Made by a program: the position numbers and the translations under genes. Below the pieces are notes generated by a model. The model worked only from the letters and a program-made list of their open reading frames with translations, was not told the DNA's origin and searched no databases. From assembly GCF_002799245.1 (NCBI RefSeq), contig NZ_NEQV01000004.1, positions 248,001-312,000 of the forward strand: 64,000 nt of DNA, in the 5' to 3' direction. Below, in pieces: positions 1-64,000 of the stretch. Each line of letters begins with the position of its first letter. Within the stretch, counting starts at the first letter, position 1. The stretch comes from Stenotrophomonas maltophilia (lineage in GTDB: Bacteria; Pseudomonadota; Gammaproteobacteria; Xanthomonadales; Xanthomonadaceae).

Positions 1-1
1 C

Positions 2-241
2 CTGGCCGGCCACGATGCCGAGGTCTATGTGGCCGACAGCAACCTGCGCTACCTGGCGCCGGTCTACGAAGACCTGCACGCCCACGCCGAAGCGGCCGAA
101 GCCAGCGGCTGGGATGCCTTCCTGAATACCTTCCGGCAGCGCCGCAAGGCCCGCATCAGCATCATCGCCACCCAGCCCGGTGCCGATGGCAAGCCCGCCG
201 CCGAGTTCAGCGGTCGCTTTGTTGCCTTCGCCAAAGGGTAG
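2..241 (+). CDS. C-terminal fragment of a putative hot-dog thioesterase (YiiD-C-like)
   Basis: The frame is open from base 2 to a TAG at 239-241, so only the last 79 residues are present and the start lies outside the window. The visible part (YVADSNLRYLAPV, then RKARISI, then FSGRFVAFA) looks like the second half of a hot-dog fold of the YiiD C-terminal thioesterase type, where a small acyl-thioesterase domain ends in a strand like FSGRFV. This is recognition by pattern only; no catalytic residue can be assigned in the fragment. It belongs to the chromosomal block that ends at gpsA. Confidence 0.5.
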   Translation: MAGHDAEVYVADSNLRYLAPVYEDLHAHAEAAEASGWDAFLNTFRQRRKARISIIATQPGADGKPAAEFSGRFVAFAKG

Positions 242-273
242 GATGGCAGGCTGACGTTCTGGGGAAACCACCG

Positions 274-699
274 ATGCGCCGCCTCATCCAGTTCCTGATG
301 TGTTCCCTGCTGCTGGCCAGCGCCGTGGCCTCGGCCGACGACCTGAGCCGCAAGCAGCGCAAGCTGCTGGAAGAGACCCAGGTCGCCTATGGCGCCACCA
401 TCCGCTGGGGCAGCATGGACGATGCCATCGGCTACCTCGACCCCAAGCTGCGCAAGGAAAAGCCGCCGACCGAGTTCGAGCTCAACCGTTACGCGCAGCT
501 GCGCGTGTCGTCCTACCGCGAGCGCAGCAGCGCCTCGCTGGACGGTGGCCTGGTCGAGCGCCGGGTCGAAATCGGGGTGATCAACCAGAACACCCAGGCC
601 GAGCGCACCGTGGTCGTGGTCGAGCGCTGGCGCTGGGACCCCGGGGCCAAGCGCTGGTGGCAGACCGCCGGCCTGCCGGACCTGTGGAAGGGGCAGTGA
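274..699 (+). CDS. Hypothetical exported protein of xanthomonads
   Basis: A 141-residue protein. It begins with a clear Sec signal peptide (MRR, then a hydrophobic stretch ending ASAVASADD, probable cleavage after ASA or nearby). The mature part is charged, with an R/K-rich start (SRKQRKLLEE) and a Trp-rich end (VERWRWDPGAKRWWQ). No catalytic motif or known domain is recognised. The protein is expected in the periplasm. It lies 32 bp after the thioesterase stop and 57 bp before the rhodanese gene, so the genes may be cotranscribed. Confidence 0.7.
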   Translation: MRRLIQFLMCSLLLASAVASADDLSRKQRKLLEETQVAYGATIRWGSMDDAIGYLDPKLRKEKPPTEFELNRYAQLRVSSYRERSSASLDGGLVERRVEIGVINQNTQAERTVVVVERWRWDPGAKRWWQTAGLPDLWKGQ

Positions 700-756
700 C
701 GGGCCGCGTCCGGCTTGTGCGACAATCGGCGCCCGCTTAATCGACCCGTGACCTGA

Positions 757-1194
757 GTGAATTACGAAGAGTTGCTGGCCTTTGCAGGCCGAAACCCGAT
801 GCTGTCCGCGGCCCTGGTCGGCCTGACCGTGGCCATCATCGTCACCGAGATCCGCCGCCTGTTCCGGGGCTTCAAGGGCATCAAGCCCGCCGAACTGACC
901 CAGCTGATCAACGCGGGCGGCACGGTGGTGGTCGACCTGTCGGCCAGCGGTGACTTCGAGAAGGGCCACATTGCCGGCAGCCGCAATGCCCAGGCCAGTG
1001 CCTTCGGCCCGGAAAACAAGCTGGTGGCCAATGCCAAACAGTCGCCGGTGGTGCTGGTGTGCCGCAGCGGCAACGCTTCGGAAACCGCCGCCAAGGCACT
1101 GAAGAAGGCCGGTTTCGAGAAGGTCTACGTGCTCGACGGCGGCATTCCCGCCTGGCAGCAGGCCGAACTGCCGCTGGTCAAGGGCCGCAACTGA
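757..1194 (+). CDS. Membrane-anchored rhodanese-like sulfurtransferase (YibN type)
   Basis: A 145-residue protein starting at a GTG. An N-terminal membrane segment (about residues 16-30, AALVGLTVAIIVTEI) is followed by one rhodanese domain. The active-site loop is CRSGNAS, with the catalytic Cys in the usual place, so sulfur transfer is plausible. In E. coli the homologous gene yibN stands in the order yibN-grxC-secB-gpsA. Here secB follows after 100 bp with no glutaredoxin gene between. The GTG start is supported by the position of the membrane segment; no earlier in-frame start looks better. Confidence 0.85.
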   Translation: MNYEELLAFAGRNPMLSAALVGLTVAIIVTEIRRLFRGFKGIKPAELTQLINAGGTVVVDLSASGDFEKGHIAGSRNAQASAFGPENKLVANAKQSPVVLVCRSGNASETAAKALKKAGFEKVYVLDGGIPAWQQAELPLVKGRN

Positions 1195-1294
1195 TTGTCG
1201 CAGGCGGCGGGTCCGGCCTTGTATGGGCCTGATCCCGCCCCCATCGCAGTAGTTCGACCATCGTTTTCATTGCATTCACCTGGAGTTACTGGAA

Positions 1295-1813
1295 ATGTCC
1301 GAAGAGATCACCAACGGCGCCGCTGCGCCGGTCGATGCCGCTACCGGCCCCGCTTTCACCGTCGAGAAGATCTACGTCAAGGACGTCTCCTTCGAGTCGC
1401 CGAACGCCCCGACCATCTTCAACGACCAGGTGCAGCCGGAGCTGCAGCTGAACCTGAACCAGCAGGTGCAGCGCCTGGGTGAGAACGCCTTCGAAGTCGT
1501 GCTGGCCGTGACCCTGACCTGCCAGGCCGGTGAGCGCACCGCCTACGTGGCCGAAGTGAAGCAGGCCGGCGTGTTCGGCCTGGTCGGCCTGGACCCGCAG
1601 TCGATCGACGTGCTGCTCGGCACCCAGTGCCCGAACATCCTGTTCCCGTACGTGCGCCAGCTGATCAGCGACCTGATCCAGGCCGGCGGCTTCCCGCCGT
1701 TCTTCCTGCAGCCGATCAACTTCGAAGGCCTGTACGCAGAAACCCTGCGCCAGCGCCAGGAGCAGGGCGACGCACCGTCGCTGGCTGACTCCGAGCCGGC
1801 CGGCAACGCCTGA
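1295..1813 (+). CDS. secB: Protein-export chaperone SecB
   Basis: A 172-residue protein with the full SecB fold, including [14 protein letters not shown] near the N-terminus, the conserved [17 protein letters not shown] segment, and [15 protein letters not shown] near the end. SecB is a cytoplasmic tetramer that holds preproteins unfolded and delivers them to SecA. The start is preceded by a TGGAG ribosome site about 10 bases upstream. The N- and C-terminal tails (Ala/Gly- and Glu-rich) are longer than in E. coli SecB (155 residues), as is usual in xanthomonads. gpsA follows after 18 bp, the same neighbour as in E. coli. Confidence 0.97.
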
Positions 1814-1831
1814 TCCCTGCCGACGTCACGG

Positions 1832-2857
1832 ATGAGCACTCCCGCTGACAAGATCGCCGTGCTCGGTGCCGGTTCCTGGGGAACCGCACTGGCCAGCCTG
1901 CTCGCACGGCACGGTCACCCGACCGTGCTGTGGGGGCGCGATGCCGCCGTGGTCGAGGCCATCGACCAGCGCCACGAGAACCCGCGTTACCTGCCGGGCA
2001 TCCCGCTGCCGGACAGCCTGCGTGCCACCACCGACCTTGCGTCGGCCGTGGAAGGCGCCGCCTGGATCCTGGTGGTGACGCCGTCGCATGCATTCAGCGA
2101 AACCGTGCGTGCGCTGGCGCCGCTGCGTCCGGCCGGTGCCGGCGTGGCGTGGGCGACCAAGGGCTTTGAACCGGGTTCGGGCCGCTTCCTGCATGAAGTG
2201 GCGCGCGAAGTACTGGGTGAAGACGTGCCGCTGGCCGTCGTCACCGGGCCGTCGTTCGCCAAGGAAGTGACCCAGGGCCTGCCGACCGCGATCACCGTGC
2301 ATGGCGACGTGCCCGAGTTCGCGCAGACGGTGGCTGAGGCGATGCATGGCCCGGCGTTCCGCGCCTACACCGGCGACGACATGGTCGGTGCCGAGCTGGG
2401 CGGTGCGATGAAGAACGTGCTGGCCGTGGCCACCGGCGTGGCCGACGGCATGCAGCTGGGCCTCAACGCCCGCGCTGGCCTGATCACCCGCGGCCTCAAC
2501 GAGATGCTGCGCCTGGCCGCTGCGATCGGTGCCAAGCCGGAAACGCTGATGGGCCTGGCCGGCCTCGGCGATCTGGTGCTGACCTGCACCGGCGACCTGT
2601 CGCGCAACCGCCGCCTGGGCCTGGCCCTGGGCCGTGGCCAGACGCTGCAGGATGCCGTGCGCGAAATCGGCCAGGTGGTCGAGTCGGTGCAGACCGCCGA
2701 CGAAGTGATGCGACAGGCGCGCCGTCATGGCATCGACCTGCCGATCTCCGACCGCGTGCGTGCCGTGCTGCATGGCGAGCAGACCCCGGAAGATGGCCTG
2801 CGCGCACTGCTGGCGCGGGAACAGAAACCGGAATATCCGGACACGCTGTTCAAGTAA
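1832..2857 (+). CDS. gpsA: NAD(P)-dependent glycerol-3-phosphate dehydrogenase
   Basis: A 341-residue enzyme that reduces dihydroxyacetone phosphate to sn-glycerol 3-phosphate for phospholipid synthesis. The N-terminal Rossmann motif is [12 protein letters not shown]. The substrate-binding half has GPSFAKEV, then a conserved Lys in [13 protein letters not shown] and [11 protein letters not shown], all as in the family. Length is normal (about 340). It is the last gene of the chromosomal block. A strong intrinsic terminator follows directly, and the mobile element is inserted inside that terminator's T tract without touching the coding region. Confidence 0.97.
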
Positions 2858-2861
2858 ACCG

Positions 2862-2890
2862 AAAACCCCGGCCCCGCGCCGGGGTTTTTT
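2862..2890 (+). terminator. Intrinsic terminator of gpsA
   Basis: A 10-bp perfect stem (AAAACCCCGG at 2862-2871 with CCGGGGTTTT at 2879-2888) and a 7-base loop are followed by more T residues to 2890. It begins five bases after the gpsA stop codon. Its T tract overlaps the element's attachment core. Confidence 0.9.
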
Positions 2891-2893
2891 CAT
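2886..2893. other. attL core of the integrated element (TTTTTCAT)
   Basis: TTTTTCAT lies at the end of the gpsA terminator, 175 bp before the integrase start. Elements of the Tn4371 ICE family are known to use an 8-bp TTTTTCAT core at attL and attR. The position next to the integrase and at the chromosome/element switch fits. The matching attR must lie beyond the right edge, so the call cannot be closed from this window. Confidence 0.75.
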
Positions 2894-3068
2894 TTCACCA
2901 TGACTCCAGCACCGAACTTTGCTGGACTACGCCGAAGCTCGATACAGCAGGTTTATCAATCACTTAGGTGAGTTCAACATATGCCGGTGCTTTCCGAAAT
3001 CTGACCCAACTTCCCGGCTGGTGGCCCCTATAAGGCTCTTGGGAATCGGGTCTTTCCGAGGAGTCATC

Positions 3069-4274
3069 ATGGCGAAGATCAAGCTCACCAAGTCCGCAGT
3101 CGATGCGGCACAACCCCAGGCGCAGGCCGTCGAACTCAGGGACACCCTGGTGCCCGGCTTCTTGTGCAAGATTACACCAGCGGGCCGCAAGGTGTTCATG
3201 CTCCAGTACCGGACGAACGCCGGGGAGCGCCGCAAGCCTGCCTTGGGCCTCTACGGGGAATTGACCGTTGAACAGGCCCGTTCGCTGGCGCAGGAATGGC
3301 TGGCCCAGGTGCGCCGGGGCGGCGACCCGGCCGCCGACAAGGCAGCGGCCCGATCTGCCCCTACCGTTGCGGAGTTGTGCAAGAAGTTCATGGAGGATCA
3401 CTCCAAGCAGCGCAACAAGCCCAGCACGCAGGTCGGCTACCAGAAGTGCATCAATAACAACATCATCCCGATGCTGGGCCGCATGAAGGTGCAGGACGTG
3501 AAGCGCCCGGACGTGGCGACGATGATGAAAAAGATGGCCCACAAGCCGGCCGACGCAAACCGCACGTTCAGCGTGATGCGCAAGATGTTCAACCTGGCCG
3601 AAGTGTGGGGCTACCGGCCCGACGGCACCAACCCATGCCGCCACGTCCCGATGTACCCCAACGGCAAGGCCACCCACCTCATCAGCGACGAGGAAATGGG
3701 CAAGCTGTTCCGGTATCTCGAATATCTCGAAACCGATGGGCTGGGTCTGGATCATGCCGTCCTGCCACTGGCGATCCGGTTGCAATTCGAGTTCGCCGGT
3801 CGGCGCTCCGAGATTGTCTCGCTCCAATGGGATTGGGTCGATCTGGAGAACCGGCGCGTGGTCTGGCCGGACAGCAAGACCGGCGGCATGTCCAAGCCAT
3901 TGAGCGAGGAAGCCTATCGGCTGCTGTCCACTGCGCCCCGCCAAGACGGATGCCCGTATGTGTTCCCGTCACCGAACCATCCGGGGCAGCACATGACCAC
4001 GGGCGAGTATTACGGCGGCTGGACGCGCATCCTCAAGCGCGCCGGCGTGTCCCATGTGGGCACGCACGGCATCCGCCACCGCTCGGCGACCGACATTGCC
4101 AACTCGGGCATCCCCGTCAAGGTCGGCATGGCGCTGACGGCGCACAAGACCGTGGCGATGTTCATGCGCTACGTCCACACCGAGGACAAGCCGGTGCGCG
4201 AAGCGGCCGAACTGGTGGCGAGCCGGCGGCAGGCGATCACCGGCGCATCGCGTCCGGCAGAGGCGACGGCGTGA
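3069..4274 (+). CDS. int: Tyrosine site-specific integrase of the ICE
   Basis: A 401-residue tyrosine recombinase that would integrate and excise the element at the TTTTTCAT core. The N-terminus (MAKIKLTKSAVDA) is the arm-binding domain, followed by a SAM-like core-binding domain (about 97-180) and the catalytic domain. Catalytic residues are visible: R245 in GRRSE, a Lys in DSKTGG, H333 and R336 in HGIRHR, H359 in AHKTV and Y368 in MRYVH. The frame stays open upstream to 2919, but the ATG at 3069 has an AGGAG ribosome site and gives the family N-terminus. It is transcribed away from the attL end. Confidence 0.95.
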   Translation: MAKIKLTKSAVDAAQPQAQAVELRDTLVPGFLCKITPAGRKVFMLQYRTNAGERRKPALGLYGELTVEQARSLAQEWLAQVRRGGDPAADKAAARSAPTVAELCKKFMEDHSKQRNKPSTQVGYQKCINNNIIPMLGRMKVQDVKRPDVATMMKKMAHKPADANRTFSVMRKMFNLAEVWGYRPDGTNPCRHVPMYPNGKATHLISDEEMGKLFRYLEYLETDGLGLDHAVLPLAIRLQFEFAGRRSEIVSLQWDWVDLENRRVVWPDSKTGGMSKPLSEEAYRLLSTAPRQDGCPYVFPSPNHPGQHMTTGEYYGGWTRILKRAGVSHVGTHGIRHRSATDIANSGIPVKVGMALTAHKTVAMFMRYVHTEDKPVREAAELVASRRQAITGASRPAEATA

Positions 4275-4303
4275 CTGGCGATCATGTTCCTGCCTTGCAC
4301 GCT

Positions 4304-4358
4304 CCGATTGTCGTGTCGCTGTCACGACAATCGGGCGTGCCGCCCCTTGTGGGGCGGC
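4304..4358. repeat. Two tandem perfect hairpins after int
   Basis: The first is a 12-bp perfect inverted repeat (CCGATTGTCGTG at 4304-4315 with its complement at 4323-4334, loop 7). The second is an 8-bp perfect one (GCCGCCCC at 4339-4346, GGGGCGGC at 4351-4358, loop TTGT). Neither is followed by a T run, so they are terminator-like at best. They separate int from the toxin-antitoxin promoter. Confidence 0.6.
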
Positions 4359-4380
4359 CTCACCATGCCATCTTGAAAAG

Positions 4381-4399
4381 TGTGCCCGTTACGGGTACA
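4381..4399. promoter_or_regulatory. Probable autoregulatory operator of the toxin-antitoxin pair
   Basis: TGTGCCCGTTACGGGTACA is a 19-bp palindrome with one mismatched pair (positions 4 and 16) around a single centre base. It ends four bases before the GGAGG ribosome site of the toxin. Type II antitoxins with an Xre fold usually bind such palindromes over their own promoter; that this one does so is inferred. Confidence 0.6.
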
Positions 4400-4413
4400 G
4401 TTTGGAGGTCGAT

Positions 4414-4797
4414 ATGACGCGCATCCTCAAGCGCAAGGACTTTGCGCGATGGCAGTTGGGCGAGAAGCTGCCCGATGCCGCCTTGTGCAAGGCGGTTCAA
4501 GAGATGGAAAGCGGTCTGATCGACGCGGACTTGGGCGGCTTCCTCTACAAGAAGCGGGTAGCCCGCCCTGGTGGTGGCAAGAGCGGCGGCTATCGCACGC
4601 TGGTGTCGGCCAAGATCGGCAGCCGCTATGTGTTCCTGCATGGGTTCCCCAAGAGCGACAAGGCGAACATCACGCAGGACGAGAAGAAGGCGCTGCAATT
4701 TGCCGGCAAGGTGTTCTTGGAACTGTCCGCCGAAGCCTTGTCGAAGGCGTTGCAGTCGGGTGTTTTACTGGAGGTGCATTGTGAGCAAGATCATTGA
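4414..4797 (+). CDS. RelE/HigB-type toxin of a type II toxin-antitoxin pair
   Basis: A 127-residue protein of the RelE/ParE-like toxin family that is normally encoded before its antitoxin. Visible family pieces are KRVARPGGGKSGGYRTLV, then YVFLHGFPKSDKANI and DEKKALQFAGKVFL. Such toxins are ribosome-associated mRNA cleavers. The ATG at 4414 is preceded by GGAGG at 4404-4408; the in-frame TTG at 4402 lacks a site. The 3' end overlaps the antitoxin start by 17 bases, implying coupled translation. It probably helps keep the element in the cell. Confidence 0.85.
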   Translation: MTRILKRKDFARWQLGEKLPDAALCKAVQEMESGLIDADLGGFLYKKRVARPGGGKSGGYRTLVSAKIGSRYVFLHGFPKSDKANITQDEKKALQFAGKVFLELSAEALSKALQSGVLLEVHCEQDH

Positions 4798-5083
4798 ATC
4801 GCTGCGCGGCGACCTGGCGGCGCTCCAAGAAGTCGGAGCGATCAGCAAGGTGACGATGCGCGAGTTCGACGCGATTTGCCCGCCGCCGGTGCGGGAGTTC
4901 GGCGCTGCTGACATCAAGCGCCTGCGTGAAGGTTTGAAGTTCAGCCAGCCGGTGTTCGCGCTACACCTGCATACCTCGGCCTCGACCGTGCGCAAGTGGG
5001 AGCAAGGCGAGACTCGCCCGGCCGGCCCGGCGCTCAAGCTGCTCAACGTCATTGCCGACAAGGGCTTGCAGGCCATCATTTGA
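4781..5083 (+). CDS. Xre-family antitoxin
   Basis: A 100-residue protein from a GTG start at 4781 that overlaps the toxin gene. The C-terminal half is a helix-turn-helix (IKRLREGLKFSQPVFALHL, then STVRKWEQGE). Antitoxins of this kind bind the toxin through their N-terminal part and repress the operon through the DNA-binding domain, probably at the palindrome at 4381-4399. An ATG start is absent in this frame near the expected place, so GTG is the best choice. Confidence 0.85.
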   Translation: MSKIIESLRGDLAALQEVGAISKVTMREFDAICPPPVREFGAADIKRLREGLKFSQPVFALHLHTSASTVRKWEQGETRPAGPALKLLNVIADKGLQAII

Positions 5084-5129
5084 TGCCTGCTATACGCCAT
5101 CCAAGTGAGTCTTGCGCCCCTGCTCGACC

Positions 5130-7079
5130 TTATTGCTCAGGCCAATCTTCCGGGACAAGCGCAGGTGGCTTAGTCCACGGCTGTTCAATTAAGGCGGCCT
5201 GGAACCAGTCATCTCGAAGGTTCGCGTGTTCTGTGATGATCAGTTGGAAGCCCGGGACTTCTTCCTGAGTGAATTTCAGTAATAGCTCGAACAGCCGGCG
5301 GACTGCATTGAGATCTGCATCCGCTTCGGTCTTCTGCACCGATCCGTCGGCTTCCTTGTAGACCTGCTCAGAAGGAAAATAGACTTGAGTCGGCTGGTCG
5401 ATCAGCAGGAACTGCGGAATTGGGCGATTGTTCTTGGCGGCAAACCGATGCAAAGCCAACAAAGCTGACAGGTGATATGCCAAATGGTTTTCACCGCCGC
5501 CTGTCCGGCTCATCGGAACCGGGCGATCTGGCCGATCAAAGATGATCGTCATCTGGCTGAGATCTAGTCGTGCAGGATACGGGCCGAACTCGGCGTTGAA
5601 TGCCTGAGTGTATTGGCTCAACTGCGCAGAGATGTTGTTCAGTATTGATGCCAAGCGCTCGTTGCTGTCATCGGCCCCGATTTGACCCTCAAGTTGCTCC
5701 ACTTTGAACTTAAGACGGCGATTTTCTGCTTCTAGCCGAACAAGATCTTCGTTCGGGAGCAGAGTTTCCAAGAAAAGACTGATCCGCCCAACGACACGCG
5801 CGGCTGCATTATTGCGAGTACCCATCTGGGCAATGACTTCATTCGCAGAGATCGCGGCCGAAAGCTCTGCTTCCTTCTGTCTGACGGCACTCGCAATTTC
5901 ATCCACTTTGCCAGTCAGTTCAGCCAGATAGGCTTCGAGCTTTGGGCGCTGGCCTGTGGCAATGCGCAACTCCTTATCGAGCGACGACAACTCGCCAAGC
6001 AGAACAGCGGCAATTGGGGATTCAAGCGCAAGATTTTGTTCGCTGAACGGCCATTGCCATTCGCCCGTTTCTGGGTTCTTTGGCAGTGCCTTGATTGACG
6101 CAAGTCGATCAAGCTGTTCAACGGCCTCGCTTTCGTAGCCACCAGCTCTCTTGGCGAATTGTCGCGCTGAGTCGATCCGAGTTTGAACATCGCGGCGATC
6201 TTTGCGCAACTGACTAAGTTCGTCTTCGAGTCGAGAAATCCTGCTCCCGTCGTCGTCGTCAGGAAGGGATTCTGGCTTCCACAACAGAGACAACCTCAAC
6301 TCTTCTATGATTCCGTCCGCACTGGGGTTCCTCTCAGTTTTGCCGATAATGCCGACTGTCTTGGCTTCGGAGTAGAGGCCGACGGCTTTCTCGTGAGACG
6401 TGTCAACCGCCACACGTGCTTGTTCTAGCTGCTTCGTATTGATCCGCAATTCCCGCTGCGCCACGCGCAGCTTGGATTCCAACTCGTAGCGATCATGAGA
6501 GGAAACGCCAAGCAGAATAGGGAGAGTGTCTCGGATAGCCTGAGGTTGGAACTGCTCGTTCTGTCGATAGAAAAGCTGATCCTTGTTGGCGACAAGTCCT
6601 TGCTTCTGGAAAAGATAATAAAACGTGTGCTTGACGTTCGCATCGAAACTTTCCCTGCTATGTTCGAGAGCGACATCAGTTCGGTTTTCAGGGATTCCGA
6701 GCAGCCGAGACAACAACTCGACGATGGCATCATCGTCGGTGTTGACCGCCAGTTCATTGAATTCCGGCACTTGCAACTGTCCTCCACGACGGAGCATCAC
6801 AGTGCTGCAACTGGCGGCCCCGGCGGCTGGCGTCGGCTTCGCTACAAGAACCTGTTCGTTTGCGAACTGGTAGATCACGGCGAACCAAGCCACTTTGTCG
6901 CGGATGATTCCTTCGGGGACGTTGAACGAGGATCGTCCCATGCAGTACTCAATGATTTCGGAGAGCGCGGACTTGCCAGTTGAAGATCGGCCGGTAATGA
7001 CGTTGAGTCCGTCCACTCTGAATTGAAGGTCCCGGCGTTGGCCGTCGTGGCTGTAGATATGAATGGAACTGATCTTCAT
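5130..7079 (-). CDS. ABC-3C system ATPase (DUF3732, SMC-like)
   Basis: A 649-residue ATPase. The Walker A is GRSSTGKS (residues 30-37). A long coiled-coil middle (about 190-470) follows, with repeats of E/L/R-rich helices. A signature-like MSRTGGGENH and a Walker B FLLIDQPTQVYFP lie near the C-terminus. The DQP form in place of DEP seems usual for DUF3732 proteins. This is the SMC/Rad50-like ATPase of ABC-three-component systems, which Aravind and colleagues described as biological-conflict systems. It is the last gene of a three-gene minus-strand operon, overlapping the middle gene by 4 bp. Its lower GC and mixed codon use differ from the ICE backbone, suggesting separate acquisition. Confidence 0.9.
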   Translation of the reverse strand: MKISSIHIYSHDGQRRDLQFRVDGLNVITGRSSTGKSALSEIIEYCMGRSSFNVPEGIIRDKVAWFAVIYQFANEQVLVAKPTPAAGAASCSTVMLRRGGQLQVPEFNELAVNTDDDAIVELLSRLLGIPENRTDVALEHSRESFDANVKHTFYYLFQKQGLVANKDQLFYRQNEQFQPQAIRDTLPILLGVSSHDRYELESKLRVAQRELRINTKQLEQARVAVDTSHEKAVGLYSEAKTVGIIGKTERNPSADGIIEELRLSLLWKPESLPDDDDGSRISRLEDELSQLRKDRRDVQTRIDSARQFAKRAGGYESEAVEQLDRLASIKALPKNPETGEWQWPFSEQNLALESPIAAVLLGELSSLDKELRIATGQRPKLEAYLAELTGKVDEIASAVRQKEAELSAAISANEVIAQMGTRNNAAARVVGRISLFLETLLPNEDLVRLEAENRRLKFKVEQLEGQIGADDSNERLASILNNISAQLSQYTQAFNAEFGPYPARLDLSQMTIIFDRPDRPVPMSRTGGGENHLAYHLSALLALHRFAAKNNRPIPQFLLIDQPTQVYFPSEQVYKEADGSVQKTEADADLNAVRRLFELLLKFTQEEVPGFQLIITEHANLRDDWFQAALIEQPWTKPPALVPEDWPEQ

Positions 7080-7564
7080 GGGCGAATTCCGAAAGTCGTG
7101 TAAACAGTCACTCGGTCAGCGATGCGTGCAAATTCTCTCCCGACGATACGCGCCACTCGTTGGCAGGAGACGGTCTCGTCAGTTCCTTTGATGGTCTTAC
7201 GCACTTTGTCGGGTACAGTCTGAATGCGCCCATCCTCAGCGACAATGAGGCAACCTCGTTCCATCAACAGGCCGAACCCTTCGAGGGCGTAGGGCAACAT
7301 CTGGGCTGCTCGATCAGGGAAACCAACCATAATTTGCTGATTTTTTTCCGCAGTCTTCAGCAGATAGCTGCGCGAACTGCCGGCGATGACCTCGCGTGAA
7401 TCCTTGTGAAGACACAGAGGAAGCACTAGCAACGACAGCGAGAATGGCATTCCTCTCGTATCTTCTTCTTCATAACCCTGCAAGGCGCGAAACAGGACAA
7501 GGCCGCAAAAGGCCGGATTAAAAAGATTTCGTATTTCAATAGGGCGTCGATCCCAGCGTTTCAC
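7076..7564 (-). CDS. ABC-3C system middle component
   Basis: A 162-residue protein with the N-terminal pattern of ABC-3C middle components (IEIRNLFNPAFCGLVLFRALQGYEE) and a segment MPFSLSLLVLPLCLHKDSR. It has no catalytic motif that I can see; in these systems it is thought to bridge the ATPase and the effector protein. Its start overlaps the stop of the upstream gene by 4 bp, and its stop overlaps the ATPase start, so the three are translated as a coupled unit. Confidence 0.85.
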   Translation of the reverse strand: MKRWDRRPIEIRNLFNPAFCGLVLFRALQGYEEEDTRGMPFSLSLLVLPLCLHKDSREVIAGSSRSYLLKTAEKNQQIMVGFPDRAAQMLPYALEGFGLLMERGCLIVAEDGRIQTVPDKVRKTIKGTDETVSCQRVARIVGREFARIADRVTVYTTFGIRP

Positions 7565-8784
7565 TTGGCTACCTCCAACAACGTGCCGAGGCGTTCAATG
7601 AATCGCGGGTGCCAATAGACCTTTGGCTCTGGCCTTGAATCCGCCAGTATGTGGAAACTGCCACGCACTACGTAGGACTCGGTCACACGCGCACGAATGC
7701 GGAGAGATTCGATTTTTCCGGTCTCGAATTCTGCCCAGTTGTAGAGTGTTTTTCCAGCTTGCAGCAGTGCATCCTCGGCGCTGTCATCGTCCAATGCCTC
7801 GAAGGCAACGTCGCGGTAGCGACCCCACTCGTCGGCAAGGCGATCTTCATACTCCTCGACTTCGCCAGATATCAGCAGGTTCTCACGTGCCCAGGCGGAT
7901 CGCTGCTCAAATGCCCTGTAGTAGTCCAAAATCGCACTTCTGATCCGATTCGAGGAGATGCCGATCTCACGTAGCTGCGCCACGAACAATCGCGGATCGT
8001 TATCGGTGTCGATGTCGCCAGCAGGTACTTTCCCGCGGAAGGTAATGGGGAGGTTGTCCGACTTGTATTCCTCTGTAAAAGCAGACAACTTGTCCGAAAC
8101 CTCATATCCGAAGATTCCTTCCTCTTTGCTGCCAATTAATTGTTTGATGACTGCGTCGTTCCACCAACCTTCAAGTCGCTCAAAAACAAAATCTCGATGC
8201 TCGCGTCGGACGCTTCGCATGTGCTTGTCCTTGATGGACGCTGGAATGTCCTCAATGCGCGGACTGCCATCAAGGATCAAAATGCGCTCAAGGAAATCTT
8301 GCTTCTCGGCGTCGTTCAGTTCGTGAAATTCCTTGGCGATTTCGCCAATGAGGGCGGATTTTGACTTGCCAATGGCTACTTCTGCCAACTCGGACAATGA
8401 AGTCGGATCAGCCACTGCACCGGATTGGGTCGGCTGGAATCTCTTGAGAAACGAGTCGTCCGAAACCGTGCCTGTTGTGAACAGGAAGAATCGGAGGTTG
8501 GACACACTACGACCGTCACGCTTATACCGTGCGAGCCAGATACGAACTGACTTCCAGAAGTCCGTGGAGAGATCAGTGAGGCGATCACCGATGGCTTTGT
8601 GCTTGAGAGAGGCCAACGACTTGCCCCCTTCGCCGTTCAGGAAGTCTAGGTCGTCATCCTTCTCGAAGAAGACGGCAGTGTCCTCGGGTAGCTGCAACAA
8701 GTGAAGCAGGGCAAGGCGCGCTTGGTAGATGTATCCCAAGCCCTGCTCTCCGGCGGAGTACTTGTCTGTAGTGGCCTTCGCCAT
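7561..8784 (-). CDS. ABC-3C effector protein with predicted restriction-like nuclease domain
   Basis: A 407-residue protein, first in the operon. The N-terminus (GEQGLGYIYQARLALLHLL, then FFEKDDDLDFL, then SLASLKHK) has the layout of restriction-endonuclease-fold nucleases of the Cap4/DUF4297 type: a Glu and Asp cluster followed about 15 residues later by the K-x-K strand. FWKSVRIWL and FFLFTTG also fit that fold. The C-terminal half (about 230-407) is the ABC-3C-specific C-terminal domain that would contact the middle component. The expected role is DNA cleavage on sensing invading DNA. Catalytic identity is inferred from pattern. Confidence 0.78.
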   Translation of the reverse strand: MAKATTDKYSAGEQGLGYIYQARLALLHLLQLPEDTAVFFEKDDDLDFLNGEGGKSLASLKHKAIGDRLTDLSTDFWKSVRIWLARYKRDGRSVSNLRFFLFTTGTVSDDSFLKRFQPTQSGAVADPTSLSELAEVAIGKSKSALIGEIAKEFHELNDAEKQDFLERILILDGSPRIEDIPASIKDKHMRSVRREHRDFVFERLEGWWNDAVIKQLIGSKEEGIFGYEVSDKLSAFTEEYKSDNLPITFRGKVPAGDIDTDNDPRLFVAQLREIGISSNRIRSAILDYYRAFEQRSAWARENLLISGEVEEYEDRLADEWGRYRDVAFEALDDDSAEDALLQAGKTLYNWAEFETGKIESLRIRARVTESYVVRGSFHILADSRPEPKVYWHPRFIERLGTLLEVAK

Positions 8785-9177
8785 GCCCAGCTCCTTTTAT
8801 AGATCTATTGGCGGGGCTCCGAACGGTAAGACACCGGATGGTGAGCAGTTCTCGACGCCCAATATGGAGTCGAGATGTCTCCTCCCGGTGGCTGTGACCA
8901 TAGATCCGAGGTGCCCCTGCCTCTGAAAAAAGATAGTAACAAATAAAAACTGTGACTCACTCGATTGATAGGGCTCTTGAGGCTATGTAAGTGCCGTAGT
9001 AGTGCTTCAAAAGAATGACTTCATAGCGTCCCGGCGTGCCGCCGTCGGGTTCTCGGGCTGCGCCCCACGCTTCATGCCGAATCGCGGTCGTCCGGCTTTG
9101 ACCCCTGACGCCTTCGGCCCATGTGGGCCTGCGCGCTTCGCTTGCCAAAAGCGGGTGTGTGCAGTGGGTAGGGTGTG
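8785..9177. other. Intergenic region upstream of the ABC-3C operon, no gene seen
   Basis: This 393-bp stretch separates the minus-strand ABC-3C operon from the first leader repeat. Bases 8785-9000 are AT-richer and should hold the ABC-3C promoter, but no clear -35/-10 pair was found. Bases about 9028-9150 are GC-rich and resemble the long leaders at 15.4 and 20.8 kb; they include the recurrent motif at 9105-9146 with a perfect GGCCCATGTGGGCC palindrome. Short open frames across it look like compositional accidents. Confidence 0.5.
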
Positions 9178-9343
9178 GGCGGTCTTGCTGTTCCCTTCAC
9201 CGTATCACGGCGTTCTCGCCGTCAATGACTTCGCGTGCTCGCACGCTTGCGGCCTGTCGGCCGTCTTCGATCCCTGACTGCTTGCGCTGCGCCGTGCTGG
9301 CCACGGTTCCGGGCAATTCCGCCCGTGCAACCGGAGCATGGTC
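9178..9343 (+). repeat. Structured leader repeat, copy 1 (upstream of radC-like gene)
   Basis: It is about 80 percent identical by eye to the leaders at 11568 and 14428. It starts GGCGGTCTTGCTG and ends at the ribosome site CCGGAG. It contains GCGTG-CTCG-CACGC (a 5-bp stem with a four-base loop), a GGCC/GGCC hairpin and a terminal hairpin CGGGC-AATTCC-GCCCG flanked by GGTT/AACC. The terminal hairpin is identical in all three copies. A 5' regulatory RNA or protein-binding leader is the simplest reading; the Rfam radC motif is a candidate identity. Confidence 0.7.
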
Positions 9344-9853
9344 ATGTCGCAACTTTCTCTCTCTTCCTTCGATTCCGTTCTGATGGTGCGTAGCGCGCGT
9401 GGGTGCTACCAGCCGGCCTCTGCCGATCAGATCCTTGAAGCCGCACGCCTGGTCATCGACCAGAAAATGCCGCGCGGCGAATCCTTTACATCACCGATGG
9501 CGGTAAAGGAGTATCTGGGCACCAAGCTGGCGTGCCTGGAACATGAAGTCTTCGCGGTGCTGTTCCTCGATACGCAGCATCGGCTGATCGAGTACAGCGA
9601 GCTGTTCCGGGGCACCATCGACATTGCATCGGTGTACCCGCGTGAAGTCCTCAAAGAAGCGCTGCGGCTCAATGCAGCGGCGGTCATCATCTCCCACAAC
9701 CATCCAAGCGGGAATCCCGAGCCAAGCGCAGCCGACGAGTCGCTGACGAAGCGGCTTCGGGAGGCGTTGTCGATGGTGGATGTGCGCGTACTGGATCACA
9801 TCATCGTCGGCGGCACGAGAACGACATCATTTGCCGAACGTGGTCTGATCTGA
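9344..9853 (+). CDS. RadC-like JAB/JAMM domain protein
   Basis: A 169-residue protein of the RadC family without the N-terminal helix-hairpin-helix domain of chromosomal RadC. The JAMM metal site is complete: H118 and H120 in HNHPSG and D131. These short RadC proteins are common in conjugative elements; the biochemical role is unsettled (a metallo-peptidase-like fold, once linked to DNA repair). ATGs at 9338 and 9344 compete. The GGAG at 9333 leaves a normal spacing only for 9344. It follows leader copy 1. Confidence 0.9.
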   Translation: MSQLSLSSFDSVLMVRSARGCYQPASADQILEAARLVIDQKMPRGESFTSPMAVKEYLGTKLACLEHEVFAVLFLDTQHRLIEYSELFRGTIDIASVYPREVLKEALRLNAAAVIISHNHPSGNPEPSAADESLTKRLREALSMVDVRVLDHIIVGGTRTTSFAERGLI

Positions 9854-9895
9854 TCCTGGGGGCTTCGGCCCCTTTTTGCTGCGTCCACTGGCCGC

Positions 9896-10819
9896 TCAGG
9901 CCATTGCCCGCAACCATGCCAGCAAGTCCGCCTGCGGGCCGTCGGGCTGCAAGGGCTGCGGCGACAGCAGGCAGTAGCGCGAACCGTCCTCGACAAAGCC
10001 CAGCGGCGCTGTCAGCACACCGCTGTCAAGGTCGTCGCGCACCAAGTGCCAAGGGCCGATCGCCACGCCCAGACCGGCCACCGCCGCCTGCAGGCTGAAA
10101 TAGAAGTGCTCGAAGGTTTGCTCCGGCGCGTCCGGCACGGGCTGGCCTGCGGCTGCGGCCCATTCCGGCCACGCGCCCGGCCGCGTGCGCGTGTGCAGGC
10201 GCGGTGCGCCGGCGTTGAGCGCGGCGCCGGGCTTCTTCGTGTTGAACCACGCCGCCACCTTGTCGGGGCGGCAGACCGCGCCGACCTTTTCCGCGAACAG
10301 GGGTTCGGCGTGGTAGCCCTCGGGCCAGGGGAAGTCGTCGCGGCGGATGGCCAGGTCGATGCCGCTGGCGAAGGAGAACGGCCCGCCGCCGGCGACCAGA
10401 TGCACGTCGATCCCCGAATGCCGGGCCTGGAAATCCGGCCAGCGCGGGATCAGCCAGCGCATCAGCAAGGTCGGCTCGCACGACAGCACCCAGCGCCGCC
10501 CCTGGCGGGCGCTGGCGCGCAGTTCGCCGACGGCCTGGCGCATCAGATCCAGCCCATTGCCCACGGCCCGCGCCAGCGTGCGGCCGGCATCGGTCAGAAA
10601 CACGCGGCGGCTGCGCCGCTCGAACAGGGCAACGCCCAGCTCGTCTTCGAGCAGGCGCACGGCGCGGCTGACCGCGCCGTGGGTCAGGTGCAGTTCGTCG
10701 GCCGCGCGGCTGAAGTTCTCCAGCTGGGCCGCCGCCTCGAAGCAGCGCAGCGCGAGCAGCGAAGGCAGGCGCGCATCGTTCGATGGTGAATCAGGATCAC
10801 CATTAATGTCATAAATCAT
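9896..10819 (-). CDS. LysR-type regulator (GcvA-like), divergent from LysE exporter
   Basis: A 307-residue regulator. The N-terminal winged helix-turn-helix spans LPSLLALRCFEAAAQLENFSRAADEL to LFERRSRRVFLTDAG; the rest is a periplasmic-binding-type effector domain (about 105-300). It stands back to back with the LysE gene with only 66 bp between starts, the classical arrangement for a LysR that controls a divergent exporter and itself. An AT-rich stretch with TTATTG and TCGATATGATCG at 10836-10853 is the likely operator region. The effector is probably the amino acid or amine exported by LysE. Confidence 0.88.
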   Translation of the reverse strand: MIYDINGDPDSPSNDARLPSLLALRCFEAAAQLENFSRAADELHLTHGAVSRAVRLLEDELGVALFERRSRRVFLTDAGRTLARAVGNGLDLMRQAVGELRASARQGRRWVLSCEPTLLMRWLIPRWPDFQARHSGIDVHLVAGGGPFSFASGIDLAIRRDDFPWPEGYHAEPLFAEKVGAVCRPDKVAAWFNTKKPGAALNAGAPRLHTRTRPGAWPEWAAAAGQPVPDAPEQTFEHFYFSLQAAVAGLGVAIGPWHLVRDDLDSGVLTAPLGFVEDGSRYCLLSPQPLQPDGPQADLLAWLRAMA

Positions 10820-10885
10820 CGTTATTCACTGGGCCTTATTGTCGATATGATCGCCTTGATACGTTGCTTTTCGACAGGATACGCC

Positions 10886-11503
10886 ATGACCGAACTGATA
10901 GCTGTCATCACAATCACCTTGCTGGCCGTCATCAGCCCTGGGCCGGACTTTGCGATGGTCACGCGCAACAGCCTGATGCTGTCGCGCCGCGCCGGTGTGC
11001 TAACGGCCCTGGGCATCGGCCTGGGCGTGCTCGTCCACGTCACCTATACGCTGGTCGGCGTGGGCCTGCTGATCCAGCAGTCGTTGTGGCTGTTCAACGC
11101 CATCAAGCTGGTCGGTGCCGTCTATCTGATCTATCTCGGCGTGAAGATGCTGCGGGCCAAGCCTGCTGGCGCGCTGGCTGACAGCACCGTGGCACCTCTG
11201 TCGGACGCGGCGGCGCTACGCACCGGCTTCCTGACCAATGCGCTGAATCCGAAGACCACGGTGTTCATCGTCAGCCTGTTCATGCAGGTGGTGCGGCCGG
11301 ACACGCCGCTGGCGGTGCAGATCGGCTACGGCGCCTTCATCTCGGTGGCGCACATGGCCTGGTTCAGCCTGGTGGCCTTGTGCTTCTCCGCTGGCGCCGT
11401 GCGTGACCGGCTGCTGGCCGTGCGCCACTGGATCGACCGCGCCTTCGGTGGGCTGCTGGTCGGCTTTGGCGTTCTGCTGGCGGTGGCGCGCGGATCGCGC
11501 TAA
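10886..11503 (+). CDS. LysE/RhtB-family translocator
   Basis: A 205-residue inner-membrane exporter with about six membrane segments. The family motif SPGPDFAMVTRNSL is near the N-terminus and GVLTALGIGLGVLVHV follows. The LysE/RhtB family exports basic amino acids, homoserine or threonine, and related small molecules; the substrate cannot be told here. The frame is open back to an ATG at 10847, but the ATG at 10886 with ACAGGAT upstream gives the usual family start and length. Transcribed divergently from the LysR gene. Confidence 0.9.
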   Translation: MTELIAVITITLLAVISPGPDFAMVTRNSLMLSRRAGVLTALGIGLGVLVHVTYTLVGVGLLIQQSLWLFNAIKLVGAVYLIYLGVKMLRAKPAGALADSTVAPLSDAAALRTGFLTNALNPKTTVFIVSLFMQVVRPDTPLAVQIGYGAFISVAHMAWFSLVALCFSAGAVRDRLLAVRHWIDRAFGGLLVGFGVLLAVARGSR

Positions 11504-11567
11504 CCGCCTGGGATTTCCGAGACAGTGTTTCGGAAATTCAGCATGCCAAGGTTTGTGCATGACGTGG

Positions 11568-11730
11568 GGCGGTCTTGCTGTCCCCTTCACCGTATCACGT
11601 CGTTCTCGCCGTCAAGGGCTGCGCGTGCGAGCACGCTTGCGGCCCGTGGCCGTCCTTGACCCCTGACGGCTGCGCTGCGTCGTGCTGGCGACGGTTCCGG
11701 GCAATTCCGCCCGTGCAACCGGAGATCGTC
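11568..11730 (+). repeat. Structured leader repeat, copy 2
   Basis: A 163-bp leader ending directly at the ATG of the next gene. It is about 95 percent identical by eye to copy 3 and shares the terminal hairpin with copy 1. The segment GCCGTCAAGG can pair with either CCTTGAC or TGACGGC further down, two mutually exclusive 7-bp stems. The inner hairpin is GCGTG-CGAG-CACGC. This arrangement suggests a switching RNA leader, but function is inferred. Confidence 0.72.
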
Positions 11731-12117
11731 ATGAACGACAAATCACACGTTTCCCTCGAACAACACGTTTGCCTGGTCTGCGGCGCTCGCTTCGACACCG
11801 GCGCCATCCTGCTGGACAAGCGCCTGCGCGCAAGCATGGAGCGCCACACGGCGACAGGCTGGGGCTTGTGCCCTGAACATCAGAAGCTGTCCGACGATGG
11901 CTTTGTCGCGCTGGTCGAATGCGATCCGCAGCGCAGCGGTGCTGCGGCGGGCGCCGCTCGCATGAAGCCCGATCAGGCGCATCGGACTGGTCGCCTGGCG
12001 CACCTGAAACGCGAGGTGTTCGCCGATGTGTTCAATGTGCCGATCGAGGACAAGCAGCCATGCGTGTTCGTTGAACCCGGTGTGATCGAGCAGTTGCAGG
12101 CGATGACCGCGCACTGA
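11731..12117 (+). CDS. Small conserved ICE protein with a Cys/His putative zinc site
   Basis: A 128-residue protein. Residues CLVCG near the N-terminus and GLCPEHQKL about 30 residues later form a CxxC...CxxxH set that could bind zinc. The C-terminal part (VFNVPIEDKQPCVFVEPGVIEQL) has no recognised motif. Homologues occur in genomic islands of Pseudomonas and relatives, without a proven function. The frame is open upstream through leader copy 2, but ATG 11731 is preceded by GGAG and sits exactly where the leader ends. A strong terminator follows. Confidence 0.65.
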   Translation: MNDKSHVSLEQHVCLVCGARFDTGAILLDKRLRASMERHTATGWGLCPEHQKLSDDGFVALVECDPQRSGAAAGAARMKPDQAHRTGRLAHLKREVFADVFNVPIEDKQPCVFVEPGVIEQLQAMTAH

Positions 12118-12135
12118 TCGCGCGGCATTGATCCG

Positions 12136-12170
12136 GCGCGTTGTCCTTCGGGATGACGCGCTATTTTTTT
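12136..12170 (+). terminator. Intrinsic terminator after the 11731 gene
   Basis: An 11-bp stem (GCGCGTTGTCC at 12136-12146, GGATGACGCGC at 12151-12161, with two G-T pairs) closed by a TTCG loop is followed by TATTTTTTT. It lies 18 bp after the stop codon and immediately before the truncated toxin gene. Confidence 0.9.
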
Positions 12171-12174
12171 CACG

Positions 12175-12372
12175 ATGACTTCAGAAGATCACCGCGGCGA
12201 AACCTTCCGCGCGGTCTATACCGTGCGGATCGGCGACGCGGTGCATGTTCTCCATGCCTTCCAGAAGAAATCCAAATCCGGTATCGCCACGCCGCAGCCG
12301 GACTTGGAATTGATCGAACAGCGGCTGAAAGCAGTGCTCGCCCGCTACGGGGCGAGCGGGAGAACTCAATGA
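12175..12372 (+). pseudogene. N-terminally truncated RelE/HigB-like toxin (Gp49 type)
   Basis: The 65-residue frame matches only the second half of phage-Gp49-like HigB toxins: FRAVYTVRIGDAVHVLHAFQKKSKSGI, then LELIEQRLKAVLARY. Family members are usually about 110 residues and have some 45 residues before this, including the first strand and helices. That part is missing, and a terminator stands where it should be. Its stop overlaps the start of the antitoxin frame. It is probably inactive, in keeping with the broken antitoxin that follows. Confidence 0.72.
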
Positions 12373-12688
12373 CCCGTATCGACCATCCCGAAAGCACCGA
12401 CAACGTATTGCTCGACCTCGTTTCGAGGACGCCGAAGAACTGTCGGCGAAGACCGCGCTCACGCTCAAGCTCAACGAGCTGCTCGACCAGCGCAAGCTCA
12501 GCCAGACCGAAGCGGCGGCGATCACCGGCATGACCCAGCCGAAGGTGTCGCAGGTGCGTCGCTACAAGCTCCAGAGCATTTCGCTGGAACGGCTGATACA
12601 GGCGCTGGTGTCGCTGGATCAGCACGTCGAAATCGTGGTGCATCCTGCGCGCAATACCCATACGCACGGAATCACCGTCACAGCTTGA
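12369..12688 (+). pseudogene. Frameshifted Xre-family antitoxin (HigA-like)
   Basis: The reading starts MTRIDHPESTDNVLLDL at the ATG at 12369 and leaves frame near 12420. The following frame gives FEDAEELSAKTALTLKLNE, then QRKLSQTEAAAITGMTQPKVSQVRRYKLQS (a helix-turn-helix) and ends at TGA 12686-12688. One missing G (CTCGTTTCGAG where CTCGGTTTCGAG would keep frame) explains the break. An assembly error is possible, but the partner toxin is also truncated, so real decay is more likely. Confidence 0.8.
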
Positions 12689-12726
12689 ACTCAGTCTCGT
12701 ACTCGCCGCGCTTTTTTCCTTGCTTA

Positions 12727-14271
12727 TTACCCGAAGATGGATAAGTGTGCTCTGAGCGCGTTATGAATAAATATTTCATGCTCGAAGAGAATTTCATCGT
12801 CGCCACGGAATGAAAATCTCATTTTCTCTCGGCGATGATCTATATTTCCAATAATCCCAACTCGAAACAGATCTTTTAGTACCTCCCGAATTTTAATTCG
12901 ATCAAGGAGGTTCTTCGTTTCATCGTGCTCAGAGGCGACCTTGTCCGCTCTCGTGGACAGCTCGGCGAGTGTTGAAATCTGCTTGTAACCATAGAAGATA
13001 TATTTTATCCCATCCACGTCAGTCGGCTTGTATTTTGCCTTTAACTCCTCAGTAAGTTCTATCCAAGAGGCCGTGGAGTATGCTTTCCTTACGGCCTCAA
13101 GTCCTTGCAGGATAAACCGTTCCTCATCAGGGTATTGGTCCTGTACCGAAATGAGTAAGCGAACCACATCTCTGGGGCGATACCAGGAATTGTGAAGAAT
13201 ATAGACTTGCGGCTTTTTATCGTCGATCTTGCCGGGAAAATACTGCGACCAAACCTCCGGCGAGGCTAATTTCTCTAATCCAGCTTCGGATCTGGCATTA
13301 TTAATTCTTTGTTCGACAACATCGAGCAGCGGTTGCTGTGCTGCATCAAGTCCAGGGCGATTCCACAAGATAACAGTTCCGAAGTCCGTGATCGGTTTGT
13401 TGATTTCCTTTCCGAGCGCATCCACCGCACTGAGGACTTCAGATCGAATGGCTGCATACAGGCAAATTGGGTAGCTATTTTTCTTAAAAACAGCATTCAG
13501 ACGCTCGACGGAAACGACCAAATCTCGAACTAGGCGTGCATCGCGTTGATATTGCTTAGAGCTGGCGTAGTTGAGCTCAAGCTCGTCGAAGAAAATATTC
13601 AACCTATCTGTCGCAGGATCTAGCTCTTGGAAAGCATGATCTGCCTTGCGAACCAGGTCGTTGAAATTTACCTTGGCACGCCCCTTTTCATCCCAGTCAA
13701 ATTCGAGGCCAAGCTTTGGTGATTGGCTGATCTCGATGGTTCCTTTGCGAATATTTGGAACGAGACGCATCACGCCTGTTCTTTCGGGCTTGGTAAGCGC
13801 CTCAGAACTGACTAGCGCGATGAATGAAGACAAGTTTGCATTATCTTGAAATGGCTTGGTGCGACCATCTTGGAGCAGGGCGGCAATTTTCCGATAGATG
13901 AACCATCGCCAGACTGTTTCATAGTCATCACCATCGTATGCATCACTATTCTCATCAACCAGTTGGACTCGCGCAGCGCGTGCAAAGTCCCTCCGAAGAT
14001 CTTCATCAACATCGGACTTGAAGAGTATGAAGCTTGAGGAAGATTCCTCGTCGTTTTCAAGCTTGAGGGAAATATATCTGAGCAGCGCAGTCTTGCCGGT
14101 TCCCTTTAGGCCAACGACATAGTATTTCTGCCGAGAGAAAAATTTCTCGATAGTTAGAGCTGGCGGGATAACAAAAGAAGCAAGAAAACGACTTATCTCC
14201 TCTGGCGTGTTGCTCAAGACTTCGTTTTTTGCATCTATGCTTCCGAATGAGATGTCTTTTAGCTTGAGCAC
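12727..14271 (-). CDS. P-loop ATPase of the Sll1717 family, possible defence protein
   Basis: A 514-residue protein. Walker A is GLKGTGKT (residues 54-61) and a Walker B-like LNIFFDELEL lies near residue 235. After it come an arginine-rich stretch and a helical C-terminal half with no recognised effector domain. Sll1717-type P-loop proteins resemble STAND/AAA ATPases and are often found alone in variable islands, but no function is established. It is on the opposite strand to its neighbours, AT-richer than the backbone and without a partner gene, so it was probably acquired separately. The start codon choice (ATG 14271) has no strong alternative. Confidence 0.75.
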   Translation of the reverse strand: MLKLKDISFGSIDAKNEVLSNTPEEISRFLASFVIPPALTIEKFFSRQKYYVVGLKGTGKTALLRYISLKLENDEESSSSFILFKSDVDEDLRRDFARAARVQLVDENSDAYDGDDYETVWRWFIYRKIAALLQDGRTKPFQDNANLSSFIALVSSEALTKPERTGVMRLVPNIRKGTIEISQSPKLGLEFDWDEKGRAKVNFNDLVRKADHAFQELDPATDRLNIFFDELELNYASSKQYQRDARLVRDLVVSVERLNAVFKKNSYPICLYAAIRSEVLSAVDALGKEINKPITDFGTVILWNRPGLDAAQQPLLDVVEQRINNARSEAGLEKLASPEVWSQYFPGKIDDKKPQVYILHNSWYRPRDVVRLLISVQDQYPDEERFILQGLEAVRKAYSTASWIELTEELKAKYKPTDVDGIKYIFYGYKQISTLAELSTRADKVASEHDETKNLLDRIKIREVLKDLFRVGIIGNIDHRREKMRFSFRGDDEILFEHEIFIHNALRAHLSIFG

Positions 14272-14427
14272 GCAATCACCTTTTTGTCAGAGGATGCAAG
14301 AGGGTTGAACTGCTTTCCATTGTACCTACGGACGTAGGCAACTGGGGTGCCCGATTGCAGGTATATGGATTAATATGGATGACCTGCCTGAGCGTCTCTG
14401 CTCCATCGCATCGAGCTAGTAGAATGT

Positions 14428-14590
14428 GGCGGTCTTGCTATTTCCTTCACCGTATCACGTCGTTCTCGCCGTCAAGGGCTGCGCGTGCGAGCATGCTTGC
14501 GGCCCGTGGCCGTCCTTGACCCCTGACGGCTGCGCTGCGTCGTGCTGGCGACGGTTCCGGGCAATTCCGCCCGTGCAACCGGAGATCGCC
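14428..14590 (+). repeat. Structured leader repeat, copy 3
   Basis: It has the same 163-bp length as copy 2 and ends at the same point relative to the next gene. GCGTG-CGAG-CATGC keeps the hairpin through a G-T pair where copy 2 has G-C. The two alternative pairings of GCCGTCAAGG are also kept. The codon at the aligned start position is ATA rather than ATG. Confidence 0.72.
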
Positions 14591-14959
14591 ATAAGCGCAC
14601 TCATCACTTACGAACAACGCTTCCTGCTGCTGGCCAACGGCCGCGAATCACTTCAGAACCCGGACTTCGATCCGGCTCCCGTGGCCAAACTGTTCACGCC
14701 GGATGCCGGTGCGATCTGGCTGCTGACCGAGATTGATCCCGATGACCACGACCACGCTTTCGGCTTGTGCGACCTCGGCCTGGGCGAACCCGAACTTGGC
14801 TGGGTCAGCTTGCGGGAGCTGGCGACCGTGCTCGGGCGGCTCAGCCTGCCGATCGAATGCGACCTATCTTTTTGCGCCAAGAAGCGGTTGAACGCTTATG
14901 CACGTGAAGCGCGGCGGGAGTTGCCTGACTTCGCCCTGGGGCGTGCCAGACGCCCCTAG
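14591..14959 (+). CDS. DUF2958 protein with an apparent ATA start codon
   Basis: The frame encodes 122 residues of a DUF2958 protein (LITYEQRFLLLANG, then VAKLFTPDAGAIWLLTEIDPDD, then GLCDLGLGEPELGWVSLREL). These are common backbone proteins of Tn4371-like elements, of unknown function. Aligned with leader copy 2, the start codon position reads ATA, with GGAG six bases upstream, and there is no ATG, GTG or TTG nearby in frame. Upstream the frame stays open through the leader to 14426. Either AUA is used weakly, translation begins in the leader, or the gene is silent. A second DUF2958 gene lies at 22492. Confidence 0.7.
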   Translation: MSALITYEQRFLLLANGRESLQNPDFDPAPVAKLFTPDAGAIWLLTEIDPDDHDHAFGLCDLGLGEPELGWVSLRELATVLGRLSLPIECDLSFCAKKRLNAYAREARRELPDFALGRARRP

Positions 14960-14983
14960 AGACCGATGCACGGCAGCACGCTA

Positions 14984-15286
14984 TCAGAACTCCGGCAGGT
15001 TCCCCAAGTTGTCCCGCTTGATGCTGTTCCTGTCAGTCGTCAGGTATTCGTCATCAATGAGATGGACGTCAGCCCCGACCTTCCACTTGTCATCGGCCGT
15101 CTTCGTCCTCGTTTGGAATGCCGCGTTGCCTCGACGAATGAGATCAGCCACGAAGGCACGCGGAACGGCTCGCGCTGCTCCGATTTTGATCTGTCCTTCC
15201 CGCTTAATTTCCTCTCGTACTTGCACATACTCGATGTGGCTCTGATCCTTGTTGTAACGGACGGCCGTGATGCAGAAATCTGCCAT
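14984..15286 (-). CDS. DUF3892 protein
   Basis: A 100-residue protein, MADFCITAVRYNKDQSHIEYVQV at the start, ending in VHLIDDEYLTTDRN and a Lys/Asn-rich tail. This is the DUF3892 pattern, a small single-domain family of unknown role. The ATG at 15286 follows a GGAGGAG ribosome site on the minus strand; the TTG 15 bases upstream would swallow that site and is less likely. It faces the DUF2958 gene tail to tail with 24 bp between. Confidence 0.75.
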   Translation of the reverse strand: MADFCITAVRYNKDQSHIEYVQVREEIKREGQIKIGAARAVPRAFVADLIRRGNAAFQTRTKTADDKWKVGADVHLIDDEYLTTDRNSIKRDNLGNLPEF

Positions 15287-15349
15287 ATTTCTCTCCTCCA
15301 AGTTGATGGCGGTATGCCAACAACGAATATGGCGGCGTAGGCGTCCATT

Positions 15350-15882
15350 TCAAGTGGTTCCCATCACACCTTAAAACCTGAGCGTCCCCGGCCAGGAAAC
15401 ATGGCCGGTCGCGCTGTCGTGCTGCGCATCGAGCCTCGCTGCGCGAGTCTCGCCCCTGACGGGCTTCCATCGTTCCCTCGCTCCGCTCGGCTGACGCCTT
15501 CGGCCCGGCTTCCAGCTTCGGGCCTGCGCGCTTCGCTTGCCGTGCGGTTCGGCACACAAGGGCGGCCGTTGCCATGTTCAGCCGTCTCTCCTGACTCCAT
15601 CACCTTGTCCGCGACCGTAGCCCGCTCCCGTGTGCCGTCAAGGCGCGCAGGGCCGTGTCCTCGGCTGCGCCTGCGGGCCGCACCAACCCTGCGCTTGTCT
15701 CCTTGACGGCCCCCGTCCGCGCGCTCCTTTGGCCGCGGGCGATGAACTCAGGAAAGACGGTGGCAACAGGGCCAACCGGGTTTCTCGTGCCAACCGCACC
15801 GAACAGCCGAAAGGCTGGGCTCCGAATCTAGGAATCCGGTATGCGGTTTGAACAGCAAACCCTTTTCGTCAGGAGAAAGACC
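15350..15882 (+). other. Long GC-rich non-coding leader of the DUF932 gene
   Basis: About 530 bp with no credible gene. It opens with a perfect hairpin (CCGGCCA-GGAAACA-TGGCCGG, 15388-15408). At 15491-15541 it has the recurrent CTGACGCCTTCGGCC...GGCCTGCGCGCTTCGC motif, with GGCCCG/CGGGCC able to pair. Several short frames run through it in both directions but share no start or codon pattern with the backbone genes. It ends at the AGGAGA ribosome site of the DUF932 gene. Confidence 0.55.
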
Positions 15883-16713
15883 ATGCAACTCGCATCCCGT
15901 TTCGCTTCCCGTTCCCCCTCGCTGCGCAGCGATTACCCGCTGTCCGATGACCAGATTCACCGCGTGGCCCCGTCCATCTTCGCCGATGCCCCGCATGAGA
16001 GCCGTTCGCAGCGCTACACCTATATCCCCACCGCCGCCGTGCTGGCCGAGCTTCGCAAAGAAGGGTTCCAGCCCTTCATGGTTTGCCAGACCCGCGTGCG
16101 CGATGAAGGCAAGCGCGAACACACCAAACACATGCTGCGCCTGCGCCACGCCAGCCAGATCAACGGCGCGGAAGCCAATGAGATCGTGTTGTTGAACTCG
16201 CACGATGGCACCAGCAGCTATCAGATGCTGGCCGGCATGTTCCGGTTCGTGTGCAGCAATGGCCTTGTGTGCGGCGACACGGTAGCCGATGTGCGCGTTC
16301 CCCACAAAGGCGACGTTTCCGGGCACGTCATCGAAGGCGCTTACGAAGTCTTGCGCGGCTTCGACCGGGTGAAGGAATCCCGCGATGCCATGCGCGCGAT
16401 CACGCTGGACGAAGGCGAAGCCGAAGTGTTCGCCCGTTCCGCGCTGGCCCTCAAGTACGACCCCACCGACAACAAGCCCGCGCCCATCACCGAATCGCAA
16501 ATCCTGATGCCGCGCCGCTTCGACGACCGCCGCCCGGACTTGTGGAGCGTGTTCAACCGCACCCAGGAAAACCTGACCAAAGGCGGATTGCATGGCCGCA
16601 GCGCCAACGGTCGCCGCCAGCAAACCCGCCCGGTGCAGGGCATTGATTCCGACGTGCGCCTCAATCGCGCCCTCTGGCTGCTGGCCGATGGCATGCGCCA
16701 GTTGAAAGCCTGA
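15883..16713 (+). CDS. DUF932 protein
   Basis: A 276-residue protein of the DUF932 family (phage/plasmid-like proteins, also called LGT_TIGR03299-like). Visible pieces are QRYTYIPTAAVLAELRKEGFQPF, then LRLRHASQ, then GMFRFVCSNGLVCGD, and YDPTDNKPAPITESQILMPRRFDDRRPDLWSVFNRTQENLTKGG split over the last third. The function is unknown; it is regular in Tn4371-type elements just before the ParB gene. Start ATG 15883 has AGGAGA upstream. The stop is 80 bp before the ParB start. Confidence 0.9.
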   Translation: MQLASRFASRSPSLRSDYPLSDDQIHRVAPSIFADAPHESRSQRYTYIPTAAVLAELRKEGFQPFMVCQTRVRDEGKREHTKHMLRLRHASQINGAEANEIVLLNSHDGTSSYQMLAGMFRFVCSNGLVCGDTVADVRVPHKGDVSGHVIEGAYEVLRGFDRVKESRDAMRAITLDEGEAEVFARSALALKYDPTDNKPAPITESQILMPRRFDDRRPDLWSVFNRTQENLTKGGLHGRSANGRRQQTRPVQGIDSDVRLNRALWLLADGMRQLKA

Positions 16714-16793
16714 ATCCCCACGCGGCAGGGGCAGGCAGCAGCCCTTGCCGCTTTCTTCGCTGCTGCATCCCTGAACCGATAGGAGTTGTCACC

Positions 16794-18846
16794 ATGAACG
16801 CCGTTACCCAAACCGAAGCCCGCGCCATCCAAGCCCCTGCGCTGGAAGCAGCCGACCCGACCAAGAACCTGATTCTTGTTTCGCTGTCGCGGCTGGTGTC
16901 GCGCCCGACCGGGCGCAACGTGCGCAAGACCCCGCGCATGTCCATTCCCGAACTCGCCGCCAGCATCCAGCGTGTCGGCCTGCTGCAAAACTTGATCGTC
17001 ATTGCCGCCGCCGATGGCGAGCATTACGAAGTCGTGGCCGGTGGCCGCGTTGAAGCTGCTGGCGAAGAAGCACCGCATCAGCAAGGAATGGGAGGTGCCT
17101 TGCCTGCTGGTAGCCTATGGCACCGCCCGCACGGCCAGCCTCACCGAGAACGTGCAGCGCGAGCAGATGCACCCTGCAGACCAGTTTGAAGCCTTCGCCG
17201 CGCTGGTGGCCGAAGGCCGACCCATCGAGGACATTGCAGCGGATTTTTCCGTCACGCCGCTGGTGGTGCAACGCCGCCTGAAACTCGCCAACGTATCGCC
17301 GCGCCTGCTGGCCGACTACCGCGCCGAAGCCGTCACGCTCGATCAGTTGATGGCCCTTGCCATCACCGACGACCACGCCGCGCAGGAAAGCGCCTTCTAC
17401 GACGCGCTGACATGGCAGCGCAACCCGCACAACCTGCGCGACCGCCTGACAGAACGCGAAATCGACGCCTACCGGCATCCGCTGGTGCGCTTTGTCGGGC
17501 TGGACACCTACGAGCAGGAAGGCGGCGGCATCCGCCGCGACCTGTTCGCGGAAGGCGACAAGGGCGTGTATCTGACCGATGCCGCGCTGCTGGAACGGCT
17601 GGCGCAAGACAAGCTGGAAGGCATCGCCGCCGAGGTGCAGGCCGAAGGCTGGGCGTGGGTGGATGCCACGCCGGGCATGACCCATGCCGACCTGCAAGCC
17701 TTTCAGCGTGCGCCGAGGGAACGCCGCAGCCCGAACAAGCGCGACGCACAGCGCATCGAGAAGCTGCAAACCAAGATGCACGAACTGGCCGAAGCCGTGG
17801 ATGCCGCGCTGGACGACGAGGACGAAGAAAAGGCCGATGCCTTGCAGGAGGAAGGCGAACGCCTGGGCGAGCAGTTGCAGGCGCTGGAAGATGGCTTGCT
17901 GGACTATGCGGCCAACGTGAAGGCCGCAGCCGGTGCCATCGTCAGCATCGACCGCGACGGGCAGGCCGTGATTCATCGCGGACTGCTGCGCGAAGCCGAG
18001 GCCAAGGCACTGCGCACGCTGGAACGGCTGCGGCAGGGTTTCAGCAGCGAAGGCGAAGCCGACAACGACGACGAAGGCGAGGAAGCGGACAACGCACCCA
18101 AGACCGCCGCCATGTCCGACCGACTGGCGCAGCGGTTGAGCGCCCACCGCACCGCCGCGCTGCAAATCGAAGTCGCCCGGCATCCGCAGGTGGCGTTGGC
18201 CGCGCTGGTGCATGGCATGGTGCAGACCGTCTTGCAGGAAAGCTACTACGGCCACGATCTGCCGCTGGGTGTGAGCCTGAAACTGCAAGACCGGCTGGAA
18301 AGCCTTGCCCCGGACGTGTCGGAATCGCCTGCCGCCGTGGCGCTGCGCACCTTGCAGGAAGTCGCCGGTGAAGCCTTGCCGGAGGACCGCGCCGAACTGT
18401 TCGCCTTGCTGCTGGCGAAGTCGCAGGATGAACTGGTGCGGCTGCTGGCCGTGTGCGTGGCTTCCACGGTGGACGTGGTGACACCTCGCACCACGGCGCA
18501 GCAACCCGGCGCGGAACTGGCGCAGGCCGTGGGGCTGGACATGGCCGCATGGTGGAGGCCGACCGCCGAAGGTTATTTCCGCCACATCGCCAAGCCCGCG
18601 ATTCTGGAAGCCGTGGAGCAGTATGCCCCGGCGCACGTCACCCGGCTGGCGAAGTTGAAGAAGGCCGACATTGCCAGCGAAGCCGAACGGCTGGCCGATG
18701 GCACCGGCTGGATGCCCGCCATCTTCGCCGCTGAAGCCACGCAGCAGAACGCGCAGGAGGTGATGACGGACGAGGCAGCAGAAGCACCGGAGGAAGCCGC
18801 CGCCGTGGCGGATGAACAGCCGCAGGCCGAGGCACTGGCCGCGTGA
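16794..18846 (+). pseudogene. parB: Frameshifted ParB partition/nuclease-like protein
   Basis: Residues 1-84 (MNAVTQTEARAI to YEVVAGGR) read from ATG 16794, and the rest (ALKLLAKKHRISKEWEVPCLL to the end at 18846) is in another frame. The break is at about 17040-17050, at the ParB box where family members read GGRRLAALKLL. An 11-bp deletion between short GGCC repeats (GGTGGCC then GCGTTG) would both remove RRL and shift the frame as seen. The rest has the ParB helix-turn-helix region (about 17160-17300) and a long acidic linker. The intact protein would be about 685 residues. An ATG at 17002 could start the second frame but lacks the N-terminal domain. Confidence 0.82.
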
Positions 18847-18907
18847 CCTTGCACCACAGATAGCGCCCCGGTTCCGGCCGGGGCGCTTCATGCCGAGGAT
18901 TCCCCCC

Positions 18908-19117
18908 ATGAGCCACGACACCACGAACCGCCCCCGCATGGCCGCAACCTATGCTCCCGGCACGGTACGCGCCCGCCGCTGGCAAGGCGATGGCGACGTG
19001 CGCGGCTACCGTCCGCCTCGCGGCTGGACTGCCCGCGCCGACCTGACAGACCTGCATCCCATCACCGGCCGCGCCTTGCCGCGTGCCGTGTGGTGGATCA
19101 TCGAAACCAAGGAATAG
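18908..19117 (+). CDS. Small basic ICE protein, unknown function
   Basis: A 69-residue Arg/Trp-rich protein (MSHDTTNRPRMAATY, then RARRWQGDGDVRGYRPPRGW, ending AVWWIIETKE). It lies 61 bp after parB on the same strand, and the upstream CCGGTTCCGGCCGGGGCG hairpin-like stretch may separate the two. No domain is recognised. Similar short proteins stand at this place in related elements as far as I recall. A hairpin array follows directly. Confidence 0.55.
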   Translation: MSHDTTNRPRMAATYAPGTVRARRWQGDGDVRGYRPPRGWTARADLTDLHPITGRALPRAVWWIIETKE

Positions 19118-19124
19118 CGATCAG

Positions 19125-19354
19125 CACCGGCCCCAAGCCGTTCCGCCTTGGGGCCGGTGGTCAAAAATCCGGGCGCGGCGGTGGCCGCGCCCGGTTCCAA
19201 CGTCCAAAGCAAAATCGCCCCTTCACCGCCTTCGGTCAGGCAGCGAAGGGGCCGCGCACAAGTGGCCTTGTGCGCGAGGAACGGCCAAGGCTCGCAATGC
19301 GGCTGCGCTACGCGCCGCGATGTGCCAGATAACGCCCCGCCACAACGGCGGGGC
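19125..19354. repeat. Array of five consecutive perfect hairpins
   Basis: Five inverted repeats with no mismatch follow each other within 230 bp. Stems are 13 bp (19125-19137/19147-19159), 11 bp (19169-19179/19184-19194), 8 bp (19217-19224/19245-19252, with a nested ACCG/CGGT), 10 bp (19253-19262/19267-19276) and 8 bp (19334-19341/19347-19354). None has a T tract. No gene fits in this stretch. It could be a complex terminator, a protein-binding region or a single-strand initiation site. Confidence 0.7.
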
Positions 19355-19401
19355 TTGTGGAGCTATGCGATCACACGGATGTTCTCAATCCCGTCGGTCA
19401 T

Positions 19402-19788
19402 TCAGACCCACACATCGTTTTGTGCCGTCCGCGCTCCTGTTGTGTCTCCTGTATTGAGCACGCCGCGCGGCTCGATCAGCATCAGCTTCACCTCATGCTC
19501 CGCATAAGGTTTGTGCTCCACCCCTTTGGGGACGACATACAACTCGCCCTGCCGAAGCAAGACACTGCCATCGCGGAAGTCGATGCGCAGTTCACCATCG
19601 AGCACGAGAAAGGCTTCGTCAGTGTCGGCATGAACGTGCCAGATGAAATCACCTTCCAAGCGAACGATCTTGAACTGGTAGTCGTTCATCTCGGCCACGA
19701 CCTTGGGTGTCCACTGCTCACTGAACAGGGTGAATTTATGCGCGAAGTTGATGGCGTTGTAACGGCCTTTGCTGTGTGCCTGCGTCAT
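19402..19788 (-). CDS. Cupin-domain protein
   Basis: A 128-residue single-domain cupin. The two cupin motifs are visible as WHVHADTDEAFLVLDGEL (with the metal-binding His-x-His and Glu) and, further on, GELYVVPKGVEHKPYAEHEV with the last His. Such small cupins are metal-binding isomerases, dioxygenases or sensors; the substrate is unknown. ATG 19788 is preceded by AGGA at a good distance; the frame continues to 19821 without a better start. It lies 88 bp downstream of the AraC-type gene on the same strand, so the two are probably one small operon. Confidence 0.82.
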   Translation of the reverse strand: MTQAHSKGRYNAINFAHKFTLFSEQWTPKVVAEMNDYQFKIVRLEGDFIWHVHADTDEAFLVLDGELRIDFRDGSVLLRQGELYVVPKGVEHKPYAEHEVKLMLIEPRGVLNTGDTTGARTAQNDVWV

Positions 19789-19876
19789 GCTGGAATCCTG
19801 ATGGAAACTCGAAATCAGCATGCTAAAGATGCCCCCTTGAAGGGTCTTGTGCGATCGTGCAGGTGATGGCCTGGAG

Positions 19877-20692
19877 CTATCTGGGCTGTTTGATGCGTTT
19901 CAGCCATCTCGCCGGTGGAACGCCATAGGCAGACGTGAACTGGCGTGCCATGTGGCTTTGGTCGAAGAAACCTGCCATCAGCGCCGCATCGGCGATGGAC
20001 TGCCCCGACAGCATCAACCGCCGGGCGCAATCCAGGCGGCGCATGCTCAGGTAGCGATAGGGACTGGTGCCATAGAGCGCCCGGAAATCCCGGCATAGTT
20101 GCCAGCGATCCAATCCGCTGGCCTCGGCCAATACATCCAGCGTGATGGTTTGTTCCATCGCTTCATGGATAAAGGCACGAGCGCGTTCCACCGCTATGAA
20201 ATCAGGATGGCGCCGGATGCGGCGCTGCCCTGCAACAGCAACCAAGGCATGTGCCAGATCGTACAGCGCATCGGTTTCTTCCATCGGGTCAATGCCGCTG
20301 TCCATGTCCTGCAATAACGGTTCGATCGCCGCTTGAAGTCGTGGGTCGCTGGACAAGCCACCTTCAATAAACGGTAGCGGCTTGCCGCCGAGAATCTGCT
20401 GGATCAAGGAAGGCTCGATATACGCCATCCGGTAATGAAATCCTGCTTCAGTGCCGGCTTCTCCATCATGGATTTCATCGGGGTGAAGCACCAGAATGGT
20501 TCCGGGCAGGCTATGGCGCTGGGCACGGCGATATTGAAAACTCTGCACACCCGCCAAGGTGCGGCCGATGGCATACGTGTCGTGCCGGTGCGGGGTATAG
20601 CCATGACCACCGAAGTAGGCTTCGATGCGCTCGATCTTTCCTGGTCGAGTGGCGTGTTGAACCCAGTCGTGAGGTGTTGTTGTTTTGGCCAT
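19877..20692 (-). CDS. AraC-family regulator
   Basis: A 271-residue regulator. The N-terminal half is a cupin-like AraC sensor domain (HGYTPHRHDTYAIGRTLAGVQSFQYRR, then LPGTILVLHPDEIHDGEAGTEAGFHYRMAYI in adjoining stretches). The C-terminal hundred residues carry the double helix-turn-helix (LAEASGLDRWQLCRDFRALYG and IADAALMAGFFDQSHMARQFTSAYG). ATG 20692 is chosen; ATG 20716, eight codons upstream, is also possible. It presumably controls the downstream cupin gene. The pair sits as cargo between the parB region and DUF736. Confidence 0.85.
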   Translation of the reverse strand: MAKTTTPHDWVQHATRPGKIERIEAYFGGHGYTPHRHDTYAIGRTLAGVQSFQYRRAQRHSLPGTILVLHPDEIHDGEAGTEAGFHYRMAYIEPSLIQQILGGKPLPFIEGGLSSDPRLQAAIEPLLQDMDSGIDPMEETDALYDLAHALVAVAGQRRIRRHPDFIAVERARAFIHEAMEQTITLDVLAEASGLDRWQLCRDFRALYGTSPYRYLSMRRLDCARRLMLSGQSIADAALMAGFFDQSHMARQFTSAYGVPPARWLKRIKQPR

Positions 20693-20789
20693 TTTCCCAG
20701 CATAGAAACGCTGCATGACAGCAGGTCGGCATACAGAATCTCAATCGTACTTCTCCGCAAGTGCTTGCGGGTAGAAAAACTCACACATT

Positions 20790-21494
20790 GACTGCCACTT
20801 GGCTTGATCGTGTCGGCGTTTCCGCCGCCGGGCTTTCGGGCTTCGCCCCATGTCGCCAATGGCGTCATGGCCATCCGGCTTCAATCCCTCACGCCTTCGC
20901 GCCTGTGGCGCTGCGCGCTCCGCTTGCGGGGAAAGCGGCGCCCCGCCGCAATGAGGGGCTTGTGGGGCTACGCCCCGGCTTGCTGCGGCAGGTTGCACGA
21001 AAGCGTGCCGTCCTCGACGCTGGCGGTTCGTTATCCACACGTCACGAAGCACGGTTCACCGACACGCCGCCCGGCCTCGCTATGGAGCTTCCACGCCACG
21101 CCTCAAGCACGTTGCCGCCTGCGGCGGCAAGGGGCGTTCTCGCCTTGTCGTTGGTGGTCGGCCTTGCCCGCGTCAGGGAACGAGCCAGTAAAGCCGTCAC
21201 GCGGGGATGCCGAGTCGGCCATGTCTCCATGCGGGACAGGGCGGCCTTTGCGTCCTTGTCTTGTTGTGAATCCTGGCGAGGGCGCGGCTGCGCCTTGGGC
21301 GTCATGGCCGCAACCTTCCAGCGAAAACAATTTCCCCTGCGCTGCGCGCATTCCTCGCGGGACAAATTCTTTTCGCTTCCAGGTTCTCCACTACGTTTCG
21401 ACCGCAAGCGGTGCGGCCCGCCCATCCCCCGCCGGCCGGATCACAACAAGGACGCAATGGCGCGACCTTGTTCAACCCGAAATGAGAAATCATC
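20790..21494 (+). other. Long GC-rich non-coding leader of the DUF736 gene
   Basis: About 700 bp between the divergent AraC gene and DUF736. The first part (20810-20935) repeats, with changes, the block at 9028-9150. It contains the motif CTCACGCCTTCGCGCC...GGCGCTGCGCGCT at 20888-20928 with a GCGCC-TGT-GGCGC hairpin. Open frames of 200-260 codons cross it on both strands but have no ribosome site and overlap each other, so I treat them as products of GC-rich composition. Confidence 0.5.
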
Positions 21495-21809
21495 ATGGCT
21501 AACATCGGCACCTTCACCGCTCAGAACGACGGCTTCACCGGCACGCTCCGCACCCTGACGCTCAACGTCAAGGTCAAGCTGGTTCCCAACGACAAGGGCG
21601 ACAGCGAGAACGCCCCCGACTTCCGCGTACAGGCAGCGGGCCACGACATCGGCGCGGCGTGGAAGAAGACCAGCGAAGCCCAGCGAGATTACTTGTCCGT
21701 GACCCTGGACGATCCTTCGTTCCCGGCAACGGTCTATGCCCGCCTGATCGAAGGCGAGGACGGCACGCACGACCTGATCTGGTCGCGCAGCAAGCCCAAG
21801 GCGGCCTGA
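21495..21809 (+). CDS. DUF736 protein
   Basis: A 104-residue protein that matches DUF736 from end to end: [30 protein letters not shown], then [21 protein letters not shown] and [23 protein letters not shown]736 proteins are small, probably beta-rich, of unknown function, and very common in conjugative elements and plasmids. The ATG has no strong purine-rich site in the nearest bases (CATC before it), but GAGAAA stands about 10 upstream. The gene is followed by a hairpin at 21823. Confidence 0.93.
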
Positions 21810-21822
21810 CGGCCGCCCACCA

Positions 21823-21846
21823 CGCCCCGCCCATTGCGGCGGGGCG
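21823..21846. terminator. Hairpin between DUF736 and the convergent Xre gene
   Basis: A 9-bp perfect stem (CGCCCCGCC at 21823-21831, GGCGGGGCG at 21838-21846) with a 6-base loop. It stands between two converging genes and could end transcription from both sides, though there is no T run. Confidence 0.5.
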
Positions 21847-21879
21847 CGGTGCTGCTGACGCAGCACGTCACGCACGCGC

Positions 21880-22215
21880 CTACGGCGCGTCGCGTTCCTT
21901 CAAGACAGCCTCAAGCTCCCGGCGCACCTGCGCCAGAAGCTGCTCGGTCTTGCGCGTGCTGTCGCCGGCGTAGGCCAGCGTCAGCAACGTGAGCGGATGC
22001 ACTTCCATGACCTCGCACAGCTCGGTCAGCTTGTGCATGGTCGGGCTTTTCTGGTCGCGCTCCAGCGAACTCAAATAGGTGCGACTGGACACGTCGGAGA
22101 ACGCTTCCTGGCTCAAGCCGCGCGCTTTCCTGACCGTCCGTATCGCCTTCGCCAATGAGTTCTTCGCTGCCACCAATGGTTTTCCCTGAAAAACCAAGAT
22201 GACAGCCGATTGCAC
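21880..22215 (-). CDS. Xre-family transcriptional regulator
   Basis: Up to 111 residues. A central helix-turn-helix (LAKAIRTVRKARGLSQEAFSD, then SSRTYLSSLERDQKSPTMHKL) is followed by a short helix with VHPLTLLTLAYAG and a charged coiled C-terminus. The longest frame begins at a GTG (22215); a second GTG at 22173 (VAAKNSLAK) has AGGGA upstream and may be the true start. It is divergent from the DUF2958 leader, and the AT-rich GCTACAATCTATAG region at 22224-22238 may be the shared promoter. It probably represses element genes, but the target is unknown. Confidence 0.8.
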   Translation of the reverse strand: MQSAVILVFQGKPLVAAKNSLAKAIRTVRKARGLSQEAFSDVSSRTYLSSLERDQKSPTMHKLTELCEVMEVHPLTLLTLAYAGDSTRKTEQLLAQVRRELEAVLKERDAP

Positions 22216-22239
22216 CCTATAGGGCTACAATCTATAGTG

Positions 22240-22491
22240 TTCATTTGGTGGTGTTTATTTCCGCATTCGTGCCTTTACGGGAATCCGTATCTACGGATTC
22301 CAACAGAACCGGGGAATCGCATCCGTGTCTTTCCGGCTTCCTACAATTCCGCTTTTGCGCTTGCGTTCTTCCAAGGATGCGATGGCTTGCGCATCCGTGC
22401 TTGCGCACGAAAGCACGGAGACGGTTTGGCGGTTCCGTGCTTCGACGCACAAGCGCATCCGCGCATCCTCGGTTTCGTGGAGGTTCCGGCC
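22240..22491 (+). other. Structured leader of the second DUF2958 gene
   Basis: The 250-bp stretch contains at least three hairpins: GGAATCCGT-ATCT-ACGGATTCC (22280-22301), GGATGCG/CGCATCC (near 22376-22397) and AAGCACGGA/TCCGTGCTT (near 22412-22443). It is not the same sequence as the three-copy leader but has the same position and hairpin-rich style. No credible gene is present. Confidence 0.5.
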
Positions 22492-22842
22492 ATGACCCTG
22501 CCACTTGTCACCGCTGACGAACACACCCGGCTGCTCGCCCACGGAGCGGCGCTCGCCGCTGGCCAGCACCTCGACCCGCTGCCCGTGGTGCGGCTGTTCA
22601 CCCCCGACGCGCATGTGACCTGGCTGCTGGTGTCACTCGACCCTGCGGATGACGACACGGCCTACGGGCTGATCGACCTCGGTATCGGGATGCCCTCGCT
22701 GGGCACGGTCAAGCTTTCCGACCTGGCCGGCATCGTCGGCCCGCACAAGCTGCCGGTGCGGCGGGATCGGTATTTCCAGGCGCTGCGCCCGCTGTCGGAG
22801 TACGTCCGGCTGGCGCAGGAGAACGGCGCGATCACGGACTGA
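22492..22842 (+). CDS. DUF2958 protein (second copy)
   Basis: A 116-residue protein, MTLPLVTADEHTRLLAHGA, then VVRLFTPDAHVTWLLVSLDPADDD and LIDLGIGMPSLGTVKLSDLAGI. It is a paralogue of the protein at 14591, which shares the same LFTPDA...WLL and LGxGxPxLG elements. Unlike that copy, this one has a normal ATG with GGAGG about 10 bases upstream. Function unknown; part of the conserved ICE backbone. Confidence 0.88.
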   Translation: MTLPLVTADEHTRLLAHGAALAAGQHLDPLPVVRLFTPDAHVTWLLVSLDPADDDTAYGLIDLGIGMPSLGTVKLSDLAGIVGPHKLPVRRDRYFQALRPLSEYVRLAQENGAITD

Positions 22843-22951
22843 TAAAGGCCAGCGCAGCCCGGCCAGCCGGGGCGCATTGTGACTATTTCGGTCTTACCCA
22901 AGACCGTACAGGTCTGAATCCGCATGCTTGCACCGAAGCGGTGCATTCGAG

Positions 22952-23131
22952 ATGCAAACAGTCATGATGCCGGCCGCCGGCTGCGGCACGGTGTCCAATG
23001 CCGCGCGCCATTTGCAGGCGGCGCAGCCGTCGCATTCAGACGATTTCAGTCATGCACCGGAGCGAATCCGTCTTGGCACCAGCAGTTACAGCGTACCCCG
23101 ATTCGATGACGACCTGATGGCGTTTCGATAG
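22952..23131 (+). CDS. Possible small ICE protein
   Basis: A 59-residue frame (MQTVMMPAAGCGTVSN, ending VPRFDDDLMAFR). It lies between DUF2958 and the DUF2285 protein where related elements often show a short gene. The start has no clear ribosome site, and no domain is recognised. It fits the local strand and spacing but could be chance in this GC-rich region. Confidence 0.35.
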   Translation: MQTVMMPAAGCGTVSNAARHLQAAQPSHSDDFSHAPERIRLGTSSYSVPRFDDDLMAFR

Positions 23132-23185
23132 CTCCCGCACGGCGGAATCCGTGGCGACGCATCCCAAGAACAGGGAGGTCTTGCC

Positions 23186-23956
23186 ATGACTGATCGTAGC
23201 GCCGAACACTGGTATCCGACAGCGGCCTATCTCTACGTCCTGCACCTGGATGGCCCCGCGCTGGCTTGGGAATACCTGCGCCGAAACCCCGGCTACCGCC
23301 GCGACTGGCTGCGCCGTCGCCGGCGGCCGGACGCGGCGCAGGCTTGGGGCCTGCGCCTGCTGGAAGATCCCGCCCTGGATGCGCGCGACGCGCATCCAGC
23401 CTGGTTCCCCGACCATGAGGCCGTGGTGGTGCTCTACCCGGATGACGACCCACCGCCCGAAGCCTACGCCTTCGAGTTCTGGCGCGTGCCTGGCCGCAAG
23501 CACTTAATCCACGACGGCAAGCGCCTGGTGCTCGTCTCGCACTGGCCCGGCTGCTGCATGCGGCTCGCGCTCGCGCCCGGCCTGGAAGACGGCATGGCCT
23601 ACCTGTACGCCACCCGTGCCTGCGCCGCGCCCTGCGCGCGCTATCGCACGCTGGCGGCCGAGCTGGATGCACTGTCGGCCGCGACCGTCGCCGCACCTAT
23701 GGCGACGGCCCGCTCACGGCCCACACCGGCCGCGGTGCTGGAACTGCACACCTTGCAGGCGCTCGACGCGACCCTGGCGGGTGCATCCTTGCGCGAAGTC
23801 GCCGAAGGGCTGTTCGGCGCGGATGCAGTCGTGACCGACTGGCACAAGGACAGCGCCTTGCGTGCCCGCGTGCGGCGGCTGGTACGGCGTGGCGAGGCGC
23901 TGATGCGCGGCGGCTATCGCAGTCTGGCGCAGCTCCCGCCAGTTGCATCGCAGTAA
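23186..23956 (+). CDS. DUF6499/DUF2285 putative transcriptional regulator
   Basis: A 256-residue protein of two parts. The N-terminal part (WYPTAAYLYVLHLDGPALAWEYLRRNPGYRRDW) is the DUF6499 pattern. The C-terminal part (LHTLQALDATLAGASLREVAEGLFG, then LRARVRRLVRRGEALMRGGYRSL) is DUF2285, which resembles a helix-turn-helix DNA-binding domain. It is a standard backbone protein of Tn4371-like elements between DUF2958 and the AlpA-like gene. A regulatory role is suggested by the fold only. The ATG at 23186 is preceded by GGGAGG. Confidence 0.9.
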   Translation: MTDRSAEHWYPTAAYLYVLHLDGPALAWEYLRRNPGYRRDWLRRRRRPDAAQAWGLRLLEDPALDARDAHPAWFPDHEAVVVLYPDDDPPPEAYAFEFWRVPGRKHLIHDGKRLVLVSHWPGCCMRLALAPGLEDGMAYLYATRACAAPCARYRTLAAELDALSAATVAAPMATARSRPTPAAVLELHTLQALDATLAGASLREVAEGLFGADAVVTDWHKDSALRARVRRLVRRGEALMRGGYRSLAQLPPVASQ

Positions 23957-24068
23957 GGGGGGACGTTTTGCAGTCCCTGCAATTCGTCCCTTAGCAAGAA
24001 GCCTCGCTTTCTTGAAAGTGCCTCTATCCGGCCGCGTGGTGTGGCCGGGCTTGATGGAGGTACTTCCC

Positions 24069-24353
24069 ATGCGACCCGCTCCCTTGCGGCCTGCCGCCGC
24101 CGCTGTCGCTGCGCCCGCGCAGCCCCAACGCTACCTGACCAACGACGAAGCCGCCGACTACCTGCGCCTGTCGCCGCGCACGCTGGAGAAGCAGCGCGTG
24201 ATCGGCGGCGGCCCGAAGTTCCGCAAGTTCGGCCGCCGCGTCATGTACGCGGTGTCCGACCTGGACGCCTGGGCCGATGCGCGCAGTTTTGATGCGACTT
24301 CCGACCCGGAGTACGCCGAGCGCCATGCGGGCGACTACCGTGATGGCCGCTGA
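24069..24353 (+). CDS. AlpA/excisionase-like helix-turn-helix protein
   Basis: A 94-residue protein with a winged MerR-like helix-turn-helix (RYLTNDEAADYLRLSPRTLEKQRVIGGGP, then FRKFGRRVMYAVSDLDAWA). This is the fold of AlpA regulators and recombination directionality factors. In this class of element it may act as an excisionase or regulator; which one cannot be told. The Ala/Pro-rich first 20 residues are a linker. ATG 24069 is preceded by GGAGG at a distance of about 10. RepA starts 27 bp after its stop. Confidence 0.82.
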   Translation: MRPAPLRPAAAAVAAPAQPQRYLTNDEAADYLRLSPRTLEKQRVIGGGPKFRKFGRRVMYAVSDLDAWADARSFDATSDPEYAERHAGDYRDGR

Positions 24354-24379
24354 CCGTCGGCGCGTGGGTGGCCGTCGCC

Positions 24380-25225
24380 ATGTCCAGCCCGCCAGGGCAA
24401 GCCTTGCAGCAGCGCGAACAGCTCGACCTGTTCCGCGCCCTGCCGGGCGACATGGCGCCGCGCGACAGCCAGGACTTGATGGCCTTTCCGTTCTTCTCGC
24501 TGGCGAAGTCGCGTCGCACCGCGCCGATCGACTTCCGGGCGGGCGGCATCACCATCCGCGTGGAAGGCACGCAGGAGCACGGCATCGCCACGATATGGGA
24601 TGCCGACATCCTGATCTGGGCCGCCAGCCAGATCGTGGAAGCCCGCGATGCGGGCATACCGACCTCGCGGCTGATGCAGGTGCGCCCCTACGAGATCTTG
24701 CGCTTCATCGGGCGCGGTACGTCGCTGCGCGACTACCAGCGCCTGAAAGCCGCGCTCGACCGGCTGCAATCGACCACAGTGGCCACGTCCATCCGCGAAA
24801 CCACGGGAAGGCGATTGCATCGCTTCTCGTGGATCAACGAGTGGAAGGAACTGGCCGATGCCAGCGGCACACCGCTGGGCATCGAGCTGATCCTGCCGGA
24901 CTGGTTCTACGCGGGCGTGGTGGACGCGGCCCTGGTGCTGACCATCGACCCGACGTACTTCCGGCTCACGGGCGGCATCGAGCGGTGGCTGTACCGGCTG
25001 GTGCGCAAGCACGGCGGACGGCAGGAACACGGCTGGCAATTCGACTTCCAGCACCTGTACCGCAAGTCGGGCAGCGTGGCGCGCTTCTACGACTTCGCCG
25101 CCGACCTGCGCGCGCTGGTGGCACGGCAGTCGCTGCCCGGCTACGTCCTGGGCATCGAGCGGATGCCCGGCGAGAAAACCGAACTGCTGACCTTCCGGCC
25201 CGTGCCGCCCACGGCACGGGGATAA
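24380..25225 (+). CDS. repA: Plasmid-type replication initiator RepA
   Basis: A 281-residue RepA/RPA-family initiator. The central region (SQDLMAFPFFSLAKSRRTAPIDF, then IATIWDADILIWAASQI, then RLKAALDRLQSTTVATSI) is that of broad-host-range plasmid RepA proteins with tandem winged helices. It would bind iterons and open a replication origin. Three such repeats follow 24 bp after its stop. ATG 24380 is preferred; a GTG at 24368 is also open. It starts the repA-parA-DUF2840-traF block and suggests that the ICE can replicate for a time after excision. Confidence 0.9.
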   Translation: MSSPPGQALQQREQLDLFRALPGDMAPRDSQDLMAFPFFSLAKSRRTAPIDFRAGGITIRVEGTQEHGIATIWDADILIWAASQIVEARDAGIPTSRLMQVRPYEILRFIGRGTSLRDYQRLKAALDRLQSTTVATSIRETTGRRLHRFSWINEWKELADASGTPLGIELILPDWFYAGVVDAALVLTIDPTYFRLTGGIERWLYRLVRKHGGRQEHGWQFDFQHLYRKSGSVARFYDFAADLRALVARQSLPGYVLGIERMPGEKTELLTFRPVPPTARG

Positions 25226-25248
25226 CTGCGGGACAACCTGTTAATTCA

Positions 25249-25314
25249 CTCGTGCTATCAGGCAACAGGAGGCTCGTGCTATCAGGCAACAAATCCTCGT
25301 GCTATCAGGCACAA
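25249..25314. repeat. Three iterons, probable replication origin
   Basis: CTCGTGCTATCAGGCA occurs three times on the + strand, beginning at 25249, 25273 and 25296 (periods 24 and 23 bp). The first two copies agree over 19 bases. They lie directly after repA and before an AT-rich stretch (25358-25392), the usual layout of an iteron origin. Binding by RepA is inferred. Confidence 0.8.
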
Positions 25315-25478
25315 AAATCGGCTGCAAACCCGCGCCGTTGCTGGGTTTGCGCGCCCCTTAACTTCCCTAACAGTAAATACATAACTTTTAGTAGAAGCGC
25401 GCCGTTTCGGTGGACAACCGCCAAACGGCACGAAAAGCAGGAGCGAAAGACCGGCTTTCCAGTACGGAGGGCCGCGCC

Positions 25479-26117
25479 ATGATCCTCGCTCTTCTCAACC
25501 AGAAAGGCGGTGTCGGCAAGACCACGCTCGCCACCCATATCGCGGGCGAACTGGCGATGCGCGGTCTGCACGTCATCCTGCTGGACGCCGATCCGCAGGG
25601 TTCCTCGCTCGACTGGACGCAGCGCAGAAGCCAGCAAGGCTTGCCACGGTTGTTCAGCGCCGTGGGCCTTGCCCGCGAAACGCTGCATCAGGAAGCACCA
25701 GAACTCGCCAGGCGGGCCGATCACGTCATCATCGACGGCCCGCCACGCATCGCCGCCTTGGCGCGCTCCGCGCTGCTGGCGGCCGAGCGCGTGCTGATTC
25801 CCGTACAGCCCAGTCCCTATGACGTGTGGGCCAGCGCCGAGATGGTTTCGCTGATCCGCGAGGCGCAGGTGTTCCGGCCTGCGCTGCGCGCGGCCTTCGT
25901 CATCAATCGGCGCGTCAGCACCACCATCATCGGCCGCGAGGCGCGGCAATCGCTGGCCGAACAGCCGCTGCCCGCGCTGCGCTCGGAGGTGCATCAGCGC
26001 ATCGTGTTCGCCGACAGCGTGGCCGCTGGCCGGCTCGCCCGCGAGACAACGCCCGACAGCGCCGCTGCCCGCGAAATCACCGCCCTGGTGGACGAACTGC
26101 TGCGGTGGCCGACATGA
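25479..26117 (+). CDS. parA: ParA-type partition ATPase
   Basis: A 212-residue Walker-type ATPase. The deviant Walker A is NQKGGVGKTT (residues 7-16), followed by LLDADPQGSSLDW and the Walker B-like VIIDGPPR. It is a short ParA without an N-terminal DNA-binding domain. With RepA it would support maintenance of the excised circle. In this element the ParB gene lies apart (16794) and is frameshifted. ATG 25479 has GGAGG 8-12 bases upstream. The stop overlaps the next start (ATGA). Confidence 0.93.
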   Translation: MILALLNQKGGVGKTTLATHIAGELAMRGLHVILLDADPQGSSLDWTQRRSQQGLPRLFSAVGLARETLHQEAPELARRADHVIIDGPPRIAALARSALLAAERVLIPVQPSPYDVWASAEMVSLIREAQVFRPALRAAFVINRRVSTTIIGREARQSLAEQPLPALRSEVHQRIVFADSVAAGRLARETTPDSAAAREITALVDELLRWPT

Positions 26118-26386
26118 CGGCGAAGCCACCACCACGCGGCAAGCGCGTCGGCATCGGCGCACGTCCGCCCGCGAATCCACACGCAGAAGCGTGGATTCGC
26201 CAGGGCGATGCCGATGCGCTGGGCAAATGCGACCTCTACACCGCGCGCCTGACGCTCGACATCACACCCGCCATGCGGGCGCGCATCAAGGTGTCGGCCT
26301 TCACGCAAGGCGTGACCGTGGCCGACCTGCTGCGCGCCCTGCTGGAGCGGGAGTTTCCCGAGCACCACAGGGAGAACGCACCATGA
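26114..26386 (+). CDS. Small ParA-linked protein, ribbon-helix-helix-like
   Basis: A 90-residue protein. The N-terminal third is basic and Pro-rich; the C-terminal part (ARLTLDITPAMRARIKVSAFTQGVTVADLLRALLEREF) has the strand-helix-helix pattern of ribbon-helix-helix DNA-binding proteins, which often act as the centromere-binding partner of short ParA proteins. If so it could replace the broken ParB in partition. Start and stop both overlap neighbours by 4 bp (ATGA), so it is translationally coupled to parA and the DUF2840 gene. Confidence 0.78.
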   Translation: MTAKPPPRGKRVGIGARPPANPHAEAWIRQGDADALGKCDLYTARLTLDITPAMRARIKVSAFTQGVTVADLLRALLEREFPEHHRENAP

Positions 26387-26928
26387 CCGCATCCGCTTCC
26401 CCTGCCGCTGGCGCGGCACCGGCTACGCCGTTGCCTGCGCTTTCGGCACTCGCCGGACAGGCCGGCAACGTGCCGCTGACCCGCGTTTCGCTGGCCTACA
26501 TCGAGGCCCGTTTCAAACTCTACCTGCGCTTCGGAGAGCCGGCGCGCACACTCCAGCTCGACCGTTGGCGGCGCTGCGCAGTGTTCCTGCCGGGCGCGAT
26601 GTTCTGCCGCATCCGCTGGGAGGCAAACGACTACGGCACGATCCGCTGGCAGCTCATGGTGATGCAGACCGCCACACCGCTCGATGCCGTGCAGCGCATA
26701 CCAGGCGTGCAGCCGGGTGCGCGCCTGCTGCTGCACGCCGAAGGTGACGCCAATGTGCGCGCCGTGCTGGAACGCATCGACGGCATCGAGGCGTTGGGCA
26801 TCGCTGCCATTGACGTGTCGCCCGCGTACTGGCGCACGCTGGGCAACCGTCTGGCGGCTCGCCTTGCGCTGCCCGAATACACCGCCGAGCGGCACGCCGC
26901 CTGGCTGGCCGGGAAGGTGCTGCCATGA
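26383..26928 (+). CDS. DUF2840 protein
   Basis: A 181-residue protein of DUF2840, an ICE/plasmid backbone family of unknown role that stands between parA and traF. Visible pieces: PLTRVSLAYIEARFKLYLRFG, then RRCAVFLPGAMFCRIRWEANDYGTIRW, and the C-terminal YWRTLGNRLAARLALPEY. The first 30 residues are Ala/Pro-rich. It is in an overlapping operon with the small protein before and traF after. Confidence 0.88.
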   Translation: MTASASPAAGAAPATPLPALSALAGQAGNVPLTRVSLAYIEARFKLYLRFGEPARTLQLDRWRRCAVFLPGAMFCRIRWEANDYGTIRWQLMVMQTATPLDAVQRIPGVQPGARLLLHAEGDANVRAVLERIDGIEALGIAAIDVSPAYWRTLGNRLAARLALPEYTAERHAAWLAGKVLP

Positions 26929-27536
26929 CGGCCCCGACCAACACGGGCGGCGCGTCGGCCGTCGCGCCGCGTCCTCGCTTGCACCCACCTTCACGTTTGC
27001 GCGCTCGCGTCATCGTGGCGACACTGGCCGCCATCGGCCTCGCTGCGCTGGCCTGGGCGGCTTTCGTGTCGCCGCTGCCGCGTCTGACCTACAACCCGTC
27101 CGACAGCGTGGCGGTTGGCTGGTATCGCATCGAACCGTTCGACCCGCGCACCGCCTCGCTGCCACGTCCGCTGTCCGTGGACAGCATCGTGCTGGTGCCG
27201 CTGCCCGACAGGGCCGCCGTGCTGGCTGCGCAGCGCGGCTACCTGCCGACGCACGTTTCGCTGCTCAAACGTGTGGGCGCGGTCGCGCCACAACACGTCT
27301 GCATCGTCTCCGGTCAGGTACGCATCGACGGCGTGCCTGCGGCCGCCGTTCTGCCGACCGACCGGCTGGGTCGGCCGCTGCCATCCTTGCAGCTTTGCCG
27401 CCGCCTCGAACCGGGCGAGCTGTTCCTGTTGAGCGTGACCAATCCGGCGTCGTTCGACAGCCGCTACTTCGGCCCGGTCAGCGCATCCACCGTGATCGGC
27501 GTCGCGCATCCGGTGTGGCTGGAGACACGTCCATGA
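26925..27536 (+). CDS. traF: Conjugal transfer protein TraF (S26 signal-peptidase-like)
   Basis: A 203-residue membrane protein. One N-terminal membrane segment (VIVATLAAIGLAALAWAAF) is followed by the S26 peptidase fold: the catalytic Ser is S61 in NPSDSVAVGWYRI and the probable catalytic Lys is K115 in SLLKRVGA. TraF of the RP4 type matures and cyclises the conjugative pilin. It acts in the inner membrane facing the periplasm. The start overlaps DUF2840 by 4 bp; a 448-bp non-coding stretch follows before the relaxase. Confidence 0.92.
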   Translation: MTAPTNTGGASAVAPRPRLHPPSRLRARVIVATLAAIGLAALAWAAFVSPLPRLTYNPSDSVAVGWYRIEPFDPRTASLPRPLSVDSIVLVPLPDRAAVLAAQRGYLPTHVSLLKRVGAVAPQHVCIVSGQVRIDGVPAAAVLPTDRLGRPLPSLQLCRRLEPGELFLLSVTNPASFDSRYFGPVSASTVIGVAHPVWLETRP

Positions 27537-27984
27537 TGGCCGCCGATTCGCTGCACGTTGCCGTGCATCTCATCGTGCCATCGGGCGTGTCGTTCTGCTG
27601 GCCGTCGCCGTGTCGTCGCGCGTGCAGTGCGGGTGCATTCGCACCGCACTTCGCGCTGCCTTCGGCGCAGCCGTCCAACGTGCAGGCGTCTTGCCTCGAA
27701 CGCGCCCGGTCTATGGCCGTCGCCGCGTTTGCCGGCGGGCTGGCTGCTTGCGCAGCAGCGCCGCCGGGCCGCCGACGCCCGGAGCGACAGCGAGGGGCAA
27801 AGGCGGAAGGCAAGACAAAAGGGGGCGGCACCTGTCGGCCCGTAAAGCCAGTCTGCACATGGGGTTGGTGCGGCACGGAGCGGCTTCGCCGCCGTGCCGC
27901 GTATGGCGCGAGGCCCGCGCCAATGCAGGCATGTCCGCGTGCTTCGCACGACAGGACACGCCAGAGCTTGCAGGGAGCACAGCC
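27537..27984. other. Non-coding region before the relaxase gene, candidate oriT
   Basis: No convincing gene. A frame of 151 codons from 27533 crosses it but looks compositional. The stretch 27790-27840 is purine-rich (AAAGGCGGAAGGCAAGACAA). At about 27869-27899 lies an inverted repeat GCGGCACGG/CCGTGCCGC with a nested CGGC/GCCG, and near 27937 a GTGC-TTC-GCAC hairpin. Origins of transfer are usually just upstream of the relaxase and carry such inverted repeats. No nic site can be named. Confidence 0.45.
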
Positions 27985-29979
27985 ATGAGCGACCGCCGCG
28001 ATGACGATTTTCGCGTGCGCCCCAGCGCCCCGAAGAACCGGGGCAAGGGCCAAGGGCAGAGCTTCGTTTCCAAGGTGCTCAAGCAGACGGGCAAGGCCAG
28101 CAGCGGCAAGTCCACAGTGCGCCGTCCTGGCTCGGCGGGCGGCACCGGCCAACGGCCCGGATCGCGCCTGGGGCGCGGCCATACGGCGGCGCGCTTTGCG
28201 GGCGCGAAGCTGACGCCGATGTCCCGGCGCGTGACCATCAAGACGCTGCTGGTGAATCACCAGCGGGCCAGCCCGCAGTCGCTTGCCAAGCACCTGCGCT
28301 ACATCGAGCGCGATGGCGTGGGTCGCGACGGCGAGCCGGGCCAAGCCTATGGGCCGCAGACAGACATGGCCGACCTCGACGCCTTCAAGGAACGCTGCGC
28401 CGACGACCGGCACCATTTCCGCTTCATCCTCTCGCCCGAGGATTGCGTGGAGCTGGAAGACCTGCGCACCTACACGCGGCACCTCATGGGCCGCATGGAG
28501 GCCGACTTGGGCACGGGCCTCGACTGGGTGGCCGTGAACCACTGGAACACCGACAACCCGCACACGCACATCGTCGTGCGCGGGCGCGACGACACGGGCA
28601 AAGACCTCATCATCGCGGGCGACTACATCGCCGATGGCTTCCGCCACCGCGCCGCCGAGCTGGCGACCGAATGGCTGGGGCCGCGCACCGAGCTGGAGAT
28701 CCAGCAGACCTTGCAGCGCGAGGTGGAGCAAGAGCGGTGGACGAGCCTGGATCGCACCCTCAAACGAGAAATGGGCGAGGCCGGCGGCGATGGCCTGGTG
28801 CATACCGAACGGCTTAACGCCCCCCCCTTGCAGCGCCGGCGCCTGCTGCTGATCGGCCGCCTGCAACGCTTGCAGCGCCTGGGCCTGGCCGACGAGACGC
28901 GGCCGGGCACCTGGGCCGTCCATGCCGATGCAGAGAAGACCCTGTGCGCCCTGGGCGAGCGCGGCGACATCATCCGCACGATGCAGCGGGCCATGCGCGG
29001 CGAGCCGCGCGAGATGGCGGTGTTCGAGCCAGGCGACGATGGCCGAACCATCCTCGGGCGCGTGGCTGCGAAGGGACTGGCCGACGAACTGCACGACCGG
29101 GGCTATCTGGTCATCGACGGCGTGGACGGCAAGGCCCACTACGTCGCGCTCAACGCCCGCGACGAGCTGGCGAACTATCCGACCGGGGCCGTAGTGGAGG
29201 TGAAGGGTTCGGCCGACGTGCGCGCGGCCGACAGGAACATCGCCGCGCTGGCGAGCGATGGCTTGTACCGCACCGACCACCACCTCGCCATCGCGCAGGG
29301 CCAGGCCGTACCGGGCCGCGACCCGCAGGAAGTTGTGGCGGCCCATGTCCGCCGCCTGGAAGCCCTGCGCCGGGCGGGCATCGTGGAGCGTGTGGCGGAA
29401 GGGCTATGGAAGGTGCCGGGCGACCTGCCCGAGCAGGGCCGCCGCTACGACGCGCAACGCCTGGGCGGCGTGGCCGTGGAGCTGAAATCGCATTTGCCCA
29501 TCGAGTGGCAGGCACGCGTGATCGGGGCCACCTGGCTCGACCAGCAGTTGATCGGCGGCGGCTCGGGCCTGGGCGACCTGGGCTTTGGCGCGGAGGCCAA
29601 GCAGGCGATGCAGCAGCGCGCCGACTTCCTGGCCGAACAGGGTCTGGCCGAGCGGCGCGGGCAGCGTGTGATCCTGGCGCGCAACCTGCTGGGCACGCTG
29701 CGCAACCGGGAACTGGCGCAGGCCGCGAAGGACATTGCCGGCGAAACCGGCCTGGAGCATCGCCCGGTGGCCGACGGGCAGCGCGTGGCCGGCATCTACC
29801 GCCGCAGCGTCATGCTCGCCAGTGGGCGCTACGCGATGCTGGACGATGGCATGGGATTCAGCCTGGTGCCCTGGAAACCGGTAATTGAACAGCGCCTGGG
29901 GCAGCCGCTTGCGGCCATAGTGCGCGGTAGCGGGGTATGTTGGGAGATCGGGCGTAAACGCGGGCCTGCTATCGTTTGA
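27985..29979 (+). CDS. MobA/VirD2-like relaxase (DUF3363)
   Basis: A 664-residue conjugative relaxase. The basic N-terminal tail is followed by the relaxase domain (about 85-240) with the metal-binding motif H186...H193-T-H195 in HWNTDNPHTHIVVRG. A candidate catalytic Tyr is in KHLRYIERDG. The remaining 400 residues are the DUF3363 region typical of relaxases of Tn4371-like elements. It nicks oriT, stays covalently attached to the 5' end and pilots the strand to the transfer channel. ATG 27985 has CAGGGAG upstream; the longer frame from 27610 is not credible. The cargo region begins right after it. Confidence 0.92.
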   Translation: MSDRRDDDFRVRPSAPKNRGKGQGQSFVSKVLKQTGKASSGKSTVRRPGSAGGTGQRPGSRLGRGHTAARFAGAKLTPMSRRVTIKTLLVNHQRASPQSLAKHLRYIERDGVGRDGEPGQAYGPQTDMADLDAFKERCADDRHHFRFILSPEDCVELEDLRTYTRHLMGRMEADLGTGLDWVAVNHWNTDNPHTHIVVRGRDDTGKDLIIAGDYIADGFRHRAAELATEWLGPRTELEIQQTLQREVEQERWTSLDRTLKREMGEAGGDGLVHTERLNAPPLQRRRLLLIGRLQRLQRLGLADETRPGTWAVHADAEKTLCALGERGDIIRTMQRAMRGEPREMAVFEPGDDGRTILGRVAAKGLADELHDRGYLVIDGVDGKAHYVALNARDELANYPTGAVVEVKGSADVRAADRNIAALASDGLYRTDHHLAIAQGQAVPGRDPQEVVAAHVRRLEALRRAGIVERVAEGLWKVPGDLPEQGRRYDAQRLGGVAVELKSHLPIEWQARVIGATWLDQQLIGGGSGLGDLGFGAEAKQAMQQRADFLAEQGLAERRGQRVILARNLLGTLRNRELAQAAKDIAGETGLEHRPVADGQRVAGIYRRSVMLASGRYAMLDDGMGFSLVPWKPVIEQRLGQPLAAIVRGSGVCWEIGRKRGPAIV

Positions 29980-30080
29980 GACGATGGACAAAACGTTTTT
30001 TCCATTCGATACCGAAGGCCTGCAATGTTCCGATCAAGAAAGCATCGAGCGCGCACGGAGGTCATCCGCTCGTTCTGCAC

Positions 30081-30122
30081 TTGACTAAATTATTCGATTA
30101 AATATAGTTCGATCGTACGAAC
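30081..30122 (+). promoter_or_regulatory. Promoter and operator-like palindrome of the RND operon
   Basis: TTGACT (30081-30086) and TATAGT (30103-30108) with a 16-bp spacer form a good sigma-70 promoter. GTTCGATCGTACGAAC (30107-30122) is a palindrome with perfect 5-bp arms overlapping the -10 and start region, where a repressor would block initiation. Similar GTTC...GAAC elements precede tetR at 42525 and 42540. Confidence 0.68.
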
Positions 30123-30161
30123 ATGTTTAGAATCTGACATGACCAAGACTTCGAGGCACCC

Positions 30162-31322
30162 ATGAATCGCTTGACTACCTATGCGCTCGGCCGCCATGGC
30201 CATGTGCCGTCGGTCTGGGAGGCTGGCACGCAGAGCACAGGCAGGGGCACGCAGGCGTGCAGGGTGGCTGTGCTGTCTAGCTGCATATTTCTGCTCGCTG
30301 CCTGCACGGATGGCTCAAGCTCGCCTCGATCCGCATCCAAGCCGATGCCTGCGGATGTTGTCGTGGTACGGCAGGCACGATGGCCTGTTACCAACGATGT
30401 GACTGGCAGCGTCGTCTCTGATGGACGCATCGACGTGGCTTCGCGCGTGACCGGATTCATTCGCCAACTCGATGTTCGCGAGGGCCAGGCGGTCAGGCGC
30501 GGCGACCTGCTGTTGCGCATCGACGCCTCTGACATCGACGCGGCCATCGCGCAGGCACGCGCCGGCGTGCAGGCCGCCCAGGAGGCTTGGCGGGATGCGC
30601 AGCACGACGTGAACCAGAACGCGCAACTGGTGCCGGCTGGCGCGATCTCGGCCGATGCGCTGCGCAAGTCCAGGGTGCGGGAGGAAACCACCCGCGCGGC
30701 GCTGGAACAAGCGCAGTCGGCGTTGGCGGCGGCACAGGCGCAACGCAACTACGTGACCATCACCAGTCCGGTGGATGGCGTGGTCGTCTCGGTGGCCCGG
30801 CGCAGCGGCGAGATGGCCGCTCCCGGCGCGCCGCTGATGACGGTGGAGTCGCGTGAGGTCTTGCTGTTCAAGGCGTTCGTGCCCGAGCGCAGCCTGGCGG
30901 CAGTCAAGGCCGGCGACTCGATTCCCGTGCGCATCGACGCGCTGGGCGATGAGCGGCTCAAGGGACGGGTCCGGGGTGTTGTGCCGTCGGGTGATGGCGT
31001 GACCCGCCGCTACGAGGTGGACATCGTGCTGCCGCGGGACGCGCGCCTGCTGCCGGGAATGTTCGGCCGCCTCGAAATCCTACTGGACGAGAAACGGGCC
31101 GTCACGGTGCCGCGTGCGGCCCTCGTTCGGCGCGGTGGCTTGGACGGCGTGTTCGTGCTGCAGGACGGTGTGGCGCGTTTTCGCTGGCTGCGCACCGGCC
31201 AGCGCCTGGGCGATGTGGTGGAGGTGAGCGCCGGCCTGTCGGACGGAGAAACCATTCTCGCCAGCGTCGCCGACACCGTCCATGACGGCATGCCGGTCCA
31301 GGCCGCCGGGGGCGCGCGATGA
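30162..31322 (+). CDS. RND efflux periplasmic adaptor lipoprotein
   Basis: A 386-residue membrane-fusion protein. A lipobox (LLAAC, around residues 44-48) lies after an unusually long 43-residue N-terminal leader. The order of domains is beta-barrel, lipoyl and hairpin: ASRVTGFIRQLDVREGQAVRRGD, an alpha-hairpin with QARAGVQAAQEAWRDA, then ITSPVDGVVVSVARRSGEM. It connects the inner-membrane pump with the outer-membrane channel. The stop overlaps the pump start (ATGA). First gene of a long cargo operon driven from the promoter at 30081. Confidence 0.9.
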   Translation: MNRLTTYALGRHGHVPSVWEAGTQSTGRGTQACRVAVLSSCIFLLAACTDGSSSPRSASKPMPADVVVVRQARWPVTNDVTGSVVSDGRIDVASRVTGFIRQLDVREGQAVRRGDLLLRIDASDIDAAIAQARAGVQAAQEAWRDAQHDVNQNAQLVPAGAISADALRKSRVREETTRAALEQAQSALAAAQAQRNYVTITSPVDGVVVSVARRSGEMAAPGAPLMTVESREVLLFKAFVPERSLAAVKAGDSIPVRIDALGDERLKGRVRGVVPSGDGVTRRYEVDIVLPRDARLLPGMFGRLEILLDEKRAVTVPRAALVRRGGLDGVFVLQDGVARFRWLRTGQRLGDVVEVSAGLSDGETILASVADTVHDGMPVQAAGGAR

Positions 31323-34300
31323 CGCAGCAGCGCCTGAACTTCGCGGGTTTTCTCGCGAAGCACTTCATCACCTCCAAGCTCACGCTGGTTTTCATCATCG
31401 CCGTGGCGCTGATGGGCGTCGTGGCGGTGCTGCAGACCCCGCGCGAGGAAAACCCGCAGATCATCGTGCCCGCTGCCGCCGTGATGGTCGGCCTGCCGGG
31501 CGCCTCTGCCAGTGAGGTCGAGGCGCTGGTGGTCACGCCCCTCGAAGGCGTTCTGAGCGAACTGTCCGGCGTCGATCACATCGAGAGCACTTCCCGCAAC
31601 TCGCAGGGAATCGTTCAGGTGCAATTCAAGGTCGGCGAATCGAAGGAGCAGTCACTGGTCAAGCTTTATGACCGCGTGATGGCCAGCCGCGCCTGGCTGC
31701 CTGCCGACGCCACGACGCCACTGGTGCAAAGCATCGACGCGGACGACGTGCCGATCGTCACTTTCACGCTGGCTTCGTCGAAATACGATGACTACGCGCT
31801 CAACCGCATGGCCGAACGCATGGCCGAGCGCCTGCGCAGTACCGAAAATGTCTCGGTGGTTTCCTTGCGCGGCGGGCAGCACCGCGAAATCACCATCGAA
31901 CTGGACCCCGATCGCCTGCAGGCTTACGGCGTGACCCTGGGCCAAGCCCGAGCGGCCTTCCCAGCCAGCAACCTGACCTTGCCACTGCATCCCACCGTAC
32001 GTGACGGTCAGGTACAAGCCATCAAGCTGGTTGCGGCCTACACTTCAGCCGAGGATGTGCGCAACCAGCTCGTCGCCGTGCGCGACAAGCGGCCGGTTTA
32101 CGTGCGCGACGTGGCCACCGTTACCGACGGCCCGCCGTCGGAGCCGGCCACGGCCAGCCGCCTCTCTTTCGGCCCCGGCGATCCACGCTTTGGCACGGCC
32201 GATGCCACAGACCTGCCCGCCGTCACCATCGCTGTGGCCAAAAAGAAGGGCACCAATGCCGTGCTGGTCGCCAACGCAGTGATCGACCGCATGCAGCGCA
32301 TGCAGGCCAGCTTCGTGCCCCAGGACATCCAGGTCGTGGTGACGCGCAACGACGGCCAGAAGGCCGACGACGCGGTCAACCTGCTGCTGGAACACCTGGC
32401 GATCGCCCTCGTCACCGTGGGCCTGGTGCTGATCCTCTTCCTAGGCTGGCGCGAGGCCTTGATCGTGATGATCACGGTGCCGTTGATCATGGGCATCACG
32501 CTGACGGCCAACCTGCTCGGCGGCGTCACCATCAACCGCGTCACGCTGTTCGCCCTGATCCTGGCACTGGGGCTGCTGGTGGACGCCGCCATCGTGGTCA
32601 TCGAGAACATCCACCGCCACTACGCCAGCCGCAAACCGAAGGCAGACAAGCAGGCGGAAACCGTGCTGGCGACCAACGAGATCGGCAACGCCACCAATCT
32701 GGCCACCTTTGCGGTGATGCTGGTCTTCATCACCCTGCTGCTGGCCCTGACCGGCATGCCGCGCCAGTATTTTTTCCCGATAGCGGTCACCGTGCCTGTC
32801 GCCATGGCCGCCTCCATCGTGGTGGCCTACATCGTCGTGCCGTGGGCGTCCAATCGCTGGCTTCATCGCCACGAAGTCCTGCGGGAAGAATCATCATGGC
32901 CGGAAACCGAACACGGACAGCTTGTCCATGGTCACGGCACGCCGGGACGGATCGAGCGCCTCTACCTGCGCCTGTTCGGCCCTCTGCAGCAGCGCAGAAA
33001 CGTGCGCATCGGCTTCGCTCTGGCGGTTCTGCTGCTGATGGCGGTTTCGCTGATGCAAGGCGGCTGGCAGTTCGTCCGCCCGGCGGGCGTGGGCGGGGCA
33101 GTGTCCGCGCTGGGCGTGCCGATCGGCTTTCTGCCCAAGGATGACCAGAACACCTTCAACGTGGTGGTTTCGATGCCGGAAACCACACCGGTGGAAGACA
33201 CCGATCGCCTGGTGCGCCAAGTGACCGCGGTGCTGGCGCGGGAACCACACGTGCTCAACTACCAGACTTGGGTCGGCCAGGCAGGTGTGGCCGACTTCAG
33301 CGGTCTGTTCAAGGGTACCGCCGCGCGTGCCGGCAGCCACGTCGCGGAAATCCGCGTCAACCTCACCGACAAGCGTCACCGCAAGGAAAGCTCCATCGAC
33401 GTCGTGCGCGAACTGCGCCCTCGAGTGGAAGCGGTCCGCGCTGCTTGGCCCGGTGCCGAGGTCGCGCTGGTGGAGCAGCCGCCGGGTCCGCCGCTGCGCT
33501 CGACCGTTTTGGCGGAAGTCTACGGCCCCGACGCCGAGGGGCTGCGCACGTTGTCGGCCCAGGTGCGCGAGGCCTTCGCACAAACCTACGACACCGTCGA
33601 CATCACCGACACCGAACCGGAAGAGGTGCGGGAACACCGCATCGTGCCGGACAAGGACAAGGCCGCGCTCTCCGGCGTCTCGACTGCGCAGATTGCCGAG
33701 GCGCTGGCGCTGGTCTATGGCGGCACCACGCTCGGCCGCGCCCACGTACCGGACGAGAAACTGCCGGTATCGGTCAGGGCCTTCGTGCCGCGCCGCTTCG
33801 AGGTCGATCCCGCCCGGCTCGACCGGGTGTTCGTGGACAACGCCGCCGGCCGACCCGTGCCGCTGGCGGAGTTGGTCAAAGTGGTCCCCGCATCGGTCGA
33901 TCGCCCCATCCTGCACCGCGACAACGAGAAGGTTACCTTCGTCGGCGCGGAGCTGTCGGACTCGGTGCCGCTGTACGCAGTGCTCGACCTGCAGCGGCGC
34001 CTGCATGGCATCACCGCGCCGGACGGACGCCCGCTGCGCACCGGCAACCTGCGCTTCAAGGAGGACGTGCCCGACACCATCGACGGCTACCAGTTGCTTT
34101 GGGGCGGCGAGATGCGCATGACGCTGGATGTGTACCGGGATCTCTCCCTCTCCCTCGGCGGCGCCTTGCTCATCATCTATTTCGCGCTGGTCGCCTACTA
34201 CCGCTCGTTCATCGTTCCGCTGGTGGCCATGTCGGCCGTGCCGCTCGGCATCATCGGCATTTTTCCGGGGCATTGGCTGGTCGGCGTGGATTTCTCCGCC

Positions 34301-34642
34301 ACATCCATGGTCGGCATCATCGCGCTGGCAGGCGTGGTGATCCGCAACTCGCTGCTGATCATCGACTTCATCCAGGACAACATCCGACGCGGCATGCCGC
34401 TGAGGGAGGCCGTGCGCGAGGCCGGCGCGGTGCGTCTGCGGCCGATCCTGCTGACCATGCTGGCGATCATCTTCGGCTCGGCCGTCATGGTGACCGACCC
34501 GGTCTTCGGGGGGCTGGCCGTCTCGCTGATCTTCGGCACGCTGGTCTCGACCGCGCTGACCGTGTTCGTCGTGCCGCTGCTCTATGAGCTGCATGCGAAG
34601 CGCCATACAGCCCCGGCGGCCACAGGAGCAGACCATGCATGA
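31319..34642 (+). CDS. RND-family efflux pump permease
   Basis: A 1107-residue proton-driven transporter. The twelve-helix RND layout is visible: a first helix at about 20-40, the cluster ALVTVGLVLILFLGWREALIVM to RVTLFALILALGLLVDAAIVVIEN, and a second cluster ending LIFGTLVSTALTVFVVPLLYELH. In helix 4 the motif is VDAAIVVIEN, one Asp where AcrB has two, as in heavy-metal-type RND pumps. It is about 60 residues longer than AcrB; extra sequence lies around residues 520-560 (EESSWPETEHGQLVHGHG). The substrate is unknown; hydrophobic compounds fit the context. It overlaps both neighbours. Confidence 0.92.
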   Translation: MTQQRLNFAGFLAKHFITSKLTLVFIIAVALMGVVAVLQTPREENPQIIVPAAAVMVGLPGASASEVEALVVTPLEGVLSELSGVDHIESTSRNSQGIVQVQFKVGESKEQSLVKLYDRVMASRAWLPADATTPLVQSIDADDVPIVTFTLASSKYDDYALNRMAERMAERLRSTENVSVVSLRGGQHREITIELDPDRLQAYGVTLGQARAAFPASNLTLPLHPTVRDGQVQAIKLVAAYTSAEDVRNQLVAVRDKRPVYVRDVATVTDGPPSEPATASRLSFGPGDPRFGTADATDLPAVTIAVAKKKGTNAVLVANAVIDRMQRMQASFVPQDIQVVVTRNDGQKADDAVNLLLEHLAIALVTVGLVLILFLGWREALIVMITVPLIMGITLTANLLGGVTINRVTLFALILALGLLVDAAIVVIENIHRHYASRKPKADKQAETVLATNEIGNATNLATFAVMLVFITLLLALTGMPRQYFFPIAVTVPVAMAASIVVAYIVVPWASNRWLHRHEVLREESSWPETEHGQLVHGHGTPGRIERLYLRLFGPLQQRRNVRIGFALAVLLLMAVSLMQGGWQFVRPAGVGGAVSALGVPIGFLPKDDQNTFNVVVSMPETTPVEDTDRLVRQVTAVLAREPHVLNYQTWVGQAGVADFSGLFKGTAARAGSHVAEIRVNLTDKRHRKESSIDVVRELRPRVEAVRAAWPGAEVALVEQPPGPPLRSTVLAEVYGPDAEGLRTLSAQVREAFAQTYDTVDITDTEPEEVREHRIVPDKDKAALSGVSTAQIAEALALVYGGTTLGRAHVPDEKLPVSVRAFVPRRFEVDPARLDRVFVDNAAGRPVPLAELVKVVPASVDRPILHRDNEKVTFVGAELSDSVPLYAVLDLQRRLHGITAPDGRPLRTGNLRFKEDVPDTIDGYQLLWGGEMRMTLDVYRDLSLSLGGALLIIYFALVAYYRSFIVPLVAMSAVPLGIIGIFPGHWLVGVDFSATSMVGIIALAGVVIRNSLLIIDFIQDNIRRGMPLREAVREAGAVRLRPILLTMLAIIFGSAVMVTDPVFGGLAVSLIFGTLVSTALTVFVVPLLYELHAKRHTAPAATGADHA

Positions 34643-36119
34643 GAATGACCGCGGCACATCGTCCCCCCGCCGCCGCCAAGCCCGCGCAGGCCATGAGACC
34701 GGCCCATCGGCCCGCCATCGGCTCGTCGGCACGCTGGTGGTGCTGGCGGTGCTGAGCGGCTGCGCCTCGCTGGCGCCCGCGCTCGATCCCATCGCGCTCC
34801 CCGTCGCATCGAACTGGCGGACGCAGCCCGACACGCCGGGCGTTGCGGCAGCGGCCGACCTGGCGTGGCGCGCGTACTTCACCGACCCGGCCTTGCAGGC
34901 GCTGATCGAGACCGCGCTGGAAAACAACCGCGATCTGCGCGTGGCGCTGCTGCGCACCGAGGAGGCGAGCGCCGCCTTCCGCATCCAGCGTGCGCAGCAG
35001 GCGCCAATGGTTGGCGTGGGGGTGCAGCAGATACGCGCCGGCCTGCCCGATGGGCTACAGCCGCTGGCGGGCCGCTCGGTCCTGGAGGTCAACGCAGCCT
35101 CCGTGGGCATCAGCAGCTGGGAGCTGGACCTGTGGGGCCGCGTACGCAGCATGAAAACCGCCGCATTCGAGCAATGGCTGGCCACCGGTCAGGGCCACCG
35201 CGCCGTGGAATTGGCGCTGATCGCCCAGGTCGCCGATGCCTACCTGGGCCTGCGCGAACTCGACGAGCGCATCGCGCTGGCAAGGCGCACGGTGGAAAAC
35301 CAGCAGTCGCTGGCGCAAATCTTCCAGAAACGCTTCGAGCTGGGCCATGGCTCCCGGCTGGAGCTGACCCAGGTGCGCACCCTGCTCAGCCAGGGCAAAG
35401 CCCTGCAGGTGCAGCTCGAATTGCAGCGCGAGCAGCAGCGCAATGCCCTGGCGCTGCTGCTCGGCAGCGAACCCCAATTGCCGCCGCCATCGGCCCCGAT
35501 GGATGAAGCCCTGGTCATGCCCGAACTGGTGCACGGGCTGCCGTCGGACCTGCTGCTCAACCGCCCGGACATCCTGGCCGCCGAGCATGCACTGCGGGCG
35601 CGCCAGGCCAACATCGGTGCGGCGCGCGCCGCGTTCTTCCCACGCATCGCACTGACCGGCGGCGCCGGCACGGTCAGCACCAGCCTGAGCGACCTGTTCT
35701 CGTCGGGCACCCGGGCATGGTTGTTCCAGCCGACGATCGAACTGCCGATCTTCGATGCCGGCATGCGACAGGCCAATCTCGACGTCAGCGTCGTGCGGCG
35801 CGACATCGCCATTGCCGAATACGAGCGCGCCATCCAGGCAGCGTTTCGCGACGTTTCCGACGCCCTGGCCGCAAGGCAGAAGCTCGCCGAGCAACTCGCC
35901 GTGGCGCGCCAGGCCCACGCCGCGCAGACCGAGCGTTTGAAACTGGCGCGGATGCTGTTCGATGCCGGTTCGGCGGCGCACCTGGAGGTACTGGACGCCG
36001 AGCGCGACCTGCTTGCCTTCGCGCAGCAGCTGGTGCAGGTCCGCAAGGCGGCCTTGTCAAGCCAAATCGGGCTGTACGCGGCGCTGGGCGGCGGCACCAA
36101 GCAAGCCCCGAAAAGATGA
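34635..36119 (+). CDS. Outer-membrane efflux channel lipoprotein (NodT/OprM type)
   Basis: A 494-residue outer-membrane factor. A charged leader is followed by a lipobox (LAVLSGC at about residues 41-47). Two OEP repeats follow; conserved pieces are LGISSWELDLWGRVRS-like text (IS SWELDLWGRV), VADAYLGLRELDERIALA, and in the second half LPSDLLLNRPDILAAEHALRA and ARAAFFPRIALTGG. The start overlaps the pump stop by 8 bp. It completes the tripartite pump so that substrates are exported across both membranes. Confidence 0.92.
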   Translation: MHENDRGTSSPRRRQARAGHETGPSARHRLVGTLVVLAVLSGCASLAPALDPIALPVASNWRTQPDTPGVAAAADLAWRAYFTDPALQALIETALENNRDLRVALLRTEEASAAFRIQRAQQAPMVGVGVQQIRAGLPDGLQPLAGRSVLEVNAASVGISSWELDLWGRVRSMKTAAFEQWLATGQGHRAVELALIAQVADAYLGLRELDERIALARRTVENQQSLAQIFQKRFELGHGSRLELTQVRTLLSQGKALQVQLELQREQQRNALALLLGSEPQLPPPSAPMDEALVMPELVHGLPSDLLLNRPDILAAEHALRARQANIGAARAAFFPRIALTGGAGTVSTSLSDLFSSGTRAWLFQPTIELPIFDAGMRQANLDVSVVRRDIAIAEYERAIQAAFRDVSDALAARQKLAEQLAVARQAHAAQTERLKLARMLFDAGSAAHLEVLDAERDLLAFAQQLVQVRKAALSSQIGLYAALGGGTKQAPKR

Positions 36120-36128
36120 GGAGGCGCC

Positions 36129-37877
36129 ATGTTCTGGCAGGCACTGAGCGCGATGCGTGATCTACGGCGTTTGCACGAAATCGCCTCGATCCTGGTCCGT
36201 TACGGCTTTGGCGACATGGTGCGCCGGATAGGGCTGTCCAAAGCCCTGGAGCGGGCGGGGACGGCACTGCACTGGAGCGAAGCGGCAGACTTCGCCCACA
36301 TGACGCCCCCCGAACGAGTGCGGCGGGCACTGGAGGAGATGGGGCCGACTTTCGTCAAACTCGGCCAGGTGCTCGCTACCCGGGTCGATCTGCTCGAACC
36401 CGAGTGGACCGCCGAATTCGGGAAATTGCAGGACAGTGCGCCGCCCGCCCCCTGGGCAGCCGTATACCAGCAGCTTAGCGAAGACCTCGGCGCGCCCCCC
36501 GAGGAAATCTTCGCGGCCTTTGATCCCGAGCCCTTGGCGGCCGCTTCCATTGCGCAGGTGCATCGGGCGCGTCTCGACGACGGCGGCGAAGTCGTGGTCA
36601 AGGTGCGCAGGCCCGGCATTCGGCACATTCTGGAAGCCGATCTGCGCTGGCTTGCACGCCTGGCCGAACTCGCCGAGACGGAGAGCGCGGAATGGCGCGT
36701 CCTGCATCCGCGCGAGATGGTGCGCCAGTTCGCACAGTCGCTGCGCAACGAACTCGATTTCGCTGACGAATGCCGCAACGCCGAACGCATCGCCGGGAAC
36801 TTCACCGGCTATGCCGATCAGGATGCTCCCCCTGTCGTCCCGGGCAAGGTAAAGCCGGACGCGGATGGCGCACCTCCCATCATCGTCATTCCCCGCGTGT
36901 ATTGGCAGTGGACCGGCGAGCGGGTCTGCGTACAGGAATTCATCGGTGGTATTTCCGGGCGCAGGCTTCAGGCCGTTGACCAGGCCGGCCTGGACCGCAA
37001 GGTGCTCGCACGGCGTGGTGCCAGTGCGGTATTGAAGATGATCGTCGAGGACGGGCTGTTTCACGCCGATCCCCATCCGGGCAACGTGTTCTATTTGCCG
37101 GGCAACCGTATCGCCTTCATCGACTTCGGCATGGTCGGCCGGCTGGCGGAGGAACGCCGCGACCAGTTGATCCGCCTGCTGCTGGGGCTGGTGAGGAACG
37201 ACGCCGGCGGCGTCGCCGACGTCATGCTCGAATGGACGAGCGACGGCGTGGCAAATGAGCAGGATCTGTTGTTGGAAGTCCGGTCTTTCATCGATCGCTA
37301 CCACGGCGTGCCGCTGAAGCAACTGCGCTTGAGCGCCATGTTGTCCGACCTCGTGGCGATCCCGCGCCAGCATCACCTCGTCCTGCCCAACGATCTGTCC
37401 CTGCTGATCAAAGCCTTCGTCACACTGGAAGGCTTGGGTCGTGAACTCGATCCCGGCTTTGACATGGCCAACCATGCACTGCCGCTGCTGGAGCGTGCCA
37501 TGTACGCGCGCTACTCCCCCGCAGCGCTGCTCAGACGGGGGCGGCGGGCGGCCGGTGACATCTTCTCGTTGCTGGCAGGCTTGCCCCAGGACCTCTCCCG
37601 GCTGCTGCGAGCCGCCCGCCGTGGCCGGCTGGAAGTGCACATCGACGTCACCCATCTGAGGCGGGTCGGCGATCAGCTAGATCGCGCCGTCAGCCGCCTG
37701 GCGATAAGCATCGTCACCGCCGCTCTGATCGTCGGCTCGGCCATCGTCATGACCGTCGAGCGCGAACCCTCCCTGCCGGGCCTGCCCTCTTTCGGACTGC
37801 TCGGTTTCATCGCTGCCGTCATTGGTGGCATCTGGGTGCTGGTCTCCATCTGGCGTGGTGGCAAGGGCGGAACATGA
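36129..37877 (+). CDS. UbiB/ABC1/AarF-family atypical kinase
   Basis: A 582-residue protein of the UbiB family. Family motifs are the KxGQ-type TFVKLGQVLATR, the Ala-rich loop LAAASIAQVHRA (about residue 137), VVVKVRRPG, the catalytic-loop DPHPGN (314-319) and the metal-binding IDFG with D332. Two C-terminal membrane helices (AISIVTAALIVGSAIVM and LLGFIAAVIGGIWVLVSIW) anchor it. UbiB proteins are ATPases that help extract or deliver quinone precursors and other lipids in membranes. It lies nine bases after the efflux channel gene and overlaps the patatin gene, so it is part of the same operon. A lipid-handling role in the pump locus is inferred. Confidence 0.9.
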   Translation: MFWQALSAMRDLRRLHEIASILVRYGFGDMVRRIGLSKALERAGTALHWSEAADFAHMTPPERVRRALEEMGPTFVKLGQVLATRVDLLEPEWTAEFGKLQDSAPPAPWAAVYQQLSEDLGAPPEEIFAAFDPEPLAAASIAQVHRARLDDGGEVVVKVRRPGIRHILEADLRWLARLAELAETESAEWRVLHPREMVRQFAQSLRNELDFADECRNAERIAGNFTGYADQDAPPVVPGKVKPDADGAPPIIVIPRVYWQWTGERVCVQEFIGGISGRRLQAVDQAGLDRKVLARRGASAVLKMIVEDGLFHADPHPGNVFYLPGNRIAFIDFGMVGRLAEERRDQLIRLLLGLVRNDAGGVADVMLEWTSDGVANEQDLLLEVRSFIDRYHGVPLKQLRLSAMLSDLVAIPRQHHLVLPNDLSLLIKAFVTLEGLGRELDPGFDMANHALPLLERAMYARYSPAALLRRGRRAAGDIFSLLAGLPQDLSRLLRAARRGRLEVHIDVTHLRRVGDQLDRAVSRLAISIVTAALIVGSAIVMTVEREPSLPGLPSFGLLGFIAAVIGGIWVLVSIWRGGKGGT

Positions 37878-38848
37878 TGCAGTTCGCTGATGGCAAAGAT
37901 TCAAAGGGGTTCGTGCCAAAAATTGGTTTGGCGCTGGGCAGCGGCTCCGCGCGGGGGCTCGCGCACATCGGCGTGCTGCGGGCCGTCGAGGAAGCCGGCA
38001 TCGAGATCGACTTCATCGCCGGCACCAGCATGGGCGCGCTGGTTGGCGCTGTTTACGCCGCTGGCAAGCTGGATGAACTCGAAGCGGTATTTCAGTCCTT
38101 CGACTGGAAGAAAACCGTTGCCTTTTTCGATGTTGTGCTGCCCAAGTCCGGGCTGCTGGACGGTGCCAAGGTCAGCGATCTGGTGCGTGAGTACGTGCAA
38201 TCCGCGCGCATAGAGGAGCTGCCAAAACGGTTTGCCGCCGTGGCCACCGACATTGTTAGCGGCGAGGAACTCACCATAGCCAGCGGCGATGTCATTGATG
38301 CCGTGCGTGCCAGCATTTCCGTACCCGGTGTCTTCACACCAATACGAAGTAACGGCCGGATCTTGGTTGATGGAGGCCTTGTCAACCCGGTGCCGGTTGG
38401 CGTGGCGCGCGCTATGGGAGCCGACGTTGTCATCGCGGTTGATCTCAACCATGAGATCGTTTCCGGGAAGAACTTCAAGCCCGTATTGCCGCCAGGCCGA
38501 CTGACGGAAAGGGGCGACTGGGTTGAGGGTTATCGGCAGGCAATTCAGTGGATCAAGGAGCGCATGCTTGCTCATGAAATTCCGGGTTCTGCCCAATTGG
38601 CCCGCTGGGCTTCGGTCGAAGAGCCGGCCCCCAACATCTTCGAAGTGCTGCTCGCGTCGATCAATGTGATGGAGACCCGCATCACGCAGGCCCGCCTCGA
38701 ACTGGAAAAACCCGACATCCTCATCCAGCCGCCCCTGGGTCACATCCGCTTCCTCCAATTCGCCCGCGCCGAGGAAATCGTCGAGATCGGCTATCGCTGC
38801 GCAGCCGAGCAGTTGGCTCGCTGGGCAGAAACGTCAACCCATGGCTGA
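37874..38848 (+). CDS. Patatin-like phospholipase (RssA-like)
   Basis: A 324-residue patatin. The oxyanion loop GSGSARGLAHIGVL is followed by the nucleophile S52 in GTSMG and the catalytic D166 in VDGGLVNP. It has no signal peptide and is expected in the cytoplasm or at the inner membrane. The family hydrolyses acyl esters of phospholipids. The ATG overlaps the UbiB-like stop (ATGA), and the stop overlaps the next start by 8 bp, so translation is coupled on both sides. Confidence 0.92.
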   Translation: MMQFADGKDSKGFVPKIGLALGSGSARGLAHIGVLRAVEEAGIEIDFIAGTSMGALVGAVYAAGKLDELEAVFQSFDWKKTVAFFDVVLPKSGLLDGAKVSDLVREYVQSARIEELPKRFAAVATDIVSGEELTIASGDVIDAVRASISVPGVFTPIRSNGRILVDGGLVNPVPVGVARAMGADVVIAVDLNHEIVSGKNFKPVLPPGRLTERGDWVEGYRQAIQWIKERMLAHEIPGSAQLARWASVEEPAPNIFEVLLASINVMETRITQARLELEKPDILIQPPLGHIRFLQFARAEEIVEIGYRCAAEQLARWAETSTHG

Positions 38849-39641
38849 CTCGCATCTCATGAGCTTTACCGAGACTGTAATGACCGGCGTCCGCGCCGCC
38901 GTGACGGGTACCCTGACCTGTGAGGCTGCGCCCGTGCAGCTTGCCGTGCGCCTGTTGCTGTCGGACCAGCAGATACCGATCCGGGCACTGGTGACTTGCA
39001 GCATCCATTCCGGGCAGCAGGGCATCAACGCCGGTACCGCGCTGGACCTGATCTACATCAGCTTGCAGCAATTGCATGCCCACGTCCATGCGGCGCGCGG
39101 CTCATCTGCGCTGCTCGGCAATGCGGCCACCGTGCTGGCGGGGGATTACCTGACCACAGGTGCCTTCCGCTTGCTGGTGCGTTGCGATGACCTTCAAGTC
39201 CTGGCCCTGGTTGCCGATGCGGTCAACCGGGCGGCTGAGTTGGAGGCCACCAACCTGAAGCATGTGCAGATCACAGGCGACGATCCAGCACAATGGTTGC
39301 GGACTCGTCAAAGATTGGCCGTGCCGCTGGGTGAGGCGGCTGGCGCCACAGGGGCCACTCTCGCAGGCTACTCTGATTCTCTAGCCAAAGTAGCGCGGCG
39401 CTACGGAGAAACCCTCGTTGCAAGTTGCGTGTTGTTGCAGGAAGCCGATGTCATGGACGACTTCGTGGCGCGCACGACCGTCCAACGTTCAGCACTCGAC
39501 CTGTGCCGCCAAGCAATGCAGGGAGCACGGACCATCGCGACGGCCACAGGGAACGGCCATCCACTCGAACTCGCTGAACTGATCGCGGCAAGAATCAATG
39601 CGACGGGGCACCCCCCCGGGAACCACATGCCGGCATCCTGA
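38841..39641 (+). CDS. Polyprenyl-synthase-like protein without the first Asp-rich motif
   Basis: A 266-residue, mostly helical protein. The stretch LLGNAATVLAGDYLTTGAF (91-109) strongly resembles the WGNKxAVLxGDxLxxxAF segment of trans-polyprenyl diphosphate synthases. Just before it, where such enzymes have LHDDVVD, this protein reads LHAHVHAA, and no second DDxxD is visible near the expected position. At 266 residues it is shorter than the usual 320. It may be a pseudoenzyme that binds isoprenoids or a partner, or a far relative. Coupled to the patatin gene by an 8-bp overlap. Confidence 0.6.
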   Translation: MADSHLMSFTETVMTGVRAAVTGTLTCEAAPVQLAVRLLLSDQQIPIRALVTCSIHSGQQGINAGTALDLIYISLQQLHAHVHAARGSSALLGNAATVLAGDYLTTGAFRLLVRCDDLQVLALVADAVNRAAELEATNLKHVQITGDDPAQWLRTRQRLAVPLGEAAGATGATLAGYSDSLAKVARRYGETLVASCVLLQEADVMDDFVARTTVQRSALDLCRQAMQGARTIATATGNGHPLELAELIAARINATGHPPGNHMPAS

Positions 39642-39798
39642 CCAATACCAAGTGAAACAAGAGAGTCCCATTTCATGAGAAAAGATCCCATTCACATGCT
39701 TGGCACCGCCGGTGCTGTCCATGTCCTTATCTGCTCACGGGCTACATGATCGGCAGCCTATGGCTCCTGCTTTTCATTCTGCGCAGCGGGAGAGGGCG

Positions 39799-42492
39799 AT
39801 GAGCACCACCGGGAAGGTCGTCATCTTCTATTCCTCTATCGGATACGGACACATCTGTGCCGCACAATCCATTCGGGACGAGATAATGCGGCAATCTCCG
39901 GCGACCCCGGTACTGCTGCAGGATATCCGCGCCTTCATGCATCCTGTGTGGCGACGGGTCGATGAGCGCCTGTACTGGTTCGTCGCCAACCATCTGCCGG
40001 AGTGCTTCGAGAGCCTGTTCCGTGCGATGCAGACGCGCGGCAGCCGTGCGCCCTCGCTGTCGATGCTGCCCAACGATTATCCGGAAGAAAGCGTATTGGC
40101 CTACTTGACCGCACAGCGGCCGGATGCAGTTCTCGCCACCCATTACGGGGCCGCCCAGGTGTTGGGAACCTTGCGGGAGAAAGGGCTGCTGTCCGACACG
40201 AGAATCGGCTGGCTGCACACGGATTTTTTCGAGGGCTATTTCCCGCGCATCTCCAAGCGGATCGACCGTACCTTTCTTGCCCACCCGGAGTTGGAAACGC
40301 GCTGGCTGGCAGCAGGCGTTCCGGCCGACAAGGTCGTTACCAGCGGCATGCCGGTGCGGATTCCTGCGACATCCGCCGACGCCCGCCGCGCCACGCTCCA
40401 GGGCCTTGGGCTGTCGGCGGACGTGCCGACACTGCTGCTGACCGGCGGCAAGGAAGGGGTGGGCGACTATCCCGGGGTCATCGGCAGTGTCGTTCGCCAC
40501 GGCCCGGGTCGTTTGCAGATCATCGCGGTGTGCGGCACGAATTCGGGGCAGCACGAAGTGCTCGCCGATCTGCAGGGAAAGCTGCCGGAGAGGGCGACAC
40601 TGAAGCTTCTGGGGCTGCTGTCGCGCAGTGACATGGCGTCCTGCATGGCCGCCGCCGACATCCTGGTCACCAAGGCCGGCGGGATGACGCCGGCAGAGGC
40701 TTTTGCACTCGGGGTGCCGACCGTGCTGCTCGACGTGATCAGCGGCCACGAGCGCGAGAATGCAGCCCTGTTCCAGCGCCAGGGCCTGGCCAGGTTTGCG
40801 GCCAGCGCCGACGATGCGGGGAAGTTCGCGATGGAACTGCTGTGCGACCCCGCCCAGCGCGAGGCGATGCTGCGCGCCCAACGGGAGTTCCGGCAGAGCA
40901 TCGACATCGCGAGCATCGTCCGGTTTGCGCTCGACGAAGGCTTCAGGCCGGCCCGCCCACTGCCCGACTTCGGCGTCGAGAACGGCGCGCCCGTCCAGGG
41001 CATCGGCCAGGCACTGGCGAAACTGGATGCCGAAGCGCCGGCAGAGGTCGAACTGCTGCTGTCCTATGCCACCTCGCAAACGCCGCAACGGGTCGTGCTC
41101 GAAAACCCGTTCGGGCATCTGGCCATCCGCATCAGCGGCATCGTCTACAGCGCGAACTACATCGCAGACCCGTCCGTCGATCCGAACTTCCTGCAGCACG
41201 TGAGCCTGCCGGATTACCTGTACGGCATCGATCGCCCGTCCCGTTCGCAAGTCCACACCAACACCTACGGCATGGCTTATGGCCGTGAGACGCTCGGGTT
41301 GCGGGTCCAGGGCATTCCCGCCGGGTGTCGTGCGGCGATGGTGGCCGAGGCGCACCGCATCGAAACCGGATTCCGCGACGCCAGCCTGCGCTGGAGCAGG
41401 AGCGATCTCAATTGCGCCGACGTGGTGGCGCGAATTCTCGCTGCCGGCGGCTACGACGACCGTTCCCTGTACGACCGGGCGGGCTTGCCGAGCATGCCGC
41501 TGGACCTGTTCGAGCGCATGCGGGCACGCTTCGAGGAAGACCCTGCTTTGCGGAAAGAACTGGTCGCCTACCGATTGCTGCCTGGAACGCAGGCAAGCTA
41601 CCGTTTCTCCCGTTTCCCGCTGTCGATGGGACAGCCGCTGCGCTCGATGGCGCGCGTCCTGGGCGATGCGCAGCCAGACGCGCTCGAACAGGCGGTGGCC
41701 CGGCAGGTCACCAGTTACTTCGGCGACCGGCAGCTCTACGTGGAGGACCTGCGGGCATGCTGGCCCGCTTCGCCCGCCGCGGGCCGTCCCCACTTGGCGC
41801 TGGAACGGGCCATCCTCGCCGATCTGCGGCGCCTGCTCGCGGCCTACGTGAAGCTGCCGCTCACGCGGATCGAACGCCTGGGGAACCTTCCCGCCGCAGC
41901 GGCGTTCTACCGCCTCGTCGATCGCGGGATCGAACTTGCCCGACTCGCCACCGAGCATGCCGAGGATGATCCGCGCCCTCGCACCTATCGCCTGCGTGCG
42001 CTGTTCACCCAGCTCGTGGAAGCCTACGGGCGGATCAACCCGCAGCGCTTGGAGGCACGCCATGTGCAGGCCTACCTTGCGCGGCTTTGGGCGTTCGAGT
42101 CGGCGCTGGGGCGTGACGTGCCCCCGGGCACTTCGTCGGCGCTGCTGCATGTCTGGTGGCACAGAATGGCGGCGCTTGCTCGCCCCAGTGCGCGGTCGCA
42201 CCCTCGCAGCAGGGAGACAAGTGGGTTCAGCGGCATGCGGGTTGATCCGGGCGAAGTCGAGCCCAGCGGCGATGCGCAAGAGCAAGACGCGCATGGTCTC
42301 GAAGCAGAACCGGCCACGCGCTTGACGCTTGGTGACATGGAAGAGCCCGTTCAGGGCTTCCACGAGGCCGCCAGCCCGGTGGGTCTGGGTCCAGGCGACG
42401 ATGCCATCGAAGGAGTTTCGGATCAGCCAGGCGAAGTTCCTCATCGGCTTGATGACCCCTATGACCGTTGCCACCGATCACGGGGCTCCTGA
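39799..42492 (+). CDS. Large MGDG-synthase-like glycosyltransferase with a second papain-like domain
   Basis: An 897-residue frame. Residues 1-170 match the MGDG synthase N-terminal domain (VVIFYSSIGYGHICAAQSIRDE), and 200-375 the GT28 C-terminal half (LLLTGGKEGVGDYPGVIG, then ILVTKAGGMTPAEAFALGVPTVLLD). This type transfers sugar to diacylglycerol. Residues about 420-640 form another domain with H440 in FGHLAIRI and C539 in LNCADVVARIL, a permuted NlpC/P60 (DUF4105/LRAT-like) order. A helical region follows to about 800. The last 90 residues are antisense to an insertion-sequence remnant, so the natural C-terminus is lost. It starts 157 bp after the previous gene. Confidence 0.75.
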   Translation: MSTTGKVVIFYSSIGYGHICAAQSIRDEIMRQSPATPVLLQDIRAFMHPVWRRVDERLYWFVANHLPECFESLFRAMQTRGSRAPSLSMLPNDYPEESVLAYLTAQRPDAVLATHYGAAQVLGTLREKGLLSDTRIGWLHTDFFEGYFPRISKRIDRTFLAHPELETRWLAAGVPADKVVTSGMPVRIPATSADARRATLQGLGLSADVPTLLLTGGKEGVGDYPGVIGSVVRHGPGRLQIIAVCGTNSGQHEVLADLQGKLPERATLKLLGLLSRSDMASCMAAADILVTKAGGMTPAEAFALGVPTVLLDVISGHERENAALFQRQGLARFAASADDAGKFAMELLCDPAQREAMLRAQREFRQSIDIASIVRFALDEGFRPARPLPDFGVENGAPVQGIGQALAKLDAEAPAEVELLLSYATSQTPQRVVLENPFGHLAIRISGIVYSANYIADPSVDPNFLQHVSLPDYLYGIDRPSRSQVHTNTYGMAYGRETLGLRVQGIPAGCRAAMVAEAHRIETGFRDASLRWSRSDLNCADVVARILAAGGYDDRSLYDRAGLPSMPLDLFERMRARFEEDPALRKELVAYRLLPGTQASYRFSRFPLSMGQPLRSMARVLGDAQPDALEQAVARQVTSYFGDRQLYVEDLRACWPASPAAGRPHLALERAILADLRRLLAAYVKLPLTRIERLGNLPAAAAFYRLVDRGIELARLATEHAEDDPRPRTYRLRALFTQLVEAYGRINPQRLEARHVQAYLARLWAFESALGRDVPPGTSSALLHVWWHRMAALARPSARSHPRSRETSGFSGMRVDPGEVEPSGDAQEQDAHGLEAEPATRLTLGDMEEPVQGFHEAASPVGLGPGDDAIEGVSDQPGEVPHRLDDPYDRCHRSRGS
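42215..42474 (-). pseudogene. Remnant of an ISL3-like transposase C-terminus
   Basis: Read on the minus strand, this stretch gives FAWLIRNSFDGIVAWTQ, then GGLVEALNGLFHVTKRQARG, then RFCFETMRVLLLRIAAGL and INPHAA. The pattern of G-x-x-EA-x-N followed by KR-x-ARG matches the C-terminal end of ISL3-type transposases. Only about 85 residues remain and no terminal repeats were found. The remnant overlaps the 3' end of the glycosyltransferase frame, which now reads through it in antisense. Confidence 0.6.
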
Positions 42493-42513
42493 TTTTTCGC
42501 AGTTTCATTGCCA

Positions 42514-42553
42514 TTGAAAAGCTCGTTCGTATGAACTATGTTCTTATCGGAAC
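42514..42553 (+). promoter_or_regulatory. tetR promoter with two operator-like palindromes
   Basis: TTGAAA (42514-42519) and TATGTT (42537-42542), 17 bp apart, form a probable promoter. GTTCGTATGAAC (42525-42536) fills the end of the spacer, and GTTCTTATCGGAAC (42540-42553) covers the start region. Both share GTTC/GAAC arms with the element at 30107. This suggests autorepression by the TetR protein encoded next. Confidence 0.68.
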
Positions 42554-42566
42554 AATCGGAGGATGT

Positions 42567-43268
42567 ATGTCAAGTCATGCCGAATCAACCAGCGGCCACG
42601 AGGCGCGCAGTGCCAAGACCCGATCGCAGTTGATTGAAGCGACGGTTGACGTTGTCGCCGCCGTTGGCTACGAGGGGGCAACCACGCGCGCTCTGGCCCA
42701 GGCGGCCAAAACCACGCTGTCGGCCATTCCCTACCATTTCGGCAGCAAGAAGGAGCTCTATCTGGCTGCAGCGGACATGATCGCCGAGTATGCGGCCCAT
42801 CGCTTCGCGGAGGCCGCAACTTTGCTTGACGATACCTCGGACGTCGAGCTTTCCGTTCGCTTCGAACGCACACTGATCCAACTGCTCCACACCATGCTGG
42901 AGGAAGCCGAGCCGCACGCCTGGACGGCATTCGTGGCCCGCTGCGCTTACGACAACGACGACGCCTTCGCCCTGATTCATGAACGCGCGATCGCTCCGCT
43001 GCAAAAGCGTCTGGTACATGCCGCCAGCCAGTTTAGCGGCCGGTCTTCCGATGACGAGGCGCTGCGGCTGCGCGTCATCGCAATTGTGACGGCAGTTTTC
43101 AGTTTCAGGTTTCTGCGCGGCGTGATGCTCCGTGGCATGGACTGGAAAAGCATTCAGAACGAAGCCATCAGGCAAATCACGGACATGGTCCGCGATCTCT
43201 GCCGAAGCGGCTTTCTTGCCGTTCGGTCGCCTGATGATGGCGCTGACCGAAAAACAGGCCCCGCTTGA
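42567..43268 (+). CDS. TetR-family regulator (CecR-like)
   Basis: A 233-residue repressor. The helix-turn-helix is in KTRSQLIEATVDVVAAVGYEGATTRALAQAAKTTLSAIPYHFGSKKELYLAA as a whole (residues about 17-68). The C-terminal ligand domain resembles the CecR/DUF1956 type. CecR-like repressors control transport genes in E. coli. ATG 42567 follows CGGAGG at a good distance. Two palindromes over its promoter, and one with the same arms at the RND operon promoter, make it the probable regulator of the whole 30-44.7 kb locus. The inducer is unknown. Confidence 0.9.
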   Translation: MSSHAESTSGHEARSAKTRSQLIEATVDVVAAVGYEGATTRALAQAAKTTLSAIPYHFGSKKELYLAAADMIAEYAAHRFAEAATLLDDTSDVELSVRFERTLIQLLHTMLEEAEPHAWTAFVARCAYDNDDAFALIHERAIAPLQKRLVHAASQFSGRSSDDEALRLRVIAIVTAVFSFRFLRGVMLRGMDWKSIQNEAIRQITDMVRDLCRSGFLAVRSPDDGADRKTGPA

Positions 43269-43305
43269 TTCCATCAACCCCTCTCCCATTGAAAGGAAAT
43301 GCACC

Positions 43306-43914
43306 ATGACGCTCCAATCCTACGTACACCAGACCATCGCATGGGCGAAGCACCGTCTCGATGAGACCGATGCCATTCTCTCCCAGGTCGAGAAATCGGC
43401 CGCCGATATCAAGGAGGATGCCCGCAAGCAAGCCGATGCAGCTCGCGCACGCCTCGCGGCATCCCGCGCGAAGCTGCAGCAGTACTACGATGATCTGCGC
43501 GCTCAGGCGGACACCGCAAAGCAGGAAGCGAGCGAGATTCAGGACAAGCTCGAAGCCGAATGGATCGAGGTCGAGTCCGCCCTCCAGCAGTTTGTCAGCA
43601 CGACCGGCGACGAGGTGAGAACCGTGCGCAACATCGTCATCGTCCGTGCGCGCGCACAGCGGCAAGCGTGGCAAAACTCCCTGAAGGATTTGGGTGACCA
43701 GGCGGCCGATGCCGTCGAGAAGGCCCGCGGCGAACTCGATGCCGCGTTCGATCGCCTCTCCATCGAGGCCGAGAAGTTCCAGGCGCGTATCGGTGAGGTC
43801 AAGGATGCTGGCGATGAATCCTGGCGTGCCGTCAAGCAGGGGTTTGCCGATGCCAAGGCCGCTCACGCCGTCACGGTCCAGAAGATCAAGGATGCCTTTT
43901 TCAAGGTTCGCTGA
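43306..43914 (+). CDS. Coiled-coil protein, apolipoprotein-like, cytoplasmic
   Basis: A 202-residue, almost wholly helical protein with heptad-like Ala/Glu/Lys/Arg patterning and no signal peptide (MTLQSYVHQTIAWAKHRLDE at the start). It recalls amphipathic-helix proteins such as apolipoprotein- or LEA-like families, which bind lipid surfaces. It is a paralogue of the next gene: HQTIAWAKHRLDETDAIL matches HQALAWSQDRLAQLDANI there. GAAAGGAAA is the ribosome site. It follows tetR by 37 bp. Confidence 0.75.
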   Translation: MTLQSYVHQTIAWAKHRLDETDAILSQVEKSAADIKEDARKQADAARARLAASRAKLQQYYDDLRAQADTAKQEASEIQDKLEAEWIEVESALQQFVSTTGDEVRTVRNIVIVRARAQRQAWQNSLKDLGDQAADAVEKARGELDAAFDRLSIEAEKFQARIGEVKDAGDESWRAVKQGFADAKAAHAVTVQKIKDAFFKVR

Positions 43915-43962
43915 ACCTAGGCGCCACGTTGCTTTTGTTTTGACTCATCAGGAGAAATCACC

Positions 43963-44670
43963 ATGAAACTTCGCTTTTCCACAATCGCCTTGGCGCTGCT
44001 TGCTCAGACAGCGTTGCTGTCGGCTCCTCCCGCCCTGGCACAGAATGCAGAAGCACAGGCCGATTCAGCCGCTCCACAGAAGGAGCCCTCAAAGGTTCAC
44101 CAAGCACTGGCGTGGTCGCAGGACCGGCTGGCCCAGCTTGATGCCAACATCACTGCCCTGGAAAAAGATGCCAGCAAGCTTCGGGGCGAGGCGCGCACCA
44201 AGGCTGATGCGGCGTTGGCGGACCTGCGCAAGCAGCGGGACGCCTATCGCCGCCGGGCTCAAGATGCCGCAGCCAACGCAAAGAACTGGAGCGATGCCCA
44301 AGTCGCCGAAGTACGTCAGGCACTCGACAATGATTGGGCCGCCTTCCAGGCCGCCCGAGACAAGTACCTTGAAGAAAGCAAGGCCAGTATCGCTACGCAG
44401 CGTGCCGTACTGGAGGCTGAACTGAATGCGCAGCAGAAAGCGCTCGCTGGATTGCGTGCCGACGCGGCCAAGCTCGCGGGGGATCAGCGCACAGCCATTG
44501 AAGGGCGTATTGCCGCACTGAATGCAAATGTGGAGGAAACCAAGGCCCGGGTCTCAAAAGCCTCGGCCGAGGTATGGGAGACCACGAAAAAGAGCTATGG
44601 GGAAGCCCAACGGCTTTTCTCCGAGACCTATGCGTCTATCCGCCAGTCCATCGACGAGGCCAAAAAGTAA
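43963..44670 (+). CDS. Coiled-coil protein, exported paralogue of the previous gene
   Basis: A 235-residue protein with a Sec signal peptide (MKLRFSTIALALLAQTALL...PPALAQ, cleavage after ALA). The mature part is a continuous amphipathic coiled coil (LEKDASKLRGEARTKADAAL and further repeats), related to the protein encoded just before. It is expected in the periplasm. The pair thus covers both sides of the inner membrane. GGAGA lies upstream of ATG 43963. The TAA stop lies in the 8-bp target duplicated by the IS66 insertion, so the reading frame is intact but downstream genes, if any, were cut off. Confidence 0.8.
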   Translation: MKLRFSTIALALLAQTALLSAPPALAQNAEAQADSAAPQKEPSKVHQALAWSQDRLAQLDANITALEKDASKLRGEARTKADAALADLRKQRDAYRRRAQDAAANAKNWSDAQVAEVRQALDNDWAAFQAARDKYLEESKASIATQRAVLEAELNAQQKALAGLRADAAKLAGDQRTAIEGRIAALNANVEETKARVSKASAEVWETTKKSYGEAQRLFSETYASIRQSIDEAKK

Positions 44671-44673
44671 TTT
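44666..44673. repeat. IS66 target-site duplication, left copy
   Basis: AGTAATTT here is repeated exactly at 47077-47084 on the other side of the IS66 element. Eight base pairs is the duplication size typical of IS66. It includes the stop codon of the exported coiled-coil gene. Confidence 0.92.
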
Positions 44674-44755
44674 GTAAGCGTCCGGCCATCCCACCCTTGA
44701 GGGCGACGGCGTAAGCGGCAACGATGGTGTCCACCCAACGAGATAGGTGGACACC

Positions 44756-45094
44756 ATGACCGAAGCCAAGACCAAGACCCGTCGGCGGCACAGCGCCCAG
44801 CTCAAGCAGCAGATCCTGGCCGAGTGCGCCAGGCCCGGCGCCTCGGTGGCCAGCGTAGCGCTCTCGCATGGCATCAATGCCAACGTCGTGCACAACTGGC
44901 GCCGCTTGGCACATGCCCCCAGCACAGATGTGCAAGTCCCGACCTTCGTGCCGGTGGCGCTGCCTGCACCCAACTGCGTACCGGCCCCAGACATCCGCAT
45001 CGAGTTGCGCCGTGGCGCCACCAGCGTGACGCTGACCTGGCCAGTCTCGGCGGCTGAGCACTGTGCAGCCTGGATGGGAGACTTGCTCAAGTGA
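44756..45094 (+). CDS. tnpA: IS66 accessory protein TnpA
   Basis: A 112-residue protein with an N-terminal helix-turn-helix (RRRHSAQLKQQILAEC, then ASVASVALSHGINANVVHNWRR). It is needed with TnpB for IS66 transposition. ATG 44756 follows AGGTGG. It overlaps tnpB by 4 bp. Confidence 0.92.
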   Translation: MTEAKTKTRRRHSAQLKQQILAECARPGASVASVALSHGINANVVHNWRRLAHAPSTDVQVPTFVPVALPAPNCVPAPDIRIELRRGATSVTLTWPVSAAEHCAAWMGDLLK

Positions 45095-45411
45095 TCCGCA
45101 TCGACGCCCTGTGGCTGGCCACCGAGCCACTGGACATGCGCGCCGGCACGGAGTCGGCGCTGGCCCGCGTGGTGGCCGTCTTCGGCGCCGCACGACCGCA
45201 CCACGCGTACCTGTTTGCCAACCGCATGAAGGTGCTGGTGCACGACGGCATCGGGGTGTGGCTGGCTGCGCGGCGCCTGAACAGCGGCAAATTCGTCTGG
45301 CCGCGTGAGGGGGTATCGACCATCACGCTCAGTCGCCCACAGTTCGATGCCCTGGTGCTGGGCCTGCCTTGGCAACGCCTGGGCGATGGTGGTGTCATCA
45401 CCGTGCTCTGA
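45091..45411 (+). CDS. tnpB: IS66 accessory protein TnpB
   Basis: A 106-residue protein of the IS66 Orf2 family (LWLATEPLDMRAGTESALARVV, then HHAYLFANRMKVLVHDGIGVW). It starts at a GTG inside the tnpA stop (GTGA). The role in IS66 transposition is required but not enzymatic as far as known. Confidence 0.92.
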   Translation: MIRIDALWLATEPLDMRAGTESALARVVAVFGAARPHHAYLFANRMKVLVHDGIGVWLAARRLNSGKFVWPREGVSTITLSRPQFDALVLGLPWQRLGDGGVITVL

Positions 45412-45491
45412 ATCTGACCGATGTTCTGGTGCTTGCCCATCGGTGCATGCGCCAATGGCGCAGCGTTGCCCGCGCTGGCACAGTCACGCCC

Positions 45492-47024
45492 ATGGTGGTG
45501 GAACCTCAATCGCTGGACAGTCTGAGTGCAGAACAACTGCGCGAGCTGACCGCTCGGCTGATGGTTCAGGTTCGCCACCAGAGTGCGCTGCTGGAGAAAC
45601 TCACCCACGAGAACGCACTGCTCAAGCGCATGAAGTTCGCAGCCCAGTCCGAGCGCTTCAACCCTGAGCAGAAGAGCCTGCTTGAAGACGAGATCGAAGC
45701 GGACCTGGCGGCTGTGGCCAGCGAGATCGATGCGCTGACGCAGACACAAGCACCTGCCACCCCCGATAAGAAACAAGCCAAACGGCTACCGCTGCCGGCG
45801 CACCTGCCGCGCCGCGAGGTTCGCCACGAACCTGCGTCCACCACCTGCGCCTGTGGCTGCCAGATGAAACGCGTGGGTGAGGACGTGGCCGAGAAGCTGG
45901 ACTACATGCCCGGCGTCTTCAGCGTCGAGCGCCATATCCGCGGCAAGTGGGCCTGCGCCCGGTGCGAGAGCATCACTCAGGCGCCGGTTGAGGCGCACGT
46001 CATCGACAAAGGCATCCCCACCACCGGCCTGCTGGCCCAGGTGCTGGTGGGCAAGTACGCCGATCACCTGCCCTTGTACCGGCAGGAAGCGATCTTCGGA
46101 CGCGCCGGCCTGGCCATCCCGCGCTCGACCCTGGCGCAGTGGGTAGGCACCTGCGGGGTGCGGCTGCAACCGCTGGTCGATGCGCTCAAGACCGAGATCC
46201 TGGGCCACCGGGTGCTGCATGCCGATGAGACACCGGTGGCCATGCTCAAGCCCGGCGATGGCAAGACGCACCGCGCCTACCTCTGGGCCTACGCGCCCGG
46301 GGCCTTCGAGAGCATCAAAGCCGTGGTCTACGACTTCTGCGAGTCTCGCTCGGGCGAGCACGCCCGGCACTTCCTGGGCCACGGCACCGACAAGGCCTGG
46401 AAGGGCAGCCTGACCTGCGACGACTTCAGTGGCTACAAGGCCCTGATCGCCAGCGGCGTGACCGAGGTGGGGTGTCTGGCCCATGCGCGGCGCAAGTTCT
46501 TCGATCTGCATGCGGCCAACCAGAGCCAGATCGCCGAGTTTGCCCTCCAACAGTTCGCCCGGGTCTATGAGATCGAGCGCGAAGTCAAAGAACTGGGGTC
46601 CGAGCAGCGGCAAGCCGTTCGGCAGCAGCAGACACGGCCGATCCTGGATGCCCTGCACGAGTGGATGACGCTGCAACGGCGCCAGGTGCCCGACGGATCA
46701 GCAACCGCCAAAGCGCTGGACTACAGCCTGCGGCGCTGGGATGCACTGACCCGGTTTGCAGATGACGGGCAGCTGCCAGTGGACAACAACTGGATCGAGA
46801 ACCAGATCCGGCCCATTGCCATTGGCCGAAACAACTGGCTGTTTGCCGGTAGCCTGCGCGCGGGGCAGCGGGCGGCCGCTGTCATGAGCCTGATCCAGTC
46901 GGCGCGCATGAACGAGCACGACCCGTATGCCTACCTCAAGGATGTACTCACGCGGCTGCCCACGCACAAGGCCAGCCGAATCGACGAGCTCTTGCCCCAT
47001 CGCTGGCAACCCACTGGCCTCTGA
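45492..47024 (+). CDS. tnpC: IS66 transposase TnpC
   Basis: A 510-residue DDE transposase. A leucine-zipper-like N-terminal region (LSAEQLRELTARLMVQVRHQSALLEKL) precedes a zinc-binding CACGCQ...CARC segment. The catalytic domain shows D in HADETPVAML, D in CDDFSGYKAL and E in NNWIENQIRPIAIGR. ATG 45492 lies 81 bp after tnpB, giving the normal length; the frame is open upstream to 45369. The right terminal repeat starts 40 bp after its stop. Confidence 0.94.
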   Translation: MVVEPQSLDSLSAEQLRELTARLMVQVRHQSALLEKLTHENALLKRMKFAAQSERFNPEQKSLLEDEIEADLAAVASEIDALTQTQAPATPDKKQAKRLPLPAHLPRREVRHEPASTTCACGCQMKRVGEDVAEKLDYMPGVFSVERHIRGKWACARCESITQAPVEAHVIDKGIPTTGLLAQVLVGKYADHLPLYRQEAIFGRAGLAIPRSTLAQWVGTCGVRLQPLVDALKTEILGHRVLHADETPVAMLKPGDGKTHRAYLWAYAPGAFESIKAVVYDFCESRSGEHARHFLGHGTDKAWKGSLTCDDFSGYKALIASGVTEVGCLAHARRKFFDLHAANQSQIAEFALQQFARVYEIEREVKELGSEQRQAVRQQQTRPILDALHEWMTLQRRQVPDGSATAKALDYSLRRWDALTRFADDGQLPVDNNWIENQIRPIAIGRNNWLFAGSLRAGQRAAAVMSLIQSARMNEHDPYAYLKDVLTRLPTHKASRIDELLPHRWQPTGL

Positions 47025-47084
47025 TCGTCAGACACGAGCGACTGCAGCGGTCAACATGGGTTCGCCGGACGCTTACAGTAATTT

Positions 47085-47256
47085 CCCCAAGGATGGCCTG
47101 CATAATCCTCGCGAGTCGGTGGTAGTGCGGACCGGGATGGGCCACAAAGCGTCTTTTTGCGGCCAATAGCTCGGCTATTGGCAAGAAAGGAAAGGCAGTG
47201 GACCGCCCGAGGCCGCGCCATCACGGGCCGCAGGGAGTTAGTCGTCCCTGATTTAT
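47085..47256. other. Short non-coding stretch between IS66 and the IS5-type transposase
   Basis: These 172 bp contain a perfect 9-bp hairpin (GCCAATAGC-TCG-GCTATTGGC, 47162-47182), with T residues only on its left side. The left end of the IS5-type element should be here or slightly to the right, near the GGGAGTTAGTCGTCCCTG at about 47233-47250, but its exact terminal repeat was not resolved. Confidence 0.4.
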
Positions 47257-48523
47257 TCAAAAGCAAGCGCCGACAGGGCGCTGGACTGAGCCGGCGAGTG
47301 CGCGAGTGAGCAAAGTACCCAACGCGTTTTGCCAGTTCGGCGACACGCCCGCCACCGTGCACAGGCGCAAATAAAGTCGCCGCAAGAAGGCCAACCCCTT
47401 CTTGGCGATCATGCGCAGCAACCAGCTGATGTTGTAGCCCGCCGCGCACAGCACCGCATGCAGCCGGTCACCCTGCGCGCCCTTGAGGTGACAACGATCC
47501 ATGCGGTGATCAGCCTTGAGGTGGCCGATGATCGGTTCGATCGCCTGGCGCCGCCTCAGTTGCTTTCTCTCCTGCTCGCTGATCCGCTTGGCCTTGCCTC
47601 GGTGCACGATGTGCACATCCGGGTTCTGTGCATCCACGCCCCGGTAGCCCAGATCCACAAACGCCGTCGCTGGCTTGACCGCACTGTCCTGCATCAGGAT
47701 CGTCGCCTGCTCCAGTTGCTCGTTCAGGGTGTGGCCGTCGTACGGGTTGCCGTGGAAGGCTCGTGAGCCCACGATCAGGTTGCCGCTCAGCGTGCTGGCA
47801 ATGCCCACCTTCACGCCGAACTCGTAGGGCGTTCGGGCCTTGCCCTTGCTGATGCAGTCCACCTCGCTCGCATGCCAGGCGTAGAGCTTGGGCTGTCCGT
47901 CGGTGGCCTTGCGCTGGCCGCTCTGGGCCACGATGCGCCGGGCTTTGCTCAAGGTCTCACCCAGCGCCTGCCGCACGGCCGCCCCGATGGCGCTGGCCTT
48001 GCGGTCCACCTCGCGCTGCAGGCGGCCGACGATGGTGCGCTGGCGCTTGATGGCGCGGCGCATGCGCTTGAACTGGCGGGCATGGGCATAGCGCCCGGCC
48101 TTGCGGGTGAGGTCCTTGCCCTCCTTGGCAAACGTCTGCTTCAGGTCGATACCGACATCCTTGGCCGCTTCCACCAGCTTGGTGCGAGCAGTCTCCAGCA
48201 AACGGCTGTCGGTGGGGTGGGCAATGGCCTTGTGCTGCACCGTGCTGTCCACGATCACGCGGGTCAGCTCCTGCGGCTTGATCAGCTTGAGCTCGACGGC
48301 CACATTGATGCTCTGCGCCAGCAACTCCTCCACGCCTTCCTCGCCCAGCAGCTGGCGGAACTTGACCAGGGTGGTGGCGTCGCAGGGCTGGCGGTCTTCG
48401 TAGTACGCACAGCCCGAGAAGAACTGCCAGCGCGGGGTGTCGGCCCAGCGGGCCACCACGCCCTCGTCGGACTCGTTGAACGCGTGCTTGAGGTACAGCA
48501 GCGCGATCATTGCGTATTCCACG

Positions 48524-48632
48524 CGATGGCGGACACGGTTCCATGCTGATGGCGGACAGTGTTCCAGCGTGATGGCGGACACCGTTCCACGCTGAAGGCG
48601 GACAGCATTCCAAACTGATGTCGGACACCTGC
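48524..48632. repeat. Multiple transposase-binding repeats at the IS21 left end
   Basis: The unit GATGGCGGACA followed by 2-3 bases and TTCCA occurs about five times in a row with small changes (for example GATGGCGGACAGTGTTCCA and GAAGGCGGACAGCATTCCA). Inverted copies are at the right end (about 51040-51172). Such tandem sites are typical for IstA binding. Confidence 0.8.
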
Positions 48633-48693
48633 GGGGTGTTTTGAGTGACCCGAACGCGGGATACGCTGCCCGGTTTTTTGACCGGAACCAGCG

Positions 48694-50238
48694 ATGCCCA
48701 CACCCAGGGTCACCATGAGCAAACTACGACACACACTTCAACTGCTGCACGGCGGGGCCTTGAGCACCCGCCAAATCGGTGCCGCCCTCGGCATCTCCAA
48801 ATCCACTGTCAGCGAGATTGCCAGCTACGCGCGCGTGGCCGGTGTGGACTGGGCGCTGGCCCAGAGCCTGAGCGATGAAGAACTGCAAGCGCGGCTGTAC
48901 CGGCCGCCGGTGGCGCGCGAATCCCGTCACCTTGAACCCGACCACGCCCACATCCACCGCGAGCTGCGCCGACCCGGCGTGACGCTGCAACTGCTGTGGG
49001 AGGAATATCAGCAGCAGCACGGCGGTCAGGCGTACAAGTACAGCGCCTTCTGCGAGAAGTACAAGGCCTGGGCCCGGCGCCTGCAGCGCTCCATGCGCCA
49101 GACCCACACGGGAGGTGACAAGCTCTTCGTGGACTACGCCGGCCAGACGGTGCCTGTCGTGGATGCCGACACTGGCGAGATACGCCAGGCCCAAGTCTTC
49201 GTGGCCGTGCTGGGCGCATCGAACTACACCTATGCCTGCGCCACCGCCAGCCAGAAGGCCACCGACTGGGTGGCCAGCATCATTGCCGCACTGGAGTTCA
49301 TCGGTGGCGTGCCCCGTCTGCTGGTGCCCGACCAGCCGCGCGCCCTCATGGCCCGCCCCGACCGCTACGAGCCCACTGCGCACCGCCTGCTCGAAGAGCT
49401 ATCGGCGCACTACAGCCTGGCCGTGATGCCCGCGCGCCCGGCCAAGCCGCGCGACAAACCCAAGGTCGAAGTGGGGGTGCAGGTGGTCGAGCGCTGGATT
49501 CTCGCCAGGCTGCGCCACCAGACCTTCTTCAGTCTGGCCGAGCTCAACCGTTCAATAGCCGCCTTGCTGGTGGACTTGAACCAGCGCGCGTTCAAGAAGT
49601 TGCCGGGCAACCGCGCCAGCGCCTTCGCCGAGCTCGACCGGCCAGCCCTGCGCCCGCTGCCGGCGCAGCGCATGCCCATCGCCCGCTTCAAGCCCGCCCG
49701 CGTCAACATCGATTACCACGTCGAGCTCGATGGCCACTACTACTCGGTGCCCCATGCCCTGGTGGGCGAGCCGGTCGAGTTGCGCATCACGGCCGGCACG
49801 CTCGAAGTCCTGCACGGCAGCAAACGGGTGGCTGCCCACGCCCTCAATCCCCGCCGGGGGGCGCACACCACCACGCCCGAGCACATGCCGGCCTCGCACC
49901 GCGCGCACCTGCAGTGGACGCCGGCCAAGCTCATCGCCTGGGGCGAGCGCGTGGGCGCGGCCACCGCCGCTGTTGTGCGCTGGCAGATGGAGCACCGCCA
50001 GCACCCCGAGCAGGGCTACCGCTCCTGTCTGGGCCTGATGCGACTGGGCCGTGAGTATGGTGCCGAGCGTCTGGAGGCGGCTTGCGCGCGGGCGCAGTCG
50101 ATTCGCTCACCGTCCTACAAGAGCATCGCTTCCATCCTCGGCTGCGGCCTGGACCAGCGGCCGCTGGACGCGCCGATGGCCGCACAGGCGAGCCTGCCGC
50201 TGCACGAGAACGTGCGCGGGCCGGGCTACTACCACTGA
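48694..50238 (+). CDS. istA: IS21 transposase IstA
   Basis: A 514-residue DDE transposase. The N-terminal helix-turn-helix is in GGALSTRQIGAALGISKSTVSE. The catalytic core includes D in LFVDYAGQTV, the second D region around RLLVPDQPRA, and E in KPKVEVGVQVVERW. The C-terminal part is the Mu-type beta-barrel region. ATG 48694 gives the usual MPTPRVTMSKL start; ATG 48715 is the alternative. IstB follows after 34 bp. Confidence 0.94.
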   Translation: MPTPRVTMSKLRHTLQLLHGGALSTRQIGAALGISKSTVSEIASYARVAGVDWALAQSLSDEELQARLYRPPVARESRHLEPDHAHIHRELRRPGVTLQLLWEEYQQQHGGQAYKYSAFCEKYKAWARRLQRSMRQTHTGGDKLFVDYAGQTVPVVDADTGEIRQAQVFVAVLGASNYTYACATASQKATDWVASIIAALEFIGGVPRLLVPDQPRALMARPDRYEPTAHRLLEELSAHYSLAVMPARPAKPRDKPKVEVGVQVVERWILARLRHQTFFSLAELNRSIAALLVDLNQRAFKKLPGNRASAFAELDRPALRPLPAQRMPIARFKPARVNIDYHVELDGHYYSVPHALVGEPVELRITAGTLEVLHGSKRVAAHALNPRRGAHTTTPEHMPASHRAHLQWTPAKLIAWGERVGAATAAVVRWQMEHRQHPEQGYRSCLGLMRLGREYGAERLEAACARAQSIRSPSYKSIASILGCGLDQRPLDAPMAAQASLPLHENVRGPGYYH

Positions 50239-50272
50239 CACCCCCATACAGACAAAGAAAGCACCAACGACC

Positions 50273-51010
50273 ATGCTCAACGAACAGACCCTCAATCAGC
50301 TGCGCGTCCTGCGCCTGGACGGCATGGTGGCCGCCCTCAGCGACGCGGTCACCCACATCACAGCCAGCGAGCTCACCTTCGAACAACGCCTGGCGCTGCT
50401 GGTGCAGCGCGAGGTGGACTGGCGTGACAGCAAGCGCCTGGAGCGCCTGCTCAAGGCCGCGCGCCTGAAGGTCTCCAGTGCCTGCCTGGAGGACATCGAC
50501 TGGCGCGCCAGCCGGAGCCTGAGCCGGGAGGTCATCACCAGCCTGGCCGGCGGGGACTGGCTGCGCCACGGCCACAACGTGCTACTCACCGGGGCCACCG
50601 GTTGCGGCAAGACGTGGTTGGCCTGTGCGCTGGGGCAGCAGGCCGCGCGCCTAGGCTTCTCGGTGTTCTACACCCGCGCGCCACGGTTGCTGCAGGAGTT
50701 GCACGTGGCCCACGGAGATGGCAGCCTGGGCAAACGGCTGGCGCAACTGGCGCGGCTGGACCTGCTCATCCTGGACGACTTCGGTATCGCGCCGATTGCC
50801 GCGCACGAGCGAAACGACCTGCTGGAGTTGCTCGACGACCGGGTGGGCGCGCGCTCAACGCTCATCACCAGCCAGTTGCCGGTAACAGCCTGGCACGCCT
50901 GGCTGGACGAGCCCACGCTGGCCGATGCCATCCTGGACCGCATCGTGCATGGTTCGCACAAGATTGCCCTCAAGGGCGAATCGATGCGAAAGCTCGCCAA
51001 GGCCGCCTGA
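50273..51010 (+). CDS. istB: IS21 helper ATPase IstB
   Basis: A 245-residue AAA+ ATPase related to DnaC. Walker A is GATGCGKTWLA, Walker B is LLILDDFGIAPI, and the arginine-containing sensor segment is TLITSQLPVTAWHAWL. It assembles on target DNA and stimulates IstA. ATG 50273 is chosen by homology and length. Confidence 0.94.
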   Translation: MLNEQTLNQLRVLRLDGMVAALSDAVTHITASELTFEQRLALLVQREVDWRDSKRLERLLKAARLKVSSACLEDIDWRASRSLSREVITSLAGGDWLRHGHNVLLTGATGCGKTWLACALGQQAARLGFSVFYTRAPRLLQELHVAHGDGSLGKRLAQLARLDLLILDDFGIAPIAAHERNDLLELLDDRVGARSTLITSQLPVTAWHAWLDEPTLADAILDRIVHGSHKIALKGESMRKLAKAA

Positions 51011-51620
51011 GCCGGCCGCGCCGACCGCGCCGACCGCCGTTCCACGCTGATGGCGGACACTTCGGCTACGATTTGAGCGTCACTCAGGACACCCGCGCAG
51101 CGTGTCCGCCATCGCCTGGAACGCTGTCCGCGATGGAAATGGAATCACTGTCCGCCATCAGTGGAATGCGCAATCATGATGCGCAGCGGCACGCGGGGCC
51201 GTCCGGCGTTGCTGGCAACAGCCACACGCTGCGCCTGTTCACCGAAAAGGTCCAGGTCGGGCATGGCCACACCGGCGCGGCCTTTGCGGCAGAAGACCTG
51301 GGCCACCCGTGCCTCGATCTCCTGCCAGGGCATGCGCGAGGCCAGCACGGCCAACGGGTGGCGCAGATCGATCATGTGGTCGATGCGCGAGCGAAAGAAA
51401 TCGTCGGTGGCGGGGCAGGCAAACATCACGACAGAACTCCCAGAAAACAGCTCCTATTGGAAATCAAACTGGGAGTTCTGCGCCCCCGCGATCACCCCAA
51501 CGCGCCAGTGTTCATGCGGGCTCCGGGGATTCTTCAGGGACGACGAGTTATGCAGGCCATCCCCAACGCCGGAGACGCAGACGAATGTCCCCTGCGCATT
51601 CGCATTCTAGGAGCCCTCGA

Positions 51621-52643
51621 TTACCTGGACTCACCCGCCGGCTCTTGCACTCTTGTAGTCCAATCCGACGGCGCCATACCTTCCCAGCGCCGGAATGCGC
51701 GCCTGAAACTGGCGATGTCCGCATAGCCCAAGAAATAGGTCACTTCTTTGATGGAAGACCCTTTTCTGAGCAGTTTCAACGCCATGCGATGCCTAATTGA
51801 TTCCACTATTTCACGGTAAGAGGTTCCTTCTTCGATCAAGCGCCGATGAAGTGTCCGAGGCGTCGTGCTCAGCAGCCGTGCACATACGGTGAGATGAGGA
51901 ATTGGCGGAAGCCGTTCTAGAACAATTTTCTCCAATTTCGAGCCTGCGCTCCTGTTATCTCCAGTTTCATTTAACTCTTCGACGCAGAAGCGTACTGCCT
52001 CTGTTAGAACCAATGGATCGTATTTCTGGGTGACTTCTTCGGCAGCAGAAATATCAAAAGATAAACCTGACCATTTCTGATTGTATCGAACTGCGCAGCC
52101 GTAAACGCCGCGTGCCAGTGCCGCATGAGGCGGCTCAGGAAATTGAAAGTAAACCATATTGCAGGCACTGCGACTCAGAAATATGTCGTCGGCGATATTT
52201 TTGACTGCAACCATCGCGATTTCCGTCACCGTGTTGCTTGCAGAACCCAGACCGATCGCCGGTTCAAACCAGACCTCCAGACTTCCATTTACCTCGCGGG
52301 TATGAATACTGATAGCCTCCGTTCGGATGCAGACAAAACGCTCGACGATTTGCATGGCTTCACGGATGCTGCGGCTTGCCGCAGCCGCCATGCCGAGGAC
52401 ACCATGGGTTGCTGTAAGCAAACGACGCCCAGCCAATACCCCGAAGCCCGTCTCACGCGACAGACTGACGGCGCGGGTGATCAGCTCTCCAAACTTTTCG
52501 ACGGCAACTACCGCCGACGCATCGGCAAGATCATCTTGCTTGAGGTCGGAAATGGCCAGCCACGCCACGGTATCCACGCCCAGTTCAGCCGCTTGATCTG
52601 CAATTTGCCGCAGGTAGGTGACTCGAACAGTTTTTGGGTTCAC
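51621..52643 (-). CDS. AraC-family regulator of the hydrocarbon operon
   Basis: A 340-residue regulator. The N-terminal 200 residues are an arabinose-binding-like domain of the OruR/MmsR type (VRVTYLRQIADQAAELGVD at the start). The C-terminal helix-turn-helix pair is in CARLLSTTPRTLHRRLIEEGTSYREIVE and SSIKEVTYFLGYADIASFRRAFRRWEG taken in two parts. GTG 52643 gives the family N-terminus; an upstream start at 52733 is open but adds an unrelated leader. It is divergent from the monooxygenase gene, which it probably activates when an alkane or its oxidation product is present. Confidence 0.85.
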   Translation of the reverse strand: MNPKTVRVTYLRQIADQAAELGVDTVAWLAISDLKQDDLADASAVVAVEKFGELITRAVSLSRETGFGVLAGRRLLTATHGVLGMAAAASRSIREAMQIVERFVCIRTEAISIHTREVNGSLEVWFEPAIGLGSASNTVTEIAMVAVKNIADDIFLSRSACNMVYFQFPEPPHAALARGVYGCAVRYNQKWSGLSFDISAAEEVTQKYDPLVLTEAVRFCVEELNETGDNRSAGSKLEKIVLERLPPIPHLTVCARLLSTTPRTLHRRLIEEGTSYREIVESIRHRMALKLLRKGSSIKEVTYFLGYADIASFRRAFRRWEGMAPSDWTTRVQEPAGESR

Positions 52644-52864
52644 GGTTGTCTCGCTCCATGTTCTTGTGCCGGCCGGTGGCCTCCCTGAGGAGTCCGACAG
52701 GCTCCTCAGCCTTCTTCCTCTGATGACTATCAAAACGATCCTACACGTAGCGACAGGTGCTTGGCAAGAAATGCACCATGTTTGTCAGTTTATGCGCTTG
52801 CGACAGAAAGTGGTGGCGAAGTCTAATAAAAAAGCAAAAAAACATTCATTAGGAGACAACTGCG
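52644..52864. promoter_or_regulatory. Divergent control region between araC-type and monooxygenase genes
   Basis: Towards the + strand, TTGCGA (52798-52803) and TCTAAT (52822-52827) with an 18-bp spacer are a possible promoter. The stretch 52760-52800 has TTGGCAAGAAATG and TTGCGACAGAAAG, partly similar half-sites about 40 bp apart that an AraC dimer could use. An AT-rich segment and AGGAGA precede the ATG at 52865. Confidence 0.45.
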
Positions 52865-55126
52865 ATGAATTTTCTTCACGGAAGAAGCTTGCACCAGGCG
52901 GAGATAAACGGGCAGACCATCACCGTCGAGCCCGATGAGACTTTGCTGGAGGCAGCGCAACGCCAGAACATCAACATTCCCTCCATCTGTCGCGTCGGCG
53001 GCTGCGGGACTTGCAAGTGCAAGCTCAAGAGCGGCAAGGTTGACGAACTGACCGAGACGGCGTACCTGCTGACGGAGAAGGAAATCTCCGACGGGTTCAT
53101 ACTGGCCTGCCAGAGCCGCCTGCGCAGCGATGTGAAAATCGAGCTGGATCGGGAGGGCGCGATCGATGGCCCTCCGGTCAAGGGCGTGATCGTCGGCAAG
53201 CAAATGCTGACTCACGACATCGCGAGAATCGACCTTCGACTGGACACGCCAATCCGCTATCGCGCCGGCCAGTTTGCAGAGGTCACGCTGTCCTCGATGG
53301 CGGATGCCCCTCGCAGCTATTCGTTCTCGACCGCGCCTGGCAATGATCGCCAAGTGAGTTTCACGGTGCGCCGTGTGCCGGGGGGGCGGGTGTCCGGGCA
53401 TCTCGTGGACCAGGCGCAGGTGGGCGAGTCGGTCACCGTGCGCGGTCCCGGCGGTCACTTCTACATGCGCCCGGGCCGGGAGCCAGTCCTTATGGTGGCC
53501 GGTGGCAGCGGCTTGGCACCCATCCTCGCGATGCTTCAAGACATGAAGCGCTCGGGCGACATGCGGCCGGTGACGGTACTGTTTGGCGCTCGGAGCCAGA
53601 AGGATTTGTACGCGCTCGACGAGATGGCAGCCTACGAAAAAGCTTGGCCGAACTTCCGGTTCGTGCCGGTGCTGTCCGCGGCTGACCCTTCGTCGCCCTG
53701 GGACGGGCGCACTGGCTTGGTGACGGAGCACATTCCAGAACTGCTTGGGGGTGCCACGTCGGCCTATCTGTGTGGCCCACCAGCCATGATCGACTCGGCC
53801 ATCGCCGCCCTGCGCCAGCGTGGTATTGCAGACACGAATTTGCACGCGGACCGCTTCGTCGATCAGGCCCCCAAGCTCCACACCGGGTTCTACGGCGCTG
53901 TCGGCTTGCCCACTGTTGAGCGTGTGCCAGCCAATATCTTGGACTATCTGAAGTTCTTTCTTTTGCATGGGGTGGGGATCGGTGCTGTGGCGTCCATTCT
54001 GGCGGGCGGCGTCTACACCAGTTTGGGGCTGCTCGGCTTTCTCATCTTCTACATTGGCGGCGATGCGCTGTTGGGCCACGACACCCGAACGCCCAAATAC
54101 AAATCACCGTGGATTCTGACGGTGCAACTGTGGTTCATCCTGCCCCTGGTGGCGCTGATCGTATTCGCCTACGTCTGGACGCTTTCTTCCGGTGATCCAT
54201 TGGGATTCGGCGCGTGGGTGACCCATCTCACCCAATACGACATACTGGCCGCCCGGGAGGCAACGGGCTTTTGGCACCACCTCGCCGGCGGCGTATTTAC
54301 CGGCTTCATGATCGGTGTCCTGGGAACGATCACGGCGCACGAGTTGACGCATCGCACTTGGGAACCGGTCTCGATGTTCATTGGTCGTTGGTTGTTGTCT
54401 TTCAGCTACGACGTGGGATTCGCCATCGAGCATGTCTACGGGCATCACCGCTATGTATCCACCGAGCATGACCCGGCCACGGCCCCGCGAGGCCGCAATG
54501 TGTATCTACACATCGTGATGTCCACCATTCGCGGCAACGTCAGCGCCTGGCGCATCGAAGCTGAACGCCTCAAGCGCAAGCATCTTCCGGTGATCTCCAT
54601 CCACAACGCCTATATCCGCGGCTTGCTCATGAGTGCGGTGCTCGTGGCCATCGCCTACTGGATGGCGGGATGGATCGGCGTGCTTGGATTTACCGGCAGT
54701 GCGCTGTTCGGAAAATCGCTGCTGGAAATCGTGAACTACATGGAGCATTACGGCATGGTGCGCGCTCCCGATCAGGCTGTACAACTACGGCACTCATGGA
54801 ATACCAATGCCAGAATGAGTTCCTGGGCCATGTTCAATCTCAGTCGGCATTCGCACCACCATGCCCAAGGCGAGGTGCCTTACCAGAACTTGATGCCGTT
54901 GCCGGAGGCCCCGACGATGGTCGCTGGCTACCTCAGCACGATACTGCTGACGCTGCTCCCGCCGCTTTGGCAGCGAATCATGGTCCCCAAGATCGTGGAG
55001 TGGGATCGGCATTACGCCACGCCAGAGGAGAGGGTGTTGGCGCTGCGTGCAAACCAGAAAAGCGGCCTGAAGGCATTGCGGCGCTACGACCCACGCCAAT
55101 GGAACAAGGAATTGGCGGCTGACTGA
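52865..55126 (+). CDS. Ferredoxin / ferredoxin reductase / AlkB-XylM hydroxylase fusion
   Basis: One 753-residue protein with a whole monooxygenase chain. Residues 1-95 are a plant-type [2Fe-2S] ferredoxin (C42, C47, C50 and C82). Residues about 100-335 are an FNR module: FAD site RSYSFSTAP, NAD site VAGGSGLAPILAML, and LCGPPAMID. From about 355 it is a membrane-bound di-iron hydroxylase of the AlkB/XylM family, with His boxes H492-ELTH496, EH523VYGH527H528 and H662-S-HHH666, plus NYMEHYG. Six or so membrane helices lie around these. Electrons would run from NADH through FAD and [2Fe-2S] to the di-iron centre. The reductase part resembles XylA and the rest XylM or AlkB; alkane or methylarene as substrate is open. 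Confidence 0.88.
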   Translation: MNFLHGRSLHQAEINGQTITVEPDETLLEAAQRQNINIPSICRVGGCGTCKCKLKSGKVDELTETAYLLTEKEISDGFILACQSRLRSDVKIELDREGAIDGPPVKGVIVGKQMLTHDIARIDLRLDTPIRYRAGQFAEVTLSSMADAPRSYSFSTAPGNDRQVSFTVRRVPGGRVSGHLVDQAQVGESVTVRGPGGHFYMRPGREPVLMVAGGSGLAPILAMLQDMKRSGDMRPVTVLFGARSQKDLYALDEMAAYEKAWPNFRFVPVLSAADPSSPWDGRTGLVTEHIPELLGGATSAYLCGPPAMIDSAIAALRQRGIADTNLHADRFVDQAPKLHTGFYGAVGLPTVERVPANILDYLKFFLLHGVGIGAVASILAGGVYTSLGLLGFLIFYIGGDALLGHDTRTPKYKSPWILTVQLWFILPLVALIVFAYVWTLSSGDPLGFGAWVTHLTQYDILAAREATGFWHHLAGGVFTGFMIGVLGTITAHELTHRTWEPVSMFIGRWLLSFSYDVGFAIEHVYGHHRYVSTEHDPATAPRGRNVYLHIVMSTIRGNVSAWRIEAERLKRKHLPVISIHNAYIRGLLMSAVLVAIAYWMAGWIGVLGFTGSALFGKSLLEIVNYMEHYGMVRAPDQAVQLRHSWNTNARMSSWAMFNLSRHSHHHAQGEVPYQNLMPLPEAPTMVAGYLSTILLTLLPPLWQRIMVPKIVEWDRHYATPEERVLALRANQKSGLKALRRYDPRQWNKELAAD

Positions 55127-55161
55127 ACACGGCCGCTACCCCTCCACCCCCTTCTTTCTAT

Positions 55162-55182
55162 GCGGAGCCACCTCGGCTCCGC
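55162..55182 (+). other. Intercistronic hairpin
   Basis: A perfect 8-bp stem (GCGGAGCC with GGCTCCGC, loop ACCTC) lies 35 bp after the monooxygenase stop and 12 bp before the dehydrogenase ATG. It could stabilise or partly terminate the message and so set different levels of the membrane enzyme and the rest. Confidence 0.5.
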
Positions 55183-55193
55183 AGTGGGATTTT

Positions 55194-56870
55194 ATGAATT
55201 TCGATTACATCATCGTAGGCGGCGGCTCTGCCGGCGCCACCCTGGCCTCGCGGCTGAGTGAAGATTCCAGCATCAGTGTTTGCCTGCTTGAAGCGGGCGG
55301 ACAAGGCGACTCATTGGTCGTCCGCATGCCGGCAGGAACGGCGGCCATGATGCCTGGCAAGGGCAAGATCAATAACTGGGCATTGAACACGGTACCTCAG
55401 CCGCACCTCAATGGTCGGCTGGGCTATCAACCGCGGGGCCGCGCCCTTGGCGGATCTTCGGCCATCAACGCCATGCTCTACGTCCGGGGCCAGCGCCAGG
55501 ACTACGATCAATGGGCCGATCTGGGGTGTGATGGGTGGGACTGGGACTCGGTGCTGCCGTATTTCCTGAAGGCAGAGAACAACGAGCGTGGAGCGAGCAA
55601 ACTCCATGGCGGGAGCGGACCTTTGCAAGTGTCCGAGCAACGTAGCCCCAGGCCGATCACGCTTGCGTTCATTGAGGCAGCCAAGCAGCGCGGCATTCCG
55701 TTTCGTGCCGATTTCAATGATGGGGACAACGAAGGCGTTGGCTTGTATCAGGTCACGCAATTCCACGATGCCGCCCGCCGAGGCGAGCGTTGCTCCGCGG
55801 CAGCCGCATACTTGCATCCTCTGCGGGGGCAACGGCCGAATCTCACGATCAAGACAAATACCCGCGCCAGCCGGATCCTCTTCGAGGGCAAGCGCGCCGT
55901 GGGCGTGGCCTACCATGCCAGCGGTGCCGAACACGAGGTCAGAGCCGGGCGGGAGGTCATTCTGGCTGCCGGCGCCTTTGGTTCACCGCAGATTCTTCAA
56001 CTGTCCGGCGTCGGGCGCCCGGAAGACATCACCCATCACGGCATCCGCATGGTGCATGAGTTGCCCGGTGTGGGCCAGAACTTGCAGGATCACCTGGATT
56101 TCATTCTGGCCTACACCTCCCAGGACACTGACAACTTCGGCATCGGACTCAAAGGGTCAGTGGACATGCTGGGCCACATTGCAAGTTGGCGCAAGGATGG
56201 CAGCGGCATGCTTGCCACCCCATTTGCCGAGGGTGGCGCATTCTTCAAGAGCGCCCCTGACGTGGATCGGCCGGATTTGCAACTGCACTTCGTGATCTCG
56301 ATCGTGGACGACCACGCGCGCAAACTGCATATCGGGTATGGTTACTCGTGCCACGTCTGCAATCTGCGCCCTTACTCGCGTGGCGAGGTATTCTTGCAAT
56401 CACCCAACCCGCTGGACGACCCTGGAATCGATCCACGCTTCCTGTCTGACGAGCGTGACGTGAAGCTCCTGGTCCAAGGGGCCAAGGCCATGCGAGAGAT
56501 CATGCTGGCATCCCCCTTGGCCAAGTACCGTGGGCGCGAATTGTTCGGCGTTACCGATGGCATGAGTGATGCGCAATGGGCCCAGCTCATTCGAGACCGC
56601 TCCGACACCATTTACCACCCGGTCGGCACCTGCAAGATGGGCGTGGACCCAATGGCCGTGGTCGATGCGGAGCTGAAGGTACATGGTATTCAAGGGCTGC
56701 GCGTCGTCGATGCCTCCATCATGCCGACTTTGATCAGCGGCAACACCAACGCGCCAACCATCATGATCGCCGAGAGGACTGCGGACCTCATTAAACGAGC
56801 ACATGGACACCCAGCCCAGACTTCCCGAAAGAACGAACGCCAAGCATACGAGAGCGCACTCCTCAGGTAA
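55194..56870 (+). CDS. GMC-family alcohol dehydrogenase (AlkJ-like)
   Basis: A 558-residue flavoenzyme. The FAD-binding motif is YIIVGGGSAGATLASRLSE, followed by the GMC signature GGSSAINAMLYVRG. The C-terminal catalytic region shows IYHPVGTCKMG with the active His and VVDASIMPTLISGNTNAPTIMIAE. AlkJ-type enzymes oxidise medium-chain alcohols to aldehydes and pass electrons to the membrane quinone pool. Length (about 560) fits AlkJ. It would take the product of the monooxygenase. The ribosome site before ATG 55194 is poor (GTGGGAT). Confidence 0.88.
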   Translation: MNFDYIIVGGGSAGATLASRLSEDSSISVCLLEAGGQGDSLVVRMPAGTAAMMPGKGKINNWALNTVPQPHLNGRLGYQPRGRALGGSSAINAMLYVRGQRQDYDQWADLGCDGWDWDSVLPYFLKAENNERGASKLHGGSGPLQVSEQRSPRPITLAFIEAAKQRGIPFRADFNDGDNEGVGLYQVTQFHDAARRGERCSAAAAYLHPLRGQRPNLTIKTNTRASRILFEGKRAVGVAYHASGAEHEVRAGREVILAAGAFGSPQILQLSGVGRPEDITHHGIRMVHELPGVGQNLQDHLDFILAYTSQDTDNFGIGLKGSVDMLGHIASWRKDGSGMLATPFAEGGAFFKSAPDVDRPDLQLHFVISIVDDHARKLHIGYGYSCHVCNLRPYSRGEVFLQSPNPLDDPGIDPRFLSDERDVKLLVQGAKAMREIMLASPLAKYRGRELFGVTDGMSDAQWAQLIRDRSDTIYHPVGTCKMGVDPMAVVDAELKVHGIQGLRVVDASIMPTLISGNTNAPTIMIAERTADLIKRAHGHPAQTSRKNERQAYESALLR

Positions 56871-57029
56871 ATCTGGTGTATTACTTCTTGCATACCAATA
56901 GAAAAACCTCTTAAAGGCCGCTGGCACGTTGCCTGCGCTTGGTGGACCGTCTACTTCAGTCTCCATTCGCCTCAATCCTCTTGTTGTCGACGTCGGCCTC
57001 AAACACCAATTCTGAAAGAAAGTAGAAAA

Positions 57030-58670
57030 ATGCTCGGAAAAATGATGCGCGAGCCTTTGCTCGTCTCCAGTCTCATCGCCCATGCTGCGCGTTACCATGC
57101 CGATACGCCAGTCGTTTCCGTCAACACCACGGGCGGGATCGAACACACGACTTGGGGTCAAGTCGAGATCAATGCGCGACGCCTGTCGTCAGCGCTGGCC
57201 AAGCTGGGCGTGCAATCGGGCGAGCGCTGCGCGACCATTGCATGGAACAATCGGCGACATTTGGAAATTTACTATGGCGTTTCCGGCGCGGGCATGGTGT
57301 GCCACACGGTCAATCCGCGCCTGTCCGCCGAAACCCTGATCTACATCGTCAACCACGCCGATGATCAGGTGCTGTTCATCGACCGGACCTTTCTGCCCAT
57401 TGTCGCCAAGCTTCGGTCGGCATTGAGCACCGTCAAACATGTCATTCTCATGGGGCCACGCGATGAGGAGGCATCGGGCATGTTGGATGGCTTGCGGTTC
57501 TACGACGAGGTGGTCGCATCGGGCGACGCCGACTACCCGTGGCCGAGCATTGACGAGGATCTACCTTCGTCGTTGTGTTACACCTCCGGCACTACGGGAC
57601 ATCCGAAGGGTGTGCTTTACAGCCACCGCTCCACGGTGCTGCATGCGTTGGCGGGCAACAGCCCGGACGGCATTGGCGTTTCGGCCCGCGATGCTGTCAT
57701 GCCGGTTGTTCCCATGTTTCACGTCAACGCCTGGGGAGTGCCCTACATTGCGGCGGCGCAGGGAGCGAAACTGGTATTGCCTGGCCCGAACCTTGACGGC
57801 CCAAGTCTCGCCACCCTGATCGACGACGAGGAAGTCGGTCTGGCACTTGGCGTTCCCACGATCTGGATGGGACTGCTGGCGGCGTTGAGGGCGCGCGGCA
57901 CCAAGCCCAAAAGCTTGAAACGCACCATCGTTGGCGGCGCGGCACTGCCGCCGTCGATGTTCGCCGCGTTCCGGGACGAGTTCGGTGTCGAACTGATCCA
58001 TGCCTGGGGCATGACCGAAACGAGCCCGCTGGGCACCCTGAATCAACCACTGGCTCGCCACATTCATCTTGATCCTCAGCGGCAGAGCGAAGTGCGACTG
58101 GGGCAGGGACGACCACCCTACGGCGTTCAGCTGCGCGTGGTCGATGACGGCGGCGCAGTCTTGCCGAACGACGGCAAATCCCCGGGCAAACTACAGATCA
58201 GGGGGCACTGGATCGTCAGCAGCTACTTCGGCGCCGAATCCAGTGCGCTGACCAGTGATGGCTGGTTCGACACCGGTGATATAGCAACGCTTGATGCCAA
58301 CGGCTATATGGTCATCCGCGACCGCGCCAAGGACATCATCAAGTCTGGTGGAGAGTGGATTTCATCGGTCGATATCGAGAACATCGCTATCGGACATCCT
58401 GCCATCGCCAATGCGGCGGCAATCGGCGTGCCCCACCCGAAGTGGGACGAACGACCGGTTCTGGTCGCCGTGAAAAAGGAAGGCGCGAATGTGTCCGAAG
58501 CGGACCTTCTGGCCTTCTTCAAAGGACGTTTGCCGGACTGGCAGATCCCCGACAAAGCCGTCTTCATTGACGCGTTGCCACTCAGTGGCACTGGGAAGGT
58601 GTTCAAGAACAGGCTCCGCGAAGCCTATGGCGGCCTCCTGGCCGGAAGTACCAGGGAGAGCACGCAGTGA
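57030..58670 (+). CDS. AlkK-like fatty acid-CoA ligase
   Basis: A 546-residue AMP-forming ligase. The ATP-binding motif is LCYTSGTTGHPKGVLYSHRS, followed by AWGMTETSPLGTL and the C-terminal GWFDTGDIATLDANGY and IKSGGEWISSVDIEN. The N-terminus (MREPLLVSSLIAHAARYHADTPVVS) closely resembles AlkK-type medium-chain ligases. It converts fatty acids from the pathway to acyl-CoA for beta-oxidation. It lies 159 bp after the dehydrogenase, and its stop overlaps the aldehyde dehydrogenase GTG start. Confidence 0.92.
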   Translation: MLGKMMREPLLVSSLIAHAARYHADTPVVSVNTTGGIEHTTWGQVEINARRLSSALAKLGVQSGERCATIAWNNRRHLEIYYGVSGAGMVCHTVNPRLSAETLIYIVNHADDQVLFIDRTFLPIVAKLRSALSTVKHVILMGPRDEEASGMLDGLRFYDEVVASGDADYPWPSIDEDLPSSLCYTSGTTGHPKGVLYSHRSTVLHALAGNSPDGIGVSARDAVMPVVPMFHVNAWGVPYIAAAQGAKLVLPGPNLDGPSLATLIDDEEVGLALGVPTIWMGLLAALRARGTKPKSLKRTIVGGAALPPSMFAAFRDEFGVELIHAWGMTETSPLGTLNQPLARHIHLDPQRQSEVRLGQGRPPYGVQLRVVDDGGAVLPNDGKSPGKLQIRGHWIVSSYFGAESSALTSDGWFDTGDIATLDANGYMVIRDRAKDIIKSGGEWISSVDIENIAIGHPAIANAAAIGVPHPKWDERPVLVAVKKEGANVSEADLLAFFKGRLPDWQIPDKAVFIDALPLSGTGKVFKNRLREAYGGLLAGSTRESTQ

Positions 58671-60406
58671 CGGGTACCGCTCTCCCAAATTTCGATATTC
58701 AGGCCCTGTTGGATCAGGACTTGCAGGCACTGGATGGGGCCAAGCACCACTGGGCAAAAACCTCGGTCGCGGATCGGATTGCTATCCTCGGCCGCATCAA
58801 GCCGGCGCTGATGCAGGTTGCGCAGGGGTGGGCGGAGACAGCTGCCCGGAAGAAGCGCATTCCGCATGCATCGCCGCTGGCCGGGGAGGAATGGCTCTCC
58901 GGCCCCTACGCCCTCATGGGCGCCTGCAACGGGTTGATGCAGACACTCGGTGCCATTGATAGAAAGGAATACCTCAATCACCTGCCCTTGCGCCACCTCA
59001 AGAATGGGCTATTGGCGGTTAGAGTTCTGCCCCATTCGATCTGGGATCGGTTGCTCCTATCCGGGGTCTCAGCTGAAGTCTGGATGCAAAAGGGAATCTC
59101 CGAGGCCAGTCTCGCTCAACATGCTGCGGTCGCCTATGACATCGCTCCCGAACAGCGGCGCGGTAAGGTGGCCCTAGTCTTGGGGGCAGGAAACATCGCG
59201 GCCATCTCGCCTCTCGATGCATTTCAGAAGCTGTTTATCGAAAACCAGGTGGTTCTGCTGAAGATGAATCCGGTCAACGACTACCTGACCGACTATCTCA
59301 ATGCAGCCCTGCGGCCCCTGATCGAATGCAACGCACTACGCATCGTTCGCGGCGATGGCGCTGTGGGGGCCTACTTGTGCGAGCATCCGCTGGTGGAGGA
59401 AATTCACATCACCGGCGCCAAGGCCACCCACGATGCCATCGTTTGGGGCATCGGAGAAGAAGGCGCACGCAATAAGGCCGCGAATACACCGAAGAACCAC
59501 CGAAAGATCACGTCCGAACTAGGCGCAGTTTGCCCCACCATTGTGGTGCCCGGGCCGTGGTCGACCGCCGACATCCGCTTTCAAGCCGAACAGATAGCAA
59601 CTCACAAGTTGCACAACTCCGGCTTTAACTGCGTGGCATGCCAAACCCTAATAGTACCTCGTGGCTGGCAACATACGGACAAACTTTTGTCTGCTATATC
59701 CAATGTCATGTCGCGCTACGGCCAGCGGGAGGCCTACTACCCTGGCAACCAGCAGCGCATTGAGGAATTTGCTGCCCACGCTGGGGGTTCGGATGCGATC
59801 GACCGTGGGCTTCGTGCACCCGCGTGCGTTCTTGCGAACATGGATCGGGGCGATGAGTCCTGGCTGGCGCAGCACGAAATCTTCGGCACGGCGTTAGCAA
59901 TGAAATCCTTCGAATATGAAGATGCGGGGTCATACCTTGAATCAGCCGTTGTGTACGCTAATGACCGCTTGTACGGCAGTCTGGGGGCAAATATTCTGAT
60001 TCACCCCAAGACTGTGCGAGAGATCGGTCGTCAACGCTTCGAAGAACTGCTTCAAAAGCTGCGCTACGGCACCATCGCCGTTAATGCTTGGACCGGATTG
60101 GGATTTCTGCTTGCACCCTGCCCCTGGGGAGGATTTCCCGGAGGGTCGTCGCGCGATCCGCAATCTGGTATTGGGACGGTACATAACTCGTTCATGCTTG
60201 AAGGAACGGAGCGTACCGTCATATCCGCCCCATGGCGACCATTCCCTCGCAGTCTGCTCTCACTGCATCCAACGCTCCTTCCTCGGCCACCTTGGTTCAT
60301 CACGAACCGGCGGCAAGATGTGATTGGCCGTCTCTTGACCGACTTCCAGTTCAAACCCAGCTGGACCAAGCTGCCGAGGATTTTCGTCAACGCCCTGCGT
60401 GGGTGA
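58667..60406 (+). CDS. Aldehyde dehydrogenase family protein (AlkH-type role)
   Basis: A 579-residue enzyme from a GTG start coupled to alkK-like (GTGA). The catalytic Cys is C322 in NSGFNCVACQTL and the general-base Glu is in ITSELGAVCP. The nucleotide-binding part has VLGAGNIAAISPLDA, not the usual sequence, and the protein is about 80 residues longer than common ALDHs with an unusual N-terminal 100 and a C-terminal tail (PRSLLSLHPTLLPRPPW). It would oxidise the fatty aldehyde to the acid, closing the gap between GMC dehydrogenase and ligase. Acyl-CoA reductase activity in reverse is an alternative. Confidence 0.82.
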   Translation: MTGTALPNFDIQALLDQDLQALDGAKHHWAKTSVADRIAILGRIKPALMQVAQGWAETAARKKRIPHASPLAGEEWLSGPYALMGACNGLMQTLGAIDRKEYLNHLPLRHLKNGLLAVRVLPHSIWDRLLLSGVSAEVWMQKGISEASLAQHAAVAYDIAPEQRRGKVALVLGAGNIAAISPLDAFQKLFIENQVVLLKMNPVNDYLTDYLNAALRPLIECNALRIVRGDGAVGAYLCEHPLVEEIHITGAKATHDAIVWGIGEEGARNKAANTPKNHRKITSELGAVCPTIVVPGPWSTADIRFQAEQIATHKLHNSGFNCVACQTLIVPRGWQHTDKLLSAISNVMSRYGQREAYYPGNQQRIEEFAAHAGGSDAIDRGLRAPACVLANMDRGDESWLAQHEIFGTALAMKSFEYEDAGSYLESAVVYANDRLYGSLGANILIHPKTVREIGRQRFEELLQKLRYGTIAVNAWTGLGFLLAPCPWGGFPGGSSRDPQSGIGTVHNSFMLEGTERTVISAPWRPFPRSLLSLHPTLLPRPPWFITNRRQDVIGRLLTDFQFKPSWTKLPRIFVNALRG

Positions 60407-61087
60407 CGGCGAGAAATTCATACCAATTTGAAAGGATTTTCAGTTTACCCAAGCAAGTCTGGAGGTGAATCAAGGGCTCTTTCGCTACAGACTCTTTCCG
60501 ACTTTGCGTGGGTTAAGCAGTTGCGGGCCTATCTGAACGAAGTTGGGCTTGCCTGTGCTCAGGAAGAATACGGTTCACCTGGTGGCGAAGCGGGTAGACG
60601 CGCGCCTTGCGCTTAGCCGCATGGAAGAAGCCGTTGGTCTGACGGACTTACGTCTAGGCAACGATGTCCTCGAAATGTTTGCGGATCAGACAAGCGCCCC
60701 TCCTCGGCTCAACCCCGGAGCGCATGAAGGTCGTGTACCACTGGGTGCGCATCTCGCACGCGACGATGGTCTGCTTCCGAACGGGGAACTCGTGCAGCCG
60801 CTTTCGGTAAAGGCTCGCGCGCCGTGCGCTTGGTCGCAACTTGGGTGATGAGGCTGCTCAGATCGGCCCGTAGGAAGGCGGACAGGCGGATGCGGTCTCT
60901 GATCAACGCCCAGCATGAGCCCTCGAGATCCGGTTGGATCTTCTGTCCAAGGTGAGGCGTCTAGTCAACATCGCTTGTGACGTGGGCAACGAAGTAGAAC
61001 TTATCGAAGGCAATGCACGCGTTGGGGCAGGTCACTCGGCCATGCATCACCACAAGGCTTTGCCAGTCACCTAGTGAGGAACGGGAT
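60407..61087. other. Stretch without a recognisable intact gene
   Basis: About 680 bp between the hydrocarbon operon and the ICE LysR gene. Frames of 60-101 codons cross it on both strands (for example 60543-60848 on +, and 60654-60839 and 60709-60906 on -). Two minus-strand frames look as if they were once one (ATKRTAR then LYRKRLHEFPVRKQ), hinting at a decayed gene, perhaps a transposase end, but I could not name it. This is probably the junction of cargo and backbone. Confidence 0.4.
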
Positions 61088-62032
61088 ATGGAACTTCGTC
61101 ATTTGCGCTGCTTTCTGGCTGTGGCCGAAGAACTCCACTTCGCCCGCGCCGCCGAGCGATTGTATATCGAGCAGTCGCCGCTATCGCGCGCCATCAAGGA
61201 ACTGGAAGAAGAACTAGGCGTGATTTTGTTTGCTCGTACCACACGCAGCACGCGGCTAACCCGAGCCGGGAATCTGTTCCTTGAGCACGTGCGTCGCGTG
61301 TTTGCTGCCTTGGAACAAGCGCGTGACAGCGTGAAAGCGGCAGCCAATGGCTTTCACAGGCAACTGCGCGTGGCTCTGTCCGACGGTATCACGCTGTCGC
61401 GCCTATCCGCTTTGCTTGTACTTTGTCGCCAAGAAGAACCTGAGGTCGAGATTCGCCTCTTCGAGGTGCCGCTGTCGCAGCAGATCAAAGGGCTGCATGA
61501 CGATCTCTATGACGTAGGGTTCGCCCAGTCCAACGAAGTTGGCAATGGCATCGTTTCCGTGCCCGCTTGGAGCGATGCGCTGATAGTGGCAGTGCCCGCT
61601 CGGCACCCCCTACTGGCACATAAGCGCATTCCTTTAGACGAACTTTTGCGCTATCCGTTGGTCTTGTGCGATCCACAGGCATGTGAAGGCCATGCCAAGC
61701 ACGTTGAGCGGGTGCTACGCCGCGCGGATATGGAGCCACTGATTGCAGAGCGGGTGGCATCCACTGACCTGATGATGGCCCTGGTATCAGCCGGCTTCGC
61801 GCTGGGACTGGTCGGTGCCGCACGCATTGCTGCCAATCGCGAGCCTGGCGTCGTGGCCCGGCCGTTGGCATCGCGCGTGCCGCCTTTGACAACTTACCTG
61901 CTGCGTCTCGAAGGCAACTCGTCCGATGTGCTGGCGCGGTTCATTGAGCGCGTGCAGGCCGTCGAGTCACCGGAGTCGCCCGGGCCCATACCGGACCTCC
62001 ATCCCGATCCACCGGAGGAACCGAGGCCGTGA
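61088..62032 (+). CDS. LysR-type regulator of the transfer region (TraR position)
   Basis: A 314-residue LysR protein. The helix-turn-helix is MELRHLRCFLAVAEELHFARAAERL to SPLSRAIKELEEELG. The effector domain follows (about 92-290), and a Pro-rich tail (SPESPGPIPDLHPDPP) ends it. In Tn4371 a LysR gene called traR occupies this place before traG. ATG 61088 has GAGGAACGGGA upstream. The stop overlaps the lipoprotein start (ATGA), an unusual coupling of a regulator with an exclusion gene. Confidence 0.88.
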   Translation: MELRHLRCFLAVAEELHFARAAERLYIEQSPLSRAIKELEEELGVILFARTTRSTRLTRAGNLFLEHVRRVFAALEQARDSVKAAANGFHRQLRVALSDGITLSRLSALLVLCRQEEPEVEIRLFEVPLSQQIKGLHDDLYDVGFAQSNEVGNGIVSVPAWSDALIVAVPARHPLLAHKRIPLDELLRYPLVLCDPQACEGHAKHVERVLRRADMEPLIAERVASTDLMMALVSAGFALGLVGAARIAANREPGVVARPLASRVPPLTTYLLRLEGNSSDVLARFIERVQAVESPESPGPIPDLHPDPPEEPRP

Positions 62033-62307
62033 AGAAGATCATCCCCTTCCTGTTCGTGGCAGCCCTGACAGCCTGCGGCCAGTCCGAGACGCCTCAAAAG
62101 GCCGCCGTCTCAGAGGTCAGCATTCCAACGGTGAAAGAACTGGCAGCCAACCCCGAACGGCTCAAGGAGCTGCGGCGGCAATGCAAAGCCGGCCGCCCCA
62201 AGTTGGGTGACCTTCTGTGCAACCGGGTCGCCGAAGCCACGCGCAAGCGGTTCTATGGCGACGGCGAAACCCCGTACGCGCCACCGAAAGAATCGCCGAA
62301 GTTCTGA
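62029..62307 (+). CDS. EexN-like entry-exclusion lipoprotein
   Basis: A 92-residue lipoprotein: signal peptide MKKIIPFLFVAALTACG with the lipobox LTAC, then a short mature part with the EexN pattern (VKELAANPERLKELRRQCK, then LCNRVAEATRKRFYG). EexN-type proteins hinder transfer of the same element into a cell that already has it. It overlaps the LysR gene by 4 bp and stands before traG. Confidence 0.85.
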   Translation: MKKIIPFLFVAALTACGQSETPQKAAVSEVSIPTVKELAANPERLKELRRQCKAGRPKLGDLLCNRVAEATRKRFYGDGETPYAPPKESPKF

Positions 62308-62477
62308 CTGTTGGCGGTTAGCCGCATCACCTCATTATTTTCTCAACACGCTGCAATGCGCCAGTGCTTGTGGCGTTTTTCTTTGACTCGCCGCTTCACG
62401 AATTCTTTCCTTTTGCTCGATCTTTCTGCCTGAAACGGTCTTTGACCGGCACTGACCTGACACCGATCCTGACGGTT

Positions 62478-62501
62478 GCGGCACGCCCTTGTGCCGCTTT
62501 T
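62478..62501 (+). terminator. Weak terminator-like hairpin before traG
   Basis: A 7-bp perfect stem (GCGGCAC at 62478-62484, GTGCCGC at 62491-62497) is followed by TTTT. It lies 41 bp before the traG start and may separate eexN and traG expression or act as an attenuator. Confidence 0.5.
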
Positions 62502-62541
62502 CCCATGAGGAATCAGCGCAGGAGAAATCGGAGGCAAGGTC

Positions 62542-64000
62542 ATGCAAGGGACGAACGTACTGTTCGGTCAGATCGCCGTGGTATTCGGCATCGTGATCGC
62601 TGGCGTCTGGAGCGCCACGCAATGGACAGCCGCCGCTCTGGGCTATCAGCTACGCCTTGGCTCGCCCTGGTTTGATTTCCTGGGTACGCCGATCTACCAC
62701 CCGTGGCGGTTGTTCGAGTGGTGGTTCTTCTTCGACGCCTACGCGCCCCGTGTTTTCGACATCGGCGGTGCGTTTGCCGGCGGCAGCGGCCTTGTCGCTG
62801 TGCTGGTCGCCATCGGCATGTCGATCTGGCGCTCGCGCCAATCACGCCTCGTCACCACCTACGGCTCGGCCCGCTGGGCCAACGCGGAGGACATTCGCAA
62901 GGCGGGCCTCACGCAGCCGGCCGGCGTGTTCCTCGGCCAGCACGACCGCCAGTACCTGCGCCACGAAGGCCCGGAACACGTCCTGACCTTCGCGCCGACG
63001 CGCAGCGGCAAGGGTGTCGGCCTGGTGGTGCCAACGCTGCTTTCCTGGCCCGCGTCCGCCGTCGTCCATGACATCAAGGGCGAGAACTGGCAGATCACCG
63101 CCGGCTGGCGCTCGCGCTTCTCGCATTGCCTGCTGTTCAACCCCACGGATGCGAAGTCGGCGGCCTACAACCCGCTGCTGGAGGTGCGGCGCGGCGCGCA
63201 TGAGGTGCGCGACGTGCAGAACATCGCGGACATTCTGGTCGATCCCGAAGGCGCGCTGGAGAAGCGCAACCATTGGGAGAAGACTTCGCACGCGCTGCTG
63301 GTGGGCGCCATCCTGCATGTTCTGTATGCGGGCGAAGACAAGACGCTGCGCGGCGTCGCCAACTTCCTCTCCGATCCGGCCAGTCCCTTCGAGCTGACCC
63401 TGCACCGGATGATGACCACGCCCCACCTGATGAACGGGAACGGTGGAAGCCCGCATCCGGTGGTGGCCTCTGCGGCGCGCGAAGTGCTCAACAAGAGCGA
63501 CAACGAGCGCTCGGGCGTGCTGTCCACCGCCATGTCGTTCCTCGGCCTGTACCGAGACCCTACGGTGGCCGAAGTCACGTCGCGCTGCGACTGGCGCATT
63601 GCAGACCTCATTTCCGCCGAGCACCCGGTATCGCTGTACCTCGTAGTGCCGCCTTCGGACATTTCGCGCACGAAGCCGCTGATCCGCTTGATCCTCAACC
63701 AGATCGGGCGGCGGCTCACCGAATCACTCGACGGCAGCGATGGCATCGAGCGCCGCCACAAGCTGCTGCTGATGCTCGATGAGTTTCCGGCGCTCGGGCG
63801 CCTGGACTTCTTCGAGACGGCCTTGGCCTTCATGGCGGGCTACGGCATCCGCAGCTTCCTCATCGCGCAGTCGCTCAACCAGATCGACAAGGCGTATGGG
63901 CAGAACCATTCGATCCTCGACAACTGCCATGTGCGCGTGACGTTCGCCACCAACGACGAACGCACGGCCAAGCGCATTTCCGAGACGCTGGGCACCGCGA
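62542..64000 (+). CDS. traG: Type IV coupling protein TraG/VirD4 (5' part)
   Basis: The first 486 codons are in the window; the frame runs off the right edge. Two N-terminal membrane segments (about residues 8-32 and 75-93) precede the cytoplasmic ATPase domain. Walker A is FAPTRSGKGVG with K157; Walker B is LLLMLDEFPALG. TraG couples the relaxase-DNA complex to the mating-pair channel. ATG 62542 follows GGAGGCAAGG. The trb genes are expected downstream. Confidence 0.93.
   Translation, partial: MQGTNVLFGQIAVVFGIVIAGVWSATQWTAAALGYQLRLGSPWFDFLGTPIYHPWRLFEWWFFFDAYAPRVFDIGGAFAGGSGLVAVLVAIGMSIWRSRQSRLVTTYGSARWANAEDIRKAGLTQPAGVFLGQHDRQYLRHEGPEHVLTFAPTRSGKGVGLVVPTLLSWPASAVVHDIKGENWQITAGWRSRFSHCLLFNPTDAKSAAYNPLLEVRRGAHEVRDVQNIADILVDPEGALEKRNHWEKTSHALLVGAILHVLYAGEDKTLRGVANFLSDPASPFELTLHRMMTTPHLMNGNGGSPHPVVASAAREVLNKSDNERSGVLSTAMSFLGLYRDPTVAEVTSRCDWRIADLISAEHPVSLYLVVPPSDISRTKPLIRLILNQIGRRLTESLDGSDGIERRHKLLLMLDEFPALGRLDFFETALAFMAGYGIRSFLIAQSLNQIDKAYGQNHSILDNCHVRVTFATNDERTAKRISETLGTA

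Follow-up and report, generated by a model that had tools for sequence, protein, structure and literature searches.

A ferredoxin–reductase–AlkB-type fusion, predicted to be an NADH-driven alkane hydroxylase, on a Tn4371-type element of Stenotrophomonas maltophilia

Classical AlkB works with rubredoxin and rubredoxin reductase, and in the structure solved by cryo-EM its irons are bound by nine histidines and one glutamate (PMC10113152). A three-domain class, ferr_ferrR_AlkB, was suggested by Nie in 2014, and Williams in 2021 found it to be expressed and active, with no alkene epoxidation, both according to a review (PMC8918992). Polaromonas, Limnobacter and Leptospira are named for this class in PMC10113152, and the fused enzyme needs NADH alone and prefers C10–C12, as cited in PMC12903215.

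Pseudomonas putida EM2-4, reported in 2026 (PMC12903215), carries a 754-aa fusion, checked by Sanger sequencing and expressed, on a 62-kb alkane ICE. The strain grows on n-octane and n-decane and not on C6, C12, C14 or C16, and it no longer grows on n-octane when the alkB gene is missing. The authors call the protein a hydroxylase-desaturase fusion and suppose host electron donors for it. The element on the Polaromonas naphthalenivorans plasmid pPNAP01 was listed in 2009 as a Tn4371-like ICE, ICETn43716065, with the cargo 'Biphenyl degradation'; in the same source, TTTTTCAT is the end repeat of Tn4371 and several members, several others lacking or varying it (PMC2789088). In the Tn4371 and alkane literature surveyed, which includes a beta-myrcene ICE, no alkane hydroxylase cargo was found. 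Both the fused class and a member on an alkane ICE were already described before the copy presented here, and an earlier note on this DNA overstated the novelty of a mobile version: besides the EM2-4 ICE fusion (PMC12903215), pPNAP01, with its listed Tn4371-like ICE (PMC2789088), carries an 81% identical fusion.

The window analysed here is a stretch of 64,000 nucleotides from Stenotrophomonas maltophilia (contig NZ_NEQV01000004.1, positions 248,001 to 312,000). We conclude with good confidence that the fusion it carries is an NADH-driven alkane 1-hydroxylase in a single chain and belongs to the ferredoxin–ferredoxin reductase–AlkB class, accompanied by its downstream pathway on a Tn4371-type ICE (Table 1). 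It shares with the three-domain class the one-chain domain order and the predicted chemistry, has the AlkB diiron ligand set, and groups with the pPNAP01 protein, which we infer to be the Polaromonas member meant. ORF41 of EM2-4 and the window fusion are 754 and 753 aa long, with the domain border at ~333, and the EM2-4 ICE, like the window, has alkB, alkJ, alkH and alkK genes without rubredoxin or rubredoxin reductase genes; the kinship of the two fusions is judged from length, domain border and gene set. The EM2-4 ICE has 62 kb, against ~72 kb here. Whereas the EM2-4 protein was described as a hydroxylase-desaturase, the N-terminal part of the window protein is a ferredoxin-reductase.

Table 1. 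Features of the fusion, its operon and the surrounding element, in window numbering.
Feature	Position	Strand	Evidence
Left end repeat TTTTTCAT, just after gpsA (1832–2857)	2886..2893	+	motif search
Tyrosine integrase of the element	2919..4274	+	
ParB homologue; two pPNAP01 ParB pieces, 16794–17048 at 62% and 17041–18759 at 72%	16794..18846	+	
Homologues of repA (84%) and parA (91%) of pPNAP01 (match coordinates)	24380..26108	+	
RlxS-type relaxase with DUF3363	27610..29979	+	profile match
Divergent AraC-family regulator, probable operon regulator; QhpR and CypR model matches, both below cut-off	51621..52733	-	Pfam
Fused ferredoxin–reductase–alkane hydroxylase (predicted), 753 aa	52865..55126	+	ORF, Pfam, alignments
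[2Fe-2S] ferredoxin domain, aa 14–86; C42, C47, C50, C82	52904..53122	+	Pfam, alignment
FAD-/NAD-binding reductase domains, aa 108–311; RSYS, GGSGL, CGPP	53186..53797	+	Pfam, alignment
Linker, aa 333–357	53861..53935	+	alignment, dN/dS
Membrane diiron hydroxylase domain, aa 358–753; nine His and one Glu ligands	53936..55123	+	Pfam, tree, alignment
GMC oxidoreductase, probable alcohol dehydrogenase (AlkJ-like)	55194..56870	+	Pfam
Acyl-CoA ligase (AlkK-like)	57030..58670	+	Pfam
Divergent aldehyde dehydrogenase, putative AlkH-like role; 4-base overlap with ligase	58667..60406	+	Pfam
LysR-family regulator immediately preceding TraG; Tepidicella and Pseudoxanthomonas copies 99.7% identical	61013..62032	+	Pfam, locus comparison
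TraG coupling protein, extending past the window end; trb genes next on the contig	62542..64000	+	

Reading frame, electron chain and hydroxylase half

The fusion is one continuous ORF from its ATG to its stop, without internal stop codons, and an AGGAG stretch stands directly 5' of the ATG (by eye). Pfam bears out the earlier note's view of ferredoxin, reductase and hydroxylase in a single chain: from a [2Fe-2S] ferredoxin through an FAD/NAD reductase to a membrane diiron hydroxylase, Fer2 (14–86), FAD_binding_6 (108–200), NAD_binding_1 (210–311) and the FA_desaturase fold (470–679) all matched above their curated cut-offs. The cysteines, cofactor sites and histidine boxes are kept, as that note had also read them; across six aligned fusions C42, C47, C50, C82, RSYS (150–153), GGSGLAP (213–219) and CGPP (303–306) do not change. 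The proposed XylA-like electron chain held up as well, since the best solved-structure match of the front 336 residues was the benzoate dioxygenase reductase BenC (1krh, 2e-57) and the reductase half is 41% identical to XylA; by homology the chain is of the BenC/XylA type. An AlphaFold model from the six-row alignment was too poor for use (pLDDT 45.5, pTM 0.30), and a promoter and terminator scan gave signals no better than in shuffles.

Both halves of the fusion are under purifying selection. Against five relatives, dN/dS was 0.10–0.21 for the whole protein and 0.00–0.07 for the linker, a short stretch of 25 codons. These values bear on the idea that the fused reductase is dispensable, a host ferredoxin or rubredoxin feeding the hydroxylase while the fusion is kept by linkage alone. 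We regard this as improbable: in comparisons with Polaromonas and the three nearest relatives the reductase half has a lower dN/dS than the hydroxylase half, though not in that with Rugamonas (0.153 vs 0.138), the linker is conserved, and the flavin, NAD and cluster motifs are invariant in the six fusions. The idea draws on a Paraglaciecola relative with a free ferredoxin (described below) and on EM2-4 strains with an intact AlkB domain, which according to their authors still grew on octane, the mutants not being clearly specified in the text (PMC12903215).

In the hydroxylase half, all ten AlkB iron-ligand positions are kept in the alignment (H492, H496, H523, H527, H528, E627, H628, H662, H665 and H666), and at E ≤ 0.001 the sole solved-structure matches of the rear 416 residues were the alkane monooxygenases 8f6t (4.1e-37) and 8sbb (6.6e-32). 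The ligand glutamate is present in 23 of the 29 aligned hydroxylases, namely the window clade, three neighbours and seven AlkB-type rows, and is replaced by glutamine in all six XylM-type rows, of which the pWW0 row alone is annotated xylM and the other five were assigned by tree. The last box reads RHSHHH in 14 rows, RHSAHH in two, RHSDHH in the seven AlkB-type rows and NHxxHH in the six XylM-type rows. The XylM box pattern taken from the pWW0 row (glutamine at the glutamate site, AHxxTHH, NHxxHH) is absent from the window hydroxylase. In the tree, for which one partial ORF (L036:4-891) of 29 BLAST matches was excluded, the hydroxylase half falls inside a 13-row clade (100/98) separate from the AlkB and XylM groups, which sit on long branches (1.75 and 1.98), with weak deeper joins (67/74).

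The earlier label of an AlkB/XylM hydroxylase, put to the AlkB and XylM comparison of the phylogenetic check that the note had proposed, stands in part. By its iron-ligand glutamate the half is AlkB-type, while its sequence places it with neither XylM nor classical AlkB. It has the nine histidines and glutamate in common with classical AlkB but differs in its fused ferredoxin-type chain, its ~25% identity and its RHSHHH in place of RHSDHH; an identity as XylM was rejected on the glutamate and the other boxes. Because the half is only ~25% identical to rubredoxin-type AlkB (24.8 and 25.4% to two AlkB rows) and 29% (28.5%) to XylM, the substrate is not settled by homology alone.

The alternative in which an XylA-like front end and an XylM-like oxygenase form a self-sufficient xylene- or cymene-type methyl hydroxylase strikes us as very unlikely. 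Although the reductase half is nearest to BenC/XylA-type reductases and identity to XylM is no lower than to the two AlkB rows, the window shares its glutamate with all seven AlkB-type rows against the glutamine of the six XylM-type rows. XylM and XylA of pWW0 are separate genes, with xylM flanked by benzaldehyde dehydrogenase and zinc-type dehydrogenase genes, unlike the window operon with its acyl-CoA ligase and GMC dehydrogenase. The fused class is, moreover, reported as active on alkanes (PMC8918992, PMC12903215).

Fused, split and ferredoxin-only relatives

Six exact peptide patterns were run against GTDB contigs, an approach limited to close relatives, and returned seven loci. Five are fused, one pairs the hydroxylase with a separate ferredoxin, and one is a reductase-like match. 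Identity of the fused loci to the window was 95% in Tepidicella, 94% in Pseudoxanthomonas, 87% in Hydrogenophaga, 77% in Rugamonas and 60% in Microbulbifer. Among plasmid records, the pPNAP01 fusion was 80.7% identical over 99% and sits between relaxase and TraG genes, and a Hydrocarboniclastica plasmid (L030, 7983-10271) has split ferredoxin-reductase and hydroxylase genes in the fusion order, 75 bases apart.

Nine of 398 genomes in an order-level draw matched at 1e-60, three of them over the reductase half. The other six have full-length fusions and include the genome of the window itself and the Pseudoxanthomonas locus in a second record. Within the genus, 1 of 91 genomes matched at 1e-60, the window's own. 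In a class-level draw of 369 genomes, four matched at 1e-100. Besides the genome of the window, these were three that matched over the hydroxylase half, and in one of the three (L016) a separate ferredoxin-reductase gene adjoins the hydroxylase. We infer that the window host belongs to the same family as Pseudoxanthomonas and to a different genus; one other case of such a fusion was seen in the host family.

Ten other proteins from separate records are fused at the same domain border. Because of these and of the purifying selection on both halves, the join is no artefact. We looked for the frameshift or sequencing join that could have undone the single-chain reading and found neither. The unfused sister with the same gene order on the Hydrocarboniclastica plasmid is what an assembly or sequencing join of two genes would have in its favour, but given the fused relatives, the open frame under selection, and the EM2-4 join confirmed by Sanger sequencing with a product of ~83 kDa (PMC12903215), we give it practically no weight and reject it. 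The five closest fusions have a near-identical linker, whose length or sequence is different in the remaining ones.

In the reductase tree, all 11 fused rows group (92/84), with the split Hydrocarboniclastica reductase as sister; the seven weakest of 30 matches (L028, L027, L002, L013, L003, L004 and L005) were excluded. The BLAST set was taken without L001, L019-L023 and L031, copies of loci in use, and without L017, L018 and L039, which are plain flanks. In the hydroxylase tree the fusions do not group, yet forcing them together was not rejected (p-AU 0.192). A split arrangement fused later would be the simplest history; on these trees, one fusion with a later split and a second fusion event are both possible.

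In a Paraglaciecola MAG (L011, 9989-11409) the hydroxylase belongs to the same clade and is preceded, at a distance of 23 bases, by an ORF for a free 90-aa [2Fe-2S] ferredoxin; the divergent AraC gene is kept. Among ORFs of at least 150 aa in this 14.6-kb locus there was no reductase relative, which in a MAG may lie elsewhere. The free ferredoxin without a reductase relative in the locus suggests that the ferredoxin is the direct electron donor of the hydroxylase.

In a distant fusion (L035, genome G463), the hydroxylase half is 57% and the reductase half 38% identical to those of the window, RGFS replaces RSYS and the GGSGL motif is missing. Its reductase is perhaps replaced or degenerate, and the protein may work differently from the window fusion.

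Alkane operon and Tn4371-type element

The fusion and the three genes after it run in one direction, with gaps of 67 bases to the GMC gene and 159 bases from there to the acyl-CoA ligase. The block of AraC, fusion, GMC, ligase and aldehyde dehydrogenase genes is also found in Tepidicella, Pseudoxanthomonas and Polaromonas, and is conserved in Hydrogenophaga with an OmpW-like match within it; in the Rugamonas locus only the AraC, fusion and GMC genes were found. In the pPNAP01 operon the aldehyde dehydrogenase gene is followed by one for an OmpW (AlkL-like) protein. The window has no ORF of this kind at 60407-61012, and no OmpW/AlkL match was found elsewhere in the element at 1e-8. The LysR gene stands before TraG, which we take to be the place of traR in Tn4371 elements.

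A check for separate rubredoxin genes, which had been proposed along with the fusion, found none beside the hydroxylase or in the element; the sole rubredoxin match of the genome is on another contig, and a rubredoxin partner within the element was rejected. Searched with the whole fusion, the genome showed no other hydroxylase half; it has three further members of the FA_desaturase family.

By gene content and ends, the carrier appears to be a Tn4371-type ICE of about 72 kb. The integrase, relaxase, TraG and Trb genes and the TTTTTCAT ends agree with the conjugative setting claimed at first, and the integrase, repA-parA, parB, rlxS and traG-trb genes are common to Tn4371-family ICEs. The relaxase matched the RlxS model at 647.8 bits, under the curated cut-off of 850. 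TrbB, E, L, F, G and I are present; the gene check did not cover TrbC, TrbD and rdfS, and the one candidate ORF tried for TrbJ had no Pfam match. The right copy of TTTTTCAT lies outside the window on the same contig, after the trb genes (323163-323170; 75163 in window numbering). In 79 kb the repeat has two + copies (2886, 75163) and one - copy (3525), and because eight bases are short, we give weight to these positions and not to mere occurrence. No inverted repeats were found in 2000-3000 of the window. The left flank has a G+C of 0.68 and the element one of 0.635; the alkane block stands at 0.588, and the 3.8 kb past the right repeat at 0.647. Because this last stretch is closer in G+C to the element than to the left flank, and two ORFs tried there had no Pfam match, the right border is the less certain of the two.

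TraG is 85%, TrbE 86% and ParA 91% identical to those of pPNAP01. The end repeats are as in Tn4371 and several members, and are given as absent for pPNAP01 in PMC2789088. The pPNAP01 fusion is in another host family, and the ICE with the window fusion appears to be chromosomal. Cargo order differs from pPNAP01, with a Lamassu defence set, IS66 and IS21 added; in Pseudoxanthomonas the alkane block directly follows the relaxase, whereas in the window the two are separated by a pump, lipid-gene cargo and two insertion sequences. In practice the element would be expected to be mobile.

Other cargo includes an RND efflux operon and, in the same stretch (30162-42492), a UbiB-patatin-polyprenyl synthase-glycosyltransferase block, both also on the pPNAP01 element in another order. 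At 45369-50238, transposase genes of the IS66 and IS21 families separate the lipid block from the alkane operon. A Lamassu-type defence set lies at 5130-8784 on the - strand (PADLOC LmuB 7.3e-132, LmuC 1.1e-15, LmuA 7.2e-75), with Pfam matches to DUF3732, an ABC-3C middle component and CTD7. An ATPase at 12727-14271 (-) has a weak ORC-CDC6-like match (31.5 bits, cut-off 27).

Predicted reaction and meaning for the family

The membrane enzyme very likely oxidises oil alkanes, and the self-sufficient hydroxylase is probably functional. NADH would pass a hydride to the FAD of the fusion, from which single electrons would travel through the [2Fe-2S] cluster to the membrane diiron site; this would activate O2 and insert one oxygen at the terminal carbon of a medium-chain n-alkane. 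The GMC dehydrogenase would turn the alcohol into the aldehyde, and the two downstream enzymes would carry it through the acid to the acyl-CoA.

More tentatively, the clade may form a separate alkane hydroxylase branch that keeps the AlkB iron ligands, takes electrons from a [2Fe-2S] ferredoxin instead of rubredoxin, has the RHSHHH histidine in place of AlkB's conserved aspartate (RHSDHH) beside the last ligands, and exists in free-ferredoxin, split and fused forms. We consider this possible though doubtful. If it is true, the forms of the branch show a stepwise route to a self-sufficient and then mobile monooxygenase, and the RHSHHH histidine may underlie the narrow chain-length range and the reported lack of epoxidation.

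The window copy suggests an answer to the missing donors of the EM2-4 paper, in that the front ~330 residues of the window protein would themselves be the donor. The relatives with a split pair or with a ferredoxin alone allow a natural comparison of which electron module the hydroxylase requires. The Tn4371-type ICE family spans beta- and gammaproteobacteria, and a one-gene, NADH-only hydroxylase with its pathway on such an ICE could bring growth on medium-chain alkanes to a new host in a single transfer, as reported for EM2-4.
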